Shown here in pieces: positions 1 through 64,000 of a stretch of DNA of 64,000 nucleotides; position 1 is the stretch's first letter; each line of letters opens with the position of its first letter. Both the position numbers and the translations under genes were made by a program. The notes beneath the pieces are model-generated. The model was given only the letters and a program-made list of their open reading frames with translations. It did no database searches and was not told the DNA's origin. Origin of the DNA: Rhododendron vialii (lineage: Eukaryota > Streptophyta > Magnoliopsida > Ericales > Ericaceae); the NCBI RefSeq assembly GCF_030253575.1, contig NC_080564.1:2462501-2526500 (forward strand). Direction: 5' to 3'.

Positions 1-813
1 TTTTATTATCAATAATACTATGGTGATCACGACCATGTTTTGGATATCAAGTGATAAAAGGGGCCCCACAGCTGCATAATACTAACACGTCGCGTGGTAT
101 CCTAGACATGATTATCATGTCTTGCCATGCCTAGCCCGGTGACAAGCACAAGCCGTGCCATGAACATTCCTTTTTAACGATGACTTAGGTTCTTTTTCCC
201 ATAGTAGCATTGGCCGCCATGAACATTCCTTTTTAACGATGACTTAGGTTCTTTTTCCCATAGTTTGTGCTATCACGAGCATTGAAGCCAAACGGCCAAG
301 ACAAGGTCATGGCTTGTGCTCGTCACCGGGCTAGGCAAGGGATGACAAGACGTGTGCTTGTCGGTCACTGTAGTATTGCTCATCTTAATAAAATCAATTA
401 GGGGTGATAAACAAGCTGAGTACGTGTAGTTAGTTGTTCGAGTTTGATTTGAAAACTTAACGATTTCAAAATACGTTAACCTTAGCTTATTTATGAGACA
501 AGCCGATCTTGAATGAACTTTAATCAAGCCGAACAAGTGTTGATCACGAGTAGAATAATATGTTATACATCATGAGCTGAGTATTAGGTTGTTTGTGCTT
601 GGTTGGAAAGCTGAAGGTGCTTCAAAATATGTTCAAGCTTGATTTTATAATATATCGATCTTGAATGAGTTTTTAACCAACGAACATGAGCTTAAACTAA
701 TAAACTCGAGTATGTTGGTTAGTTTATCGGCCCGAAATCAATCCTTTACTTTCAGCGTACTTGTAGGTTAACTTTGAAGCCGTAATTTATTTGCTGTTTA
801 CTTTAATTTTTAG
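1..813. other. Intergenic DNA with short direct and inverted repeats
   Basis: No gene is recognisable here. A 49-bp block at 157-205 is repeated almost exactly at 216-264. A separate pair of inverted arms, about 115-160 and about 305-355, shares the core TAGCCCGGTGAC plus AGCACAAGCC, so the segment could fold back and may be a degraded MITE. The rest is AT-rich without a coding pattern. Confidence 0.5.
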
Positions 814-1008
814 GCATTCGTACTCTGCCTCTACTTGTACCTGGTGAGCTCAAGTCATTACTAGTACGGAAGTATTCTAAGATCTGGAGAAGATTTTGCT
901 GCTGTCTATGGGTTCTTTAAGAATCACATTAACATTCCATTTTTGGTCTCCGTACAGCTTGAGCGCAACATTCTTTCTAAAATTCGTGATCAGGGTTTGA
1001 CAGTTTAA
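814..1008 (+). pseudogene. Unrecognised coding remnant, possible last exon of an upstream gene
   Basis: A good splice acceptor (TTTTTAG) at 807-813 is followed by an open stretch rich in ordinary globular residues (starting IRTLPLLVPGELKSLL). Near 883 the open frame moves by one base, and the second frame runs through VYGFFKNHINIPFLVSV and KIRDQG to a TAA at 1006-1008. Two adjoining frames of this quality suggest an exon with a one-base insertion. I do not recognise the family. It is not the missing 5' part of the acyltransferase that follows. It could equally be a chance open stretch. Confidence 0.3.
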
Positions 1009-1876
1009 ATGGACACCGAACAAACACGAAAAGGTGTTTGCTAAAACAGAACGGGCAACTTCAGTAATTGTTGTCAGACATTACAGCTATGTTTAGATGA
1101 CCGGAATCATGAGTAGGAATAAGAATATGATTGCCAGGAATCAAATTCCTAGGAATTCAATGTCTGAAGTAATTATATTCTAGTGTTTGGATTGATTCAA
1201 TAATCTTATGTAGGAAACACGTAAACATTTCCATTTTATGAGGATAGAGTCATAAATCTCAGATTACCATGGGGTAATGGAGCCATTAGATTCACACGTA
1301 GGCTTGGAATGATGACTGATTAAATATGTCACCAAGAATTACATCCATATTCCGGTCTATTCCAAAGGTAGGAATCATGAATATGACATCACATTCCCAT
1401 TCCTCCTAAAGATTCCTGCCATCCCAACTGAGGCTACTACAAGTTCTCCTGTAGATGGAAAGTTCCTGTGTAGAAAACATTAAGCGAAATGTTCTAATTC
1501 GTTGTGATTTCCATACTGCAATCCTAGCAGATGGAGACAGTTTGACATGGATGGATGTCTTCTTTTACGGGATTTTCTTTCTCCATGGGGCTGATCATCT
1601 CACTGGAACCCGAAATAAATGAATCAGTTATTCTCACTGTTGTACGGCTTCATTTTTAATGAACGATCAAATAAAACAAAAAGGTTCATCCTGATGCCAT
1701 TGATAGAACCAAGCTCTTAATTCAAATCATGCTAATATTTACCTTAGATGGTAATGGGATTCACTTCTCAGTCATTACTTCTGATGGGTTTTATTTGGTT
1801 CATCGCAAAGATTTAGACAGGCATAATGGGTTGAGAGATCTTCATCAGGGGCCTCTAAAATATTGGTATTATTGCA
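1009..1876. other. Non-coding stretch, probably intron or intergenic
   Basis: No family resemblance was found. A segment at about 1090-1430 begins and ends with similar AGGAAT-rich sequence in opposite orientation and may be a worn MITE. An open frame at 1729-2013 begins in this stretch, but only its last part, after the acceptor at 1875-1876, is real coding sequence. Confidence 0.4.
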
Positions 1877-3414
1877 GGTTGGATGACCCTGTGATGTGGG
1901 GATTCAAGGGCTTTCCCACAATGGATGCAAATTTGGCACGATGGGTACTCGCTGCAGAGGACATATGCTTCAAGAATCCGGTGCTGTCATATTGTTTCCG
2001 ACTTGGTATGTAAGCTCATGCTAATTTGGTCCATTTTCTGATGTTTATTTTCCTTTTGTTCTTGTTATCTCTAACTAGTAACTTCTCTTGCCAATTTGCG
2101 CTATTTTCCAATGTTTATTTTCCAATGTTTATTTTTCTTTTGTTCTTGTTGTCTAACTAGTAACTTTGAAGCTTCTCTCAAATTAGAATTGTTATGCGCG
2201 GTATTCACTCGTTAACAAGATGAAAATGTTGAATCGTGGTTGTAGATCAGGGTTTCTAGAAGAATAGTTTTTCTGGTCCCATGTATTTGATAGTCTTATC
2301 CGGAAATGGCAAAAGGGATTCTTAATGTGGATTGTTAGTGCTTGGGTTCTTTCTTGCACTTAATCGGGGAAGTTAGTGGCGGGTTCGGTATATGCATGTT
2401 ATGTTGAGTAACAACATGCAGTCATATATGTACTATTATTCTGTCGCAATCCGGTATCACTACCAAAACTTTGAGGTGGGATGAAATAACATTTCATTAG
2501 AATGGAATTGTGATCGAGTAGCCCCGTAACGCCAGTAAACAAGCAACAAGTGAAATTACTCATATTACACAATTTTTATAGAGAATTCTACTTTTGTGAA
2601 ATTGTGTTATGTTGTATATTCACATGGCAAGTGGCGATTGGATATGTTGTCGTACACCTTTCTCAGTCTTAATTCGGTAGCTTTTTTTTAAAAATATTTA
2701 TATTCTACAAGGCTATGTCTTTTGGCAACACTCTAAGAGCTTTAAAGTTGATGTAATGTTGGATAATTGTTCTCTTTATTACGTGGAGCCTAGTAGGAAT
2801 CATTGATCATCAATTTTGTGATCCCTTATTGCTGGGGGTGTTTTCCCTATGCTTCGTTGAACTAGGTTCGCTCCTGAAAGAGTTCAATTCGCAGGGAAAT
2901 GCATACCTATAACAAGGGGTGGTGGAATTTATCAGGAACACATGAACGAAGCCCTTGACCGGTTAAGCGATGGAGCATGGGTACTTCCTATATAATTTAC
3001 GATGATTGCTTCTATTAGTATAACTTTGGCGTTGTTTTTTAGAATATTGCAATTCTGGAAAATTCGGGCTGCACCTTTCTGAATATGGTTTACAGCTCTT
3101 GTACGGTTGCACCTGCAGATTTATTATGGTACCAGCTTTGAAAATTTACCAAATGAACCTAGTTCGAGATACATGGTCTTGACTCATCATAGTCTGCTAT
3201 ATTTTGCTAATGTTATACAGAATTCTGGGGCTTAGAGCATCCACAGTGGAATAACCAAAACTATAGGATTGTTAAAGTTAACAATATTTTTTCAAAAAAG
3301 TGTTCACAGTGGCATAATGAAATTTGACAACATCTTAGCAACTCATCAAATTTTGGCCCTTGGATAATCAAAACTAGCAACCTTTAGCCAATAACCAAAA
3401 ACCTTTTCTCTTCC

Positions 3415-3463
<49 letters not shown>

Positions 3464-5415
3464 ATGTTTTTAAGAAGAATATTTTAGAAGAAGTTTTTGT
3501 TTTTTTTGCAAAACAGTAAAATTGTTTTTCAAAAACCATTTTTTAAAACTATATATTTTTTTCAAAAACTGTTATTTTAAAAAAAATTGTCTTTTTTTCA
3601 GAAACTTTTTTTAAAACTTTTTCCAAAGAGTGTTTTTTTTTTCAAAATAAAAGTTTTCAAAAAATTATTTTGAAATTCTAATAACCTTTTTTTTATTAGT
3701 TTGAAAACTATTTAAAAAAAATTTGTTTTATATGGTGGCAATTTTTTGATTTTTATAGGTTGAAAAGGTGACGTGGCAAGTTTTGATTATTCAATTTTGA
3801 TTATGCCATTGTGAACATCTACATTGCTAACCTTAGCAATCTCTTAAATGGATAACCAAAAAATGATGTGGCAACTTTTGATTATCCACGTTTGATTATT
3901 CCACTGTGGATGCTCTTATAATGTGTTTGTTGTTTTTTTGCAATTGTAGTCGGCTAAATTTTGGTACATAATTGCTTGCCTATGGTAATTTTCTCCATTT
4001 AGGTGAACCAAATATAAGACAATCTCATAAAATCTTCGGATTAGGCTGTCATGTACTAACAATGGGTAATTATAGTTGACCATTTTGTGGTTTGGCTGAA
4101 AAATAGCAGGTGGGCAAAGTGAACACAACCTCCATTAATACCAACATGATGCCTATTTAATTATAAAACACAATGCACATGCGGAATAGGATAAAGTACA
4201 AAGTCTAACCCCAGTGTTGGTGCTGTAAAGAATCTATGTTTCACTTGTTTTTCAGTTATTTTATTTTCTTCAAGATAGTGTCACCACGTCATAATCTCTC
4301 TCTCTCTCCATAAAACTAGAAGCTAATGTTAACTGAAAATTTGGATAAAAGAAGTGGCAAACTAATTGGTTTTTGCACGGAGATTTGGCGGGAAAAGATC
4401 TTCCCAGTCTATTGCCTGTAAAGGAACATTTTGCACCCATTTCACATTACCTACAAGGTGGTAATGCGTTCACTTGTAGACTGTGGGAGGTTTATTTGTT
4501 TCTTCGCCTAACCTCGGGGACAAAGTGTGATTACTCCTAACATAATATATGCTGGTCTGAACTTTATCTTTCTCTGTGCCATAAATCAGTTTTATCCTTT
4601 TACTTGTGCGGGAACTGCACTTGAAGTTCTTTTTATCTGGAATTTGCAGTTGCATACTTTTCCAGAGGGGAAAGTGTCTCAGGAAAATGAACCGATTAGA
4701 AGATTAAAGTGGGGGACTGCGAGTCTCATTGCTCGGGCTCCTGTAACCCCTATAGTTTTGCCCATTGTCCATCATGGTTTTCAAGAGGTAAGCTTCCCTA
4801 GTATTTCGTTGAATGTACCCAAAAAAGCATAGCCATTCGAAACTTTTCTCTATACATGTCAAGTTATTGGAGTTGGTATTATTGTTGCTGGTAATTGTGT
4901 TCTGTGCTGCTATTCTACGTTTTCCAATTTGCCCCAAGCCCATTATTTTGCTTCTCTGTGTACAAAACCTAAATGGGAAGCGATATACAGCATTGCTATT
5001 TTGGCATCCTTTCTTACTCTTCCATGTAGTTATATTTTTCCTATACACGGAGAAAAGAAAAATATGTTTCCTGTCCTTTACTTTAACATTGCTAACATCC
5101 CCTCCCTCCGTTAATTTTCAGGTGATGCCCGAGAAATATTTATTTGGCCGAAGGCCTCCTTTTCCGCTATTTAATAAGAAGATAACAATAACTGTGGGTG
5201 ACCCAATAGAATTTGATCTACCTAAAATGAGTGAGATGGCCGTGTCAATGTCCAAGGATTGTTCTTCTTCAAGTTCTGGATGGCCGAGCGCCACCCGTTT
5301 TGGACTGAATGAAGCTGCACAAAAGTGTCTCTATAGCAGCATATCGAAGCAAATCTGGGTGGTCATGGAGAACTTGCGGAATTTGGGCAAAACTTTTCTT
5401 AAACAAGATGATTAA
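1877..5415 (+). CDS. TAZ: Tafazzin-like phospholipid acyltransferase, first exon missing
   Basis: Four exons fit the plant tafazzin/N-acyl-PE synthase family (acyltransferase of membrane phospholipids, PlsC fold): 1877-2005, 2895-2980, 4650-4787 and 5122-5415, all with GT-AG introns and matching phases. Exon 1 reads DDPVMWGFKGFPTMDA and carries the Asp of the HX4D motif. The His should lie in the preceding exon. Exon 2 has the glycerophosphate-binding segment CIPITRGGGIYQEHMNEAL. Exon 3 has LHTFPEGKVSQ and PIVLPIVHHGF. Exon 4 has MPEKYLFGRRPP and ends with TAA at 5413-5415. The family's N-terminal 80 or so residues, including the NH of the HX4D box, are not found between position 1 and 1876. 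The 5' exon is either left of the window or lost. No internal stop is seen. Intron 2 carries a Tourist-like MITE. Confidence 0.88.
3235..3915. mobile_element. Tourist-like (PIF/Harbinger) MITE, copy 1
   Basis: The ends are inverted repeats (GAGCATCCACAGTGGAATA at the left, its complement at the right) flanked by the 3-bp target duplication TTA at 3232-3234 and 3916-3918. The interior is AT-rich, with long T and A runs and a (CT)n tract at about 3419-3461. There is no coding capacity. It lies in an intron of the tafazzin-like gene. A second copy is at 49094-49793. Confidence 0.85.
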
Positions 5416-6908
5416 AGTTGCAAGCTTTTTCTATAAAGACTTCACACACTGCTCAAGTGTTTGAAGTTTGTAGTGTTTCCAGCAGCAAGGAGGTAGTAAT
5501 TTGGCCTTCCGCCCATTCACAACATTGAAGTTTTTCATGATTTTTTGATTTCATTGTTTCCCATTTTGGGGGACTTTCTAATGTTCTTGACATAGATAAT
5601 TTTTTTGGGTCTGATTTATTTACCGAAATGTGCTCTGGTTAGAGAATGGAAATGGCATATTTTTACATTTGTGTCGTGTTTTGTATTTGTAAGTAATTAT
5701 GGTGAAAATATTGTAGTTTGAGGCCTGAATTGCAATTTGGTGTGCATGTGGCAGAGGGAAATTAGCCAGGAGGACCATTTTTTGGGTGATCGTTCTACCA
5801 CTTCCTGAAATTTGATTCGCATTATGGACTTGTAAGTAGTTCAGGTGAAAACATTGTTGTTTTTTTAGACCTAAATTGCAATTTGGTGTGCATGTACTGA
5901 GGAAAATAGCCAGTAGGACCATTTCTGGAGCATCCAGCACTTCCTGAAATTCAATACTCCATTTTCAAGTGTTTATTTATATATACAACGCACATTATTG
6001 GGAGTATGGAATAGATTTTTTTGTTTACTTTTTCTGTACCTGTAACGCCACTAATTCTATATTTTTATGGGAGTATCGGCATTGCCTAAAATTAGCTTCT
6101 TTCGATAAATGCTATGATGAGCGTTATCTACCTACGCTCTTGTCGCTTGGTATTTGGTTAGAATTTTGTGATGAAAGGGCTGAGCTGGTGCCTGGTGGAG
6201 CTAGAGCCACCGCCTGCAGCTTCTCTGTGTTTTTTCGTTGTATTACATTACAAGGTGTCTCGGGTCATCTTATCTCCGCGTTGCATGCGCATTTCTATTA
6301 GAACCATTGCCTTGCCATCTTTCACTGGTGCATCTTACTATTCTTTTTTTTTTTTTGATCCTATCTTACTATTCTCATCGCGGTTGATTTTGGCGGTGCA
6401 TCTGACAATTATTACAACTTTCTTAGTCTATTTTATTTACGTCTTACTAATACCATAATAACTATCTGCAGTGAATACGATTTTCATATGATTCTCTTAC
6501 TATTTCATTAGAATTAAACTACGATACTAAAAAAACAAGTAACATATGAAACTTAAACACTAGTACAGTACTATTTTGATGCAAAATTCTTCTCTTCTCC
6601 GTCCCCCACCCCACCCCACCAAATACTTTGAACACTTGCAAAAATTCTTTCATGGCCCTTTTTTTTTTTTTAATAAATTCGATGGCCCTTTTTTTCTTTT
6701 TAAAAAAAATTAAATGTTAGGAAATTATTTACTACCCAACTCACACCGACCCAAACGTACTCCCATAATTATTGAAAAAGTGTATCAGTTGGATCGATGT
6801 TAAATTTTTCTTGGAAAGTCACAAAAACTTTATAAATTTAAAAGACGAGTATGTTTTGCACAACTCAGACTTCAAAAAATAAATTTGGGTTTGAGAAATA
6901 AAACAAAG
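5416..6908. other. Intergenic: 3' flank of the acyltransferase and promoter side of the HemD-like gene
   Basis: No gene. At about 5680-5780 and 5820-5940 a segment of roughly 120 bp occurs twice in direct orientation (shared words AATTGCAATTTGGTGTGCATGT and AGGACCATTT). The remainder is T-rich. The open frames at 5969-6458 show no family resemblance. Confidence 0.5.
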
Positions 6909-7880
6909 ATGGTGGTGGGAATGAAATCCCCAATGGCCGTACAAAACACCCAATCCCCCACCGTTCACAACCACTCCGCCGCCCGCCGTTCAATCGCTTT
7001 CACGACGCCGGAAAACTACGCCGCCCGTCTCTCCCACCTCCTCCGCCTCAAGGGCTGGGCCCCACTCTGGTGCCCCACCGTCCTCGTCCAAACCACCCCA
7101 CACACCAAATCCTCCCTCCTCCTCCACCTCTCCCCACCAAACCCTAACTCTAACCCCAATAATAAACCATCGCTCGAATCCTACTCCGCTATCGCATTCA
7201 CTTCCAGAACCGGAATCTCAGCTTTCTCTGAAGCCCTAGAAGACGCCGTTGAATCCCCCTTGCTCCCATACGGCGACGTTTTGACGATCTCTGCCCTAGG
7301 AAAGGACTCGGAGCTTTTAAAAGACGAATTTATCGAACGGATTTGCGAGAATCGTAAGCGAATTAGGGTTTTGGTTCCTAAAATATCGACGCCGGGGGGA
7401 ATTGTGGAGGAGTTAGGGTTTGGCGGCGGCCGGAGGGTTTTGTGCCCGGTGCCAGTTGTGGTGGGGCTGGAAGAGCCGTTGGTGGTGCCGAATTTCCTGC
7501 GGGAATTGGAGTCGAATGGGTGGGTGGCGGTGAGGGTGGACGCGTACGAGACGCGGTGGGCGGGGAGGGAGTGCGCGGGGGAGGTGGCGGGGAGGGCTCT
7601 GGGGGGAGGAGGAGAAGGGGAGGGGGGTTTGGACGCGGTCGTGTTTACGAGTACGGCGGAGGTGGAGGGGATGTTGAAGAGTTTGGGGGAGTATGGTTTG
7701 GATTGGGGGAGGGTGAAGGGGAAGTGGCCGGAATTGGTGGTGGCTGCCCACGGGCCGGTTACGGCGGCCGGGGCGGAGAGGTTGGGGGTGGGGGTGGATG
7801 TGGTGAGTGAGAGGTTTGCTAGTTTTGAAGGAGTTGTTGATGCACTTGCTTTGAGATGGAATAAAGCTTTGGAATGTTAA
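6909..7880 (+). CDS. HemD-like (uroporphyrinogen-III synthase family) protein, intronless
   Basis: A single exon of 323 codons with the two-lobed HEM4/uroporphyrinogen-III synthase layout. Lobe one begins SIAFTTPENYAARLSHLL and has AIAFTSRTGISAF, the counterpart of the substrate-contacting TS segment. Lobe two has DAVVFTSTAEVEGML and VVAAHGPVTAAGAERLGV, matching the conserved GPxTA and following helix, then ASFEGVVDAL near the end. The family cyclises hydroxymethylbilane to uroporphyrinogen III in plastids (haem and chlorophyll synthesis). The first ATG in frame is 6909. The frame is open upstream to a TTG at 6885, but that is not a normal start. The N-terminus is Ser/Thr/Asn-rich and may act as a transit peptide. 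It is a divergent member, so true synthase activity is inferred. The coding strand is C-rich in the first third and strongly G-rich from about 7400 to 7810. Confidence 0.8.
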   Translation: MVVGMKSPMAVQNTQSPTVHNHSAARRSIAFTTPENYAARLSHLLRLKGWAPLWCPTVLVQTTPHTKSSLLLHLSPPNPNSNPNNKPSLESYSAIAFTSRTGISAFSEALEDAVESPLLPYGDVLTISALGKDSELLKDEFIERICENRKRIRVLVPKISTPGGIVEELGFGGGRRVLCPVPVVVGLEEPLVVPNFLRELESNGWVAVRVDAYETRWAGRECAGEVAGRALGGGGEGEGGLDAVVFTSTAEVEGMLKSLGEYGLDWGRVKGKWPELVVAAHGPVTAAGAERLGVGVDVVSERFASFEGVVDALALRWNKALEC

Positions 7881-10800
7881 TCGGGATTCCCAAGTTGGAT
7901 TTGAGTTTTGTACGTTCAGGAATTTGGATGAATTTGATAATGAGGTTTCTTGCTTACAATTTCACCATAATGTTACATTTGCAACAATAGGTTTGAATGA
8001 CACTGTGAAATGTCACCAACGAGTGTAAATGCTCTTATTTTTTCGTCGAGTTTGTGGTAGTTCGCAGTGGAGAACCAAAGTGAATAATTTGTTTGTCGCG
8101 GCGGGGGTGGTTCAGGCATGGGCCAGTGGTGGCGGAGGGACGGAGAGGTGGCTGTATTCGCATCCTGTATCGATATCAGTGCTCTATAGGTCCGGTCGAA
8201 TTGCCAAGTTAAGAGTTTACCCTCAGCTAAACTGCCAAATCATCTGTTCCCCCCTTGGTGACTTCACAAATACATATAGATATCAAATGCGCTAACTTAA
8301 TTTAAAGCATTTATTCCCTCTGTAATTTTTTTTTTTTACGTAACTCAAAACAGCCAAATAGGATCTATCATGGCTGTTTTCAACGATTCTGGGTTGTTTA
8401 TTTCCTTGATAAGCGTATATCGCCAATGTCGGGAATATTGATAAAGATTTGGTCGAATCATATTTTAGATTAAAAATATGATTCGTTCCAATAGATCTCA
8501 ATATCCGATGAACTTCATTATTTGCATGGATTTACATGATCTTATTTAACCATTCAAACTATTTACATATATGAGACATCACATGACGGTCCAATGCTGG
8601 CACTGGCTGGATGCCGGCCGGCTGACTTTTAATATCCATGATATCTTGTGCTTGATAAAGACCGAAAGAATTAAGAATATTTTGGTTTGTCTAAGAAACC
8701 TGCGATGCTTTCGAAGATGCCACTTAACTCGTGTGGTAATGTAAATAAATGTACTAGTAGTTGACAAGCACATGGCTTGTGACAGGAGAATAACAAGCAC
8801 AAAATTTTACTAGGAGGGTTCTAACGTCATTCGCGCATCCATCGGTTATAGGCGGATCAACAACTTTGGTTTCGGCCTAGTTCAGGCTTTACATTTCCAA
8901 TATAGCTTTCTTCTTGTTGATTTCTCTCGTAAACTGATTTGATTATCTATTGAACTTCTTGCTCTTTCAAATGTGACTTTCTGCGAAATATGACGGGTTT
9001 TATTACTTTATTCAATATCAAGCTGAATAGATATACGCAAGAGTATATTTTTGATCTTAACTTACGCAAGAGGATTTTTTTTGGGATCAATTTGTAAGAT
9101 CTTATTATCTTCCAGAGTAGTCAATTGTGAATGTAAATATTATTCTTTTGTATCCTTTTAGTTTTGCTTCGTATTATCAATGTTTTTCACTATTCTTTAA
9201 AACTTATTATGTGACTTTCCGTGCATGACATGGTGAGTTTTATTTATAATACTAACATTAATTATACTGGGTAAACATACGTAAGAGATTCTTTTGATCA
9301 TAGCATAACATATTATATCAATGAGAGTATTTGAAATATACTTCACTATTCTTCCTCCCTCCTTCAGCTCCAGCTCTCTTTTCTCTCTCTCTAGACTGAG
9401 CACTGGCAGAGTTCTCAAGTCTTCTGCCCGCGAAGTTCCCCTGAGGTAGTGCAGTACCATCTTCCGGTACAAAATATTTCATCCATTTCAAGCTACTTTG
9501 CAGTTTGTGTTCCAATTGTGTATATGTTATTTATGTTTTCTAGTACGATTACATTCAGCCACTCAAAGAGTCTCATTTTGATGATCAGAGTCATTCATTT
9601 TGTTTTTTAGTTCAACCCCGTCGGTAAGTAAGGTCAAATAACAGTTGTTCCGATTCATTGCTTGAATAATCATTTGTTGAAGTCCACTTGAGTTAATTTT
9701 GTTATAGTTACTTGAGTTAATTTTGTTATAGTTTACAGCGAAACAAACCAAACTCTACAATGTGAACAACTCTAATTATCTAAGTAAGATTAGGTGTAGA
9801 CCCCACATAGGGTGGATAAATTCACTCTTTCGCTGGGTGGGTGAATAGAATTGCACTCTATAAGTTTGTGTGAATATTCACATGCTCAGATGGCGTACAC
9901 TTTGGTGGTCTTTTGATTTTTTTTCTACTTAATTTCACTCTCTTTCAAGTTTCATTTGAATCTTCTAGATATTTGGTTGGTATTGCTTATGTTATTGCTT
10001 GCCAATTTCTAGGTTCTTCTCTGTGGGTTCCCTTTTTATGGTATGCTGTGCATGCAGAGACGCAAACATCCACACATAGAATGAAACAAAAAGCTAAGAG
10101 AGTAGGAGAATGCAAATTGGAAACAAATGCAAACAAAGAGACTTCAACCCAGGACCTCCCATAAACTGTGAAACCATGCAAGATTACCATTCCAAAACCC
10201 AAGGCTGTTACCAACTGGCCCAAGAATGTATATCAAGCTATAAAACATGATATATGTGAGGCAACATAGTTGGATTTGAGTGCTCGCTTTCTGGTTGTTT
10301 TGTGCTTGTAATAAGATGTCTCCGGGGATCATATGATGAACTTGATTTAATTTTGTAATTGAATAAGGTTGCTATTCTGCAGAATTGGAAGAATCTCTCT
10401 CTTTAAGCGCATGCTCTTTAGATTTTTTGCACTTAACGATAAATTAAAATTTTGTCCTTACTCCTTATTCCTTAAAATCAGTTTTAAGGTTCATGACATG
10501 GGTGACGACAATGAAGGGGTAAAATTCAGTTAAGGCAATGAGGTAGAACAGTTTTGCACTGTTCATGATATTTCTGATGCAATGACATCTGATATGCCTC
10601 AAGTTATGACACAAAGTGTTAGAGAACTCATGTTTTCAAACACCTGTATGACCAGGGACGGATACAGGTGGGTGCCGGGGTGCCAGGCTCCTGCACAACA
10701 CTAAATTCTCCCCTTAATTATACTAGTTTTCAGGTTCATTTGGGAAAGTTTTTAAGGGATTGGCCCCTGCAAGTCCCTTGGCTTAAAAAAAAATCTTAAA

Positions 10801-10969
10801 GTTTTTATATCTGTTGGAAAAAAAGCCATAAAAAATTTGAAGTTAGCAAATATTTTGGGTTGCGTCTGTAAATTAAATGGCGGCTATGTACATACATGTC
10901 TCTTGCTCAAGCTTTTTCATAGCAATATATACTAATGAAATATACACTTTACTGTCAATGTAGAACATC
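7881..10969. other. Three-kilobase intergenic region without a recognisable gene
   Basis: AT-rich DNA with scattered open frames that show no family resemblance. A 24-bp unit (ACTTGAGTTAATTTTGTTAT...) is tandemly doubled at 9686-9733. About 10105-10240 holds a degraded repeat. The segment ending at 10969 is the 5' flank of the kinesin gene. Confidence 0.5.
9686..9733. repeat. Perfect 24-bp tandem duplication
   Basis: Two identical adjoining 24-bp units that begin ACTTGAGTTAATTTTG. The site is non-coding. Confidence 0.9.
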
Positions 10970-13900
10970 ATGTGGTTCGGGCCTCCTCTAAGTACAAATC
11001 TTGCGCCCAGTGCTACCCCTCCCAATGTCAAAAGATCTTCCTCAGTCAACTCTGTTGCTCTCTCAAACTTGGATGATTGTGAAAGCGATGGTTCCATTGT
11101 TCCACCACCGTAAGTTTCTTTCATTCTGCTATGTTGAGATGTCAGCTCTTGACCTTATGCCTACCTGTAAGGCATCACGGGCACTTTCCTCTCTTAGAAT
11201 AGATTGTGATGATTCTGTAATTGTACATAGGATTTGCTGCCTCAATGGCAATTCATGTAGAAGACTAAAGTTGATTTCTGTTGAATGTTATCTTTTGCAG
11301 TACATCAGCTACCCTCCAAAGGTCGGTTAGTACTGCTTCCCTCCAAAGGTCTGGTAGTACTGCTTCCCTCCAAAGGTCAGGTAGTCTGCCAGATATTGCT
11401 GGAGCTGTACCCTTTATTGAGAAATTCCAGGTGACAAGATATGCTTATGCTGATAATTATTATCAACTGTCCTATTAACCACCGCGAGGTGGGAGGTATA
11501 TAATACAAACAAAATGCTATTTTTAAAAAGTTTCAAGCACAGTTCACCTGAACCTGGAAATGACATTGAATTTTGATACACATTTCATGGACATCCTTGC
11601 ACATTTTACACATTAACCATTGCCTTAGAGCAGTTGTTAGCATTTTTCTACTCTTAATTGATTGCGACTCAAGGCTCTATTTGGTTTGTGGCTGCACATC
11701 CAAGTTTTGCTTTAGTGCTTCTGGTTACTGGTGGTTCAAAAATTTTGCCTCACTATATTCTTTTCTTTTTGGTTTGTTAGGTTGAGGGGTTTCTTAAGGC
11801 AATGCAAAAACTGAATAAATCTTTCGGGAGACACAGTTTTTTTCCCAGCATGTCCCTGGGCGCTCAAGTGCCGGAAAAATTCACAATTGAGGATATGTTG
11901 TGTTACCAAAAGGTGACTAGAAACTAAAAGTTTGATGAGACTTTGCTGTATTGTTGCTTATATTAACTGAAATTGAACTTGCATCTTTCAACAGGATCCT
12001 ATACCAACTTCAGTCCTAAAGATAAACAATGACCTAGTAAAACTGGCAGTTAAACTATTTAAGCATATTTTGAAGTACATGGGCGTTGATTCACCCGATG
12101 AAGTAAGCTTAGACGAACGTATTGAGCTTGTTGGGCAACTGTACAAGCAGGGTTTGAAGAATTCTGAGCTGAGAGATGAACTTTTTGCGCAAATTTTAAA
12201 GCAGACAAGGAATAATCCTGACAAGTATGCATTTAACCTACTCTAGGCATTGATGCATTCTTTATGCTTCATCTATTTTTATACTAAGTGCTTTCCTTTA
12301 ATTGTCGCTTTTGGAAAACAGGCAATATTCAATTAGAGCGTGGGAGTTAATGTATTTATGTGCGTCATGTATGCCTCCTAGCACGGATATTGGCGGATTT
12401 TTAACAGAATATGTTCGCAATGAGGCAGAGGGTGCGAATAGTGATCCAGATATCCAAGTCCTTGCGTTGAGCACCTTGAATACATTGAAGATTTCCTGTA
12501 ATGCTGGACCAAGGCAAAAAATACCTGGCCGTGACGAGATTAAAGCACTTTTGATTGGTAAACAGTTGAACACTACAGTTTTTTTCTTGGATGAAACTTT
12601 TGAAGAAATTACATATGGGATCTCGACGACTGTGGCTGATGCTGTTGAGGTACTATTGGACTTTTCCTTTTGCATGTGTTGATACATACATGATAAGGAG
12701 AGGTTAGAAATATAATGAGAAGTAAAATATTTAATGGGGGCAAACCAGTATGTTCAGGCATTTTATGCAAGTACCACGGAAACAAATTCTGAACGAAGTT
12801 CATAGATTCGTGGCCTCAGCCTGGTTGTTGAGAGTCTCCCTTTCTCAATCCCATGAAGTAGGAGATTAAAAGAAACTGCATGAATCTCACTGTGGAAGCT
12901 ACTTTTTGTCAGATTGATCAACAAGACAGTGGGGAATCTTGTTAGTCCTCGGTCTTAAACTCCATTGGATGGACATTTAGTCAATGCTTCCTAGACTTAA
13001 TCGAAAGGAATATTTCAATGATCAGAGTAGCAAAATAATAAATTCTAACTAGAGAACCGTCCTCTATTAGTTTCAGAATCCTAAATGTTTCACTAGCTTG
13101 ATAATTACATTAATTGGATGAGAGAATTTGGAAAAGAATGATTTGTCCAAATTGCTAGCAGAATTATCTGGTGTTTGAAAAATTCTTCACAATGTCTTCG
13201 ATAGAGAGGTTTCAGCTATCATTTTGGCTATTGCTTACTAGGCAATGACTTTTCTTCTTGTTTCTTAGCAAAATTGATCCATGCCTGATTCCTTTAGTGG
13301 TTTCAAAGATAATATGAGCGCATTCTGAAAGTTCAGATTGTAATTCATGGGAAAGGAGAAGATGCTTCATCAGGTCCGAATTAGTTGTATTCAAAGTTCA
13401 TACAAAACAGACTGTCCAACACTATCAGATGTGGCTGCTCAGGGAATTTTCAGGGCAATGACTGAGAATATTCACGTGCTTGCCCCTTTGCTGCTAAATT
13501 TGCTTGTGATGCATTTGCTGTGTTTTCTAAATTATGCGGGGTAGCGATTTCTTACAGAGTTTCTTAGCCATGCAACTCTTGATAATATGACGCCAACTAG
13601 TTCTTTCTTTCCAAGAAAACTCTTTCCATTCGCTCATGTTGCATGCTTGTATATTTTAAGGGGCCTCCTTGATTGCTAGTTTATTGCGTGCTAGTACATT
13701 CAACTCTACATATGTCGTTATGGCCACCTTGCTTTTCCAAAATTTGGACAATCATTTGAAATATTTAAACCACAGTTTTGGGTGCATATGGTGGATTTAT
13801 ACTCTACCCTTTTTCTTTTCTTTAACCCCACTTTAGTCCGTATGCTTCAATGATATCTTCTTGTGATTTATTAGTATTGTTTAACAGCATATCCGCTTCA

Positions 13901-16900
13901 GGAGCTTGCAGGGATTATTAAATTGCAAGCATATTCAAGCTTCAGTCTATTTGAGTGCCGGAAGGTTGTTGCCGGTTCTAAATCACCAGAACCTGGAAAT
14001 GGTATTTACATTAACCATGTGTTGTGAGATTTCTTGTAGTTTACCATCCTCTTAATGACCTTAACGGAGGCGAAGGGCCTTTTGTACTTCGTGGAGAGGT
14101 TGATCATAGTAATTGCATATACTAATGTTATTCTTCCTCTCTACCATGGACATAGGCACCCTGCCAAACCACGCAAGACCATGTATATGTCCTGGTCTTT
14201 TGCTTTCTTGGAGTTCGATTTGTTCTCTTTATAGTTTGTGATTACAACCATCTTGTTACTTTTGTAACACCTTGGTTCCTAATTGAAAGTTCTTTGAAAG
14301 GTCTTCTTAATAATGTGCACTTTGATGTATACAGATGAGTATATTGGGCTGGATGACAAAAGTTACATCGGGGATCTTCTAGCTGACTTTAAGGCACCGA
14401 AAGACCCAAGTAAAGGAGACCTGATGCTCCGCAAATTGGTATTTAGAAAGAAATTTTTTCGGGAGTCAGATGAAGCTATTGGAGCCCCAGTTTTTGTATA
14501 TTTATCTTATGTTCAAGTACGTAATCTTGTTTTGATTTTGTTTTTAATTGCTTAATCACATGAAAATATTCAACAATGCATTTGAAGCTTAAATTACTTC
14601 TGACATCTGAATCATTGATTTCTGGGCGTATTCTGACAGTTGCAATATGATTATATACTGGGAAATTATCCTGTTGGAAGGGAGGATGCGGCACAGCTGG
14701 CTGCATTGCAAATTTTGGTTGAAAATGGTTATGTTGTGAGCCCTGAATCATCCGCGTTAGTATTTGTTTTTCATCTGCAAATTTCAGTTGTAACATGGTT
14801 TTGTTGTATTCACTTCTTGTCGCATATTAGCTGCAGAGTTCTTTTTCATTTATTTCGCTGTGGTGGTGTTTTTCCTCATATGTTTCTTGTCTTTGTTGCT
14901 TATGCTGAAGCCAAAATGCATTATTGATTTCAGATTGTTTCCCTTTGGCGTATATAGAAACTTACTTTTCTCTTAAATGTTACAAATTTTCAGTGATTGG
15001 GCATCACAGCTGGATCACTTTCTACCAAAGCATATTGCAGTAAATCGACCAATTCGGGAATGGGTGTCTGATATTTTATTTCGGTACCGTTCAATGGTAA
15101 GAACTAAGAACACTACTATTTTGGAATTCCATATGAATTCGTAATTCACTTTTATGAAGGTAGTGTGGAGTTTCGTTTCCTTGTTTTTCCTTTATCATTT
15201 CTGTGTGATTCAGGATCAACAAGTGCATGGTAGAACTTTCTGTTTCCTTTCATCAGAAAAAAAACCAATTTTGCCCACTGCCATATTTGACTTGTCTTTT
15301 CCAGATAGAGCCCAATACTTTTTCCTCCGTAGTGAGCGATCTCTGTGGTTCTTATTTGATTGTTAGATATCTCCTTTGAATGATTATTTTTCGGGATAGT
15401 TGCAGAATATAAGGTTTTAGATTGAATTTTGTCTCTCTGTGTAGGAAAATCTTACAAAAAACGAAGCAAGACAACAATTTCTCCGGATCTTGAGAGCACT
15501 TCCATATGGGCATTCAATTTTCTTTACCGTTCGCAAGAGCGAAGATCCCCTCGGACTCTTGCCTGGGAAGTTTACTTTGGCCATCAATAACCGTGGGGTG
15601 AGCCTTAAAATAAGATTAAGTGTTGTAGACGCATTGTAGATTTGTAGTTACTGGGCACTAGTATGATCAACGCTCAATTTTTTTAACAGGTTCATTTTTT
15701 CCGCCCCATTCCCATAGAGTATTTGCATTCTGCTGAGTTAAGGGAGATCATGCAATTCGGAAGCAGTAATACAGCTGTATTTTTCAAAATGCGAGTTGCG
15801 AATGTGTTGCAAGTCTTTCAGTTTGAAACTAAGCAGGTACTTGACACTTTCTCATGGATCCATTGATATGTCAATTCTTCACATTTGCAACTGTGGCCTT
15901 TTTTTTTTATATCATTTATGTTGTTGTATGATTTTTCTCCGTCTAATTCAGGGAGAGGAAATCTGTGCCTCTCTTAAAACCCACATAAATGATGTCATGC
16001 TACGTAGCAACTCAATAGCAAAGTCTGCTGCTAGTGTGTCAACAAATGGAGATATTTCTGATAAGTTTAGGCCTTCCAACGGTGAGGCTTATGAGAAACG
16101 CATCGAGGATTTGTCCAGAGCTCTCGAAGAATCACAAAGGGCTGCAAATCAAGTGAGCAATTTCGCTTTTGAAAACCTTGCTTATTGTTTCTTTTCGTTG
16201 TATAAGTAGTCAACCATAAAATCCTCGAAATGGTCCTGAAATAAAACTGTTGTATAAGTAGTCAACTGTAGTAAATATTCAATCGTTGTAATAATAAGAC
16301 CAATAGATATACAATTAGGTACCAGTATTCCCGGTGAAGTAACCAGATTTTTACAACTGAAAAAAGTGCCGCGCTATACGTTGTAAAAGGGAGTTAGGTG
16401 ATGTCAGAATATCTCATGGAATTTGCACTTGACAATAGTTTGGGTATGCTTGCAGTTGTTGGAAGAGCAACGTGAGAAACAAAAGCAAGAAGCGAAACTG
16501 CAAGAAGAATTGGAAAGCCTGAAAGGTGTTTTGAGATCCGAGGAGGAAAACTTAATGGAAGTTACTAGTGATCGCGACAAACTCAGATCTTTGTGTGATC
16601 AAAAAGATTCGGCACTGCAGGTGACTGACTATGCTTTTGAAATTAGTTATCCAATAGTTGCTCATTTACTTACTTGTACTAGTGTTTTGGTACTTATCAG
16701 GCTGCTTTATCTGAGAAACGGAACATGGAAGAGAAGTTGACAACGCGTAGTACTAGGGTGTTTGAGAGTAACGCCAGCAAGGAGCTAGTTGAAGTAAATA
16801 AAAAGGTATACTTGTTATTGCACTCCCATTGCCTCTTATTCTTAGTCTTCTATTCCATTCTGGAATCTGGACAATTTTTTTCTGACTTAAATTAGTCTTA

Positions 16901-19900
16901 AAAGTAGGGATTTAAGGGGCAATGTTGGGAATCTGATTGCACTCGACTTGTATTACATGTAATGTCCACTTAGACGGTTGTAAGTCCTAAAATAGACGAA
17001 CAAAAAGGATAGAGGGTGTACATCGTGTTGTAGTCAACTGAATTGTAGGTACGTAGACAGTTTCTTTCTAGGTAGCTACGTGAAAATTCATTGAAAAAAG
17101 GATCAACATTATGTACAAAGGGGTAAAAACTCAACTGTGCTTAGTTTCAAAACAACTTTCACGGCTATTAGGTGCTGTTAGAATTTCTAAGGAACTTCAG
17201 CAATCTGGGTATGCAAATGCAGTTATTGGAAGAACGACGTGAGACACAAAAGCGAGAAGCGAAACTTGAAGAAGAATTGGAGGGCTTGAAAGCCATTTTG
17301 AGATCCGAGAAGCAAAACTTAATGGAAGTTACTAGTGATCGCGACAAACTCAGATCTTTGTGTGATCGTAAAGATTCGGCACTTCAGGTGACTGGCTATG
17401 CTTTTGAAATTAGTTTCCCTATAGTTGCTCATTTTCACTTACTATGTAGTGTTTTGGTACTTATAGGCTGCTTTATCGGAGAAACAGAGCATGGAAGCGA
17501 GGTTGGCAACGCGTGGTAGTAATACAGTGTTTGAGAGTGCTGCCAAAAAGGAGCTAATTGAAGAAAATAACAAGGTATACTTGTTAGAATTCTACTCCCT
17601 CTGTCTCCCATGCTTAGTCTTCTATTCCATTTTAGAATGTCACAAAATATTAGTCTTTTCGGAAGAGTCAAAAGAAAAAGTGTGTAGATTCCAAATCTAA
17701 CCTTCATAAAGGTAGTTTTAAAAGTGGGGATTTAAGGAGCAATTTTGGGAATCAAATCCGACTTGCCTTGTCTTACATGTATGTCCCTTTAAACAGTTGA
17801 AGTCCCAAAATAGACTAACAAAAAGGGACAGAGGGAGTATGTCATATTGTAGTCAACTCAAATCCAGGTAAATGGCTTCTTTCTAGGTAGCTAATGAGAA
17901 TCCATTGAAAAAGGATCAACGTTATTTACATGCAAAAGGGGCAAACCCTCAACTGCTTGACAAAAGAGGTTCTACAAAACACTACCATGGCCAAACCGAA
18001 GAACATATGTTTCTCAATTTAAAACAAAGCTAGAGCAATAATATCTCTTGCACAACCAACCATTCACCATCAACTTGACATTCCTTAAGCTCTTCTATGA
18101 CTTGTAATTCCGTGAAACTTGCACGACACCATCTAATGCCCAGTTCATCTCCTTTTTTACTCCTTTAAGTTCCTTCTTAATACGCTTCAATTGTCTGATT
18201 CAATCCGTTAGTTTCGAAATATCTTTCAAGGCTATTCATTTGCTTAATTATTGTTCAGAAAGTCTTCGGATTATAACTGATAACTATTGCTTTCCTTATG
18301 ATTGTTTATGCCTAGGTTTTACAAAAGATCCAAGATGAATTGAACATGTGCAAGTCAGAGTTGCGTGCATCAGAAGAAACTAGAAGAAGACTGGTTAATG
18401 AAAAAAAAATGTTGGAAGAAAGAATTGTCAGCCTTGAAAGGCAGAAAGCTGAGGAGGTAATAATTGGAATCTTTGCTTTCTAAAACAAACCTAGGCCAAT
18501 TTTTGCTTGGAGAAGGCTTTGATGTCCCCATGGCCCTGGAATGCAGGTGGAAATTCTTCAGGAAAGCTTTGAACAAGATAGCAAGGCCACTAACCTTCAA
18601 GTTTCTGAACTTATAACAAAGCTGGAAGAGGTTACACAAGCTTTGGCTATGACACAATCGAGTCTTGCGACCAAAGAGAAAGAACTTTCCTCTTTGAAAA
18701 ATGATTACAAGGAACTTGAGGAACTCAGAGAAATGAAAAAGGTGGTGATGGTGATCTCATGCTAAATTCTTCAGTATTTTGCTAGTTTTAGGGGATATGG
18801 TTTTATTCCTTATCTATTGTAGACATATGACTGTATTTGTTTCGGTTTGTAGATAAATATCTTAAATTTTTTACTGAAGGGTTCTTGGTTTTAGGACATT
18901 GATCGAAAGAATGAGTCAACTTCAGCGCTCTTGATGATGCAAGGTGCACAATTAGCTGAATTAGAAACACTCTATAGGGAAGAACAAGTCCTCAGGAAAC
19001 AATATTTCAATACAATAGAAGGTAGAATATTCCCCTTTATTTTCCCACCGGTATGAAGGAAACTTTATTGTTGGGTTTGATTTCCCACCTTAAATCATCG
19101 TAATCTTATTGTCACATGTTTATAATTTGAAAGATTCAACTTTCTTATCCAATGCTTGTATTCACCATTGAATTTTTTTTGCACACGTCAGACATGAAAG
19201 GCAAAATTAGAGTCTTTTGTCGATTAAGGCCTCTTTCTGACAAGGAGATTGCTCAAAAAGAAAGAAACGTGCTTCAAACTATAGATGAGTTCACTGTTGA
19301 GCATCAGTGGAAAGATGATATAAAACAACATTTGTATGATCGTGTTTTTGATGGCATTGCCTCCCAAGAAGATGTATTCGATGATGCAAGGGTAAGTTCA
19401 ACTAATTTGAGCGGTTTGTTGACATTTAATGTTTTTGGAATACGATATACCTACTATGTTGCAGCTTCGTAGGTTCTTCTCACATTTTTTGTAATATTAT
19501 TGGATTCTCATTTACCTTTTTCTGAAATATCGATGCAGTATTTGGTGCAATCTGCAGTAGATGGCTATAATGTGTGTGTGTTTGCATACGGCCAAACTGG
19601 TTCTGGAAAGACATTTACAATTTATGGCTTGGAGGATAATCCCGGGCTTACGCCACGAGCTGCATCTGAACTTTTTAGAATTCTGAAGCGGGATAGTAAA
19701 AATGTTCAATTCTCTCTAAAGGTAACAACTATATATCCCATAAATCTTTGGTAGTAGTTCAACATTGGGAAAACATACTTGTTTCATTATTTTTTATCGA
19801 TAAGCAGAACCCGTTCTTGAGTAAACACACTTGTTTGATGATCTCACAAATTTATTCACCATTTGATGCATCTTCTGTCTACCCATTAGATGCATAATTT

Positions 19901-22023
19901 TAAATCTGTACGGACACATACAAGTGGTCTGTTTATCCGGCTACCGATAAAAGCTATGGCTAGTTTTACTTTGTCTACATCATGGTTGTAAGTTAGTACA
20001 ACTAACTTAGCATTATCTTCATCAACTTGCTTTGGATAAATGTCTTACACATCAACCTGAAAATATGCAGGTATATATGGTGGAGCTATATCAAGATGTA
20101 CTAGTCGATCTTTTATTACCGAAGAGTTCAAAGCGTTTAAAATTAGATATCAAAAAAGATTCAAAGGTGATTATACGTTTTTCTCATTGGATATTGACAC
20201 TTTAATTGTATGTAAATTTGCATGTTTGACTTTTACAAACTTTTCTTCAAATTGACTATTATTGGTATATTGAAATGTGCAGGGCATGGTATCTATTGAT
20301 AATGTGACAGTAGTATCAATTTCAACACTCGACGAATTGAATAGTATCATCCGGAGAGGATCTGAACAACGACATACAAGTGGGACTTCGACGAACGAGC
20401 ATAGTTCAAGATCCCATGTAATACTTTCCATTGTCGTTGAGAGTACCAACCTTCAAACTCAATCCGTGGCTAGAGGAAAGGTATTATTTTTGGTAACACT
20501 ATATCATTTCAATGAATATGGAGACATCTACCTTGACGGGATAAGACTTAAAAGAGCTTCTCCAATAGGCTAGACAAATGAGACCTGAAAGGCATTTTTG
20601 TTAGTCTAACTTTGTGCCTTGAAACTACCTAAATGTATCGAACTTCTATATTTATATCCCTCTTTCTCTCTACCTAAAATAATAGGTTTTGGATGACTAG
20701 CTAAAATAAAGAGTAGTGTTATATACTTGCAATACTTATTTTGCTTATTCGTCTCACCATTCTAATTGTGCAGCTAAGTTTTGTGGACCTTGCCGGTTCT
20801 GAGAGAACGAAAAAGTCTGGCTCTCATGGTGTTCAACTCAAGGAAGCTCAAAGCATTAATAAATCACTTTCGGCTCTTGGCGATGTCATCAGTGCTTTAT
20901 TTTCTGGCAATCAACACATACCTTACAGGAATCACAAGTTGACAATGTTGATGAGTGATTCACTTGGTGGTAACGCTAAAACGCTGATGTTCGTGAACAT
21001 ATCCCCGGCTGAGTCGAACTTAGATGAGTCAAACAATTCTCTAACGTAAGTTCTTAATTGTTTTCCTTTGTGGTAGTTAAAACTCCCAAATTTTTCCGAT
21101 TCACTTGGTGACAATGCTAAAAACACTGATGTTCGCAAACATATCCCCGGCTGAGTCAAACTTAGATGTGGCTCACAATTGTCTAACTTGTTAGACTTTA
21201 TCCCAAATCATTTACCTAAGCCATCCAAGCTTGGTTATATATAATCTAGAGTCTACTCCATCTATTGCCAATCGGTTTTAAGTTGGACCTCTCCAAGAAA
21301 TCTTATCAAAGCTAGATCTTGGGTGACCTCGTCTCATACGGACAAGTCTCCGCTTGAGTCAATTTCCTCACCTCCTCAATTCATACAAGTACCTCCACGT
21401 GCTACCGGGCTAACGTGTCGAGTTTATCCCACATCGCTCCTCACCTCCCTGAGTTTTCCATTGAGTATCGATGCAAGGAAAGTACATTTAGTCGTAAAAT
21501 CATGAGCAATCCATTAGGAAAGCAACTGAATAGTAATTCTTCTCTTACTATGTCATTTTTATGGATAATCTTTATATTCTTACCATCACATGTTGACTCT
21601 AGCTTCAATTTCTTATATCTAACCATATCATAAACTTTCAGGCGGTTTCTGAATAATGGATATTATACATGGATTTACTAATGGGAAATTTTTTTTTTAG
21701 GAACCACATTTGTGAATTTAAATTCGACTGTTCATTATCTTATTGTACCCAAATAAGTGCATGCAATTGTCGAAATCAGCAATAGAAAATAATAAGAGGC
21801 CAAACTATGCATTTCCTTGACGTAGACCATGACGGTTCTATTGTAATATTTCAGGTACGCATCAAGAGTTCGGGCAGTCGTCAATGATCCAAAAAAGAAT
21901 GTTTCATCGAAGGAAGTACTTCGTTTGAAAAAGTTGTTGGCATATTGGAAGGAGAAGGCGGGTAGGAAGGGAGACGATGAAGATCTAGAAGAGATCAAAG
22001 AAGACCGGCTAACAGAAGAGTAA
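10970..22023 (+). CDS. KCBP: Kinesin-like calmodulin-binding protein (KCBP/ZWICHEL), MyTH4-FERM C-terminal motor
   Basis: Twenty-five exons join to 1361 codons without an internal stop: 10970-11109, 11301-11430, 11781-11912, 11995-12224, 12322-12649, 13902-14001, 14335-14516, 14640-14755, 14994-15096, 15445-15597, 15690-15836, 15952-16152, 16456-16620, 16701-16805, 17223-17387, 17467-17574, 18316-18456, 18547-18741, 18895-19021, 19192-19391, 19539-19721, 20071-20166, 20283-20480, 20774-21045, 21855-22023. Order: low-complexity N-terminus (1-90), MyTH4 (about 120-280), FERM (about 285-610), coiled coil (about 615-985), minus-end-directed motor (about 990-1310) with [16 protein letters not shown] and DLAGSE, then the calmodulin-binding helix [21 protein letters not shown] links microtubules to calcium signalling in trichome and cell-division control. 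Arabidopsis KCBP is about 1260 residues; the excess equals a duplicated 91-residue exon pair. The ATG at 10970 follows an in-frame TAG, which also forms a possible acceptor, so an upstream exon is possible. A GTAAGG donor overlaps the stop, so an alternative last exon is possible. Confidence 0.93.
11308..11382 (+). repeat. 27-bp in-frame tandem repeat in the KCBP N-terminal exon
   Basis: One partial and two full units encode [16 protein letters not shown] and STASLQRSG, followed by the start of another (SLP). The repeats sit just before the conserved [12 protein letters not shown] segment. The RSxS pattern is Ser-rich and basic. The function is unknown. Confidence 0.9.
16440..17970 (+). repeat. 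Tandem duplication of a KCBP exon pair with flanking introns
   Basis: Exons 16456-16620 and 16701-16805 (55 and 35 residues) recur as 17223-17387 and 17467-17574 (55 and 36 residues), with the same splice phases and the shared words [17 protein letters not shown] and KDSALQ. The downstream introns are also alike up to about 17130 and 17970, including the words TTTCTTTCTAGGTAGCTA and AAAAAGGATCAAC. The unit is about 765 bp. All four exons start and end in phase 0, so either pair can be skipped or both kept. Confidence 0.93.
17595..17838. mobile_element. Stowaway-like (Tc1/mariner) MITE in a KCBP intron
   Basis: Ends are CTCCCTCTGTC and its complement GACAGAGGGAG, flanked by TA on both sides. 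This is the standard plant Stowaway terminus. A more diverged copy occupies the equivalent intron at about 16822-17018 (CTCCCATTGCC to GGATAGAGGGTG), so the MITE was present before the exon-pair duplication. Confidence 0.8.
21098..21187 (+). pseudogene. Partial copy of a KCBP motor exon inside the following intron
   Basis: About 90 bp repeats the end of exon 20774-21045 (original 20958-21045: GATTCACTTGGT through TCTAAC) a short distance downstream. It has one extra base and several substitutions, and lacks a good donor at its end. It would encode part of the [13 protein letters not shown] segment if read. It is most likely a dead tandem duplication. Confidence 0.8.
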
Positions 22024-22544
22024 GGCCAATGGACGTTACCATGTGGAATACATACATCTATACATAAACATTTGTTGAAGTTGGTAAATTCTTGTTGATG
22101 GATTCTCTCACGTATAAGGAGCGATACAACAACAAACATGTCGAAAATGTTGTACCGTGTTTTTTTTTTTTCTCTCTCCGGATAATTGTTTTTCTTTTCA
22201 GAGGCCCGAGGATGGAGTGCTAGATGAGGGTAGGAGAATGTTTCACAGGAGTACTGCTGGTTGTTTGTAATAATACGTATTGATTCTTATGTATCTAATA
22301 TTTTGTCTTAGAAGGCACAAAAGCATTTTCTTTCAGCAAACATACTTTTTCCCCCCCAAGGGGGAAACTATTTCTTGCAATAATCTTCTTTTTAGCAGAT
22401 TTCTTGCAAGATTAGCTCCATGGAAAAAATGATGCAAGGAACTTGGATCTAACGTTTATCAAACTTAAGGTGGCTCTTTAGTGTTTGTAGCAGAGTTTTC
22501 AAACTGTCACTCTAAACAAAATTTGTGTTTGTATCCTAGTGAAT

Positions 22545-22934
22545 TGTTGGGTCGTGACCCGACCCTCGAATTTGCATCCCCAAGCACAAGCACGAAATCA
22601 ACCAAGCACAAACGAGAGATATTTGAGAAAATACTCCTTGTATATATTTACACACATATACAATTGAAAAAACCTCTACGGGATAGCCACAAACCGGCTT
22701 CCCCACTCCTCTCTCTCCCTCACTCCGGTGGCTCTCTGACAGTCTCTTCAGACATCTCCGAGGAGCCCCGCTCCTCCCTTTGGGCCGGAAAGCTCTCAAG
22801 CTCACACTCTCCCGCCCTCTCCCACTATCTAGACCACACACACACTGCCGAAAGGCAGTCCAAAATAGGAGAAAGGGGACCAAGGCGTTATATCCCCTAC
22901 AACACACACCCACACACTTGGGTGTACCCCAACA
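22545..22934. mobile_element. Solo-LTR-like fossil of an LTR retrotransposon
   Basis: About 390 bp begins TGTTGGGT and ends ACCCCAACA, the usual TG...CA form with short inverted ends, and is flanked by GAAT on both sides (the fifth base differs). No internal region is present. The family (Copia, Gypsy or TRIM) cannot be told. Confidence 0.5.
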
Positions 22935-23783
22935 GGAATCACATTGTGCACATCTTGTTTGGCACCATACATGAATCCACCTATTCACGCGTAGCTCGGG
23001 CTGGGGCTGGACTCGTTTAAATTTTGTTTGAGATTTATCGATTTGGAAAACAAACGAGCACGGGTCAAATTTTTCGGCTCTTTTGGTAACTGAATTAAGC
23101 TCGAGTACACTTTAAGAGCTTGAGAAGGCTGACAGAAATAAGAATATGTGTATAATGAATAGATATAGGAATAAAACATTTCGATATGTGAATTATGGTT
23201 GTCAAAAATATTAATTATTGTGTGATTAAACTGATTAACATGGTGAACATGTTTCTATACTTGGTCCACATCTCGTCTATTATTTCTTAACGTGAATCTG
23301 ATTGAGGCTTCTTTTCTCTTTGAGGTTGAGCTCGGTTCATTTATATAAATGTGATTGAGTTAGACCTTTTCAATATCAGACCAGTCGAGCTCGAGCGGGC
23401 TTAATTTTCATCGGATGGAGAGCTCGAACACCAAAAAAACTCAGCTCGACTCGGCACATATCCCTATTCAAATTACATGCCATTGTGCTACGTAAATTAC
23501 ACTACTGCGTCATTGTAAGCAAAAAGCAAAGTATGGATTGCCAAAATAAGAACCAAACTTAGACCATGCCCTCCGCAAATAGTTTTTTTTTTGGGGGTAA
23601 ATACGGCAAATAATTTTTGCTATAACGAAAATAAAAACACGAGGACAGAAAACACAATAGTTACATAATTAATCCAAACAATTCACCTAGTTCAGATTAA
23701 TAAGTACAAGAAGCAAAAAACGTAACCCTAACGATTCATCTGGTCCATAATATGGAGCTGACATCCGTTACGCTTGCGAAAAA

Positions 23784-24048
23784 GCTACGGGTACCGATCA
23801 TAAGGGTGTGCATATTGTATAGATGATGTGTGGGGCCCACTAATGGGTCCCGTACAAATGATTTGATCCGATCTGCTCGGTAATTTGAAATTTTTTTTTC
23901 CGGAAGTAAGTCTTGTGAAAAATCAGCTCTATTAAATATTTATAAGTGATTGATCCAATAGCTAAATTTTTCTCAGATCATTTGAGCGGGATCCATTAAT
24001 AAGCCCCAAACAGTACAATATTTATACGCCTATGGTCGGTACCTACAG
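23784..24048. mobile_element. Degraded MITE, related to the copies near 56.0 and 61.1 kb
   Basis: The arms GCTACGGGTACCGATCA and its imperfect complement (GGTCGGTACCTACAG) lie at the two ends. The interior has the GTGGGGCCCAC and AAAATCAGCT...ATTGATCCAAT words shared with 56018-56404 and 61136-61504. Confidence 0.5.
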
Positions 24049-24321
24049 TCGGTCTCTCGTCATTCAGGTTAAAGAATCTCCTTGCACCGCAGGCGGGCTC
24101 GTGGTAGAGTTTCGTGGATTAAAAAGGGGACAAACGCACAAGAAGTTTTCATCATACATGAGCTCATGCTCGTAATGACGTACGGTCCTGCGATATGGAC
24201 TCAATTAAAATCAAATTTAGTACTCGATTTTAGTACTCAATCAAAATAAATTACTAAAGGAATTGATTTAACAACTAATTACAAGCTACCGGGCATATTT
24301 TTTTCACAGACTGCCGCGTGA

Positions 24322-24568
24322 GAGCATCTCCAACCCTTCTCTATATCTATATTGCGGATGTGACATATTGAGGGCATTTTTGTAATTTCTCTTTTATTTA
24401 TTTATTTTTTTTAAACTCTTTGTACTTTATGAGAGAATATTAGAAGAACCCATCATGTTTTTTTTTAGACTCAAAAGCATAAAAAGTAAAAAAAAAAGGA
24501 AATAAATAATCAAAAACTTCATTGATATATCACATCCACACTCTCAAATATAGATATAACATATGCTC
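24322..24568. mobile_element. MITE-like inverted repeat
   Basis: The left end GAGCATCTCCAACCCTTC is of a type common at plant MITE ends. Left TATCTATATTGCGGATGTGA and right TCACATCCACACTCTCAAATA are imperfect complements. No clear target duplication was found. Confidence 0.5.
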
Positions 24569-24798
24569 CGACTCATCATCATCATCGCTAAAAAACAAAA
24601 AAACAGAGCTTTTCCTTGTCCCCTGCCTTTAGTCAAAGACCTGAGGATTTCTTTATATATTTGGAAAAAACAACAACTGGAATTGGTTACAACCTTACAT
24701 TTTCCACAAAGTACCTCGAATCTAGTCATTTTTTGTGAGGTTGGAAAAGACAACTGAAATACAACTTGTTAAGAAAAACCAACCGAGTTACTGAAATA

Positions 24799-24912
24799 CG
24801 ACATGTGGGGAAGACCCACGTTTTTCATCATTTCTTATACAGGAACATGTGTGTACGACATTTGGAGAAGACCCACGTTTTTCATCGCTTCTTATATAGG
24901 AATATGTGCGTA
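24799..24912 (+). repeat. Two 57-bp tandem units upstream of the DAO-like gene
   Basis: The units 24799-24855 and 24856-24912 differ at a handful of positions. Each contains GAAGACCCACGTTTTTCATC. They lie about 360-470 bp upstream of the dioxygenase ATG. Any regulatory role is inference. Confidence 0.85.
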
Positions 24913-25189
24913 AATGGTTCTGGACACAAATGTGTTCGTATCTGTGTTCTGAAGTTGTATTCTCAGCGGTGCGCTCTTGTTAAAACTTGGACAATAGAAC
25001 ACATGAGTGCGGTTATAAAAAAAAATAGAAGTGCGAAAATCGCTACCCGTTTTCGTCTTCAGTTCGATCACCTCTTTATATCTTGGAAAAGGTGATTTAT
25101 TTTTGAACAAATAACAAACAAAGACTACAGTAGGAAAAAAAAATTATTTCCATTAAAAATGTGGCTTTTTAGACACCCCAATGTTGTAG

Positions 25190-25196
25190 TATATAA
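25190..25196 (+). promoter_or_regulatory. TATA box of the DAO-like gene
   Basis: TATATAA is about 80 bp upstream of the ATG at 25273, a normal distance for a plant core promoter with a short 5' UTR. Confidence 0.6.
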
Positions 25197-25272
25197 ACCT
25201 CTAATTAGTCCATAATCTCAGACAGCTTGAACAAGAAAAATTCCTCTCCCACCCTAAGAAAACCAAAGAAAA

Positions 25273-27229
25273 ATGGCCATAACAAGTGATTATGCAGTCC
25301 CAATAATTGATCTGGAGTCCTTTCCAGAACAATCAAAGAAGCTGATACAAGCATGTGAGGAATGGGGTTGTTTCAGGATCACCAACCACCACAGGATCCT
25401 CCCTGCACCTCTGGCGGCGGAGATGAAGGCAGTGACCCGGTCCCTCCTCGACCTTCCGGCCGAAATCAAGCGGCGGAACACCGACGTGATCGCAGGAAGT
25501 GGGTACATGGCGCCTAGTAAAATTAATCCCTATTATGAGGGTTTAGGCCTTTATGATATTTCATCTAGTGATGCTGTTGAGGCCTTTTGTACCCAGTTGG
25601 ATGCCTCTCATGACCAAAGGTTTTTTTTGCTCTTTAATTCACTCTATACAAAGTCATTATTATTGATTACAGTAATACCACTGCATGAATTGGGTTTCTG
25701 TGATTAAAAATCTTATCTTTCGGTGCTAATTTTTAGTATCATCATAAATTGTGATTTTGATTCTGAATCCATTGGAATGTAAATCATAAAGCACATGCTC
25801 ACCTCCATACCCCAATCTCTCATGGCCAATATATTCTAAACTCAATTCGTCCATTTTGTTCAATATATTACAATTAAGTTTATACTTCTATTGATTACAA
25901 TTAAGTTTATACTTCTATTAATGTCTGATCAAACTGCTTTGTTAACGAATAAATCTAAAGACGCGGTAAATGGTTTGGATCAATGTTGTTGGCCTGAGTT
26001 GGGACCCACAAAGTCAAGTTCGGAGTGGTCTTGAGAGACGGGGTCTCAAGGTGAGCTTGCCGCGTCCAATAGTCATGGTACCACGAATGCACCATGAGAC
26101 CCCACGTGCATGCAACGGTTCTGTATCCGGATGTCTATGTCCGAAGCATTATTGATGATGTTAGTGTGAAGAAATGCTTGGTTCTATGGGCTTCTATATA
26201 GGGCTTGTTTCTGTGAATTATAGAGTTTCTCTTTCCATTATATCTGAGTAAACTTGACTCTTATTTAATTAGGAAAACGATAATGAAGTATGCTGAAGCA
26301 ATACACGAGCTAGCGATGGACATAATGGGCAAGTTAGCCGAAGCCATGGGGTTATCCACCCTTTCGTTTGAGGACTGGCCTTGCCAATTCAGGATCAACA
26401 AATACAACTTCACGCCAGAGACCGTAGGCTCCACCGGCGTCCAGATACATACCGACTCGGGGTTCCTTACCGTGCTTCAGGATGACGAGAATGTGGGTGG
26501 TCTTGAAGTCATGAACAAGTCCGGTGAATTCGTGGCCGTGGAACCAATGCCGGGTACCCTCGTTGTCAATTTCGGGGACATTGCTACTGTGAGTAACCTC
26601 GTTTTGTCCTTGTTTACGAACCATAATGCTTAACAGAAAAGTGCACATAATGCAGTGCGAGTCCTAGACCAGTTTTAGTGAATTGTTTTTTCGGAAAGCT
26701 GGCCCGAACACCAAAGTTATCAAAAAACAAAAAATCTTAAGTTCTTGAAAATGGTTTAATTTCTATTACTGTATATTAGTATTTCAAGACATGGCCTGGC
26801 AAACACTTACAGTTTGCTCAGGCAATTCCTAAGCCAACCTTCTCTTTTTGCTACGCTTATCCATGCCCCAGAGCATAATTTCTTAATTTATCTCTGGAAT
26901 TCGCATTTGCTCAAATTACAGTTTTCTCTGATATGTTTTGTTGTGATTGCTGACATACTAAGATATGGAGTAACGGAAGATTTCGCAACGTAAAGCACCG
27001 GGTGCAATGCAAAGAAGCAACCATACGTCTGTCAATTGCTTCGTTTCTCTTGGGACCGAAGGAGGCACTGGTGGAAGCCCCTCCTGAATTAGTCGACTCA
27101 GAACACCCCCGGTTGTACGTTCCTTTCACTTACAAAGATTACAGAACGCTCCGAATCTCAAATAATTTTAGTGCTGGTGAAGCTCTTGATCATGTGCGCG
27201 TCAACTCTTCCCAAACTACACAAGCATAG
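25273..27229 (+). CDS. DAO: 2-oxoglutarate-dependent dioxygenase, DAO-type (IAA oxidase)
   Basis: Three exons, 25273-25619, 26273-26588 and 26963-27229, give 309 residues, close to Arabidopsis DAO1 (about 297). The family converts indole-3-acetic acid to oxindole acetic acid in the cytosol and so sets auxin levels. The N-terminus has VPIIDLESFP and the DIOX_N segment CEEWGCFRITNH. DAO-typical words are LPAEIKRRNTDVIAGSGYMAP and NPYYEGLGLYD. The Fe(II) triad is complete: His and Asp in VQIHTDSGFLTVLQDDENVGGLE and His in FRNVKHRVQC. The 2OG-binding Arg-x-Ser is in IRLSIASFLLGP. The ATG context is AAAATGGCC. The exon phases agree and no damage is seen. DAO identity rests on the GSGYMAP and NPYYEGLGLYD segments; the substrate is inferred. 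Confidence 0.92.
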
Positions 27230-27886
27230 AGAACACGTTTATCTGTTATTGACATTCATACGAAAATGAAATTTAAACTTGGGGAGTTTCTTGGCTTTCT
27301 GCCTGAATTACCTGGGTTTGTATTGAATGATAATTTTCCTGGTGGAGTTCTCACGAATTCAAGTTCTTATTTCCAGAAAGACCAGCAACCAATTCCGTTT
27401 TGGGCATTAGACAAAATATATTGTTGCATGATTGCATCAGATTCATAAAGTTCCGGCATCTGTTTCTTGTGAACGGCAGGAATACATCAACGTATTGGCC
27501 CCGACTACACCGGTTCATTGGGAGTTCTTCATCTGTTAGATATAAAAGAACGAATGAATCTTGTAGGATTCCCAAGAAATTGTTCAATTCTTCCGGTTTG
27601 ATCGTGGTGTGATCAATTTAACAGCAAAGCGCGCGTATATATAAATTTCTTTAGGGTGAAATTTACAGCAAAATCTAGGCCCCTTCATGTCAACATTTCT
27701 AATAACCAGATTGTCAATGGAACACATTTGTACAGAAAATAAACATCCGAATAGAATAAATGATGGAGATCTTGAGATATCCTACTCCCTCAAAAAATAC
27801 CAAGCTGGTAGGAAAAAAATAAAATAAAAGAACAAGGAAATCTGATATAAACACAAAACAACATTTGTGCAAGTGTACAAAAGATA
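27230..27886. other. Convergent 3' flanks of the DAO-like and LecRK genes
   Basis: The two genes point toward each other across about 660 bp. I see no coding pattern here, only likely 3' UTR and AT-rich spacer. Confidence 0.6.
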
Positions 27887-30800
27887 CTACACCATACTGT
27901 CATCGTCACCATATTGTTCGTAGCTCGAACGCGGAGCCCATTCCGAAACGAAATGGGACGTTGGCAAGGAGTTCGTGTCCGTTGTTGTGGAAGTGATATC
28001 TCCCCCTCCCACGGGCATCATTGAAGGCCAAACGAAAGCTGGTCTAAACGGCGGCACATTGGGAACTGGCACTGAACCTGATATTATCTGAACAATCTCC
28101 TGAGTCTTAGGCCTTTGGCCCGCTATTGGATGGGAACATGCCAAGCCCAGAAGCAGCACTCTCTGAGCTTCCTCGATCACGTAGTCTCCCCCGAGTCTCT
28201 TGTCCACAGCATCCAGTAATTGCCCATCGCGGTGCAAAGACCAGATCCAATCCACCAACAACTGGAACCCACCAATCTTGGTTCCGGGTCGTAGCCCAGA
28301 GACTACTTCCAACAAGACCGTGCCGAACGCATAGACATCCGACTGTTGGGTGGCCTTGCCTGTGTGGAAGCACTCGGGTGCGATGTAACCCATCGTCCCG
28401 AGCACACCCTCAGCCGTCCCGGCATATGAGGTCTTCTCATTGTCGAGGGCCCGAGCGAGGCCGAAGTCCCCGAGCCGGGAGTTGAAGTCTGAGTCGAGCA
28501 TGATGTTGCTGGCCTTGAGGTCACGGTGGACCACCCTTTGGTCGTATTCGTTGTGGAGGTAGTGAAGGGCGGAAGCCACCCCGGTGATGATCTTGTAACG
28601 GAGATTCCAGCCCAGTGGCTTGCTATCAGCTCCGCCGAAGAGGTGAGCGTCGAGGCTGCCGTTAGGCATGTATTCGTATACCAATAGGAGCTTGCCGTTC
28701 TTGTGACACCATCCTAATTGTACATAGAGATAAGTTGTTAGAAATACACGTATCACAAGCAAGACTGCAAGAGAAATATGCTATATACAAAAACTCCTGC
28801 AAACATGCTTAGTTTTAGACAACAAAGGGATACAAGTATGCACTGTTGAAACAAAGTGAAGTTTCAACATTGCTTTGAAATGAGAAGATAAACCAGCAGA
28901 TACGGTTTCTCGGAGAGTGCAAACATGCTTAGTTTTGGACTTGGGTACGTTTGTCGGGTGCAGGAACTTGTCTAAGTGAGGAATTCATCTAATTTTCATC
29001 ATATGGGGATACATTGAAATATTCAAATATCTTTCTCGAAAAAGTAGTGTTTTTTTTATCGGTCGGAAAAATAGTTTTTACAAAGGGTCCAAGGGCATTT
29101 TTCTACATTATAGGAGCGATCAATTTCTTATTACACAATATACTTGAAAGGCGAATGGCCAACAAAATATGCCGGATACAGACTTCATATCAGTACCCGG
29201 GTGTGTTTGATTTGGGTCTCTAGGCTTGCCTTCTCTGATGCCTTTCGGCTTTGATTTGAGGGCTTAGTTCCGCAGCAGAACGTCCATTTAGCTCATCGGT
29301 TCTTGGAGGTATAGGGGGCTCACTATTTTAGTGGTATTCTAAGAGCAATTGCTTGTCTATATGTTGCCAAAGGTTATGTTTGTCTCAAATCCCCCACCCA
29401 TATTCCCAAGGATTGAGAACTAGATGGGTTCTGTTATTGTTATTGTTGTTATAAAAGGCTACATGTAACAAAGCCTCTCAATGAGTGGAAAGATCCCTAT
29501 ACATATATAAAACTTTTTCGCCCCTTGGTTTTTCCTTTTTTTTTTGCCAATATTGTATATATCAGCGGGGGTTAGCGGAGTGTTAGTATGTTAGTTCACA
29601 GGAAGTTCAGAGGCTGTTCATATCCCTGAACCCCAAACCGCCCCTCGCGGGGCTCGAACCATGCCTCCACTAGAGGAGGCGTACCAACTTAGCTCTCACA
29701 CAAATCTTGGTGTCTCTCTCTCCGTTTTTTTTTTGGATCATCATCTTGGTGTCTCTTGGTTGCCTATTTTGCGCCTTCTGTGTTGTTGTCTTATTCAATT
29801 TACACTTGACAGGAGTACCAAATCCCTTGCACATTTTTCAGTTCTCCTGTTTCAATCCCCAAGAACACTTTTTTGCTTTACTCTGTTCCATTCAGTCGAA
29901 ATTAGGAGTTGAACCTCTTACCTATTTGGCATCCATCCATAGTTTCATAGTAAATCAAAGAAAAGTCGCATATTTATTTCTAAATAGAATACAAATGGAA
30001 AAACCTAACTGTTAGAGATATATCCTAGTTTTGCACTGGTAGATGCTGTGGTCCTTGAAGTGGGTAAGGTGCCTAAATTGACTCTTCAACCAGTTTATGA
30101 TACCCAAGTCTGACTCAACCACCCTTCCTAACTCATACATTTCTCCAAAGGAAACAGCCATGAAAAAATGAATCTATTTATTTGAGGGTCTAAGGCCATC
30201 CCCGTCAAGTAAGTCGGTCATGGGTTATTTGGTAGGTTATGTGATAAGGAATTCACAAGCCTTCTCAACCTTGGGTTACCATTAGTCTAAAATTTAGAAC
30301 TTCTCAACCTACTTGACCGTGATGGCCTTAGACCCTCAAGTAGGGTTGGCATCTTTCCATATTTAGAGTCTAAATATGGAAAAATGCCAACCCTACTTTG
30401 ACCCCTTGTATTGATCTTGGACCAATTGAAAGTGGAAACCACAGGCATGTTCTTTACTTTTCATAAATTTTGCTCGAATGAAAGTGATCTCCTTGGCTTC
30501 TTGCAAAACATAATTCATTTCCTAATTATCAGTGTTCTAAAAGTTGCTAGGTGTTAGTCTAGCGGTTGGCTACCTTCGAGCTTCGAGGCCTAGTAGTCGG
30601 CGATTAATTGGTGCATAGAAATTAGTAATGGGCGATTAATCGGCGCATAACAATTAGTTGGATCTAGTTCGATAGTTCCCGCCAGCGATTAATCCTCGAT
30701 AAATTCCGATTTTTAGAACCCTGCTAATTATGGTCTCAATGGTATATCGTGCTATCTCCAACCATACGTTCAGTTCTTCTTCAAAATGGAGGAAGCTTAA

Positions 30801-33800
30801 ACCATACTTCAAATTTTCACAATGAAGCTTTTCCCCTTATCTTCAACTAGAGCTAAACTCCTGCCAAAGCCAAATTGTTGACACAAACTAGACCCTGCCC
30901 TCCACTAGTGTGACGAATATCAATTGGCTAAGGATTGATTTGACAACGTTAATCTAGAAACTGTACTAGTCATACGATGGGAAGTCGATAAAGGACACTA
31001 TAGAATTCATATGACCTTATTGTGGTTATTAATACTATGATGGATGCAAGTCATCCCGTTGATGAAACATCAAGTACTAGATAAGGCAATCAATTCTACA
31101 ATACAGAAACATCAAGAAGTGGACCCAAAAGTATTAAAGATCTAAGATGAACTAAATGGCTAAATTTCAAAAACAAAATCTTGGACTTACCCAGAAGCCG
31201 GACAAGATGTTTGTGCCGGAGACGATTGATGATGGTGAGCTCAGCCAAGAAATCATCCTGACCCTTCAAATTTCCCCTCGAAAACCACTTCACCGCCACC
31301 TCCAGATTCTCATTCTGGAGGTGGCCTCTATACACCACTCCATAACCGCCCTGCCCCAACTTGTTCTTCCCATCGAAGTTGTTAGTCGCCTTCTTCAAAT
31401 CCTTGAATTTGAACTCCCTTGGAGTCCCAGGCAATTTCGTCAGTGCCCCTAATATGTTTGAATTCGACCAGGCTAGTCGCCTTTTTCGGCGGTAATAATA
31501 GCCCATCACCATTGCCCCCACCAGCACCAGCAACAATACTGACACCCCTACTCCAATCAAAATCCCTATCCACGGTTTCTTTCCCTCCGGAAAATATTGC
31601 ACTGTCAAATTCCACCTCAAAACGCAGTTGAGCTGCTCGTAAGTCCCGGTTGATGCCGAAAACCCGAAGTACGAGTGCTGATCCACTATTCCTCTTAGAT
31701 CAAGACTCGTTTTTAAAACCGGGTCATCTGGCCTCGGAGGGGTATCCCCGTCCTTGTCAGCCTGTCGGGTGATGAAAACGGCAATCTCTTTTTTGACACC
31801 GTCATACTGGACCCACACATTGTGAAACCTGGCCTCGCCAGCTGGAGCAATATCTATACCCAACGGGTCCAGTGAGGTGACATTCCTAGACTTGACGCTG
31901 TTAATGTCGAGTCCAATGTGATTTGCATCAGCATCAAAATCATTGTCCTTGAAGGTATCAATTTCGACAGCGACGATTTTGTTTGTTGGGGAGCTGTCGG
32001 TGGTAGCGTTAGTGAGGCCCAAGTACTGCCCGGAGCTGTTCAGCGGGAGGAAGTCTGGCCCCACGAAGAAGGCTAGGCCTTCGGCGGGGGTGGTGTTTCC
32101 GAACCGGTAGATGTTGATGAGGAAGGAGGTATTGAATGAAGCGATTCGAGTGGAGGTTGAGTTGATGCTACCTTCAGGTGATTCAAGAAATCTCAGTCAG
32201 TGACAACATACACAAGTGTCACAGTACATGAATTATTGAAAATCTTTAGTGCAGTTGCAATGTGTAGGGTCCTGCTTATTGGTATCATATTAATAATTTC
32301 TTATGCATAAGCATTTAACAAAATCTACGATAAAATAAATCCTTTGGCTACACCTAGAGCTCCTCCAACGCAGCTGCTATTCCCATCGTATACCAGCTTG
32401 GACAAAAAGGATGCTTCAATGGTCTGCCATTGAAGCCATCCAAATTCGGCATTGCTATACCTGGGGTCAATTTTTTTTGTTTGTTTGGTAATTAGCCTGT
32501 GCCAAATTTGACACAAAGTAATTAAACGAGATCCAACGTCGAGATTTCCATGTTAACAAAATACAGTCCTATGACAATTTTAAGGGTAGAAAACAAAAAA
32601 TGTTTGATATTACTATATTAGAGCGCCATCGCCAAAATTTAGCAATTAGAGAAAGTTCACCCATTAATAATGAAATAACTTTGTCAATTTCAAAAAATAA
32701 CAATATGGCTAATTCGATTCAGTGTTATTTTGGCACAATATCAAACTTGAGATGGCTGGGGTAGCGTCGCAGATTCGGAAAAGCCATCAAAGATGTTTTT
32801 GACATTTATTGAGACAAAAAGACAGCGTGGTGCGACTTGAATGCTCAAAAAATCTGTCAAGTTATAGTTTTAGCAGCCAAAACGGCAACGGTAGCAGTCC
32901 ACCGTTTGGAGATGTTCTTTCCTGTTTGCTTCGCTTATGGCTTAAATTTCCTTATTGAATAGATTCACGGGAAATAAGCAGCCAATTTTTTCACTTAACA
33001 AAGTGATTGCCTATTGCAATGAGCAAACAGGTATCAGACTTAGGTGTTAAGAATAAAGAGGTCGGCAGTTCAACTCTTCTCCTAAAGTGCTAATTTAACT
33101 ATTAAAAAAAATTATTTTATTTTATGCTTTTATTTCTCAAACTACCACCCATTTTTCTACTTCATCTAGAAACTATCAAAACCACCTATTTCGTCCTTAA
33201 ACTATCATAATCTCACCTATTGAGTCCAAACTACGAGATTTGGACTCATTAAATGACCCATTAAAGGACTAAGGCCTCCTTCCGCTAAGTTTCTTATTTT
33301 TATTTTCTGCTTTATGAGATAGGTCATTCTCTCACAATACATCACATTTAATTCAAAAAATAAATATTTATATTAATTAAGGGAACGGGGCCTAATTAGT
33401 TCATTAAAAGACTAATTGGACTCAAAGGGTGGGATTTGGATAATTTAAAGACGAAATTGGTGCTTTTGATTGTTTAAAGACAAAGTAAAAAAAGAGGTGA
33501 TAGTTTAATGGATAAAAACATAAAATAAAAAAACTCTTAAAAGGGGAGCAAACGGGCCTCATTTCCGGATAAAAAAAAAACAAAAAAAAAAGAGGCCTCA
33601 TTTCTACTTCCAATTACCTGATACTGATACTACACTTCGAAGAAAACTCCCAATTTAAAAGAAACTGATGTTTTAGAACTATGCAAATACATAGAAGAGT
33701 TTTTTTTTTTTTTTTTTTAATCCCTCAAATTATCACTTCTTTTTGTACTTCGTCCTTAAACTACCAAAATAAACCATTTCGTCCTTAAACTATCGTAATC

Positions 33801-35606
33801 CTACCCATTGAGTCCAATTAATCCTTTAATGTCCAAATTCCATTGGACTCAATATGTGAGATTACGATAGTTTAAAGACGAAATATGTGATTTTGGTAAT
33901 TTAAGGATGAAGTAAAAAAAAGATGGGTGTGTTTTGTACCATATTGTTAACAGGCGGCTTGGTAGGTTATGATTAGGCCTGTCAATGGACCGGATTCGAT
34001 CCGAAAAATTCAATCCGGATCCGGATCCGATAATGTCGATCCGATAATTCGAATCTGGTAATCCAAATTCGGTTTGGATCGGATCGGATTAAATCCTTTA
34101 TCAATCCGAATGCGAACTTTATTTTTTTAAAAAAATAGTAAATTTTTTATTTTGAAAAAAAAAAAGGTTAAGAAGTTGTATTTTTATTTTAAATTTTTTT
34201 GGAAAATAAATTTTTTTCTAAAATTTTTGAAGTAAAAAAATTTTCAGATCGAATTTGGATTTCGGATCGGATCCGAATTTTTCGGATTCGGATCGGGATT
34301 ACCACTATCGGATTTGAGTCTTCTCGGATCCGGATCGGATTTGAGTCTTATCGAATTCGGATCGGATTTGGCCCATGACAGGCTTAGGACTCATGATGGG
34401 TGTGATTTTTTCTTTGTTTTTGTTGTCAGTTTTGGTTTGGTGATACGTATATGGATGTAGTTGCATATACTAGTATGGATGTTTATAGATGTAGAGAAGA
34501 GAAAGGGGAAAAACGTATCAATTTTTCATATGAGAGGATATGTAAGTTGCATGTGATATTTTTCCATCCAATTCGTAACGGAATGATAACGGAAGTTGCA
34601 TTTTCATTAGTCATAGGCGATCTCCGTTCCGTTTTCTCAAATAAGGACCTAAAAAATAAGAATCTATTTTCAAAGTTAAAAATAATAGATTTATAAAAAT
34701 AAATTTTTAATTTTTTTTTGCAAAGTTTGATCGAAATTTATTAAACAATATTCATATTGCATATTTTTTGATTTCATTAAGCCTACCATTTTTAAACTTG
34801 AAATTGGTAAATAAATACTTATTTTATTTTTTAAGGACCAAAACCCGGAACGGGGCTAAGTGCCAAAATAAAAGTTTGAGGGATAAGGTGTCCCAGTTAA
34901 CTATAAATTACACTTAAAAAAAAGGAAATGATATTGACACTCCAAAAATTGATGCAGACACTCCAAAAACAAAAGAAAATGACTTTGAAATTACACTGAT
35001 TTTGGAGTGCCTGCATTAATTTTTGGAGTGCCAATGGCCTTGTTCGTTTAGCATATTTGGGTATTTTAGTTTTGGTAGTGGGTGAAGAGAGAAATAAGGT
35101 AATGATTGGAGAGATGGGTAATGAGTGGAGAGAGATAGAGAGAGAAATGAAATTAATAATTGAAGAAAATAGAGTAATGATTGAAGAAAGATATAAAATA
35201 ATAATTAAAAAATAAAATTAAAACAAAGTAAATATGCTAAACGAACAAAGCCATTATCATTTTCCTAAAAAAAACTCTTAATACTACCGTATCTAGAGAC
35301 AGAAGAGTTTTGTATATTCTGAAGAATACCTTCCCACAGCTTGAACGGCTGATCCAGAAACACTCTTCCCGATTTATTCCTGAGGGTGTATTCATCATTG
35401 CGCGAATCTGGTGTGATTTGGAGTGCACCCAGACTAATGGTCGCGTCACCTTCCACTGCAAATTTATCGTAGTAGGATTCATCAAAGGGTCGTCCGTATT
35501 CGGCCTCGAATGTCTTCAGTTTCTGGGCGGAGGAAGACGGCGCCACCGCCGCCGCAAAACAGAGGAGGGGGAGGAAAATTAGGCGGGGGCTCGCCGCCAA
35601 TCCCAT
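27887..35606 (-). CDS. L-type lectin receptor kinase, S.5-like, intact, minus strand
   Basis: Three exons (35606-35330, 32171-31191, 28713-27887) with matching phases give 694 residues. Order: signal peptide (about 1-27, LIFLPLLCFAAAVAPSSSAQ), legume-lectin domain (about 28-265; RIASFNTSFL, AEGLAFFVGPDF, VWVQYDG, SYFGFSASTG), one membrane helix (about 290-320, ending MGYYYRRKRR), kinase (about 365 on). The kinase has GQGGYGVVY, AVKWF, VVHRDLKASNIMLD, DFGLARAL and GYIAPE, so it is an RD kinase with all key residues. It is a plasma-membrane receptor with an extracellular lectin-fold domain; the ligand is unknown. Introns of about 3.2 and 2.5 kb hold many MITEs. The acceptor at 32172-32173 has a weak pyrimidine tract. 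It is the most diverged member of the local cluster and lies opposite to the others. Confidence 0.9.
29560..29697 (-). mobile_element. tRNA-derived SINE-like segment in LecRK intron 2
   Basis: Read on the minus strand the start has an A-box-like GAGCTAAGTTGGTA, and about 35 bp later a B box GGTTCGAGCCCC, the layout of an internal pol III promoter. The tRNA-like head is clear but the far end is not, so the left limit is approximate. Confidence 0.45.
30182..30339. mobile_element. Short MITE with about 28-bp inverted ends
   Basis: Left GAGGGTCTAAGGCCATC and right GATGGCCTTAGACCCTC are exact complements, and the match continues inward with few differences. It lies in LecRK intron 2. Confidence 0.75.
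30338..30398. repeat. Near-perfect 60-bp hairpin abutting the MITE
   Basis: AAGTAGGGTTGGCAT is answered by ATGCCAACCCTACTTT, with CCATATTTAGA and TCTAAATATGG in the middle, so almost the whole segment is one palindrome. It may be a tiny separate MITE. Confidence 0.75.
32940..33115 (+). other. SINE-like degraded segment in LecRK intron 1
   Basis: The B-box-like CGGCAGTTCAACTCTTCTCC and the following TTAATTTAACTA resemble the segment at 42995-43115. The A box is not clear. Low certainty. Confidence 0.3.
33276..33396. mobile_element. Small MITE, family with copies at 36.2 and 42.5 kb
   Basis: The core CTTTATGAGATAGGTCATTCTCTCACAATACATCAC recurs near 36275 and, inverted, near 42560. The ends are CTAAG and complementary sequence. 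Confidence 0.55.
33715..33935. mobile_element. Fold-back MITE with CGTCCTTAAACTAT arms
   Basis: Left CTTCGTCCTTAAACTACCAAAAT and CGTCCTTAAACTATCGTAATC are matched inversely by GATTACGATAGTTTAAAGACG and ATTTTGGTAATTTAAGGATG. A related, broken copy is spread over about 33130-33290 and 33400-33520. Confidence 0.65.
33974..34387. mobile_element. MITE with GATCCG-rich interior
   Basis: The ends TAGGCCTGTCAATGG and its imperfect complement (CCCATGACAGGCTTA) enclose tandem and inverted runs of CGGATCGGAT and ATCCGGATCC. This composition is known from plant hAT-like MITEs. No clear 8-bp target duplication. Confidence 0.6.
34926..35265. mobile_element. MITE inserted within another MITE
   Basis: Outer element: GGAAATGATATTGACACTCC at about 34924 pairs with GGAGTGCCAAT at 35025-35035, whose remainder (ATCATTTTCC) lies beyond 35255. 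The gap is filled by an inner element of about 215 bp, from GGCCTTGTTCGTTTAGCATA (35037) to its complement ending AACGAACAAAGCC (about 35252). Confidence 0.65.
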
Positions 35607-36949
35607 CTAGTAACGATATCCAATGTGGGTGAAAACCAGAAACGATCAAATGGATTAGTGTTTTGATGCACGAGGGGATTTCTTGATTCCTTTGGCTCAA
35701 TTAAGAAACAAGAACTTTGAGAGAGGAGAGAGAGAGAGAGAGGGTGGAGGAGGGAGAAAGTGGGTTTCAATCTTTGTTTTTTTTGATCGGCGGTTTCAAT
35801 CTTTTTAAAGAGGGGCCATTGATCTTGGACTGCAAATTGGGTCATTGCTTGGAAGTTGCATTAAATTGGTCGGACTGGTACTGTTCTACTCAAATATTCA
35901 AAATCCTATCCCAAAATGGAAATAATTTTAAAGAAAAAGTCCACACGCAATGCGTTTGGTCGTAGCATTTTTTTCCGTAGTAGCATTTTTTTAGTTTATT
36001 TAGTAGTAGCATTTTTTTCCGTAGTCTTTCATTAATTTATTTATACTTTGCAGACGGATTTTGACTTTTATTTCAACAAGAGAAATACTACTAAATTTGT
36101 TTATCAGACAAAAGAAATACTATTTAATACTCCGTACAAGAAAAAAAAAAGTATGTAGAACAAGTACAGGAGATGAGGGGCTCATCCTAATGTCAAAATC
36201 AAATCCAACATGTGAGCCAAACCAAGAATGATGCCCCCTTTTCGTTAAAGTTTTTATTTTTTAAGCACTTATTTTTTGCTTTATAAGATAGTTCATTCTT
36301 CCACAATATATCACTTTAATTTAAAAAATAAAATAAGTATTATTTCCCTTAGCGAAACAAGATCTGAATGATTGATTCCAAATCCATCGTGTGGAAATTT
36401 TCCAATAGAAGTTGTTTCAGTTTCATAAGTGTAGTATCCCAGATTTCTAGGAGAAAAATAGTGATTTGTATATAAAATGGATAGCCTTTGGTGTTTACCA
36501 GGGTTTTTGTAACTTGCATAAAGATTGTGTTGCTTGGGGAGACTTGTATCTGTGATCAAAATCTATATAGAGTTTTTCATAATAACCAAATCCTTTCGAG
36601 ATCAAAAAATAAACCAATTCTCTTCTTCTTCTCATTTTTTTGTTTTGGTTTAAAGGTAGCATGAGTTTTATGCTAATAAAAAAAAAATTAAAAAAACCCT
36701 CAAAACTAATCAACAAAAAGGGTGGAAGGAGGCGACCAACGTAGCAAAACCTCTTTGGGCGTGACCATAGGAGTTCCCTACCCGCCGGTGGAATGTCCGG
36801 TTGAGCCACAGCTATTGTCTATGAGAATGAGCCGTCACCACGGCACCACCTAGGTACACGTTGGCAGGAGCACAAAATCTCCAATCCTGCCACGTGCACT
36901 ACTCGAAACCGAGCCACGCCTGTGGAAAGAGGGATGCCCAACCAACGAG
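35607..36949. other. 5' flank of the minus LecRK
   Basis: About 35715-35965 is the LecRK upstream region: a short (GA)n run, then GGGTCATTGCTTGGAAGTTGC and GTCCACACGCAATGC. This segment recurs near 55.5 kb and partly near 60.85 kb. About 36228-36366 is a small MITE of the 33276 family. Nothing else is recognised. Confidence 0.6.
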
Positions 36950-37324
36950 ACTACCACAATTAGGAAAAGTGGAGACATGATCTTTTTTCTTTTATTCTCG
37001 GCAAAAGTACATAAATACCCCTTCAACTATCATTTTTTCCCACGGAGATCCCCTAATCTTTAAAAACGCCCAAGGAGACCCCTTCAACTATTCCCCGTTA
37101 CCTAGGTGACACCTTTCCGTCTTAGAACTGTTAGCTGGAAGCTCACTTGTCAGAGATTTGGGCTTTCTTTTGGACAAAAACGCCCTTTGTCCATACTATA
37201 TACACCTTCTTCCCCATTAAGACCTCTCTCTCTCTCTCTCTCCCCCCCCCCCCTCTCTCCCTTCGACCCACACCATTTTTAGATACCCTCCCCAATCTCT
37301 CTCTCTCTCTCTCTGTAGGCAGCC

Positions 37325-37922
37325 ATGGTAAATGTCAACAGTAGTAACAACAGTCGCCAAAGCCGTAGTCATAGCTACAGCTCCAACCAAACCCAGAACT
37401 GGGTTGATGTTTACTGTCGTTGTAGAGAAAAAGCCCCCTTGAGGACTTCCAAAACAAATGCTAACCTTGGAAGGAGATTCTTGGGGTGTGTGAATTATGA
37501 GGTTAGTTAATGGCTACAATAATCCAATTTTGAGCGCTAATTTTTGGTATTCTACATTATTTGTCCTAATTTGTTTTTTTTTAATCGGTTTGTAGGAGAA
37601 GAATGCATGGAAATTTTTCATATGGGTTGATCCTTCTACTTGCCCTAGAGGACTAGACTATGGTAGACACTTGCAGGAAAAAATCAAAGAGCTGCAAGAA
37701 AAGGAAGAGAAGATGGAGAGGCTCAATGAAGTTATGGAAAAGGACCTGAAAAAGATGATAAAGAAGATGGACAAGCTGTGGAGAATTAACAATGAATTGA
37801 AGAAGAAAAATGAAGTGATGTGGAAATGCAATGTGCTGGGCATGGTAGTTATATGTGTACTTTTGGTAGTTTGGTTGGCTAATTGGAAACACACCTATAG
37901 GGGGATGTTGTACCTGCCATGA
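37325..37922 (+). CDS. GRF-type zinc finger protein with C-terminal coiled coil and membrane helix (in MULE)
   Basis: Two exons, 37325-37501 and 37596-37922, give 167 residues. After a Ser/Asn-rich head the GRF zinc ribbon reads VYCRCREKAPLRTSKT, then GRRFLGC and FFIWVD, with Cys ligands CRC, GC and STC. A Lys/Glu-rich coiled coil (about 80-140) follows, then one hydrophobic helix (MVVICVLLVVWLANW) near the C-terminus. GRF domains bind nucleic acid in other proteins. The role of this short membrane-anchored plant form is not known. The gene lies wholly inside a MULE, opposite to the transposase, with no stop or frame break. It is either captured cargo or a proper element gene. The ATG has a good context (GCCATGG). 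Confidence 0.8.
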
Positions 37923-38638
37923 ACTTGTGGAAGATGTAATCACCCTAATACAATGAAATATATGCTTTGCGTTTTGGTAAACTTGTGTTCTCCACTCATG
38001 TGGTTTGTGTTAACATGAATGGCTTACTAACAGTCACTGGCCATACCAAAACACAGTCATAAGCCTTACACAAAGACATTACAAAAGCTGCAGTCATAAG
38101 CCTTACACAAAGGCATTACTAATAGGCCCTTACTAATATAAAGTCAAAAGCCTTGCACAAAGTCTTACAAAAATAAAGTCATAAGCCTTGTGCCATTACA
38201 AGGCATACCCATTCACAAGGCATTACAAAAATTTAGGCTATCTACCTCAAGTCAAGTCATGAAAAATCATTTGGTGGGACCATATGAAGCTTGGGAGGAA
38301 ATAGTAGTCATAACTCTGCCATTCCTAGTAATTGTACCTTATGGCGTAAACTTTGATGCTGAGGTACTGGATTGTTGACTGGAAAACTAACGTTCACCAA
38401 CTTTTGTCAATCTCTTGGAAGCCTAACAAAATACACAAGCAACTAGTACATAAGTCATATGCATTATCATAGTCAATTAAAATTGTACACAGTTAACAAA
38501 ATACACAAGCAACTATACCTTGTTCTGTTGTGGTTGGTCAACTGACTTTCTTTTACCATTTGCCACACTTCCACTTGCAGCAGATGCATTCCCACTTTCA
38601 ATACCTCCACCCCTTCCTTTCCCAGTTCCTCTGCCCCT

Positions 38639-41320
38639 TCATCTGCCAGTTTTTCTTCCTCTTCCTCTGCCAACAGTCCCACTTCCACTACCTTTTGGCT
38701 TACCAACTGGTTGCACACCACCTCCAAACTTGGCCTTCTGTTTTCCATAGTACTTGCCCTTATGTTTAATCCAACTCTCTTGTGGTGTTGTACAAGTTCT
38801 CACATTGTGCCCAAATTGGCCACATTTTCTGCACATGATAGTAGTACTATGCTTCCTAACCTTGTAAGGATTATTGGGCTCATCCTCTCCTTTTCTCCTA
38901 GCCTTCTTTGGTCTCCCAATTGTTGATCTTAAAAGTGGAGGCATTATTAGATCACATTTAGTTTGTGGCCATAAGCTTTTATCTGGTATTGGATTAATCC
39001 TATAGTTGTAAGTCCTAACAAATGTATCAGTTGTGTAACATTGATTCACATAATCTTCAGGTAGGGCCTTGTGAGTTATGATGGCTGCACATGCATGATT
39101 GCAAGGAATTCCACTGAGATCCCACTTTCTACAAGTGCAGGAGTGGTCCCCAATATCAACCACAAATGTTTTGTTTGTACTAGTTACCTCAAACACTGTC
39201 CCCCCCGAGTATATCACTGCCAATCCTCTTGCTTTCACCTTTTTCTTCTCAACTTTCTTACCAATACTTGGACACAACTTACCCTTGAACTTTTGACTGA
39301 ATTCAAGTCTTTGCACATACTTTACCATCAGTTGTTTCCTTATTGTCTCTATTACTATCAGTATGGGCTTATCCTTTGCCTCCTCTATCCATCTATTAAA
39401 ACACTCACTCATGTTGTTGTCCATTCTGTTAACCTTGGACCTAGGGCTGTAGTAGGCTCTAGCCCAAACCTATTTTTCCTCACTCAGCATCCACTCATAT
39501 GCCTTTTTATCTACCCTCTTCATGTCTGCCATTTGTTTATTGAGCTCTGAAACTGTGTAAGCAGAGGCTGCTCCCCAAAACAAATCTTTGTACTCTTTCC
39601 CTTTGTAGGTCTTGTTATAATTGGCATACATATGCCTTAGATAAAATTTTTGCTCCACATTAGGCATGAGTCTTTTGAATGATTCAACTAAACCCTGCAA
39701 TCAATAAATTAAGGAAATGATAATAAATACCATTAATATTACAATAAATTTCTGCAATTACAACATAAAACAAGGCAAAGAATAATGAATATGGTTACCT
39801 ACTGCTTGTCAGACATGAAACACCATCCCCTCTCCTCAGGTCTTCTTATTACTTGCATCAAATGCTCTAAAAACCAACCTCAACTGTCCTTAAGTTCTAC
39901 TTCAACAATGGCAATACACAGAGTGTACATTTGGTTATTGGCATCTCTCCCCACTGCAGCCATAAGTTGTCCACCATAATGCCCTTTAAGGAAGCATGCA
40001 TCTAAACCTATGAAAGGTCTGCAGCCAGTAAGAAATCCCTTTGCCTGAGCATCAAAGCATATGAACAATCTTTGGAAAAACACAGTTGAGTTTATCCTTT
40101 TCACCTTAAGAAGTGCAGTTGATCCTGGGTTTTTGTTGATCAAAATCTGACAATAATCCCTTATTCTCAAGTATTATTCCTCATGACTCTCCTGGATTGT
40201 TTGTAGAGCAACTCTCCTGGCCTTATAAACCTTCTTCCTTGACACATGCAACATCCAATCCCTCTTAACATCATTTTTTAGCGTTTTCACATTTTTATCT
40301 GGTTCATCTGTCAACACCTCCATGTACTTACCAGCTATCCACTTAGATGTTGCATACTTGTTGATGTATTTTCTGGTACAACAATGGTCAGCTCTGATAT
40401 TCTTAATCTGGAATGACTTCTCACCAAGCATTGGTGATGCATGTAACCTAAAACCACATTTCTCTTTGCAAATGATAGTGACTCTTGTACTTTCATTCTT
40501 CAAGTAGGTGTATTCACACCCTTCCCTAATGTGGAACTCTTTGAAGAGAGCTTTGAAGGCAGTCACATTAGGGAAAACCATACCCTCCATAAGTCTGGGG
40601 TTCTCCATATCTTTATCCTGGTCAAACTCAACTAACTTATGCTTCTTTATGTTGCCACCCTCATCCTCTGGATTCGATAAACATCCTAGGTCATCATCAC
40701 TCTTATCATTAAATTCTCCTTCCTCATTCACAGTCATAACGGCAAGCCCTTGTTCAACCTCCTCCTCATCATCTTCAGATGAGTTAGCAAAGCCACTAAA
40801 CTCGTCATCATCAGTGCCACCATCACTGTCACCATCACTTTCATCTCTGTGTCATCACCAATTTCCCAATCTTTATCAGAATCATCATCACTCTCAAGTG
40901 GACCAGCTGGTATTATACCTTCATCAAGATTAACTATGTCATCAAAGTCATGAAGGTCTATTAAGTCATCAATTTGCACACTAAGGCCAACCTTAGTCAA
41001 ACTAGATACCTATTCACCACTAGGTTTGTTTTGCTCCATCATAGGGTTGTGGATATAGATATCAATCACATAAGAGTTGCTATCCTTGTGCATTTCAAAC
41101 ATGGCTAACATTGTTTTGTCAGAGGTTACACCCACCAACCTATCATCCATAGTTTGATTGACACTATAATTCCTTCACTACCGCCTTTAGATCAATGTAT
41201 GACTTCATGTCAGGGTCAATCTTAAGTGAGGTCACACTCCCACCAACATACATTTTTTTGGGTCCCTCAGAAATATACTCTCCATGGTAAAACAAAAGTG
41301 TTACTGATGGATAAGCCATT
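38639..41320 (-). pseudogene. MURA-type Mutator transposase, decayed
   Basis: In order on minus: an N-terminal PB1-like segment (ATG at about 41320; MYVGGSVTSLKIDPD), an acidic region, the MuDR DNA-binding domain (EGMVFPNVTAFKALFKEFH, CGFRLHASP), the DDE-type MULE domain (RPFIGLDACFLKGHYGGQL, where the first catalytic Asp lies; AVGRDANNQMYTL), the SWIM zinc finger (CTCRKWDLSGIPCNHACAAI) and a CCHC knuckle (CRKCGQFGHNVRTC). At least four premature stops (41030-41032, 40174-40176, 39880-39882, 39470-39472), a probable fifth at 39799-39801 beside an intron donor, and frame changes near 41160 and 40850 show that it cannot make a whole protein. A short intron lies at about 39700-39798. Several stops fit C-to-T change at CAA, CAG or TGG codons. 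Confidence 0.88.
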
Positions 41321-41965
41321 TGTCAACTGAAAGGTAAACAATAAAACCAAAAACAATGGTCAATAATTGGTTCTATTTGGACAAAGACAGACATGAGGGA
41401 CCAAAGCATATGACTAATGCATAATGGGGGGACCAATAGTAGAAAAAAACATTAAAAGGGCATACCAAACAGAAAACAACAAAGCCCCAAATAACATACA
41501 TATAATTGCTTTTGTTTGGAGATGGACAAGGACATACATGGGGGACCAAAGTAGAGGAGTTGTGCATAATGGGGGTGGGGGGACCAGTAGTAGAAAAAAC
41601 CATTAAAAGGCCATACCAATCGAAAAACAACAAAAGTCCCAATTTTTAATTTTGTAACCAAGTCTAACCCAATTTTTAATTAGAGTATATACATTAAGAT
41701 ACTACTTCCAAGAACCCTAATATTCTCATACAAATTCCCAAACATACAGATATAACATATACTATGTCAACTTAAATCAACATTCGCGCCATAGTGTCAA
41801 TACATCTAGGGTTTTTCCTATTACAACACATACCTTCAAACTAGGGTTCGATCGAATGAGCAGAGCGTTTAAACTATAGTTATTCAGTTGCCACGATCCT
41901 CGATCTAGGGGTTTTTTTGGGGATCGAAGTCAGGAGTGGGAGAAGGGGAGAGAGAGAGAGTTGCC

Positions 41966-41967
<2 letters not shown>

Positions 41968-42030
<63 letters not shown>
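41968..42030. repeat. (GA)n microsatellite
   Basis: About 31 uninterrupted GA units inside the right end of the MULE. CT runs at about 37224-37265 and 37298-37315 near the left end are the counterpart in inverted orientation. Confidence 0.95.
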
Positions 42031-42031
<1 letters not shown>

Positions 42032-42330
42032 ACTGATCGATTGTATGAGCAGAGCTTGAATCGTCTCACCGTATATAATAAAAATGGTATCTTAGTCATT
42101 TCATTTGTTCCGTTAAAGGAGTTTGCTTTTTTTTTTCTTTTCTTGTAGTTGAGGGGGTCAGCGTTTTTAAAGGTTAGGGGGTCTCCGTGGAAAAAAATGA
42201 TAGTTGAGGGAGTGTTTATGTACTTTTGCCTTTATTCTCAACTTCCTTGTTTGGATAAAACAATTAAACAAGGAGGTTAAGAATAAAAGAAAAAGAATCA
42301 TATGTCTCCACTTTTTCCGATCTTTACGAC

Positions 42331-43711
42331 TCCACCAATTTGCAGTCATATTTGAAAAAAGATTATAGCCTCCACCAGTAGTACATATAAACTTTAAAAT
42401 TAGGACAACAAACTAACAAGAGAATTCTCTTTTTTTATCTGCTAACAAGAAAATTCATTAGCTACAGAATGAGTTTAACCCAAACATGCATCTTTTACCC
42501 TAATAAGGGTGTGTTTTACTAACTAAAATATAAATACTTATTTTTTTTGAATTAAAGGTGGCATATTGTGAGAGAATGACATGTCTTGTAAAACAGAAAA
42601 TAAGTATTTAAAAAAAAACCCTTAGCAGAACGGGGAGTCAGAATCTAGTTTTGATGGGGTTTTTAACAAAACATACCAATTGCAAAAATTTCTTCCTTTC
42701 TTGATCTTATGGCCAATCTTCTTGAATCCAAAGCTGGTGCAAACGATTCGTAATACAAAAGAAGTAACAAAATAAAGGAGCAATGCGCTCTTCCAAGTTA
42801 TATAGAACAAGAAGAACGCCCATTTGGTGCTATGTGCAGCCAAACGATTTTCTAAACCATTTTTAGGAAATCACTCAGTAAATCAACAAATCCTGATTTC
42901 CCTTTCACCTTCAAGTTTATGAAACATCTTTTAGCAAATTGTCTGTTAAAAGTTAAATGAGATGCCTGTAACCTGATACGAACACCGTGGTTATAGCTAC
43001 GAGACCTTTGGCTCAACGGCATCAAAAGGGTATTTACGTGCCAGGAGAATAGATATCAGTTCAACTCAACTCTCAAGATGTTAATTAGGCTATTCTAGCA
43101 AAAAAGATTTTTGCCAACCCAAAAAAATACGATTTATTATAGAAATCTAGGGAGACAATTTCCAAGCAATGCGGCATCAAAACGAAATGGGAGATCCTGT
43201 TGATCATCAAAGATCAGCATGGGTGTTGTTACTAATCTCAATCGTCTAAAAATGTTTTGAATGGTCCAAATTTTAAGAAGACTTTCTAGGAAGATTTTTT
43301 CTTTAAAATCTGAATCATTAAATGTCGAGATGGATGGTCTGAATGGGGGACAACAGCCATGCTGACCTTTGAGGTAATAGGATCTCCAGTTTGATCAAAA
43401 CATTGATAGAGAAATAGTCAAGTGCCGCAAAAGTACCCTCTTGCCCATTATGTGTATGTATTTAAAAGGTCCATTACGTCTCTCCTAGTAATTAATTGCC
43501 TAGGTGAATTGGTACGTGAAATTACCCTCTTGCCTTCCTCCAAAGTGCCGCGAAAGTTAGAGCGGAGGAACTCAACAAGTTAAGTGAATGACGGGAAAAG
43601 AAAGACTTGCTTTCACAATTGAATCCAACAAAATCTTCTGTCTCTCCCAAATTTAAATCCCCGTGATGGCCATATTTCCGCCCCACATGTTCTCGGCCAC
43701 AGTGACGCCTG
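42331..43711. other. Spacer between the MULE and the LecRK pseudogene
   Basis: Holds a small MITE at about 42503-42640 (33276 family, inverted), a SINE-like segment at about 42995-43115 (TTGGCTCAACGGC A-box-like, CAGTTCAACTCA B-box-like), and a MITE at about 43205-43372 (GATCAGCATGGGTGTTGTT against ACAACAGCCATGCTGAC). From about 43560 it becomes similar to the proximal 5' flanks of the other plus-strand LecRK genes. Confidence 0.55.
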
Positions 43712-46378
43712 ATGGGATTTGCGGTGAAGCTCCATATGATTGCCGCCGCGCTCCTCTGTTTCACGGCGGTAGCTGGCCCGAACCTCAAAACTTTCACCGC
43801 TACCTACGGACCATTCAATTCCAGCTATTACGAAATATTCCAGTTGGAGAACTCGGCCGCCGTCGCCAGCAACGCTCTCCAACTGACCACGGATTATACA
43901 GCCAACCACAGTACCTTGTTGAACCCGCCACTCGAGAATCAGTCCGGACGAGTGATGTTGAAACAACGATTCAAGTTATGGGAACAAGGTTACAACGAAA
44001 CCTCGGACAGGGTCGCTTCGTTCAACTCCTCCTTCCTCTTCAGCGTCTGCCCGTTGGGCGGCCGTAATACCACCCCGGGCGAAGGGCTGGCTTTCGTCAT
44101 AGGCCCGGACACGTACATTCCGGCAAACAGTTTCGGCCAATATATGGGCCTGACCAACTTCAGTACCGATGGCTCCCCCGAAAGCCGCTTGGTCGCCATC
44201 GAGTTCGACAATGTTAAGCAGGAATTTAATCCGGATGCAAACCATGTGGGACTCAATATAAACAGTATCATATCTACTGTTAATGCCTCTTTGACTCCAT
44301 TGGGAATTGAACTTGCTCCACAGGGCGAGGTCAAGTATTACAATGTCTGGGTCCAGTACGATGGGATCAATAAGGACATTGAGGTGTACATTGCACGACA
44401 GGCCCAGTTACATGGGAAGACGCCCTCCAGGCCCGATTCACCGGTCCTGAAATCAAATCTTGACTTGGGAGAGGTTTTGGATCAGTACTTGTACTTCGGT
44501 TTCTCAGCTTCGACAGGATTTGGTTTGCAGATCAATAGTATCTATAGGTGGAACTTGACGGTGGACTCCTATGATCTGGAGGACAAACATCCTCTGTTGA
44601 AAAAGACTCTACTTGTAATTGGGGTCGGGGTCGGGGTTCCACTGCTTATGATGGCAGTGACGGGCTATTATTACCTACGCAAAAAGCGATCATTTGCACA
44701 GTCCAGGTACACCATCTTGCTAGGGGAATTGAAGAGGTTGCCAGGAACCCCAAGGGAGTTCCAATTCAAGGATTTGAAGAAGGCGACCAACAACTTAGAC
44801 GAGAAGAACAAGTTGGGCCAGGGTGGTTTCGGTGTAGTTTATTGAGGCCACCTGCAGGATGAAAATCTGGAGGTGGCCGTCAAGTGGTTTTCCAGGGAAA
44901 CTATCAAGGCTCAGGATGACTTCATGGCAGAGATCACCGTCATCAATTGTCTTCGTCACAAACATCTTGTCTGTTTGCTAGGTAAGTCATTTTTGAAGTT
45001 TACAACTCTCTCGTCGTCAAGTTGCTTCTAGTATTAACTTCATATAGTAGCAGTGATTTATGGCATTGACTGGCAGTTTAATGTTTCATTCCATTGAAAC
45101 GTTGGTTCAATATTCTTCTTAGACACATACTATTATTAGAGATCAATCAATTTTTTTTTATATTCCGATAGCTTATTTTTTGATGTAAAAAACTTTTATG
45201 GACTATTTTTTCACTGTCACTAATCATTTTGCTCTCAGGGGATTGGGGGACAATATTTTGAGTTCCCCAAATAATTTTGCTCTCGGGACCAAAAATTTGG
45301 CTACGAAGGTCATCGAAACTCTGTTCGTTTTGTTCAGTTCGTTCCTAAAAACTATACTTAGCTTGAAATGAATGTTCTCCGAAGGGATTCCTTTTTGGAA
45401 CCTAATTGAGGAGTTGTTCAAAAACCACATCATTTTTCGGTTAGCAGAATATTTGGTAGCTAAAACATTTTGTGGACAATTTTGTTTTACTTTTATGAAC
45501 CAAATTGAGGAGTTCTGTTTATTTGTTTGTGATAGGATGGTGTCACAAGAAATGGAAGCTGCTACTTGTATATGACTACATGCCAAACGGTAGTCTCGAC
45601 GCACACCTATTCACTAGTGCATTAGACAACAAGTCACTAAGCTAGGATTTGCGTTACAAGATCATCTCAGGGGTGGCCTCGGCCCTGCACTATCTCCACA
45701 TCGAGTACAATCAAAGGGTAGTCCACCGGGACCTTAAGGCCAGTAACATCATGCTAGACTCTGACTTCAATGCCCGACTTGGGGATTTCGGCCTTGTCTG
45801 TGCTCTAGACAAGGAGAAGACCTTGTATATAGAGGCCGAGGGCGTGGCTGGCACACTGGGGTACATAGCGCCTGAATGCTTCTTGACGGGTAAGGCCACC
45901 CAGCAGTCTGACGTCTATGCATTGGGCGCAGTTTTGTTGGAAATAGTTTGTGGCTTGCAACCTGGAACCAGGATTGGTGCGTTCCAGTTTTTGGTCGACT
46001 GGGTTTGGTCCTTGCACCGGGAAGGCCGGATATTAGATGCTGTAGAAGAGCGGCTCAGAGATGAGTATGTTGTTGACGCGCGAAGCTCAGAAAGTGCTGA
46101 TTTTGGCTTTGGCGTGTTCTCATCCTATAGCGAACAAAAGGCCTAGAACTCATGAAATTGTTCAGATCATATGTGGTTTAGTTCCGGTGCCTTATGTGCC
46201 GCCATTCAAACCAACCTTCATATGACTGCCGATGCCCTCCGTTGAGGATGATGATATTAGCAGCTTGGCTAGCACGACAGAGACAAGGTCCTTGCTAATG
46301 GCCCATTTGGAATTAGACTTCACTTCGCAATGCTTCAGCCGAGAGCTTTGTGCCAGTGACATATTCAATATTGTATAG
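43712..46378 (+). pseudogene. L-type lectin receptor kinase pseudogene
   Basis: Exons 43712-44981 and 45536-46378 line up with the intact paralogues. The ATG, signal peptide (AAALLCFTAVAG), lectin domain (RVASFNSSFLFSV, VWVQYDG, YFGFSASTG) and membrane helix are good. The kinase is damaged: TGA at 44843-44845 directly after GQGGFGVVY (CGA in the paralogues), TAG at 45643-45645 (a Trp codon in the paralogues), a 4-base insertion near 46077, and TGA at 46223-46225 in the tail. A transcript could still give a secreted or membrane-anchored lectin part ending at residue 377, before the catalytic Lys. No kinase is possible. Confidence 0.9.
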
Positions 46379-46399
46379 TTTGTTTTGTAAATTATGAAA

Positions 46400-46670
46400 A
46401 TTTATTTATATAGATTACCTAGGTATATAGATTTGCTATGTTTGATATTTAGGGCTTGTTCGGCTTAATAAGCCATTTGACTTAATTTTGTTTTTATTCA
46501 AAAAAAATTCACATTTGTTAGTTTTTCGTAATTTTTTTTGAAGATTATTGCTTCATCATGACGAGAGGAATCTAAAAAGTAAAAAATTACAATCGAAATC
46601 CAATTTTTTCAAATAAAGACAAATATAAGCCAATAAACCAATTTTCTTGTCTTTATTAAAAAAAAAAAAA
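46400..46670. other. MITE-like AT-rich insert
   Basis: The left GGGCTTGTTCGGCTTAATAAGCC and right AAGCCAATAAACCAATTTTC partly complement each other. The inside resembles, in opposite orientation, the segment at about 54100-54270. It separates the pseudogene from the next LecRK fragment. Confidence 0.4.
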
Positions 46671-47017
46671 TTTGTGGCTTGCGACCTAGAAGAATGATTG
46701 ATGGGTTTGGTTGACTGGGTCTAGTCCTTGCACCGCGTAGGCCGGATATTAGATGCTGTAGAAGGAGCGGCTCAAAGATGAGTATGTTGTTGAGGAAGCA
46801 AAGAAAGTGCTGATTTTGGCTTTGGCATGCATGTTGTCAACCAATAGCAAGCTTAAGGCCTAGAACTCAAGGAATTGTTCAAATCATATCTGGTTTAGCT
46901 CCGGTGCCGTATGTGCCACCATTTAAACCAGCCTTTTCTTGGTCGTCAATGCCCTCCGTGGGAGAAGAAGATATCAGCAGCTCGGCCAGCCTACAGAGAC
47001 AACGTCCTTTCTAATAG
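46671..47017 (+). pseudogene. LecRK kinase C-terminal fragment
   Basis: Matches the end of the kinase and the tail of the neighbouring genes: TTTGTGGCTTGCGACCTAG, GGCCGGATATTAGATGCTGTAG, GCTCCGGTGCCGTATGTGCC and the GAAGATATCAGCAGC tail. Several small insertions and deletions break the frame. It repeats sequence already present in the pseudogene just upstream, so it is a second, truncated tandem copy. Confidence 0.88.
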
Positions 47018-50000
47018 CTCAATAAACCAGAACCCATGCCCTTCCACTCCATTTGCACACCTCGCTGCAACAGAAATTCGCTAAGATAGAAGGAAGAAGA
47101 AATCCCCCTGTGAACTGCATAAAAACAAAAAAAAAAATATTTGTATCTAGCATTGTTCGTGTTACAATCACACAAAGATCAAGTTTTTTTTTGATGAAAC
47201 AACACATTTAAAGGGAAATACGCCCACAGATAACAGACACAACCAAATCCCCTAATTTCCTTTCATCTATGGAAGCTTTTTTCTCTTGAACTGCGAATGT
47301 GTTCACGAATATATCATTCCTTATTTGTCTGTATGGATTTAGCTCGACAGTTGAGGTCAGTTCAAGTGATTTGTACGCCTATTTAAACCGGTTTTGGGGC
47401 TTGAGCTCATTGAGGAGCGTTGGTATATTATATCTTGTAGCAATTAAATATGTGTTTGGCTTGACGGGAACAGACGTGTTAAAATTTTGATGGTGGTCCT
47501 TTCTTGATGATCCGAACCATTCATATATCAGTCCACCTGAATATATTATCACATTAATTTACTTTGGCAATACGGAGACACACTTTTTATCACTTTTGAT
47601 TTTCCGAAGTGATGATCGTCCATCTTTATGAGAAAATTGAACCGATCATATGTTGACCAATATTCGATCAAACTGATTTTGCATAAAGAAATGAATCATC
47701 TCCGGTCCATGTTTTGGGCAGTCCTGATTGGTACCGTTCATTTGCTGCAATAAATGATTTGGATATATTTTTAAGCTTACCGATAAGAGTTAATTCTTAA
47801 CGGAGGATCCGAACCCTTTGCATAAACGTGTTTAGCTAGCGTGGTCTACATTAATTATGACTGTTAGAAATTATTAATTAAGGTGGGCCCATGACGAGGC
47901 CCCAATTGAAAATCAAGAAAACCATCACCTTCGACTAATATCGTTGAGACTTAATCACACGACCAAAAAAAGAGAGAATAGAATGAATGAATCACCTTCT
48001 ACTAATATCGTATAGCATTTTTTGCTGATTTATGATTATGGGGCGTAGATTGTAATTTTTAAAATGTGGGGTGGAATGCTATGTGAAAACTTTATATCTA
48101 TCTCAAAACCAATTGGTAATAAGCGGAGAGATTCCTCATGTTATTAAGTAATCATACATTCAACTCTCAAGCAATGTGTGATTATATTTTCTTAATAAGT
48201 ATTTGTATATATACGTACGTTTTTTTTAATCGAAAAGGCATGAAGCCAAATTATATTGTAATGACTAATATAATATCGGCCAATAAAATACTTTGGCATA
48301 CAATTAATTAAACTCCCGAAAAGAGAGAAGAAGGCCTCCATGCGGTGAAGTGAGCAACCACAAAGGGGACAACATAAAAACCTTCGCGCAGGGAGGATGT
48401 AAAACCTCTATGTATGGGGTACTATTACAACACGAATACGAAAGAAAACCTCCACGCACGGAGGAAAGATAAAAAAAAACAGATGGGAAGGGATCGGCCG
48501 CTCTATCCGCATCTCTAGCTTTGGAAGCTCCACCAAGCCATCACCATCTTCAAAGAAGTTGTAGTCTTTGCGTATACTGTGGGTACAGATTGGAGTCTAC
48601 TTGGTCAAGGGTGATTGCCCATGGTGCGCGCGTTCAAACCATTGCGGTTAATAGCTAGCTAGCGTTAGGCCATAGCCATAGAATAAATCTGAGACCAGAT
48701 TTGAACAAATGACGACAGACCAAGCGAAGGAAGGACGAAGGTGAGAGAAAGAGCAGAAGGGTAGGGATCACAGCTACTGTATTTCTATTAATTGGTTACA
48801 ATTAATTATAGGCTTCTCTGATGGTACAGTACAGTTGACTGATTGCGCGCCTAGCTTGGCTTGGATTAGTTTGGGTACCTGATTCATTCATGCGTAAGTC
48901 AAATTGAGAATATTAATTAACCATTCAAAAATTTATTATGTTGATCGAATATGCGTTGCTAAATCTTTGTATGACAAGGATAATTTGAAATGACGGCTAC
49001 ATATATACTTCTTTAAGACGAATCCATTTTGACCATTTGACCTTAATTTGATATTCGATTAATTTTCAATTTATTGCATGAATGATCTTATTAGAGCATC
49101 CACAGTGGTATAATCAAAACAAAAATGTTTATAAAATTAGTAACATTTGCTCAAAAAGAGCTCACATTGGAATAACCAAACTTAGAAACATCTTAGCAAC
49201 TCATCAAATTTTGGCCATTGAATTATCAAAACTACCAACTTTTTGCCAATAGTCAAATTTAATTGTCTTCATATTTTTCCAATCAAGTATACTATTATTA
49301 CACAAAAACTTTCGTTCTTCCATTTACAACATGTTTATAACAAAAATACGTTTAAAAACAGGTTTTCCCAAAAAAAATAATATTTAAACAGTTTTATTTC
49401 AAAACAGTTTAATTTTATTAAAACTTTTTTTTTTCAAAAACTGTTATTTTGAAAGAAAAAACTTTTTCTATTCAAAAACTGTTTTTTTTTAAAACTTTTT
49501 CCCGAAAACTGTTTTTTTTTAATCAAAGTTTCCAAAAAACTATTTTCTCTTTTTCTAATAACCTATTTTTATTAGTTTGAAAACTATTTTTAAAAAATTA
49601 TTTTCTATGTCACAATTTCTAGATTTTTGTAAGTTAAAAATGTGATGTGGCAAGTTTTGGTTATTCAATTTTGATTGTACCATTGTGGACCTCTACATTA
49701 TTAACCTTAGCGCGCAGCCTCTTAAATAGATAACCAAAAGATGATGTGACAATTTTTGACTATCCACTTTTGATTATTCCATTGTGGATGCTCTTAGGGT
49801 CTAGAAACGTTTTAGGATTGTCTAGATTATATATTCATGTACGGTAGGCCCAACACCTATGCCGTGCAAATGAGAAATCTTAATCGCATATAATTTACGT
49901 AGTACCGGCCTAGAGAAGGAAAAAAATAAATAAACGAGCGAAGCATTTGTCTTGGGCCCAAAATGTTGCTAAAATGAGGAGGGCCCCAAAAAAGTTGTGT

Positions 50001-50665
50001 TATTCATTAGATACATGTCTTAATATTTAGCCATAATCAACATGTCAAATAAGTGGGATGAATATATGAGCATAATTAATACTTTTGCAGCTAAAAATGT
50101 AAGAAGGGTGATCTTTAAGTGATTGTGTTACAAATTTTGGTTGTGATATGCATAGTTCTAAAATTTTATCTTTGGAATTCTAATTTTACTTTTTGAAGAT
50201 GTCTCATCTCTATATCAATTTGCTTCTGAAAATGAATAAAGAGCCCCTAAAACTTGTCTGGAACCTCGAATATGTCGAGGCCGGCCTTGGACCCTGAAAA
50301 TGTCAAGGCGCGCAGTCCCTGGATTCATGGTGGTGTAATATGATCAAATTAAGACATCTGAATTCTTCTGTTGCAGTGATAGTTCTATTTTCATTGACCT
50401 AATATCAGTGGTGGTGTATCGCAGCCTACGTACGTCTTAGCTTTCACCATATCAATGATAAAGCAAAAAAGCATAAACAAATATTTTCACTAATCAAAAC
50501 CTCTCAATTAGTATTCCACACAAAAGTCAATTTTCCATGTCATTATGTTGGAGATCTCCATTATGTGTGACCGGTGCCTAGAAAAGAAGTAAAGACTGCT
50601 TCTACAATTGCATTCGTCAAAAATCTAATCCCCGTGATCTCCATTTCTTTCCACTGTGACACTTG
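47018..50665. other. Intergenic region upstream of the second LecRK
   Basis: No gene recognised. Contains a degraded repeat near 48100-48200, a Tourist-like MITE (49094-49793, listed) and, in the last 110 bp, the proximal 5' flank shared by the plus-strand LecRK genes. Confidence 0.5.
49094..49793. mobile_element. Tourist-like (PIF/Harbinger) MITE, copy 2
   Basis: GAGCATCCACAGTGGTATAA at the left, complement ATTCCATTGTGGATGCTC at the right, flanked by TTA at 49091-49093 and 49794-49796. The interior is similar to 3235-3915 (shared AACTCATCAAATTTTGGCC), but without the long CT tract. Confidence 0.85.
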
Positions 50666-53314
50666 ATGGGATTGACGGTGAAGCCCCGCATCATGACCGT
50701 AGTAATGCTCCTCTGTTTTACGGCTGTTGACGCCCTGCACCTCGAGACTTTCACCGCTACGTACGGACCATTCGATTCCAGCTATAGCAAGATATTCGGC
50801 TTCGAGGGCTCAGCCACCATCGACAACAACGCACTCATATTGACCCCGAACTCGGACTATCAAAAGGGCTTGACGCCACGGCCAACCGGAAATCTGTACG
50901 GACGAGTGAGGTTATATAAACAATTCATGTTGTGGGGACAATATTACAACAAAACCTCGGACAGGGTTGCCTCGTTCAACTCCTCCTTTCTCTTCAGCGT
51001 CTACCCGTTGGGCGGTAATACCAGTCCGGGTGAAGGGCTGGCCTTCATACTTGTACCGTTCTGGAACCGGGCTCTGACATACAGTTACGGCCAGTATCTG
51101 GGCCTGACGGGTCTCGGCATGGATGGGTCCTCTTACAACAGCCTACTAGCCATCGAGTTTGACAACGTCAAACAGGAATTCGATCCGGATGCTAACCACG
51201 TGGGACTCAATATAAATAGCATTAGATCTAATGTTACTGCCTCTTTGACGCCGTTGGGAATTGAACTTGCTCCAGAGGGCCAGGCCAGGTTTTACAATGT
51301 TTGGGTCCAGTACGACGGGGTGCATAAGGTCATTGAGGTGTACATTGCACGACAAGGCGAGCTTGAAGGGGAGACGCCCTCCAGGCCTGATTCCCCAGTC
51401 TTGAAATCGATTCTTGATTTGAGAGAGGTTTTGAATCAGCACTCGTACTTCGGTTTCTCAGCATCGACAGGACATAATGCGCAGCTCAACTGTATCTTGA
51501 GATGGAACTTGACGGTGGAGTATTATTCGGAAGATGCTCCGGAGCCGGAGGACAAACATCCTCCCCAGAAAAAAAATATTCTCCTTGAAGTCGGGGTCGG
51601 AGTTTCACTGCTTGTTATAGGGGTTGCAGTGACGGGCTATTATCACCTACGCAAGAAGCAATCAATGGTACCGTTGAAGTCCGATATCTTACGAGGGGCA
51701 TTGAAGAGATTGCCAGAAACTCCGAGGGAGTTCCAATTCAAGGATTTGAAGAAGGCGACCAACAACTTTGACGAGAAGAACAAGTTGGGCCAAGGTGGTT
51801 TCGGTGTAGTGTATCGAGGGCACCTGCCAAAAGAAAATCTCGAGGTGGCAGTCAAGTGGTTTTCTAGGGAAACCATAAAGGGTGAGGATGACTTCTTGGC
51901 AGAGCTCACCATCATCAATCGTCTCCGTCACAAAAATCTTGTCCGACTGCTTGGTGGGTATTCCCTTTTCAAGTTTACAACTTTCACCTCTTCAATTTGC
52001 TTCCAGTCTTCTCTTTATATGGTAGCAGTGATTTGTGGCATTCTTAGCAAAAAAAAAAAAAAAGCGGTGATTTGTGGCATTGAAAGGTAGTTTTATGTTT
52101 CACTCCATGGAAATATGGAAAAATTGCTTCACAATCTTTAATCTGAGACGGATGATCACTACAAGAGATAAAGGGATATCGAAAAACTGTCGAAAGGGGG
52201 ATTGGGCGACCTTATTCTGAGTTTCCCAAATAATTTTGCTCTCAGCATAAAAAAATTTGTTTCCTGAAGGTGATTGCCATTCTGTTCTTATTTTTCAGCT
52301 CATTACTAAAAAACTTATCTTAGCTTCCAATAAATATGTTATCTAAAGGAATTATATTGAGGAGTTTTTCAAAACCACATATTTTGTTGTTGAGCAGAAT
52401 ATTTGGGTAGGTAAAACATTTTGTAGACAAAATATTTACTTTTATGAACCAAATTGAGGAGAATGTTGTCTTTCTTTGTGACAGGATGGTGTCATGAGGA
52501 AGGGAAGCTGCTACTTGTATATGACTACATGCCAAATGGTAGTCTTGACGCACACCTGTTCACTAGAACACCAGGCAACAGGTCACCAAGCTGGGATTGC
52601 CGTTACAACATCATCTCTGGGGTGGCCTCGGCCCTAAATTACCTCCATAATGAGTGCGACCAGAGGGTGGTCCACCGGGACCTAAAGTCCAGTAACATCT
52701 TGCTGGATTCTTACTTTAACGCTCGACTCGGGGATTTCGGCCTCACTCGCACCTTGGACAAGACCTCATACACAGAGGCCGGGGGTGTGGCTGGCACACT
52801 CGGCTACATTGCACCTGAATGCTTCCTAGCAGGCAAGGCCACCCAACAGTCTGATGTCTACTCGTTTGGAGTAGTCTTGTTGGAAATAGTTTGTGGCTTG
52901 CGACCTGGAACAGTGATCGATGAGTTTGACTGCTTGATCAATTGGGTCAGGTTCTTGCACCGAGAAGGAAGGATATTAGATGCCGTAGAAGAGCGGCTCG
53001 GAGATGAGTATGTTGTTGAGGAAGCTAAGAAAGTGCTGGTTTTGGCTTTGGCATGTTCTCATCCGATAGCAAGCGAAAGGCCCAAAACTCAAGCGATTGT
53101 TCAGATCATATCCGGTTTAGTTCCAGTGCCTTATGTGCCGCCATTCAAACCGGCCTTGGTATGGCCAATGTCTTCTGTGGAGGAAGATTATATCAGCAGC
53201 TTGGTTAGCACGTCAGAGACAAGGTCCTTTCAAACGGCCCAACTGGGATCGGGCTTCACTGCGCAATTCATCAGTCAAGAGCTCTTTGCCAATGAAAAAT
53301 TCGAAAGTGTGTAA
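50666..53314 (+). CDS. L-type lectin receptor kinase, S.5-like, intact (plus copy 2)
   Basis: Two exons, 50666-51953 and 52485-53314, give 705 residues. The first ATG is 50666 (ACTTGATGGGA); the TTG before it is not a start. Signal peptide about 1-24, lectin domain about 25-280 (RVASFNSSFLFSVYPLGG, GEGLAFIL, VWVQYDG, SYFGFSASTG), membrane helix about 308-330 (LLVIGVAVTGYYHL), kinase from about 373. The kinase has GQGGFGVVY, AVKWF, VVHRDLKSSNILL, DFGLTRTL and GYIAPE, all key residues present. The activation segment is two residues shorter than in the other copies (DKTSY against DKEKTSY). The single intron splits the Gly codon in RLLG/WC. It is predicted as a plasma-membrane receptor kinase with unknown ligand. 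A tandem neighbour of the copy at 56594. Confidence 0.93.
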
Positions 53315-54589
53315 TTTCGTTAAGTAAACTAAAACCAAGTCCCTCGCTCCTTGGCTATATCCTTTGCAGATGTGTCTTGAATCAAATTCGATCACAAGGA
53401 TCGAAACCAAATCGGTTTGGGACTCTTTCTTCTCCCAATTAGGCCACATTTAGTTCAAAACAGGGCTTCCTCCTCTTTCCTCACCTATAGATATACGTCA
53501 AGTACATACGTCCATAGATAATCTTATAGATAAAACGACGGCGGTGACGTTTTGGAGGCGATGGCGATTTTCGGCCTAAACACTTCTTGTTCTCCCGTGA
53601 TTCCTACTTTTGTTGTAAGCGCTTTAATCCGACTGTTTCTTTTTCTGTTTTTTCTTTGTTGCCTGCAACATTCTCTTTTTGGTTGCAGCTGTATGTTAAT
53701 TTATGAGCGAGTTATCTTTGGATTGTAGGAATTTCTTTCAATTTTTCTTTCTTACCTGTTTTTTGTTGTTTTGTTAAGAAACTGAATTACCAAATTCTGA
53801 CTTTTATTCTCTGTATTTCAAATGGCTGTGTGAGGGAAAAGGGAAAGCGATACTGGGGAGTTATTAAATTTGGTAAGATGGTGAACCAAATTGAGCAGTT
53901 TTACGCATTTGTTCGTTGCAGGGGTAAAGCTTTGTACATTAACTTTTTTCTAGATCCCCGCAATGGCGGGAGCCTTGTGCACGTGGTTTTCCTTTTTGTT
54001 TTTTTTTAAATCCATTTTATCCATTTGACCGCCACTAAGAAACACATTAGTTGGACGTGGCAGCAGTAGCTTCATCATCATTGGTACAACGAACTTTTAG
54101 TTAGCCCCTGTTTCACATAGATTTTTTTGAGAGATTTTTGATCTTTTGTCCTTATTCAGTTTTTTGGACTTTATCTTGAATATTTTTTCAAATATTGGGA
54201 TAAAAGTCATAATTTTTTATTTTTCTGATTCCACTCGACGAGATAAACCAATAATCCATAAAAGGTCATGGCCAAGACTATTGATGTCAAGCATGTGTCT
54301 AGTACAGTGGATCAACTTGCTGATTTGGTAAGCTGTTAGTACAATTTAGTGGCCAAACCACTTCAGTTGATGCATGTAATCAAATCTATATAAGATGTAC
54401 TGTAATCATGACTTAGTTGAGTTGAAATCATAATAGATTGAGATTCCCTTTCACTCTCTCTCTAGAATTTCTTTTATAATCTTGCACATAATCCCATCAC
54501 TTATGGGATTTGATACTCGTTTACTCTGAATATATAGTGATCATATACATGTATAAAATGATCATAAGCACTTTCCAGAATTTTACAAG
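53315..54589. other. 3' flank of LecRK copy 2, duplicated after copy 3
   Basis: About 53330-53700 resembles about 59520-59830 (shared CGGTTTGGGACTCTTTCTTCT, CTCCCGTGATTCCTACTT). About 53880-53935 resembles the end of the LecRK kinase intron (GAACCAAATTGAG...TTTGTTCGTTGCAG), a further scrap. About 54100-54270 is AT-rich and related to 46400-46670. Confidence 0.6.
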
Positions 54590-54735
54590 CAGCCTGGCTA
54601 GCTAGCACGACGGAGACAAAGCCCTTCCAATGAACCATTTAGGATTGGGCTTCACTCAGCAATGAATCAGTCGAAAGCTCTATGCCAGTGACAAATTCAA
54701 AACTGTCTAGTTTTTGTTGTAAACTAAAACCAAGT
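54590..54735 (+). pseudogene. LecRK C-terminal tail fragment
   Basis: GCTAGCACGACGGAGACAAAG, GATTGGGCTTCACTC, AGCTCTATGCCAGTGACAAATTC and the following AAACTAAAACCAAGTC match the last 40 codons and the early 3' UTR of the intact genes. Stops interrupt it. No kinase part is attached. Confidence 0.85.
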
Positions 54736-55481
54736 CTTCCCTCTCCCCCATATTTTTTTTTTAAACAACAATAAATTTATTAAGAAACTTGACAGGGATG
54801 CATCAAGTTCCCTATCAAGTAGGGGGAGAGGGGAGGGTGATCCAACCAATGATTGGATGAAACACCTGATGGGAACAAAGCCTAAAACACATAAAAAGCA
54901 TAATCCAAACAAAATGGGCCAAGCCCAACCCAAGAAATTCCAAAACCTAACCCTAACTTCTGAAAGTCTTCCACTGCCGCCACCCGAGCACCACCGACCT
55001 CCACTATTACGCAGCCAAACTATTACCACGAGACACCACTGATCCGCCACCTCCAAATACCACCACGCCACCAGTACTGGCCAACACCACCCAAATTTCA
55101 GCCATGTCATGACAATCATATTTGAGTACTATGTTATACAGATATCATCTAAATTCTAGTCCAAATTCTTCAGGGAGTTATTTTATCAATTTAGGGTTTG
55201 CCCGTGCCTGAAGGCACAGCGCAACGTAAAATCTAATTAGTGACAATTGTGCAATTAATATTGTTTGAGAGAGAGATAAAGAGCAGTAGAATTTATAAAA
55301 CAGATCAATGGTTATGATTTATAGAGAGATAAGATTCTCCCTTATTATTACTTCTTATTACGTAGATTGCATTCTCTAGTTTGTAAATAAAATAGACATT
55401 CTATTTGGAGCCCGTACTTAAGTCTTTATCCATGATGTCATCCAGCTACGTAGCCATCCTGAAATTGCATAGTTGCCCTAT

Positions 55482-55518
<37 letters not shown>

Positions 55519-56593
55519 TTGAATCTCCTCTTTTTAAAGAGAGGCCAATATTGATCTGGGAGTGTAAATTGGGTCATTGCTTGGAAATTGCCTCTAATTG
55601 ATTGGACTACTGTTTTATTCCACTGTTCAAAATTTCCTCCCGTCGAAATCGTCAGTCAAATGGAAATAATTTTATAAAGAAAAGTCCACACGCAATGCAT
55701 TTAATTTGGGATTTTTTTTTTCTTTCAAACTTTAGAGGAACTTTTATTGATACGAAAATTATATATCGAAAACAAGTAATCGTCCTCAAGAAGAGAGGAA
55801 AGTAACCACAAATGAAGCCTAAACTCATAAATAAACATTCAGAATCTCACACAGATTAAACTCGCCTCCAACCTCAAAAAGTCATCAAGACGACTTAAAA
55901 AACCCACCACAACACCCATAAAGAGTGAGAGAAAGTCCCAATGCATTTAATTTGGGTTTGATCCAGCATTTTCATGTTTGTTTGTTTTGAGTAGAATTTT
56001 TTTATTAGTCTTCATGCAAAGCTGCTACCCACACATATAAATAAGTACATATTTTATACAAATTTTTTATGAGGCCCATCTTGAATCCCACACAAACGAT
56101 TCAAGTCATTTATTAAATGTAAAATTTTTTCAAGATTTTTTGCAAAAAATCAGCTCAATCCGATACTTATAGATACTTGATCCAATCATCTAACTTTTCA
56201 TTTTGATTTCCAGATAGTGAACAGTTAAATGATTGGATTGAACATCAATAGATTTCGGATTGAGCTAATTTTTTGCGAAGATCCTTGAAAAAATATTTTA
56301 CATTTAATAAATGGTTCGGATCGTTTGTGTGAGACTCGAGATGGGCTCCACAAAAAATTTATGTAGAATATGCACCTTATTTATACGTGTTTTTAGACTT
56401 CTCGAAAACGAAGACCAATTGGTCAACTGGTCAAGTCGCCGGCGTTTTATTGGGTGAAGTGAAGACGCAAAAATGAAAGACTGCTTTATACTCAATTTCA
56501 TTCGTAAATACCTTATCTCTGCCTCTCCCAATTCCCCCAAATCTCTGTTATCTCCATTTCCGTCCATATATTCTCGGCCACCGTGACACTTTG
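54736..56593. other. Intergenic region upstream of LecRK copy 3
   Basis: About 55485-55710 repeats the upstream region of the minus LecRK (35715-35965), beginning with a (GA)n run. About 56018-56404 is a MITE (listed). The last 150 bp is the proximal 5' flank shared among plus-strand LecRK genes. The frames at 54724-55119 are not gene-like. Confidence 0.55.
56018..56404. mobile_element. Fold-back MITE, same family as 61136-61504
   Basis: The arms run over more than 150 bp each: ACACATATAAATAAG...TTTTATGAGG against the complement of TGGGCTCCACAAAAAATTT...CTTATTTATACGTGT, and AATCAGCTCAATCCG against CGGATTGAGCTAATT. Limits are approximate. Confidence 0.65.
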
Positions 56594-59271
56594 ATGGGAT
56601 TGGCCGTGAAGCACCCTATGATCGCCGCCATGCTCCTCTGTTTCACGGCGGTCACCGCCCAGAACCTCAAGACTTTCACCGCTACATACGGACCGTTCAA
56701 TTACACCTATTTCGATATATTCGGCCCAAAGAACTCAGCCAACATGTCCAACGGCGTGCTCCAATTGACTCCGAACTCAGCCTACCTGTCGGGCTCGTCG
56801 GGCAAGCCCCTCCAAAATCAGGTCGGAAGAACGCTGTTGAAACGACCGTTCACGTTGTCGGAACCAGGTTACAGCAAAACATCCGACAGGGTCGCCTCGT
56901 TCAACTCCTCCTTCCTCTTCAGCATCAGCCCGCTGGGCCGTAATACCACCCCGGGGGAAGGGCTGGCCTTCATAATAGCCCAGCCCTTCAAATACTGGCT
57001 TCCGTCACAGAGCTTCGGCCAGTATCTGGGCCTGACCAACCCCAACACCGATGGCGACCCTGCAAACAGCCTAGTAGCCATCGAGTTCGACAACGTCAAG
57101 CAGGAATTCGATCCGGATGCTAACCACGTGGGACTTAATATAAACAGCATCAAATCTACTGTTAATGCCTCTTTGACCCCATTCGGCATCGAACTTGCTC
57201 CAGAGGGCGAGGGCGAGGCCAGGTTTTACAATGCCTGGGTCCAGTACGACGGGGTCAGTAAGGTCATTGAGGTGTACATTGCACGACAAGCCAAGCTTGA
57301 TGGGGAGACGCCCTTCAAGCCCGATACCCCGGTTTTAAAATCGAATCTCGATTTGGGAGAGGTTTTGAAATATCAGTACTCGTACTTTGGTTTTTCAGCA
57401 TCCACAGGAAATAATGTGCAGCTCAACTCTATATTTAGATGGGACTTGACGGTGGAGTCCTTTGTGGAGGAACATCCACCGTGGGAAATGACTCCAAATC
57501 CTCCTCATTGGCAAAAGACTCTCCTTGTAGTCGGGTTTTCACTGCTTGTGATTGGGGTAGCAGTGACGGGCTACTATTACCTATACAAGAAGCGATCGAT
57601 GGCACAGTTTAAGTCCAACATATTACTGGGGGCCTTGAAGAGATTGCCAGGAACCCCGAGGGAGTTCGAATTCAAGGATTTGAAGAAGGCGACAAACAAC
57701 TTTGACGAGAAGAACAAGTTGGGCCGGGGTGGTTTCGGTGTAGTGTACCGAGGCCATCTCCATGATGAAAATCTGGAGGTGGCCGTCAAGTGGTTTTCTA
57801 GGGAAACCATGAAGGGTGAGGATGACTTCTTGGCCGAGCTCACCATCATCAATCGTCTCCGTCACAAACATCTTGTCCGATTGCTTGGTACGTCCTTTTC
57901 CAAGTCTACAACTTTTTCTTCTTTAATTTGCTTCTAGCTAGTCAGGTTCAGTCGAAGAGATCGAAGCGAAGTCATCAATTTAACCATTCGCATGGTCGCC
58001 CCAAAGACTGAGCTTGTCTTTATGGTTCCTAAATGTCATCTCAATTCTGTTCTTGTTTTTCAGCTCATTAAAAAAAAAAAAAAAAACTTATCTTAGTTCC
58101 AATAAGAGTGAGTTTCCGCTATTCTTTTTTTCATCTTCAATCTTCAGGTTAATGTCAATAGTCAAGTTCTTTCTGCTAATTGGTAATTTACTTGATATGT
58201 GGGAGAAGAATGGTATGCCTAGAAATCTGTGAAAATATGAGTTTTTAGTCCATTTAAGAGAAGCTCGTTGTTAAATATGGTATCTAAAGGGATTATTTTC
58301 ATGAACCAAATTGAGGAGTTTTGGAAAACCGCATCATTTTGTTGTTGGGCAGAATAGCTAAAACATTTCGTAGACAAATTATTTACTTTTAATGAACCAA
58401 ATTGAGGAGTACTCTTTCTTTGTATGTGACAGGATGGTGTTACAATAATGGGAAGCTTCTACTTGTATATGACTACATGCCGAATGGTTGTCTCGACGCA
58501 CACCTATTCACTAAAGCGCCAGACATCAAGCCACTAACTTGGGATCAACGTTACAATATCATCTCCGGGGTGGCCTCGGCATTGAACTACCTCCACAATG
58601 AGTACGACCAGAAGGTGGTCCATCGGGACCTCAAGTCTAGTAACATCATGCTAGACTCTGACTTCAACGCCCGGCTAGGGGATTTCGGCCTCGCTCGCAC
58701 CCTGGACAAGGAGAAGACCTCGTACTCAGAAGTCGAGGGCGTGGCCGGCACACTTGGCTACATTGCGCCTGAATGCTTTTTGACAGGTAAGGCCACCCAA
58801 CAGTCTGACGTCTACGGGTTCGGTGTAGTCTTGTTGGAAATAGTTTGTGGCTTGCGAACTGGAACAAGGATTGGTGAGTTCCGCTTTTTGGTCGATTGGG
58901 TCTGGTCCCTGCACCGAGAAGGCCGTATATTAGATGCCATAGAAGAGCGGCTTGGAGATGAGTATGTTGTTGAGGAAGCTCAGAAAGTGCTCGTTTTGGC
59001 TTTGGCATGTTGTCATCCGATAGCAAGCGAAAGGCCTAGAACTCAAGCAATTGTTCATATCATATCCGGTTTAGTTCCGGTGCCTTATGTGCCACCATTC
59101 AAACCGGTCTTTGTTTGGCCTTCGATGCCTAATCTGGAAGATGATGATATCAGCAGCCTTGGTAGCACGACGGAGACAGAGTCCTTTCCAACGACCCATT
59201 TGGGATCAGGCTTCACTCCGCAAAGCATCAGTCGGGAGCTCTATGCCAGGGACAAATTTAAATCTGTGTAG
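56594..59271 (+). CDS. L-type lectin receptor kinase, S.5-like, intact (plus copy 3)
   Basis: Two exons, 56594-57887 and 58433-59271, give 710 residues from the ATG at 56594. Signal peptide about 1-22 (AAMLLCFTAVTAQ), lectin domain about 23-285 (RVASFNSSFLFSISPLG, PGEGLAFIIAQ, AWVQYDG, YSYFGFSASTG), membrane helix about 307-330 (SLLVIGVAVTGYYYLY), kinase from about 372. The kinase has GRGGFGVVY, AVKWF, VVHRDLKSSNIMLD (about 490), DFGLARTLDKEKTSY and GYIAPE. All catalytic residues are present, so an active RD kinase is likely. The lectin part has a two-residue EG insertion before ARFYNAW. The intron lies at the same place as in the other copies and shares the word ATGAACCAAATTGAGGAG just upstream of its acceptor. 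The ligand is unknown. Confidence 0.94.
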
Positions 59272-60164
59272 GTAGTTTCTTTTGTAAACTAAAACCAATT
59301 ATCATGTTTGAGTAATATATTATGGTTATCAGCTTATCTGTTATGAATAATAAATTAATTGAAATGTACAATTTAAGATCTCAGTTGTACTGACTGGACA
59401 CATACCACGTGAATGGAATGGCCATACATAAAACGGTGTCCGAATCCTCTCACGCATATAGACAATTATGTGTTCCGAATCTCCGATAGAACATGTCTTT
59501 GAATTATTGGGAGAATGAATAGATAAGCCCCTCACTGCGTAGTTATATCCTTCGCAGGTGAGCCTGAATCAAGTTCTATCGGAAGGATCCAAACCCAATC
59601 GGTTTGGGACTCTTTCTTCTACCAATTAGGAGACATTTGATTCCTACTGTAGCGTATGTCATCTACGTACATCCATATTCACTATCATGGACTACAGCAC
59701 ATTGCAAAAGCGATCGCGATTTCCAGGCCTAATGTTCTCCCGTGATTCCTACTTAATTTTGTGTCAAGAGCTTTAATCTGACTATTTCTGTCACTGTTTT
59801 TTCTTTGTTCAATACTTCAATTCTCCCGAAACATTCTCTTTTTGTTTCTAGATGATAATTTATGAGAAATTTATCTTTTGATTGTAAGGGTTTCGTTCGA
59901 TTTGGCTTTCTTGACGATTCTGTAATTTTGTTTTGAAGTTGAGTTACAATTCTGATTGTTACTCTGTAACGTTTCACCCCGTTCCTCTCTCTTGAAACTT
60001 ATGTATGCCTAACAGTGTTATCGATGAAGGTCCACCAGACGAGTGTCCTCTGAAAATGTCTCAAGACTTAAACCTTTAATGGTGTAAAATTCAAATTGAA
60101 GCAGTTAAAATCGGGATATATGATTGAATAAGGGAAAAGGGAAAGAGATAGTCATAAAAATTGG
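59272..60164. other. 3' flank of LecRK copy 3
   Basis: Resembles the flank after copy 2 (see 53315-54589), which shows that the duplicated unit included several hundred bases beyond the gene. No gene. Confidence 0.6.
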
Positions 60165-60520
60165 TACATATTTGCTGAACCGGCTCGTGCTTTGCATGTT
60201 GGACTCTGACTTCAATGCGTGACTCGGGGATTTCAGCCTTGCCAGCGCCCTGGACGAGGAGAAGATCTCGTCCCCGGAGGTTGGGGGCATGGCCGGCACG
60301 TTGGGTTACGTTGTGCCTGAATGCTTCCTAACAGGCAAGGCCACCAAGCAGCCCGACGTCTATGCATTTGGTGTTGTTTTATGGGAAATAGTTTGTGGCT
60401 TGCGACCTAGAACCAGGATCGATGAGTTCTACTTCTAGGTCGACTGGCTTTGGTCCTTGTGCGGTTGCACCAAGTTCGGATGTTAATGCTGTAGAAGTGC
60501 AGCTCGGAGATGAGTAAATG
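60165..60520 (+). pseudogene. LecRK kinase middle fragment
   Basis: Starts near TTGGACTCTGACTTCAATGC (after the HRD motif) and runs through DFG (changed to DFS), ACGTTGGGTTACGTTGTGCC, AAGGCCACCAAGCAG and GTTTGTGGCTTGCGACC to AGCTCGGAGATGAGTAA. Stops and small gaps break it. No lectin part. Confidence 0.88.
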
Positions 60521-60532
60521 TCTTTTAGTTTT

Positions 60533-60905
60533 GTGGCCAATCCCATCTAGTGGCGATGGCCAATGTGGCTATATTGCCGATCCCAAAAAAAAATAAAAAT
60601 GGCAATGCGGGTACAGAACCAGAAACGGTCAAATGGAGAAGATAAATGGAATAGTCATTTGTTGCACGAGGAGAACGGGGCGGCCGAGGGAAAAAAAAAA
60701 TCTTCAATGCAACGATTTTTTGTAATGTCCTTTCACATGATGTGAGTTTTACGTATATATAGGTTTCACATAATCTGAGAGAAACGTTACAAATAATCGT
60801 TGCATTAAAAATTTTCTCGGCCTGCTGTGGGGGGGGGAAGGAGGTTTGAATCGGGTCATTGCTCGGAAGTTGCCTATAAATTGGTTGGACTACTGTTGTG
60901 TAACT
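60533..60905 (-). pseudogene. Inverted remnant of a LecRK start and upstream region, with a MITE
   Basis: GGCCAATCCCATCTAGTGGCGAT and AACCAGAAACGGTCAAATGGA match 35596-35650, the start of the minus LecRK. GGGTCATTGCTCGGAAGTTGCC (about 60853) matches its upstream region. Between them a fold-back MITE occupies 60681-60822 (GGCCGAGG...CAATGCAACGATT against its complement AATCGTTGCATT...TCTCGGCC). So a second minus-strand LecRK 5' end once stood here. Confidence 0.7.
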
Positions 60906-60980
60906 TCCATTCAAGTGTGAACATTATATCTTTTAACACTAGTTCCAAATTCAGAGTTTATTTATTTTTGTACTTTTCAA

Positions 60981-61097
60981 AATGCCCTTGTCCATACGAA
61001 TTTTTTATCCTAAGAATTATGGCCAAGAGAATAAGATCTACTCCTATCTATGAACACATCCTGACAAATAGTGGCTCAATGATTGATTAAAAGTACA
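60981..61097. repeat. 117-bp tandem unit, first copy
   Basis: The unit AATGCCCTTGTCCATACGAA ... TCAATGATTGATTAA recurs from 61098. In the second copy its two halves (61098-61135 and 62725-62798) are pushed apart by a MITE and a CACTA element. Confidence 0.9.
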
Positions 61098-61135
61098 AAT
61101 GCCCTTGTCCATACGAATTTTTAATCCTAAGAATT

Positions 61136-61504
61136 GGTCCTGCTACACACACAGCAGATCTGTGCACATATTTTATTGTGAGCCCACCACGGGTCCATGT
61201 AAATTATTCGAGCCGTTCATTAAATGTAAAATATTTTTTAAAGGGTTCCCGTAAAAAATAAGCTCAATCCGATACCTATAGGTGTTTCATCCAACCATCT
61301 GACTTTTCATTCAAATTTTCAAAAAATGAAAAAGTTATATGGTTGGATTGAGCACCTATAGGTATCATATTGAGCTTATTTTTTGTCAGGGTCTTTGAAA
61401 AAATATTTTACATTTAATGAACGGCTCAGATGATTTGTGTGAGACCCGTGGTGGGCCCCACAACGAAATCTGTGCACAGATCTGCTGTGTGTGTAGACTT
61501 TCTG
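61136..61504. mobile_element. hAT-type MITE with 8-bp target duplication
   Basis: The inverted arms share CTACACACACAGCAGATCTGTGCAC and further inward AAAATAAGCTCAATCCGATACCTATAGGTG. It is flanked by TAAGAATT at 61128-61135 and 61505-61512. The empty site survives in the first copy of the 117-bp repeat (CCTAAGAATTATGG), which supports the 8-bp duplication directly. Confidence 0.88.
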
Positions 61505-61514
61505 TAAGAATTAT

Positions 61515-62724
61515 CACTACTACAAAAATAGATAAAGACCTTGGTTATTTGGTGTGATCTTTCACTTTTAATCTCGCATTCAAAACCGTGGTCTATCAAG
61601 GTGTAACTAAAAGTCTCTATTTTTTAACCACAGGATAAAAACCGTGATTAAAACTCATTAATACCGTGACTAAAAACATAAAAACTGTGATTAAAAAAGA
61701 CAAAACTGTGACCTTTAATAGCTTAACATCTCAGTTTCATTATAAAACCGTGGTTGTTTAGAGAATAATAATCTCAGTTTTTGAAAAAATCGAGATTGAA
61801 AGTGGCGTTTTCCTAAAAGAAAAAATCCCCCTTTATTTATCCTGCTAGATTTTGAACCTAAGTCTCTTGAGTTTTGTATAGAAGCTTCAACCAACTGCAC
61901 CACACACATTTTTCAATATAGAATTGAAATATTTAATATATAACATATGCATTTAACATTAAAATATATTTCGAACATCATTTTGAACCTTCAAATATTA
62001 AAATTAGAAATTTTGATAAACATGAAAGTTGTAACCATTTGTGTTATTGTTCAAACTCAATTTGAATTATCTCAATTAATGGAGTTTTGAGCATAGAGTT
62101 GTACTCGAAATACATTTGGCGACGAAACGCAACTTTCATAAATTTCATCACCAAAGGTATCCATTTGGTGACGAAATATATTTTCATCGCCGAAAGTACT
62201 CCATTTTTTGACGAAATATTTTTTGTAGAATGGTTGAGAGTGACATTTATTTAGGGGTATTACACACGTAGTTGATTAAGGGGTAAGCGACTTTCAACTT
62301 TTCCTATATAAGAGCTTTCATCTCAAGTCTAAAAAAAAATGTGATGTATTCTCTAATTTACGATCTCAGTTTCTAGATGATTGAGATTAAAGATTTTTTT
62401 TATCTCAGTTTTTCAAAAATGAGATCTATTCTTTAAGTTACAATCTTACTTTTAGATTATTGAGATTAAAAAATCTTTTCATCTCAGTTTTTTTCGAAAT
62501 GAGATATATTCTTTCATATATAATCTCAGTTTTTTTAGAATGAGATCTATTCTTGAAGTTACAATCTCACTTTTTAGATTACTGAAATTAAAAAATCTTT
62601 CCATCTCAGTTTTTTCGTATAACTGAGATTAAAACTATAGTCCATAACATTTTATTACGCTTTTACAAAAAGTAAGATCTTTTTAGTTTTTGGACCGTGA
62701 TCTTTATACCATTTTGTAGTAGTG
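61515..62724. mobile_element. Non-autonomous CACTA (En/Spm) element
   Basis: The ends are CACTACTACAAAA and its complement TTTTGTAGTAGTG, with the 3-bp target duplication TAT at 61512-61514 and 62725-62727. The interior repeats short words (ACCGTGATTAAAA; ATCTCAGTTTTT, GAGATCTATTCTT), as CACTA subterminal regions do. No transposase. On the minus strand 61848-61902 has tRNA-like A (TGGTGCAGTTGG) and B (GGTTCAAAATC) boxes. Length is 1210 bp. Confidence 0.9.
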
Positions 62725-62798
62725 TATGGCCAAGAGAATAAGATCTACTCCTATCTATGAACACATCCTGACAAATAGTGTCTCAATGATTGATTAAA

Positions 62799-63468
62799 TT
62801 GCACACAGGCAAACACGAACACACTGGAACATAAAGAAAATGAGATTAAATTCTTTTTTAACAGGCGGTAGAAAACTTTACTTTTTTACCATCATTTTTT
62901 TCGGCCCTATCATGTGTTTATTATTAATCTGAACCGTTCATTTTATAGACACAACATAATAATATATCCATGCAAAAAATAAACTTGATTGAACATCTAG
63001 GAGTATCAAAAATTGAATTTTGCTTTGTAAAATGAACAGTTTGTCTTTATTATTATTGACAGAAATTAGATCGTCTAGTTTATAAACCAAAATTCAAATT
63101 TTGATATATCTATCGATTTTCGATGAAACTGATTCTTTACCTGACAATACTATAAAAGTCAATAGTAGAAAAGTGAGATTTTATACCAACGGTAAATAAA
63201 TTTATTCTAAAAGAATATCATCATTGACAGTTTCCTAGCAATGTGGCAAATGGAAATGACAAAAACGGTGAGAGAGAAATCGTTGGGTTCTGCGAAGAGT
63301 GAAAGCGGAGAAAGACAGGCCAACTGGTTAACAAGTCAAGTCCCCCCGCGCTTTTTGTTAGGTGAATAATTGGAAAAGAAAGACTCTGCTTTTACTATTC
63401 TATCCAGCAAAATCTTATCTCTCTCTCCCAATTCCCAAATCCCCGTTATAGCCATTTCTGCACACTTG
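62799..63468. other. 5' flank of the last LecRK
   Basis: About 62890-63190 has weak fold-back character. From about 63320 it resembles 56420-56590 (AACTGGT...AAGTC, GAAAGACT...GCTTT, TCTCTCCCAATTCCC), the shared proximal promoter and 5' UTR of the plus-strand LecRK genes. Confidence 0.55.
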
Positions 63469-64000
63469 ATGGGATTGGCCGTGAAGCTCCGTATGATGGC
63501 CGCCATGCTCCTCTGTTTCACGGTGGTCACGGCCCAGAACCTCAAGACTTTCACCACTACATACGGACCATTCAATCGCAGCCAATCCAATTCCTGTTTA
63601 TTCAAGCTGGAGACAGCCACCATCTCCAATGGGGCGCTCCAATTGACCCCGAACTCGGCCTACCAGAGGGGCGTGGTGGGCATGCCACTCGAAAATCAGG
63701 CCGGAAGAGCGACGTTGCGTCAACCATTCAAGTTGTGGGAGTGGGAACAAGGTTACAACAAAAAAATGGACAGGGTCGCCTCGTTCAACTCCTCTTTCCT
63801 CTTCAGCGTCTGCCCGCTGGGTGGTAATACCACCCCGGGGGAAGGGCTGGCCTTCATACTAGCCCACGTAGATTACTGGAGGGAGCCCATTCCGTCAAAG
63901 AGTTTCGGCCAGTATCTGGGCCTGACCAACGTCAACACCGATGGCTCCGCTAGAAACAGCCTAGTAGCCATCGAGTTTGACAACATCAAACAGGCATTCG
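63469..64000 (+). CDS. L-type lectin receptor kinase, 5' part, cut by the window edge (plus copy 4)
   Basis: The ATG at 63469 begins MGLAVKLRMMAAMLLCFTVV, a signal peptide nearly the same as in the copy at 56594. The lectin domain follows: NLKTFTTTYGPF, RVASFNSSFLFSVCPLGG, PGEGLAFILAH, FGQYLGLTNVNTDGS and AIEFDN. The frame is open to the last base (177 codons). The membrane and kinase parts must lie to the right. Small differences from the paralogues are a WEWEQGYNKK insertion and KKMDR for KTSDR. Confidence 0.9.
   Translation, partial: MGLAVKLRMMAAMLLCFTVVTAQNLKTFTTTYGPFNRSQSNSCLFKLETATISNGALQLTPNSAYQRGVVGMPLENQAGRATLRQPFKLWEWEQGYNKKMDRVASFNSSFLFSVCPLGGNTTPGEGLAFILAHVDYWREPIPSKSFGQYLGLTNVNTDGSARNSLVAIEFDNIKQAF

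Follow-up and report, generated by a model that had tools for sequence, protein, structure and literature searches.

A tandem duplication of two coiled-coil exons in the stalk region of a predicted KCBP-type kinesin-14 gene, probably used additively

The 64-kb window (the whole stretch of DNA analysed) carries on its forward strand a gene predicted to code for a KCBP-type kinesin-14, with a MyTH4 domain, a FERM domain and a C-terminal kinesin motor. The gene model spans positions 10970 to 22023, from the ATG at 10970 to the stop codon ending at 22023, with 25 coding exons and 24 introns, all of them GT-AG, the start codon and the last exon being inferred from sequence only. With all exons counted the predicted protein has 1361 residues; leaving out exons 15-16 gives 1270, and leaving out exons 13-14 gives 1271. 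Pfam searches placed MyTH4 (residues 182-286, E = 5.5e-26) and FERM_M (residues 399-510, E = 2.3e-18) on the N-terminal side and the kinesin motor PF00225 at the C-terminal side (residues 1000-1314, E = 6.6e-105), with Microtub_bd also among the matches. The best PDB match was 1sdm, potato KCBP (residues 989-1355, E = 6.5e-198), followed by 3h4s, also a KCBP (residues 981-1359, E = 5.4e-194), both matches including the regulatory C-terminal end, and then by KIFC3 (E = 1.5e-78). This domain order, together with the two best PDB matches, bore out the KCBP identity given in the initial annotation. In plants, KCBP is the kinesin linking microtubules with actin; the class also binds calmodulin and moves towards microtubule minus ends, properties that are at most predicted for the present protein. 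A scan of prokaryote genome contigs for the motor piece encoded by exon 24 yielded three loci (L001-L003) matching residues 1034-1318, 944-1293 and 1216-1275 of the full protein, respectively, with 27-44% identity. They were ruled out as KCBP with a stalk, the match being confined to the motor, plus part of the neck for L002. No relative was found in viral contigs scanned with an exon-5 piece, and neither the Rfam search at gathering scores nor the tRNA search returned a match in the whole window.

Exons 13 (16456-16620, 55 codons) and 14 (16701-16805, 35 codons) are followed on the same strand by copies of themselves, exon 15 (17223-17387, 55 codons, 45 of its 55 residues identical to those of exon 13) and exon 16 (17467-17574, 36 codons, one more than exon 14). 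All four are phase 0 at both ends. In the heptad model, exon 13 is coiled coil, and exon 14 is coiled coil ending in a weak or hinge-like stretch. The two copies aligned without gap at 90% identity over 217 nt, and blastn of one copy against the other gave 76% identity over 809 aligned positions (E = 1.3e-166), far above chance level. The duplication of exons 13-14 as exons 15-16 was thus confirmed, and the re-derived gene model reproduced the exon sizes, phase 0 boundaries, splice sites and protein lengths of 1361 and 1270 residues first reported. The interval 16440-17970 originally assigned to the duplication contains the exon copies, but the copied unit is wider, from about 16393 to about 18236. 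Copy 1 (16393-17171, forward strand) holds the end of intron 12, exon 13, intron 13, exon 14 and most of intron 14, and copy 2 (17172-18236, forward strand) has about 250 bp (17958-18207) that copy 1 has not. Beyond these extra bases the end of copy 1 is found again, 17141-17169 matching 18208-18236 at 86% (E = 0.001). Ungapped identity between the copies was 12/60 just beyond the left edge and 15/60 beyond the right edge. The same gene carries another local copy, that of the end of exon 24 (21098-21187), which is decayed and has a one-base insertion.

Intron 16 contains, on the forward strand at 17595-17837, a presumably Stowaway-like MITE, which has the inverted ends CTCCCTCTGTC...GACAGAGGGAG and a TA on either flank. 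Its similarity to positions 16823-17018 identifies a worn counterpart in intron 14. The ends of the two elements pair across exons 15-16 with duplex energies of -24.2 and -21.9 kcal/mol, calculated with no shuffled control, and each element also pairs with itself (-16.3 and -33.9 kcal/mol). Intron 14 folded better than its shuffled versions (z = -2.78, 1 of 100 shuffles as good) and intron 16 did not (z = 0.94); we gave the fold of intron 14 no weight beyond the inverted ends of the MITE-like element.

We compared the divergence of the exons with that of their introns. The introns of the two copies differ at 94 of 458 aligned sites (20.5%), exons 13/15 at 18 of 165 (10.9%) and exons 14/16 at 18 of 105 (17.1%), and the duplication is judged to be old. 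Exons 13/15 are less diverged than the introns (Fisher p = 0.006), with a dN of 0.084 and a dS of 0.272; for both exon pairs pooled, dN was 0.123 and dS 0.224. Exons 14/16 taken alone exhibited no constraint, with a dN/dS of 1.22 and a divergence not different from that of the introns (p = 0.50). When changes between exons 13 and 15 were tentatively polarised against an Arabidopsis sequence, three fell on exon 15, none on exon 13, and seven were undecided. Exon indels amount to a single in-frame event where the intron rate would predict 7 (Poisson p = 0.007), 2 alignment-edge gaps out of 14 gap events being left out of that rate. Exons 15-16 show no stop and no frameshift, and their GT-AG sites are intact. 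We simulated the probability that they would have stayed so, that is, without stop, frameshift or loss of a splice base, if unused since copying. Starting from the present-day sequence and at the intron indel rate, itself drawn from 8-12 events and on which the test depends, this probability was 0.0065 (0.0068 in a repeat run), and it was 0.0048 when the MITE was excluded from the intron rates; exons 13-14 gave 0.0047. It rose to 0.026 at half the intron indel rate and to 0.096 with substitutions alone. Because both pairs are intact despite an intron divergence of about 20%, with a simulated probability that is low at the intron indel rate, both are most likely used and translated.

The duplicated exons correspond, by anchor counting, to residues 647-736 of Arabidopsis KCBP, within the coiled-coil segment 615-749 which, according to the available text of PMC4574192, gives the MyTH4-FERM tail the ability to bundle microtubules and F-actin in vitro. 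When all four exons are included, exons 13 and 15 begin at the same heptad position in a model scored with a home-made table rather than a published predictor; this takes a single slip within exon 14. A 91-residue insert of 13 tidy heptads keeping the register was considered and rejected, all four modelled isoforms that contain exon 14 or 16 having either a slip or a gap in that exon. Since the slip or gap falls there, register across exons 14/16 would not be a strong constraint.

The splice signals were then compared between the copies. The donor strings of introns 13 and 15 are identical, and so are those of introns 14 and 16. None of the 24 donors matched the U12-type strings tested. The exon 15 acceptor has 7 pyrimidines out of 16, the joint lowest of the 24 introns with introns 21 and 22, compared to 9 of 16 for exon 13, and could be the weaker of the two. 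The reading frame is kept in the full form and in those without exons 15-16, without 13-14, without 14-15 and without all four, and with phase 0 ends neither double inclusion nor double skipping shifts the frame. Docking and selector pairings were sought between 15 region pairs by a simple scan, weaker than the other tests of exclusivity, with 40 single-base shuffles per pair that did not preserve dinucleotides. No pair beat all 40 shuffles, the best pairing being reached by 3 to 36 of 40; the lowest comparison (3/40) was that of the unique intron 12 with the stretch directly upstream of each exon pair, a place where docking might occur.

The initial annotation had described the duplication as suited to exclusive or additive splicing. 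The frames fit both uses, but the two outcomes are not equal, and additive use is favoured. All four exons are probably included together, yielding a KCBP of 1361 residues whose stalk would be about 91 residues longer. As the donors do not differ between the copies, intron 14 measures 417 nt, the four exons are phase 0 at both ends and no docking site is clear, we see no sign that one mRNA takes either exons 13-14 or exons 15-16. Such mutually exclusive splicing usually arises from neighbouring homologous exon pairs of almost the same length, FLM/MAF1 of Arabidopsis offers a plant precedent (in the available text of PMC3266260), and the docking comparison reached by 3 of 40 shuffles is borderline. 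Nevertheless, intron 14 is long for steric exclusion, two exons per pair would need coupling, and no enforcing device (very short intron, U2/U12 mix, frame penalty or competing pairing) was found at the locus, which leaves exclusive use a very slim chance. An optional cassette is unlikely but more plausible: one pair would mostly be used, giving 1270 or 1271 residues, a length close to that in Arabidopsis, and the second pair would be included in some tissues only, so that one gene would make long and short stalks. All exon combinations tried remain in frame, the exon 15 acceptor is poorer in pyrimidines, and pairing of the element ends across exons 15-16 could favour skipping of these exons. 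Against this, each element can pair with itself, the intron 16 fold is no better than shuffled and the duplicated donors do not differ. The further proposal that a second functional copy has lengthened the bundling coiled coil of KCBP in this lineage, and that motors with long (1361 residues) and normal (1270/1271 residues) stalks are both made from one gene, with splicing setting the spacing of cross-linked microtubules or actin and the MITE-derived inverted repeats of introns 14 and 16 modulating the choice, appears highly unlikely.

The other readings concern the second pair itself. If exons 15-16 were a dead, skipped copy intact by luck, the intron-like divergence of exons 14/16 would be expected, their intactness would not be unusual on substitutions alone, and the decayed copy of the end of exon 24 would provide a parallel in the same gene. 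Yet a simulated probability of 0.005-0.007 at the intron indel rate, and a divergence of exons 13/15 about half that of the introns, make such survival by luck hard to credit. An assembly artefact, or two haplotypes placed end to end, seems close to impossible, given that the intron divergence, the many indels and the copy-specific 250 bp far exceed ordinary allelic differences, and the edges give a clean tandem junction.

For the preferred additive inclusion we propose the following course. Some 780 bp, reaching from within intron 12 to within intron 14, would have been duplicated head to tail, the tandem order being seen in the sequence and the edges suggesting a two-base overlap where the copies join. 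The copy would have brought exons 13-14, their splice signals and the MITE-like element already present in intron 14. The substitutions and indels suggest that both pairs have been maintained since then in an open and spliceable state, and hence are most likely used. Since the pairs have phase 0 ends, their splice sites are of the ordinary GT-AG type and the introns are ample in length, all four exons would be present in the default product, one pair being optionally skipped in a possible minor isoform. Lying between the FERM domain and the part of the stalk nearest the motor, the extra 91 residues would form coiled coil and hinge; from the bundling by Arabidopsis residues 615-749, a longer or stronger cross-linking stalk may be expected. 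A KCBP with its bundling segment doubled would be a natural test of whether stalk length sets the cross-linking spacing. In the literature searches run, no title on a duplication of KCBP stalk exons was found.

The domain order is the same as in Arabidopsis KCBP/ZWICHEL (At5g65930), a kinesin-14 with a MyTH4-FERM tail, which presumably has, residue by residue, a single copy of the stalk exon pair. In the available text of PMC4574192, the deletion numbering of Arabidopsis KCBP reaches residue 1266, a length that points to one stalk exon pair, and its exons number 22 in all, compared to 25 coding exons here; the single-pair form of 1270 residues is thus close to it in length, as had been proposed at first. 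FLM/MAF1 is likewise a plant gene with homologous neighbouring exons, whose exclusive use is, in the available text of PMC3266260, backed by transcript data, whereas the present locus shows no enforcing device. As a gene-structure event, the copying of exons in tandem and in frame within a coiled coil is of a known kind, and members of the class share with this locus neighbouring copies of internal exons that stay in frame and have homologous introns. That exons duplicated in tandem can serve as alternative or additive exons was reportedly described by Kondrashov and Koonin in 2001 and by Letunic et al. in 2002. Compared to the usual case, a pair of exons rather than a single exon has been copied here as one block, and it lies in a coiled coil, where an addition would be easily tolerated.

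The gene at 10970-22023 on the plus strand was rebuilt with 25 coding exons and 24 introns, all GT-AG, its start codon and last exon being placed from the sequence alone, and the resulting translation of 1361 residues has no internal stop. Pfam domains found in this protein were MyTH4 (residues 182-286), FERM_M (399-510), a microtubule-binding kinesin piece and a C-terminal kinesin motor (1000-1314). The top matches among solved structures were two KCBP motors, 1sdm, which we take to be the potato protein, and 3h4s, with the next kinesin, KIFC3, far behind. Judged by these matches, the gene is a KCBP/ZWICHEL-type kinesin-14. We found also in exon 2 a 27-bp tandem repeat of about 3 copies (11308-11389), encoding 24 residues of the N-terminal tail with the appearance of repeated basic-residue/serine motifs. 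Upstream of the gene lies an ORF with a uroporphyrinogen-III synthase domain (6804-7880, plus strand; HEM4, E = 6.7e-17). Elsewhere in the window, putative L-type lectin receptor kinase genes or gene pieces form a cluster at 27887-32196 (minus strand) and at 43706-46146, 50660-53314 and 56477-59271 (plus strand); it holds eight long ORFs, and the four that were scanned exhibited a legume-lectin domain in every case and a kinase start in three. The ORFs at 38639-40851 (minus strand) are presumably MULE transposase-like, and a SWIM zinc finger was detected in the scanned ORF of this group (38642-39469).

In the stalk coiled coil, exons 13 (16456-16620) and 14 (16701-16805) are followed by a duplicate pair, exons 15 (17223-17387) and 16 (17467-17574), all on the plus strand and with phase 0 boundaries. 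The initial annotation had described this tandem exon duplication, and the re-derived model confirmed it, with the same anatomy, exon lengths and phases. The predicted protein is 1270 residues long without exons 15-16, 1271 without exons 13-14 and 1180 without either pair, and all of these frames are open. The copied unit exceeds the exons: its left end lies within intron 12, near 16393, and its second copy runs from about 17172 to about 18236; immediately beyond the unit edges, the copies agree at 12/60 and 15/60 bases. The flank on the left of copy 1 and the flank on the right of copy 2 have only TT in common at the joint, and a search of 8000-24000 for repeats of at least 40 nt gave no pair linking the two edges, which suggests that the duplication arose without the help of a long repeat. 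About 250 bp of copy 2 (17958-18207) are absent from copy 1 and had no other blastn match within the window at E 0.001. An inverted-ended element, presumably a Stowaway MITE by its appearance, is well preserved in intron 16 of copy 2 (17595-17837), with TA at both flanks, and has a worn counterpart by blastn similarity in intron 14 of copy 1 (16823-17018). This MITE-like element looks to have been in place before the duplication.

The introns of the two copies differ at 94 of 458 aligned sites (JC distance 0.24) and by 12 internal indels, two edge gaps left out, a divergence far beyond what allelic variation of the ordinary kind or a fault in the assembly would produce. With plant substitution rates of 1.5e-8 to 2.5e-9 per site per year, the duplication would be about 8 to 48 million years old. 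Exons 13 and 15 show 18 differences in 165 sites (Fisher p = 0.006 relative to the introns; dN 0.084, dS 0.272) and share an identical run of 54 bases (16547-16600), whereas exons 14 and 16 differ at 18 of 105 (p = 0.50; dN 0.189, dS 0.156); two of the Fisher tests used rounded nonsynonymous counts (11 and 25). From these figures, constraint seems to act on the coiled-coil exon but is not apparent in the hinge-like one. The entire exon alignment contains a single 3-base indel, with 7 expected at the intron rate. In a simulation of 20,000 trials, the probability that exons 15-16, if selection-free since copying, would show no stop, frameshift or splice-base loss was 0.0065 (0.0068 when repeated and 0.0048 with rates from outside the MITE, 40,000 trials each), and with exons 13-14 as the selection-free pair it was 0.0070 and 0.0047. 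This probability hinges on indels, being 0.026 at half the intron indel rate and 0.096 with substitutions alone, and the argument is a statistical one drawn from a single sequence; the divergence figures by themselves would be compatible with constraint on one copy and none on the other. Decay of local copies does occur in this gene: intron 24 holds a second copy of the 89 bases that end exon 24, in the motor domain (21098-21187; 85.6% identical), with a one-base insertion and outside the exon model, whereas exons 15-16 have not decayed.

With regard to splicing, no known device enforcing exclusive use of one pair was seen in the donors, the intron 14 length, the phases or the pairing scan. 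The nine-base donor strings are identical between exons 13 and 15 and between exons 14 and 16, no match to the tested U12-type strings occurs among the 24 donors, and the length of intron 14 is 417 nt. The scan for sites able to pair with either copy covered 15 region pairs, and in every one of them at least one of the 40 shuffles did as well as the observed sequence; the best case, unique intron 12 with the stretch upstream of each exon pair, was equalled by 3 of the 40. Since all exon 13-16 boundaries are in phase 0, neither double inclusion nor double skipping carries a frameshift penalty. The exon 15 acceptor is poorer in pyrimidines than that of exon 13 (7/16 versus 9/16), and the element ends of introns 14 and 16 can pair with each other at about -22 to -24 kcal/mol, with self-pairing of -16 and -34 kcal/mol, all without a shuffled control; the pyrimidine-poorer acceptor tract and the end pairing could tip splicing towards partial skipping of exons 15-16. 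Given the identical donors, the 417-nt intron, the phases and the lack of an enforcing device, inclusion of both pairs in one mRNA would be the default expectation, followed by optional skipping, with exclusive use well behind. The equal weight given initially to exclusive and additive splicing was thus too even-handed, the anatomy beneath it being correct.

The P-loop threonine, residue 982 of Arabidopsis KCBP in PMC4574192, is matched here by residue 1081, or 990 without exons 15-16. Counted from it, exons 13-14 correspond to Arabidopsis 647-736, if there is no net indel between, and their counterpart would fall within the 615-749 coiled-coil segment. According to the same paper, dense microtubule bundles and F-actin bundles are promoted by the tail 1-749, unlike the shorter tail 1-614. 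The counterpart would also precede the predicted dimerisation coil, quoted as 749-855 in PMC3689661, in a numbering that might be offset by a few residues. A simple heptad model gave a coiled coil across exon 13 into exon 14 and then a slip, and, for the second pair, a coiled coil across exon 15 into exon 16 and then a gap. Under this model, the additive protein would have a coil-hinge-coil-hinge arrangement with 91 extra residues, from which we infer a changed reach or bundle spacing. Tandem exon duplication is a well-known kind of event, and in this protein its mechanical consequences could be visible.
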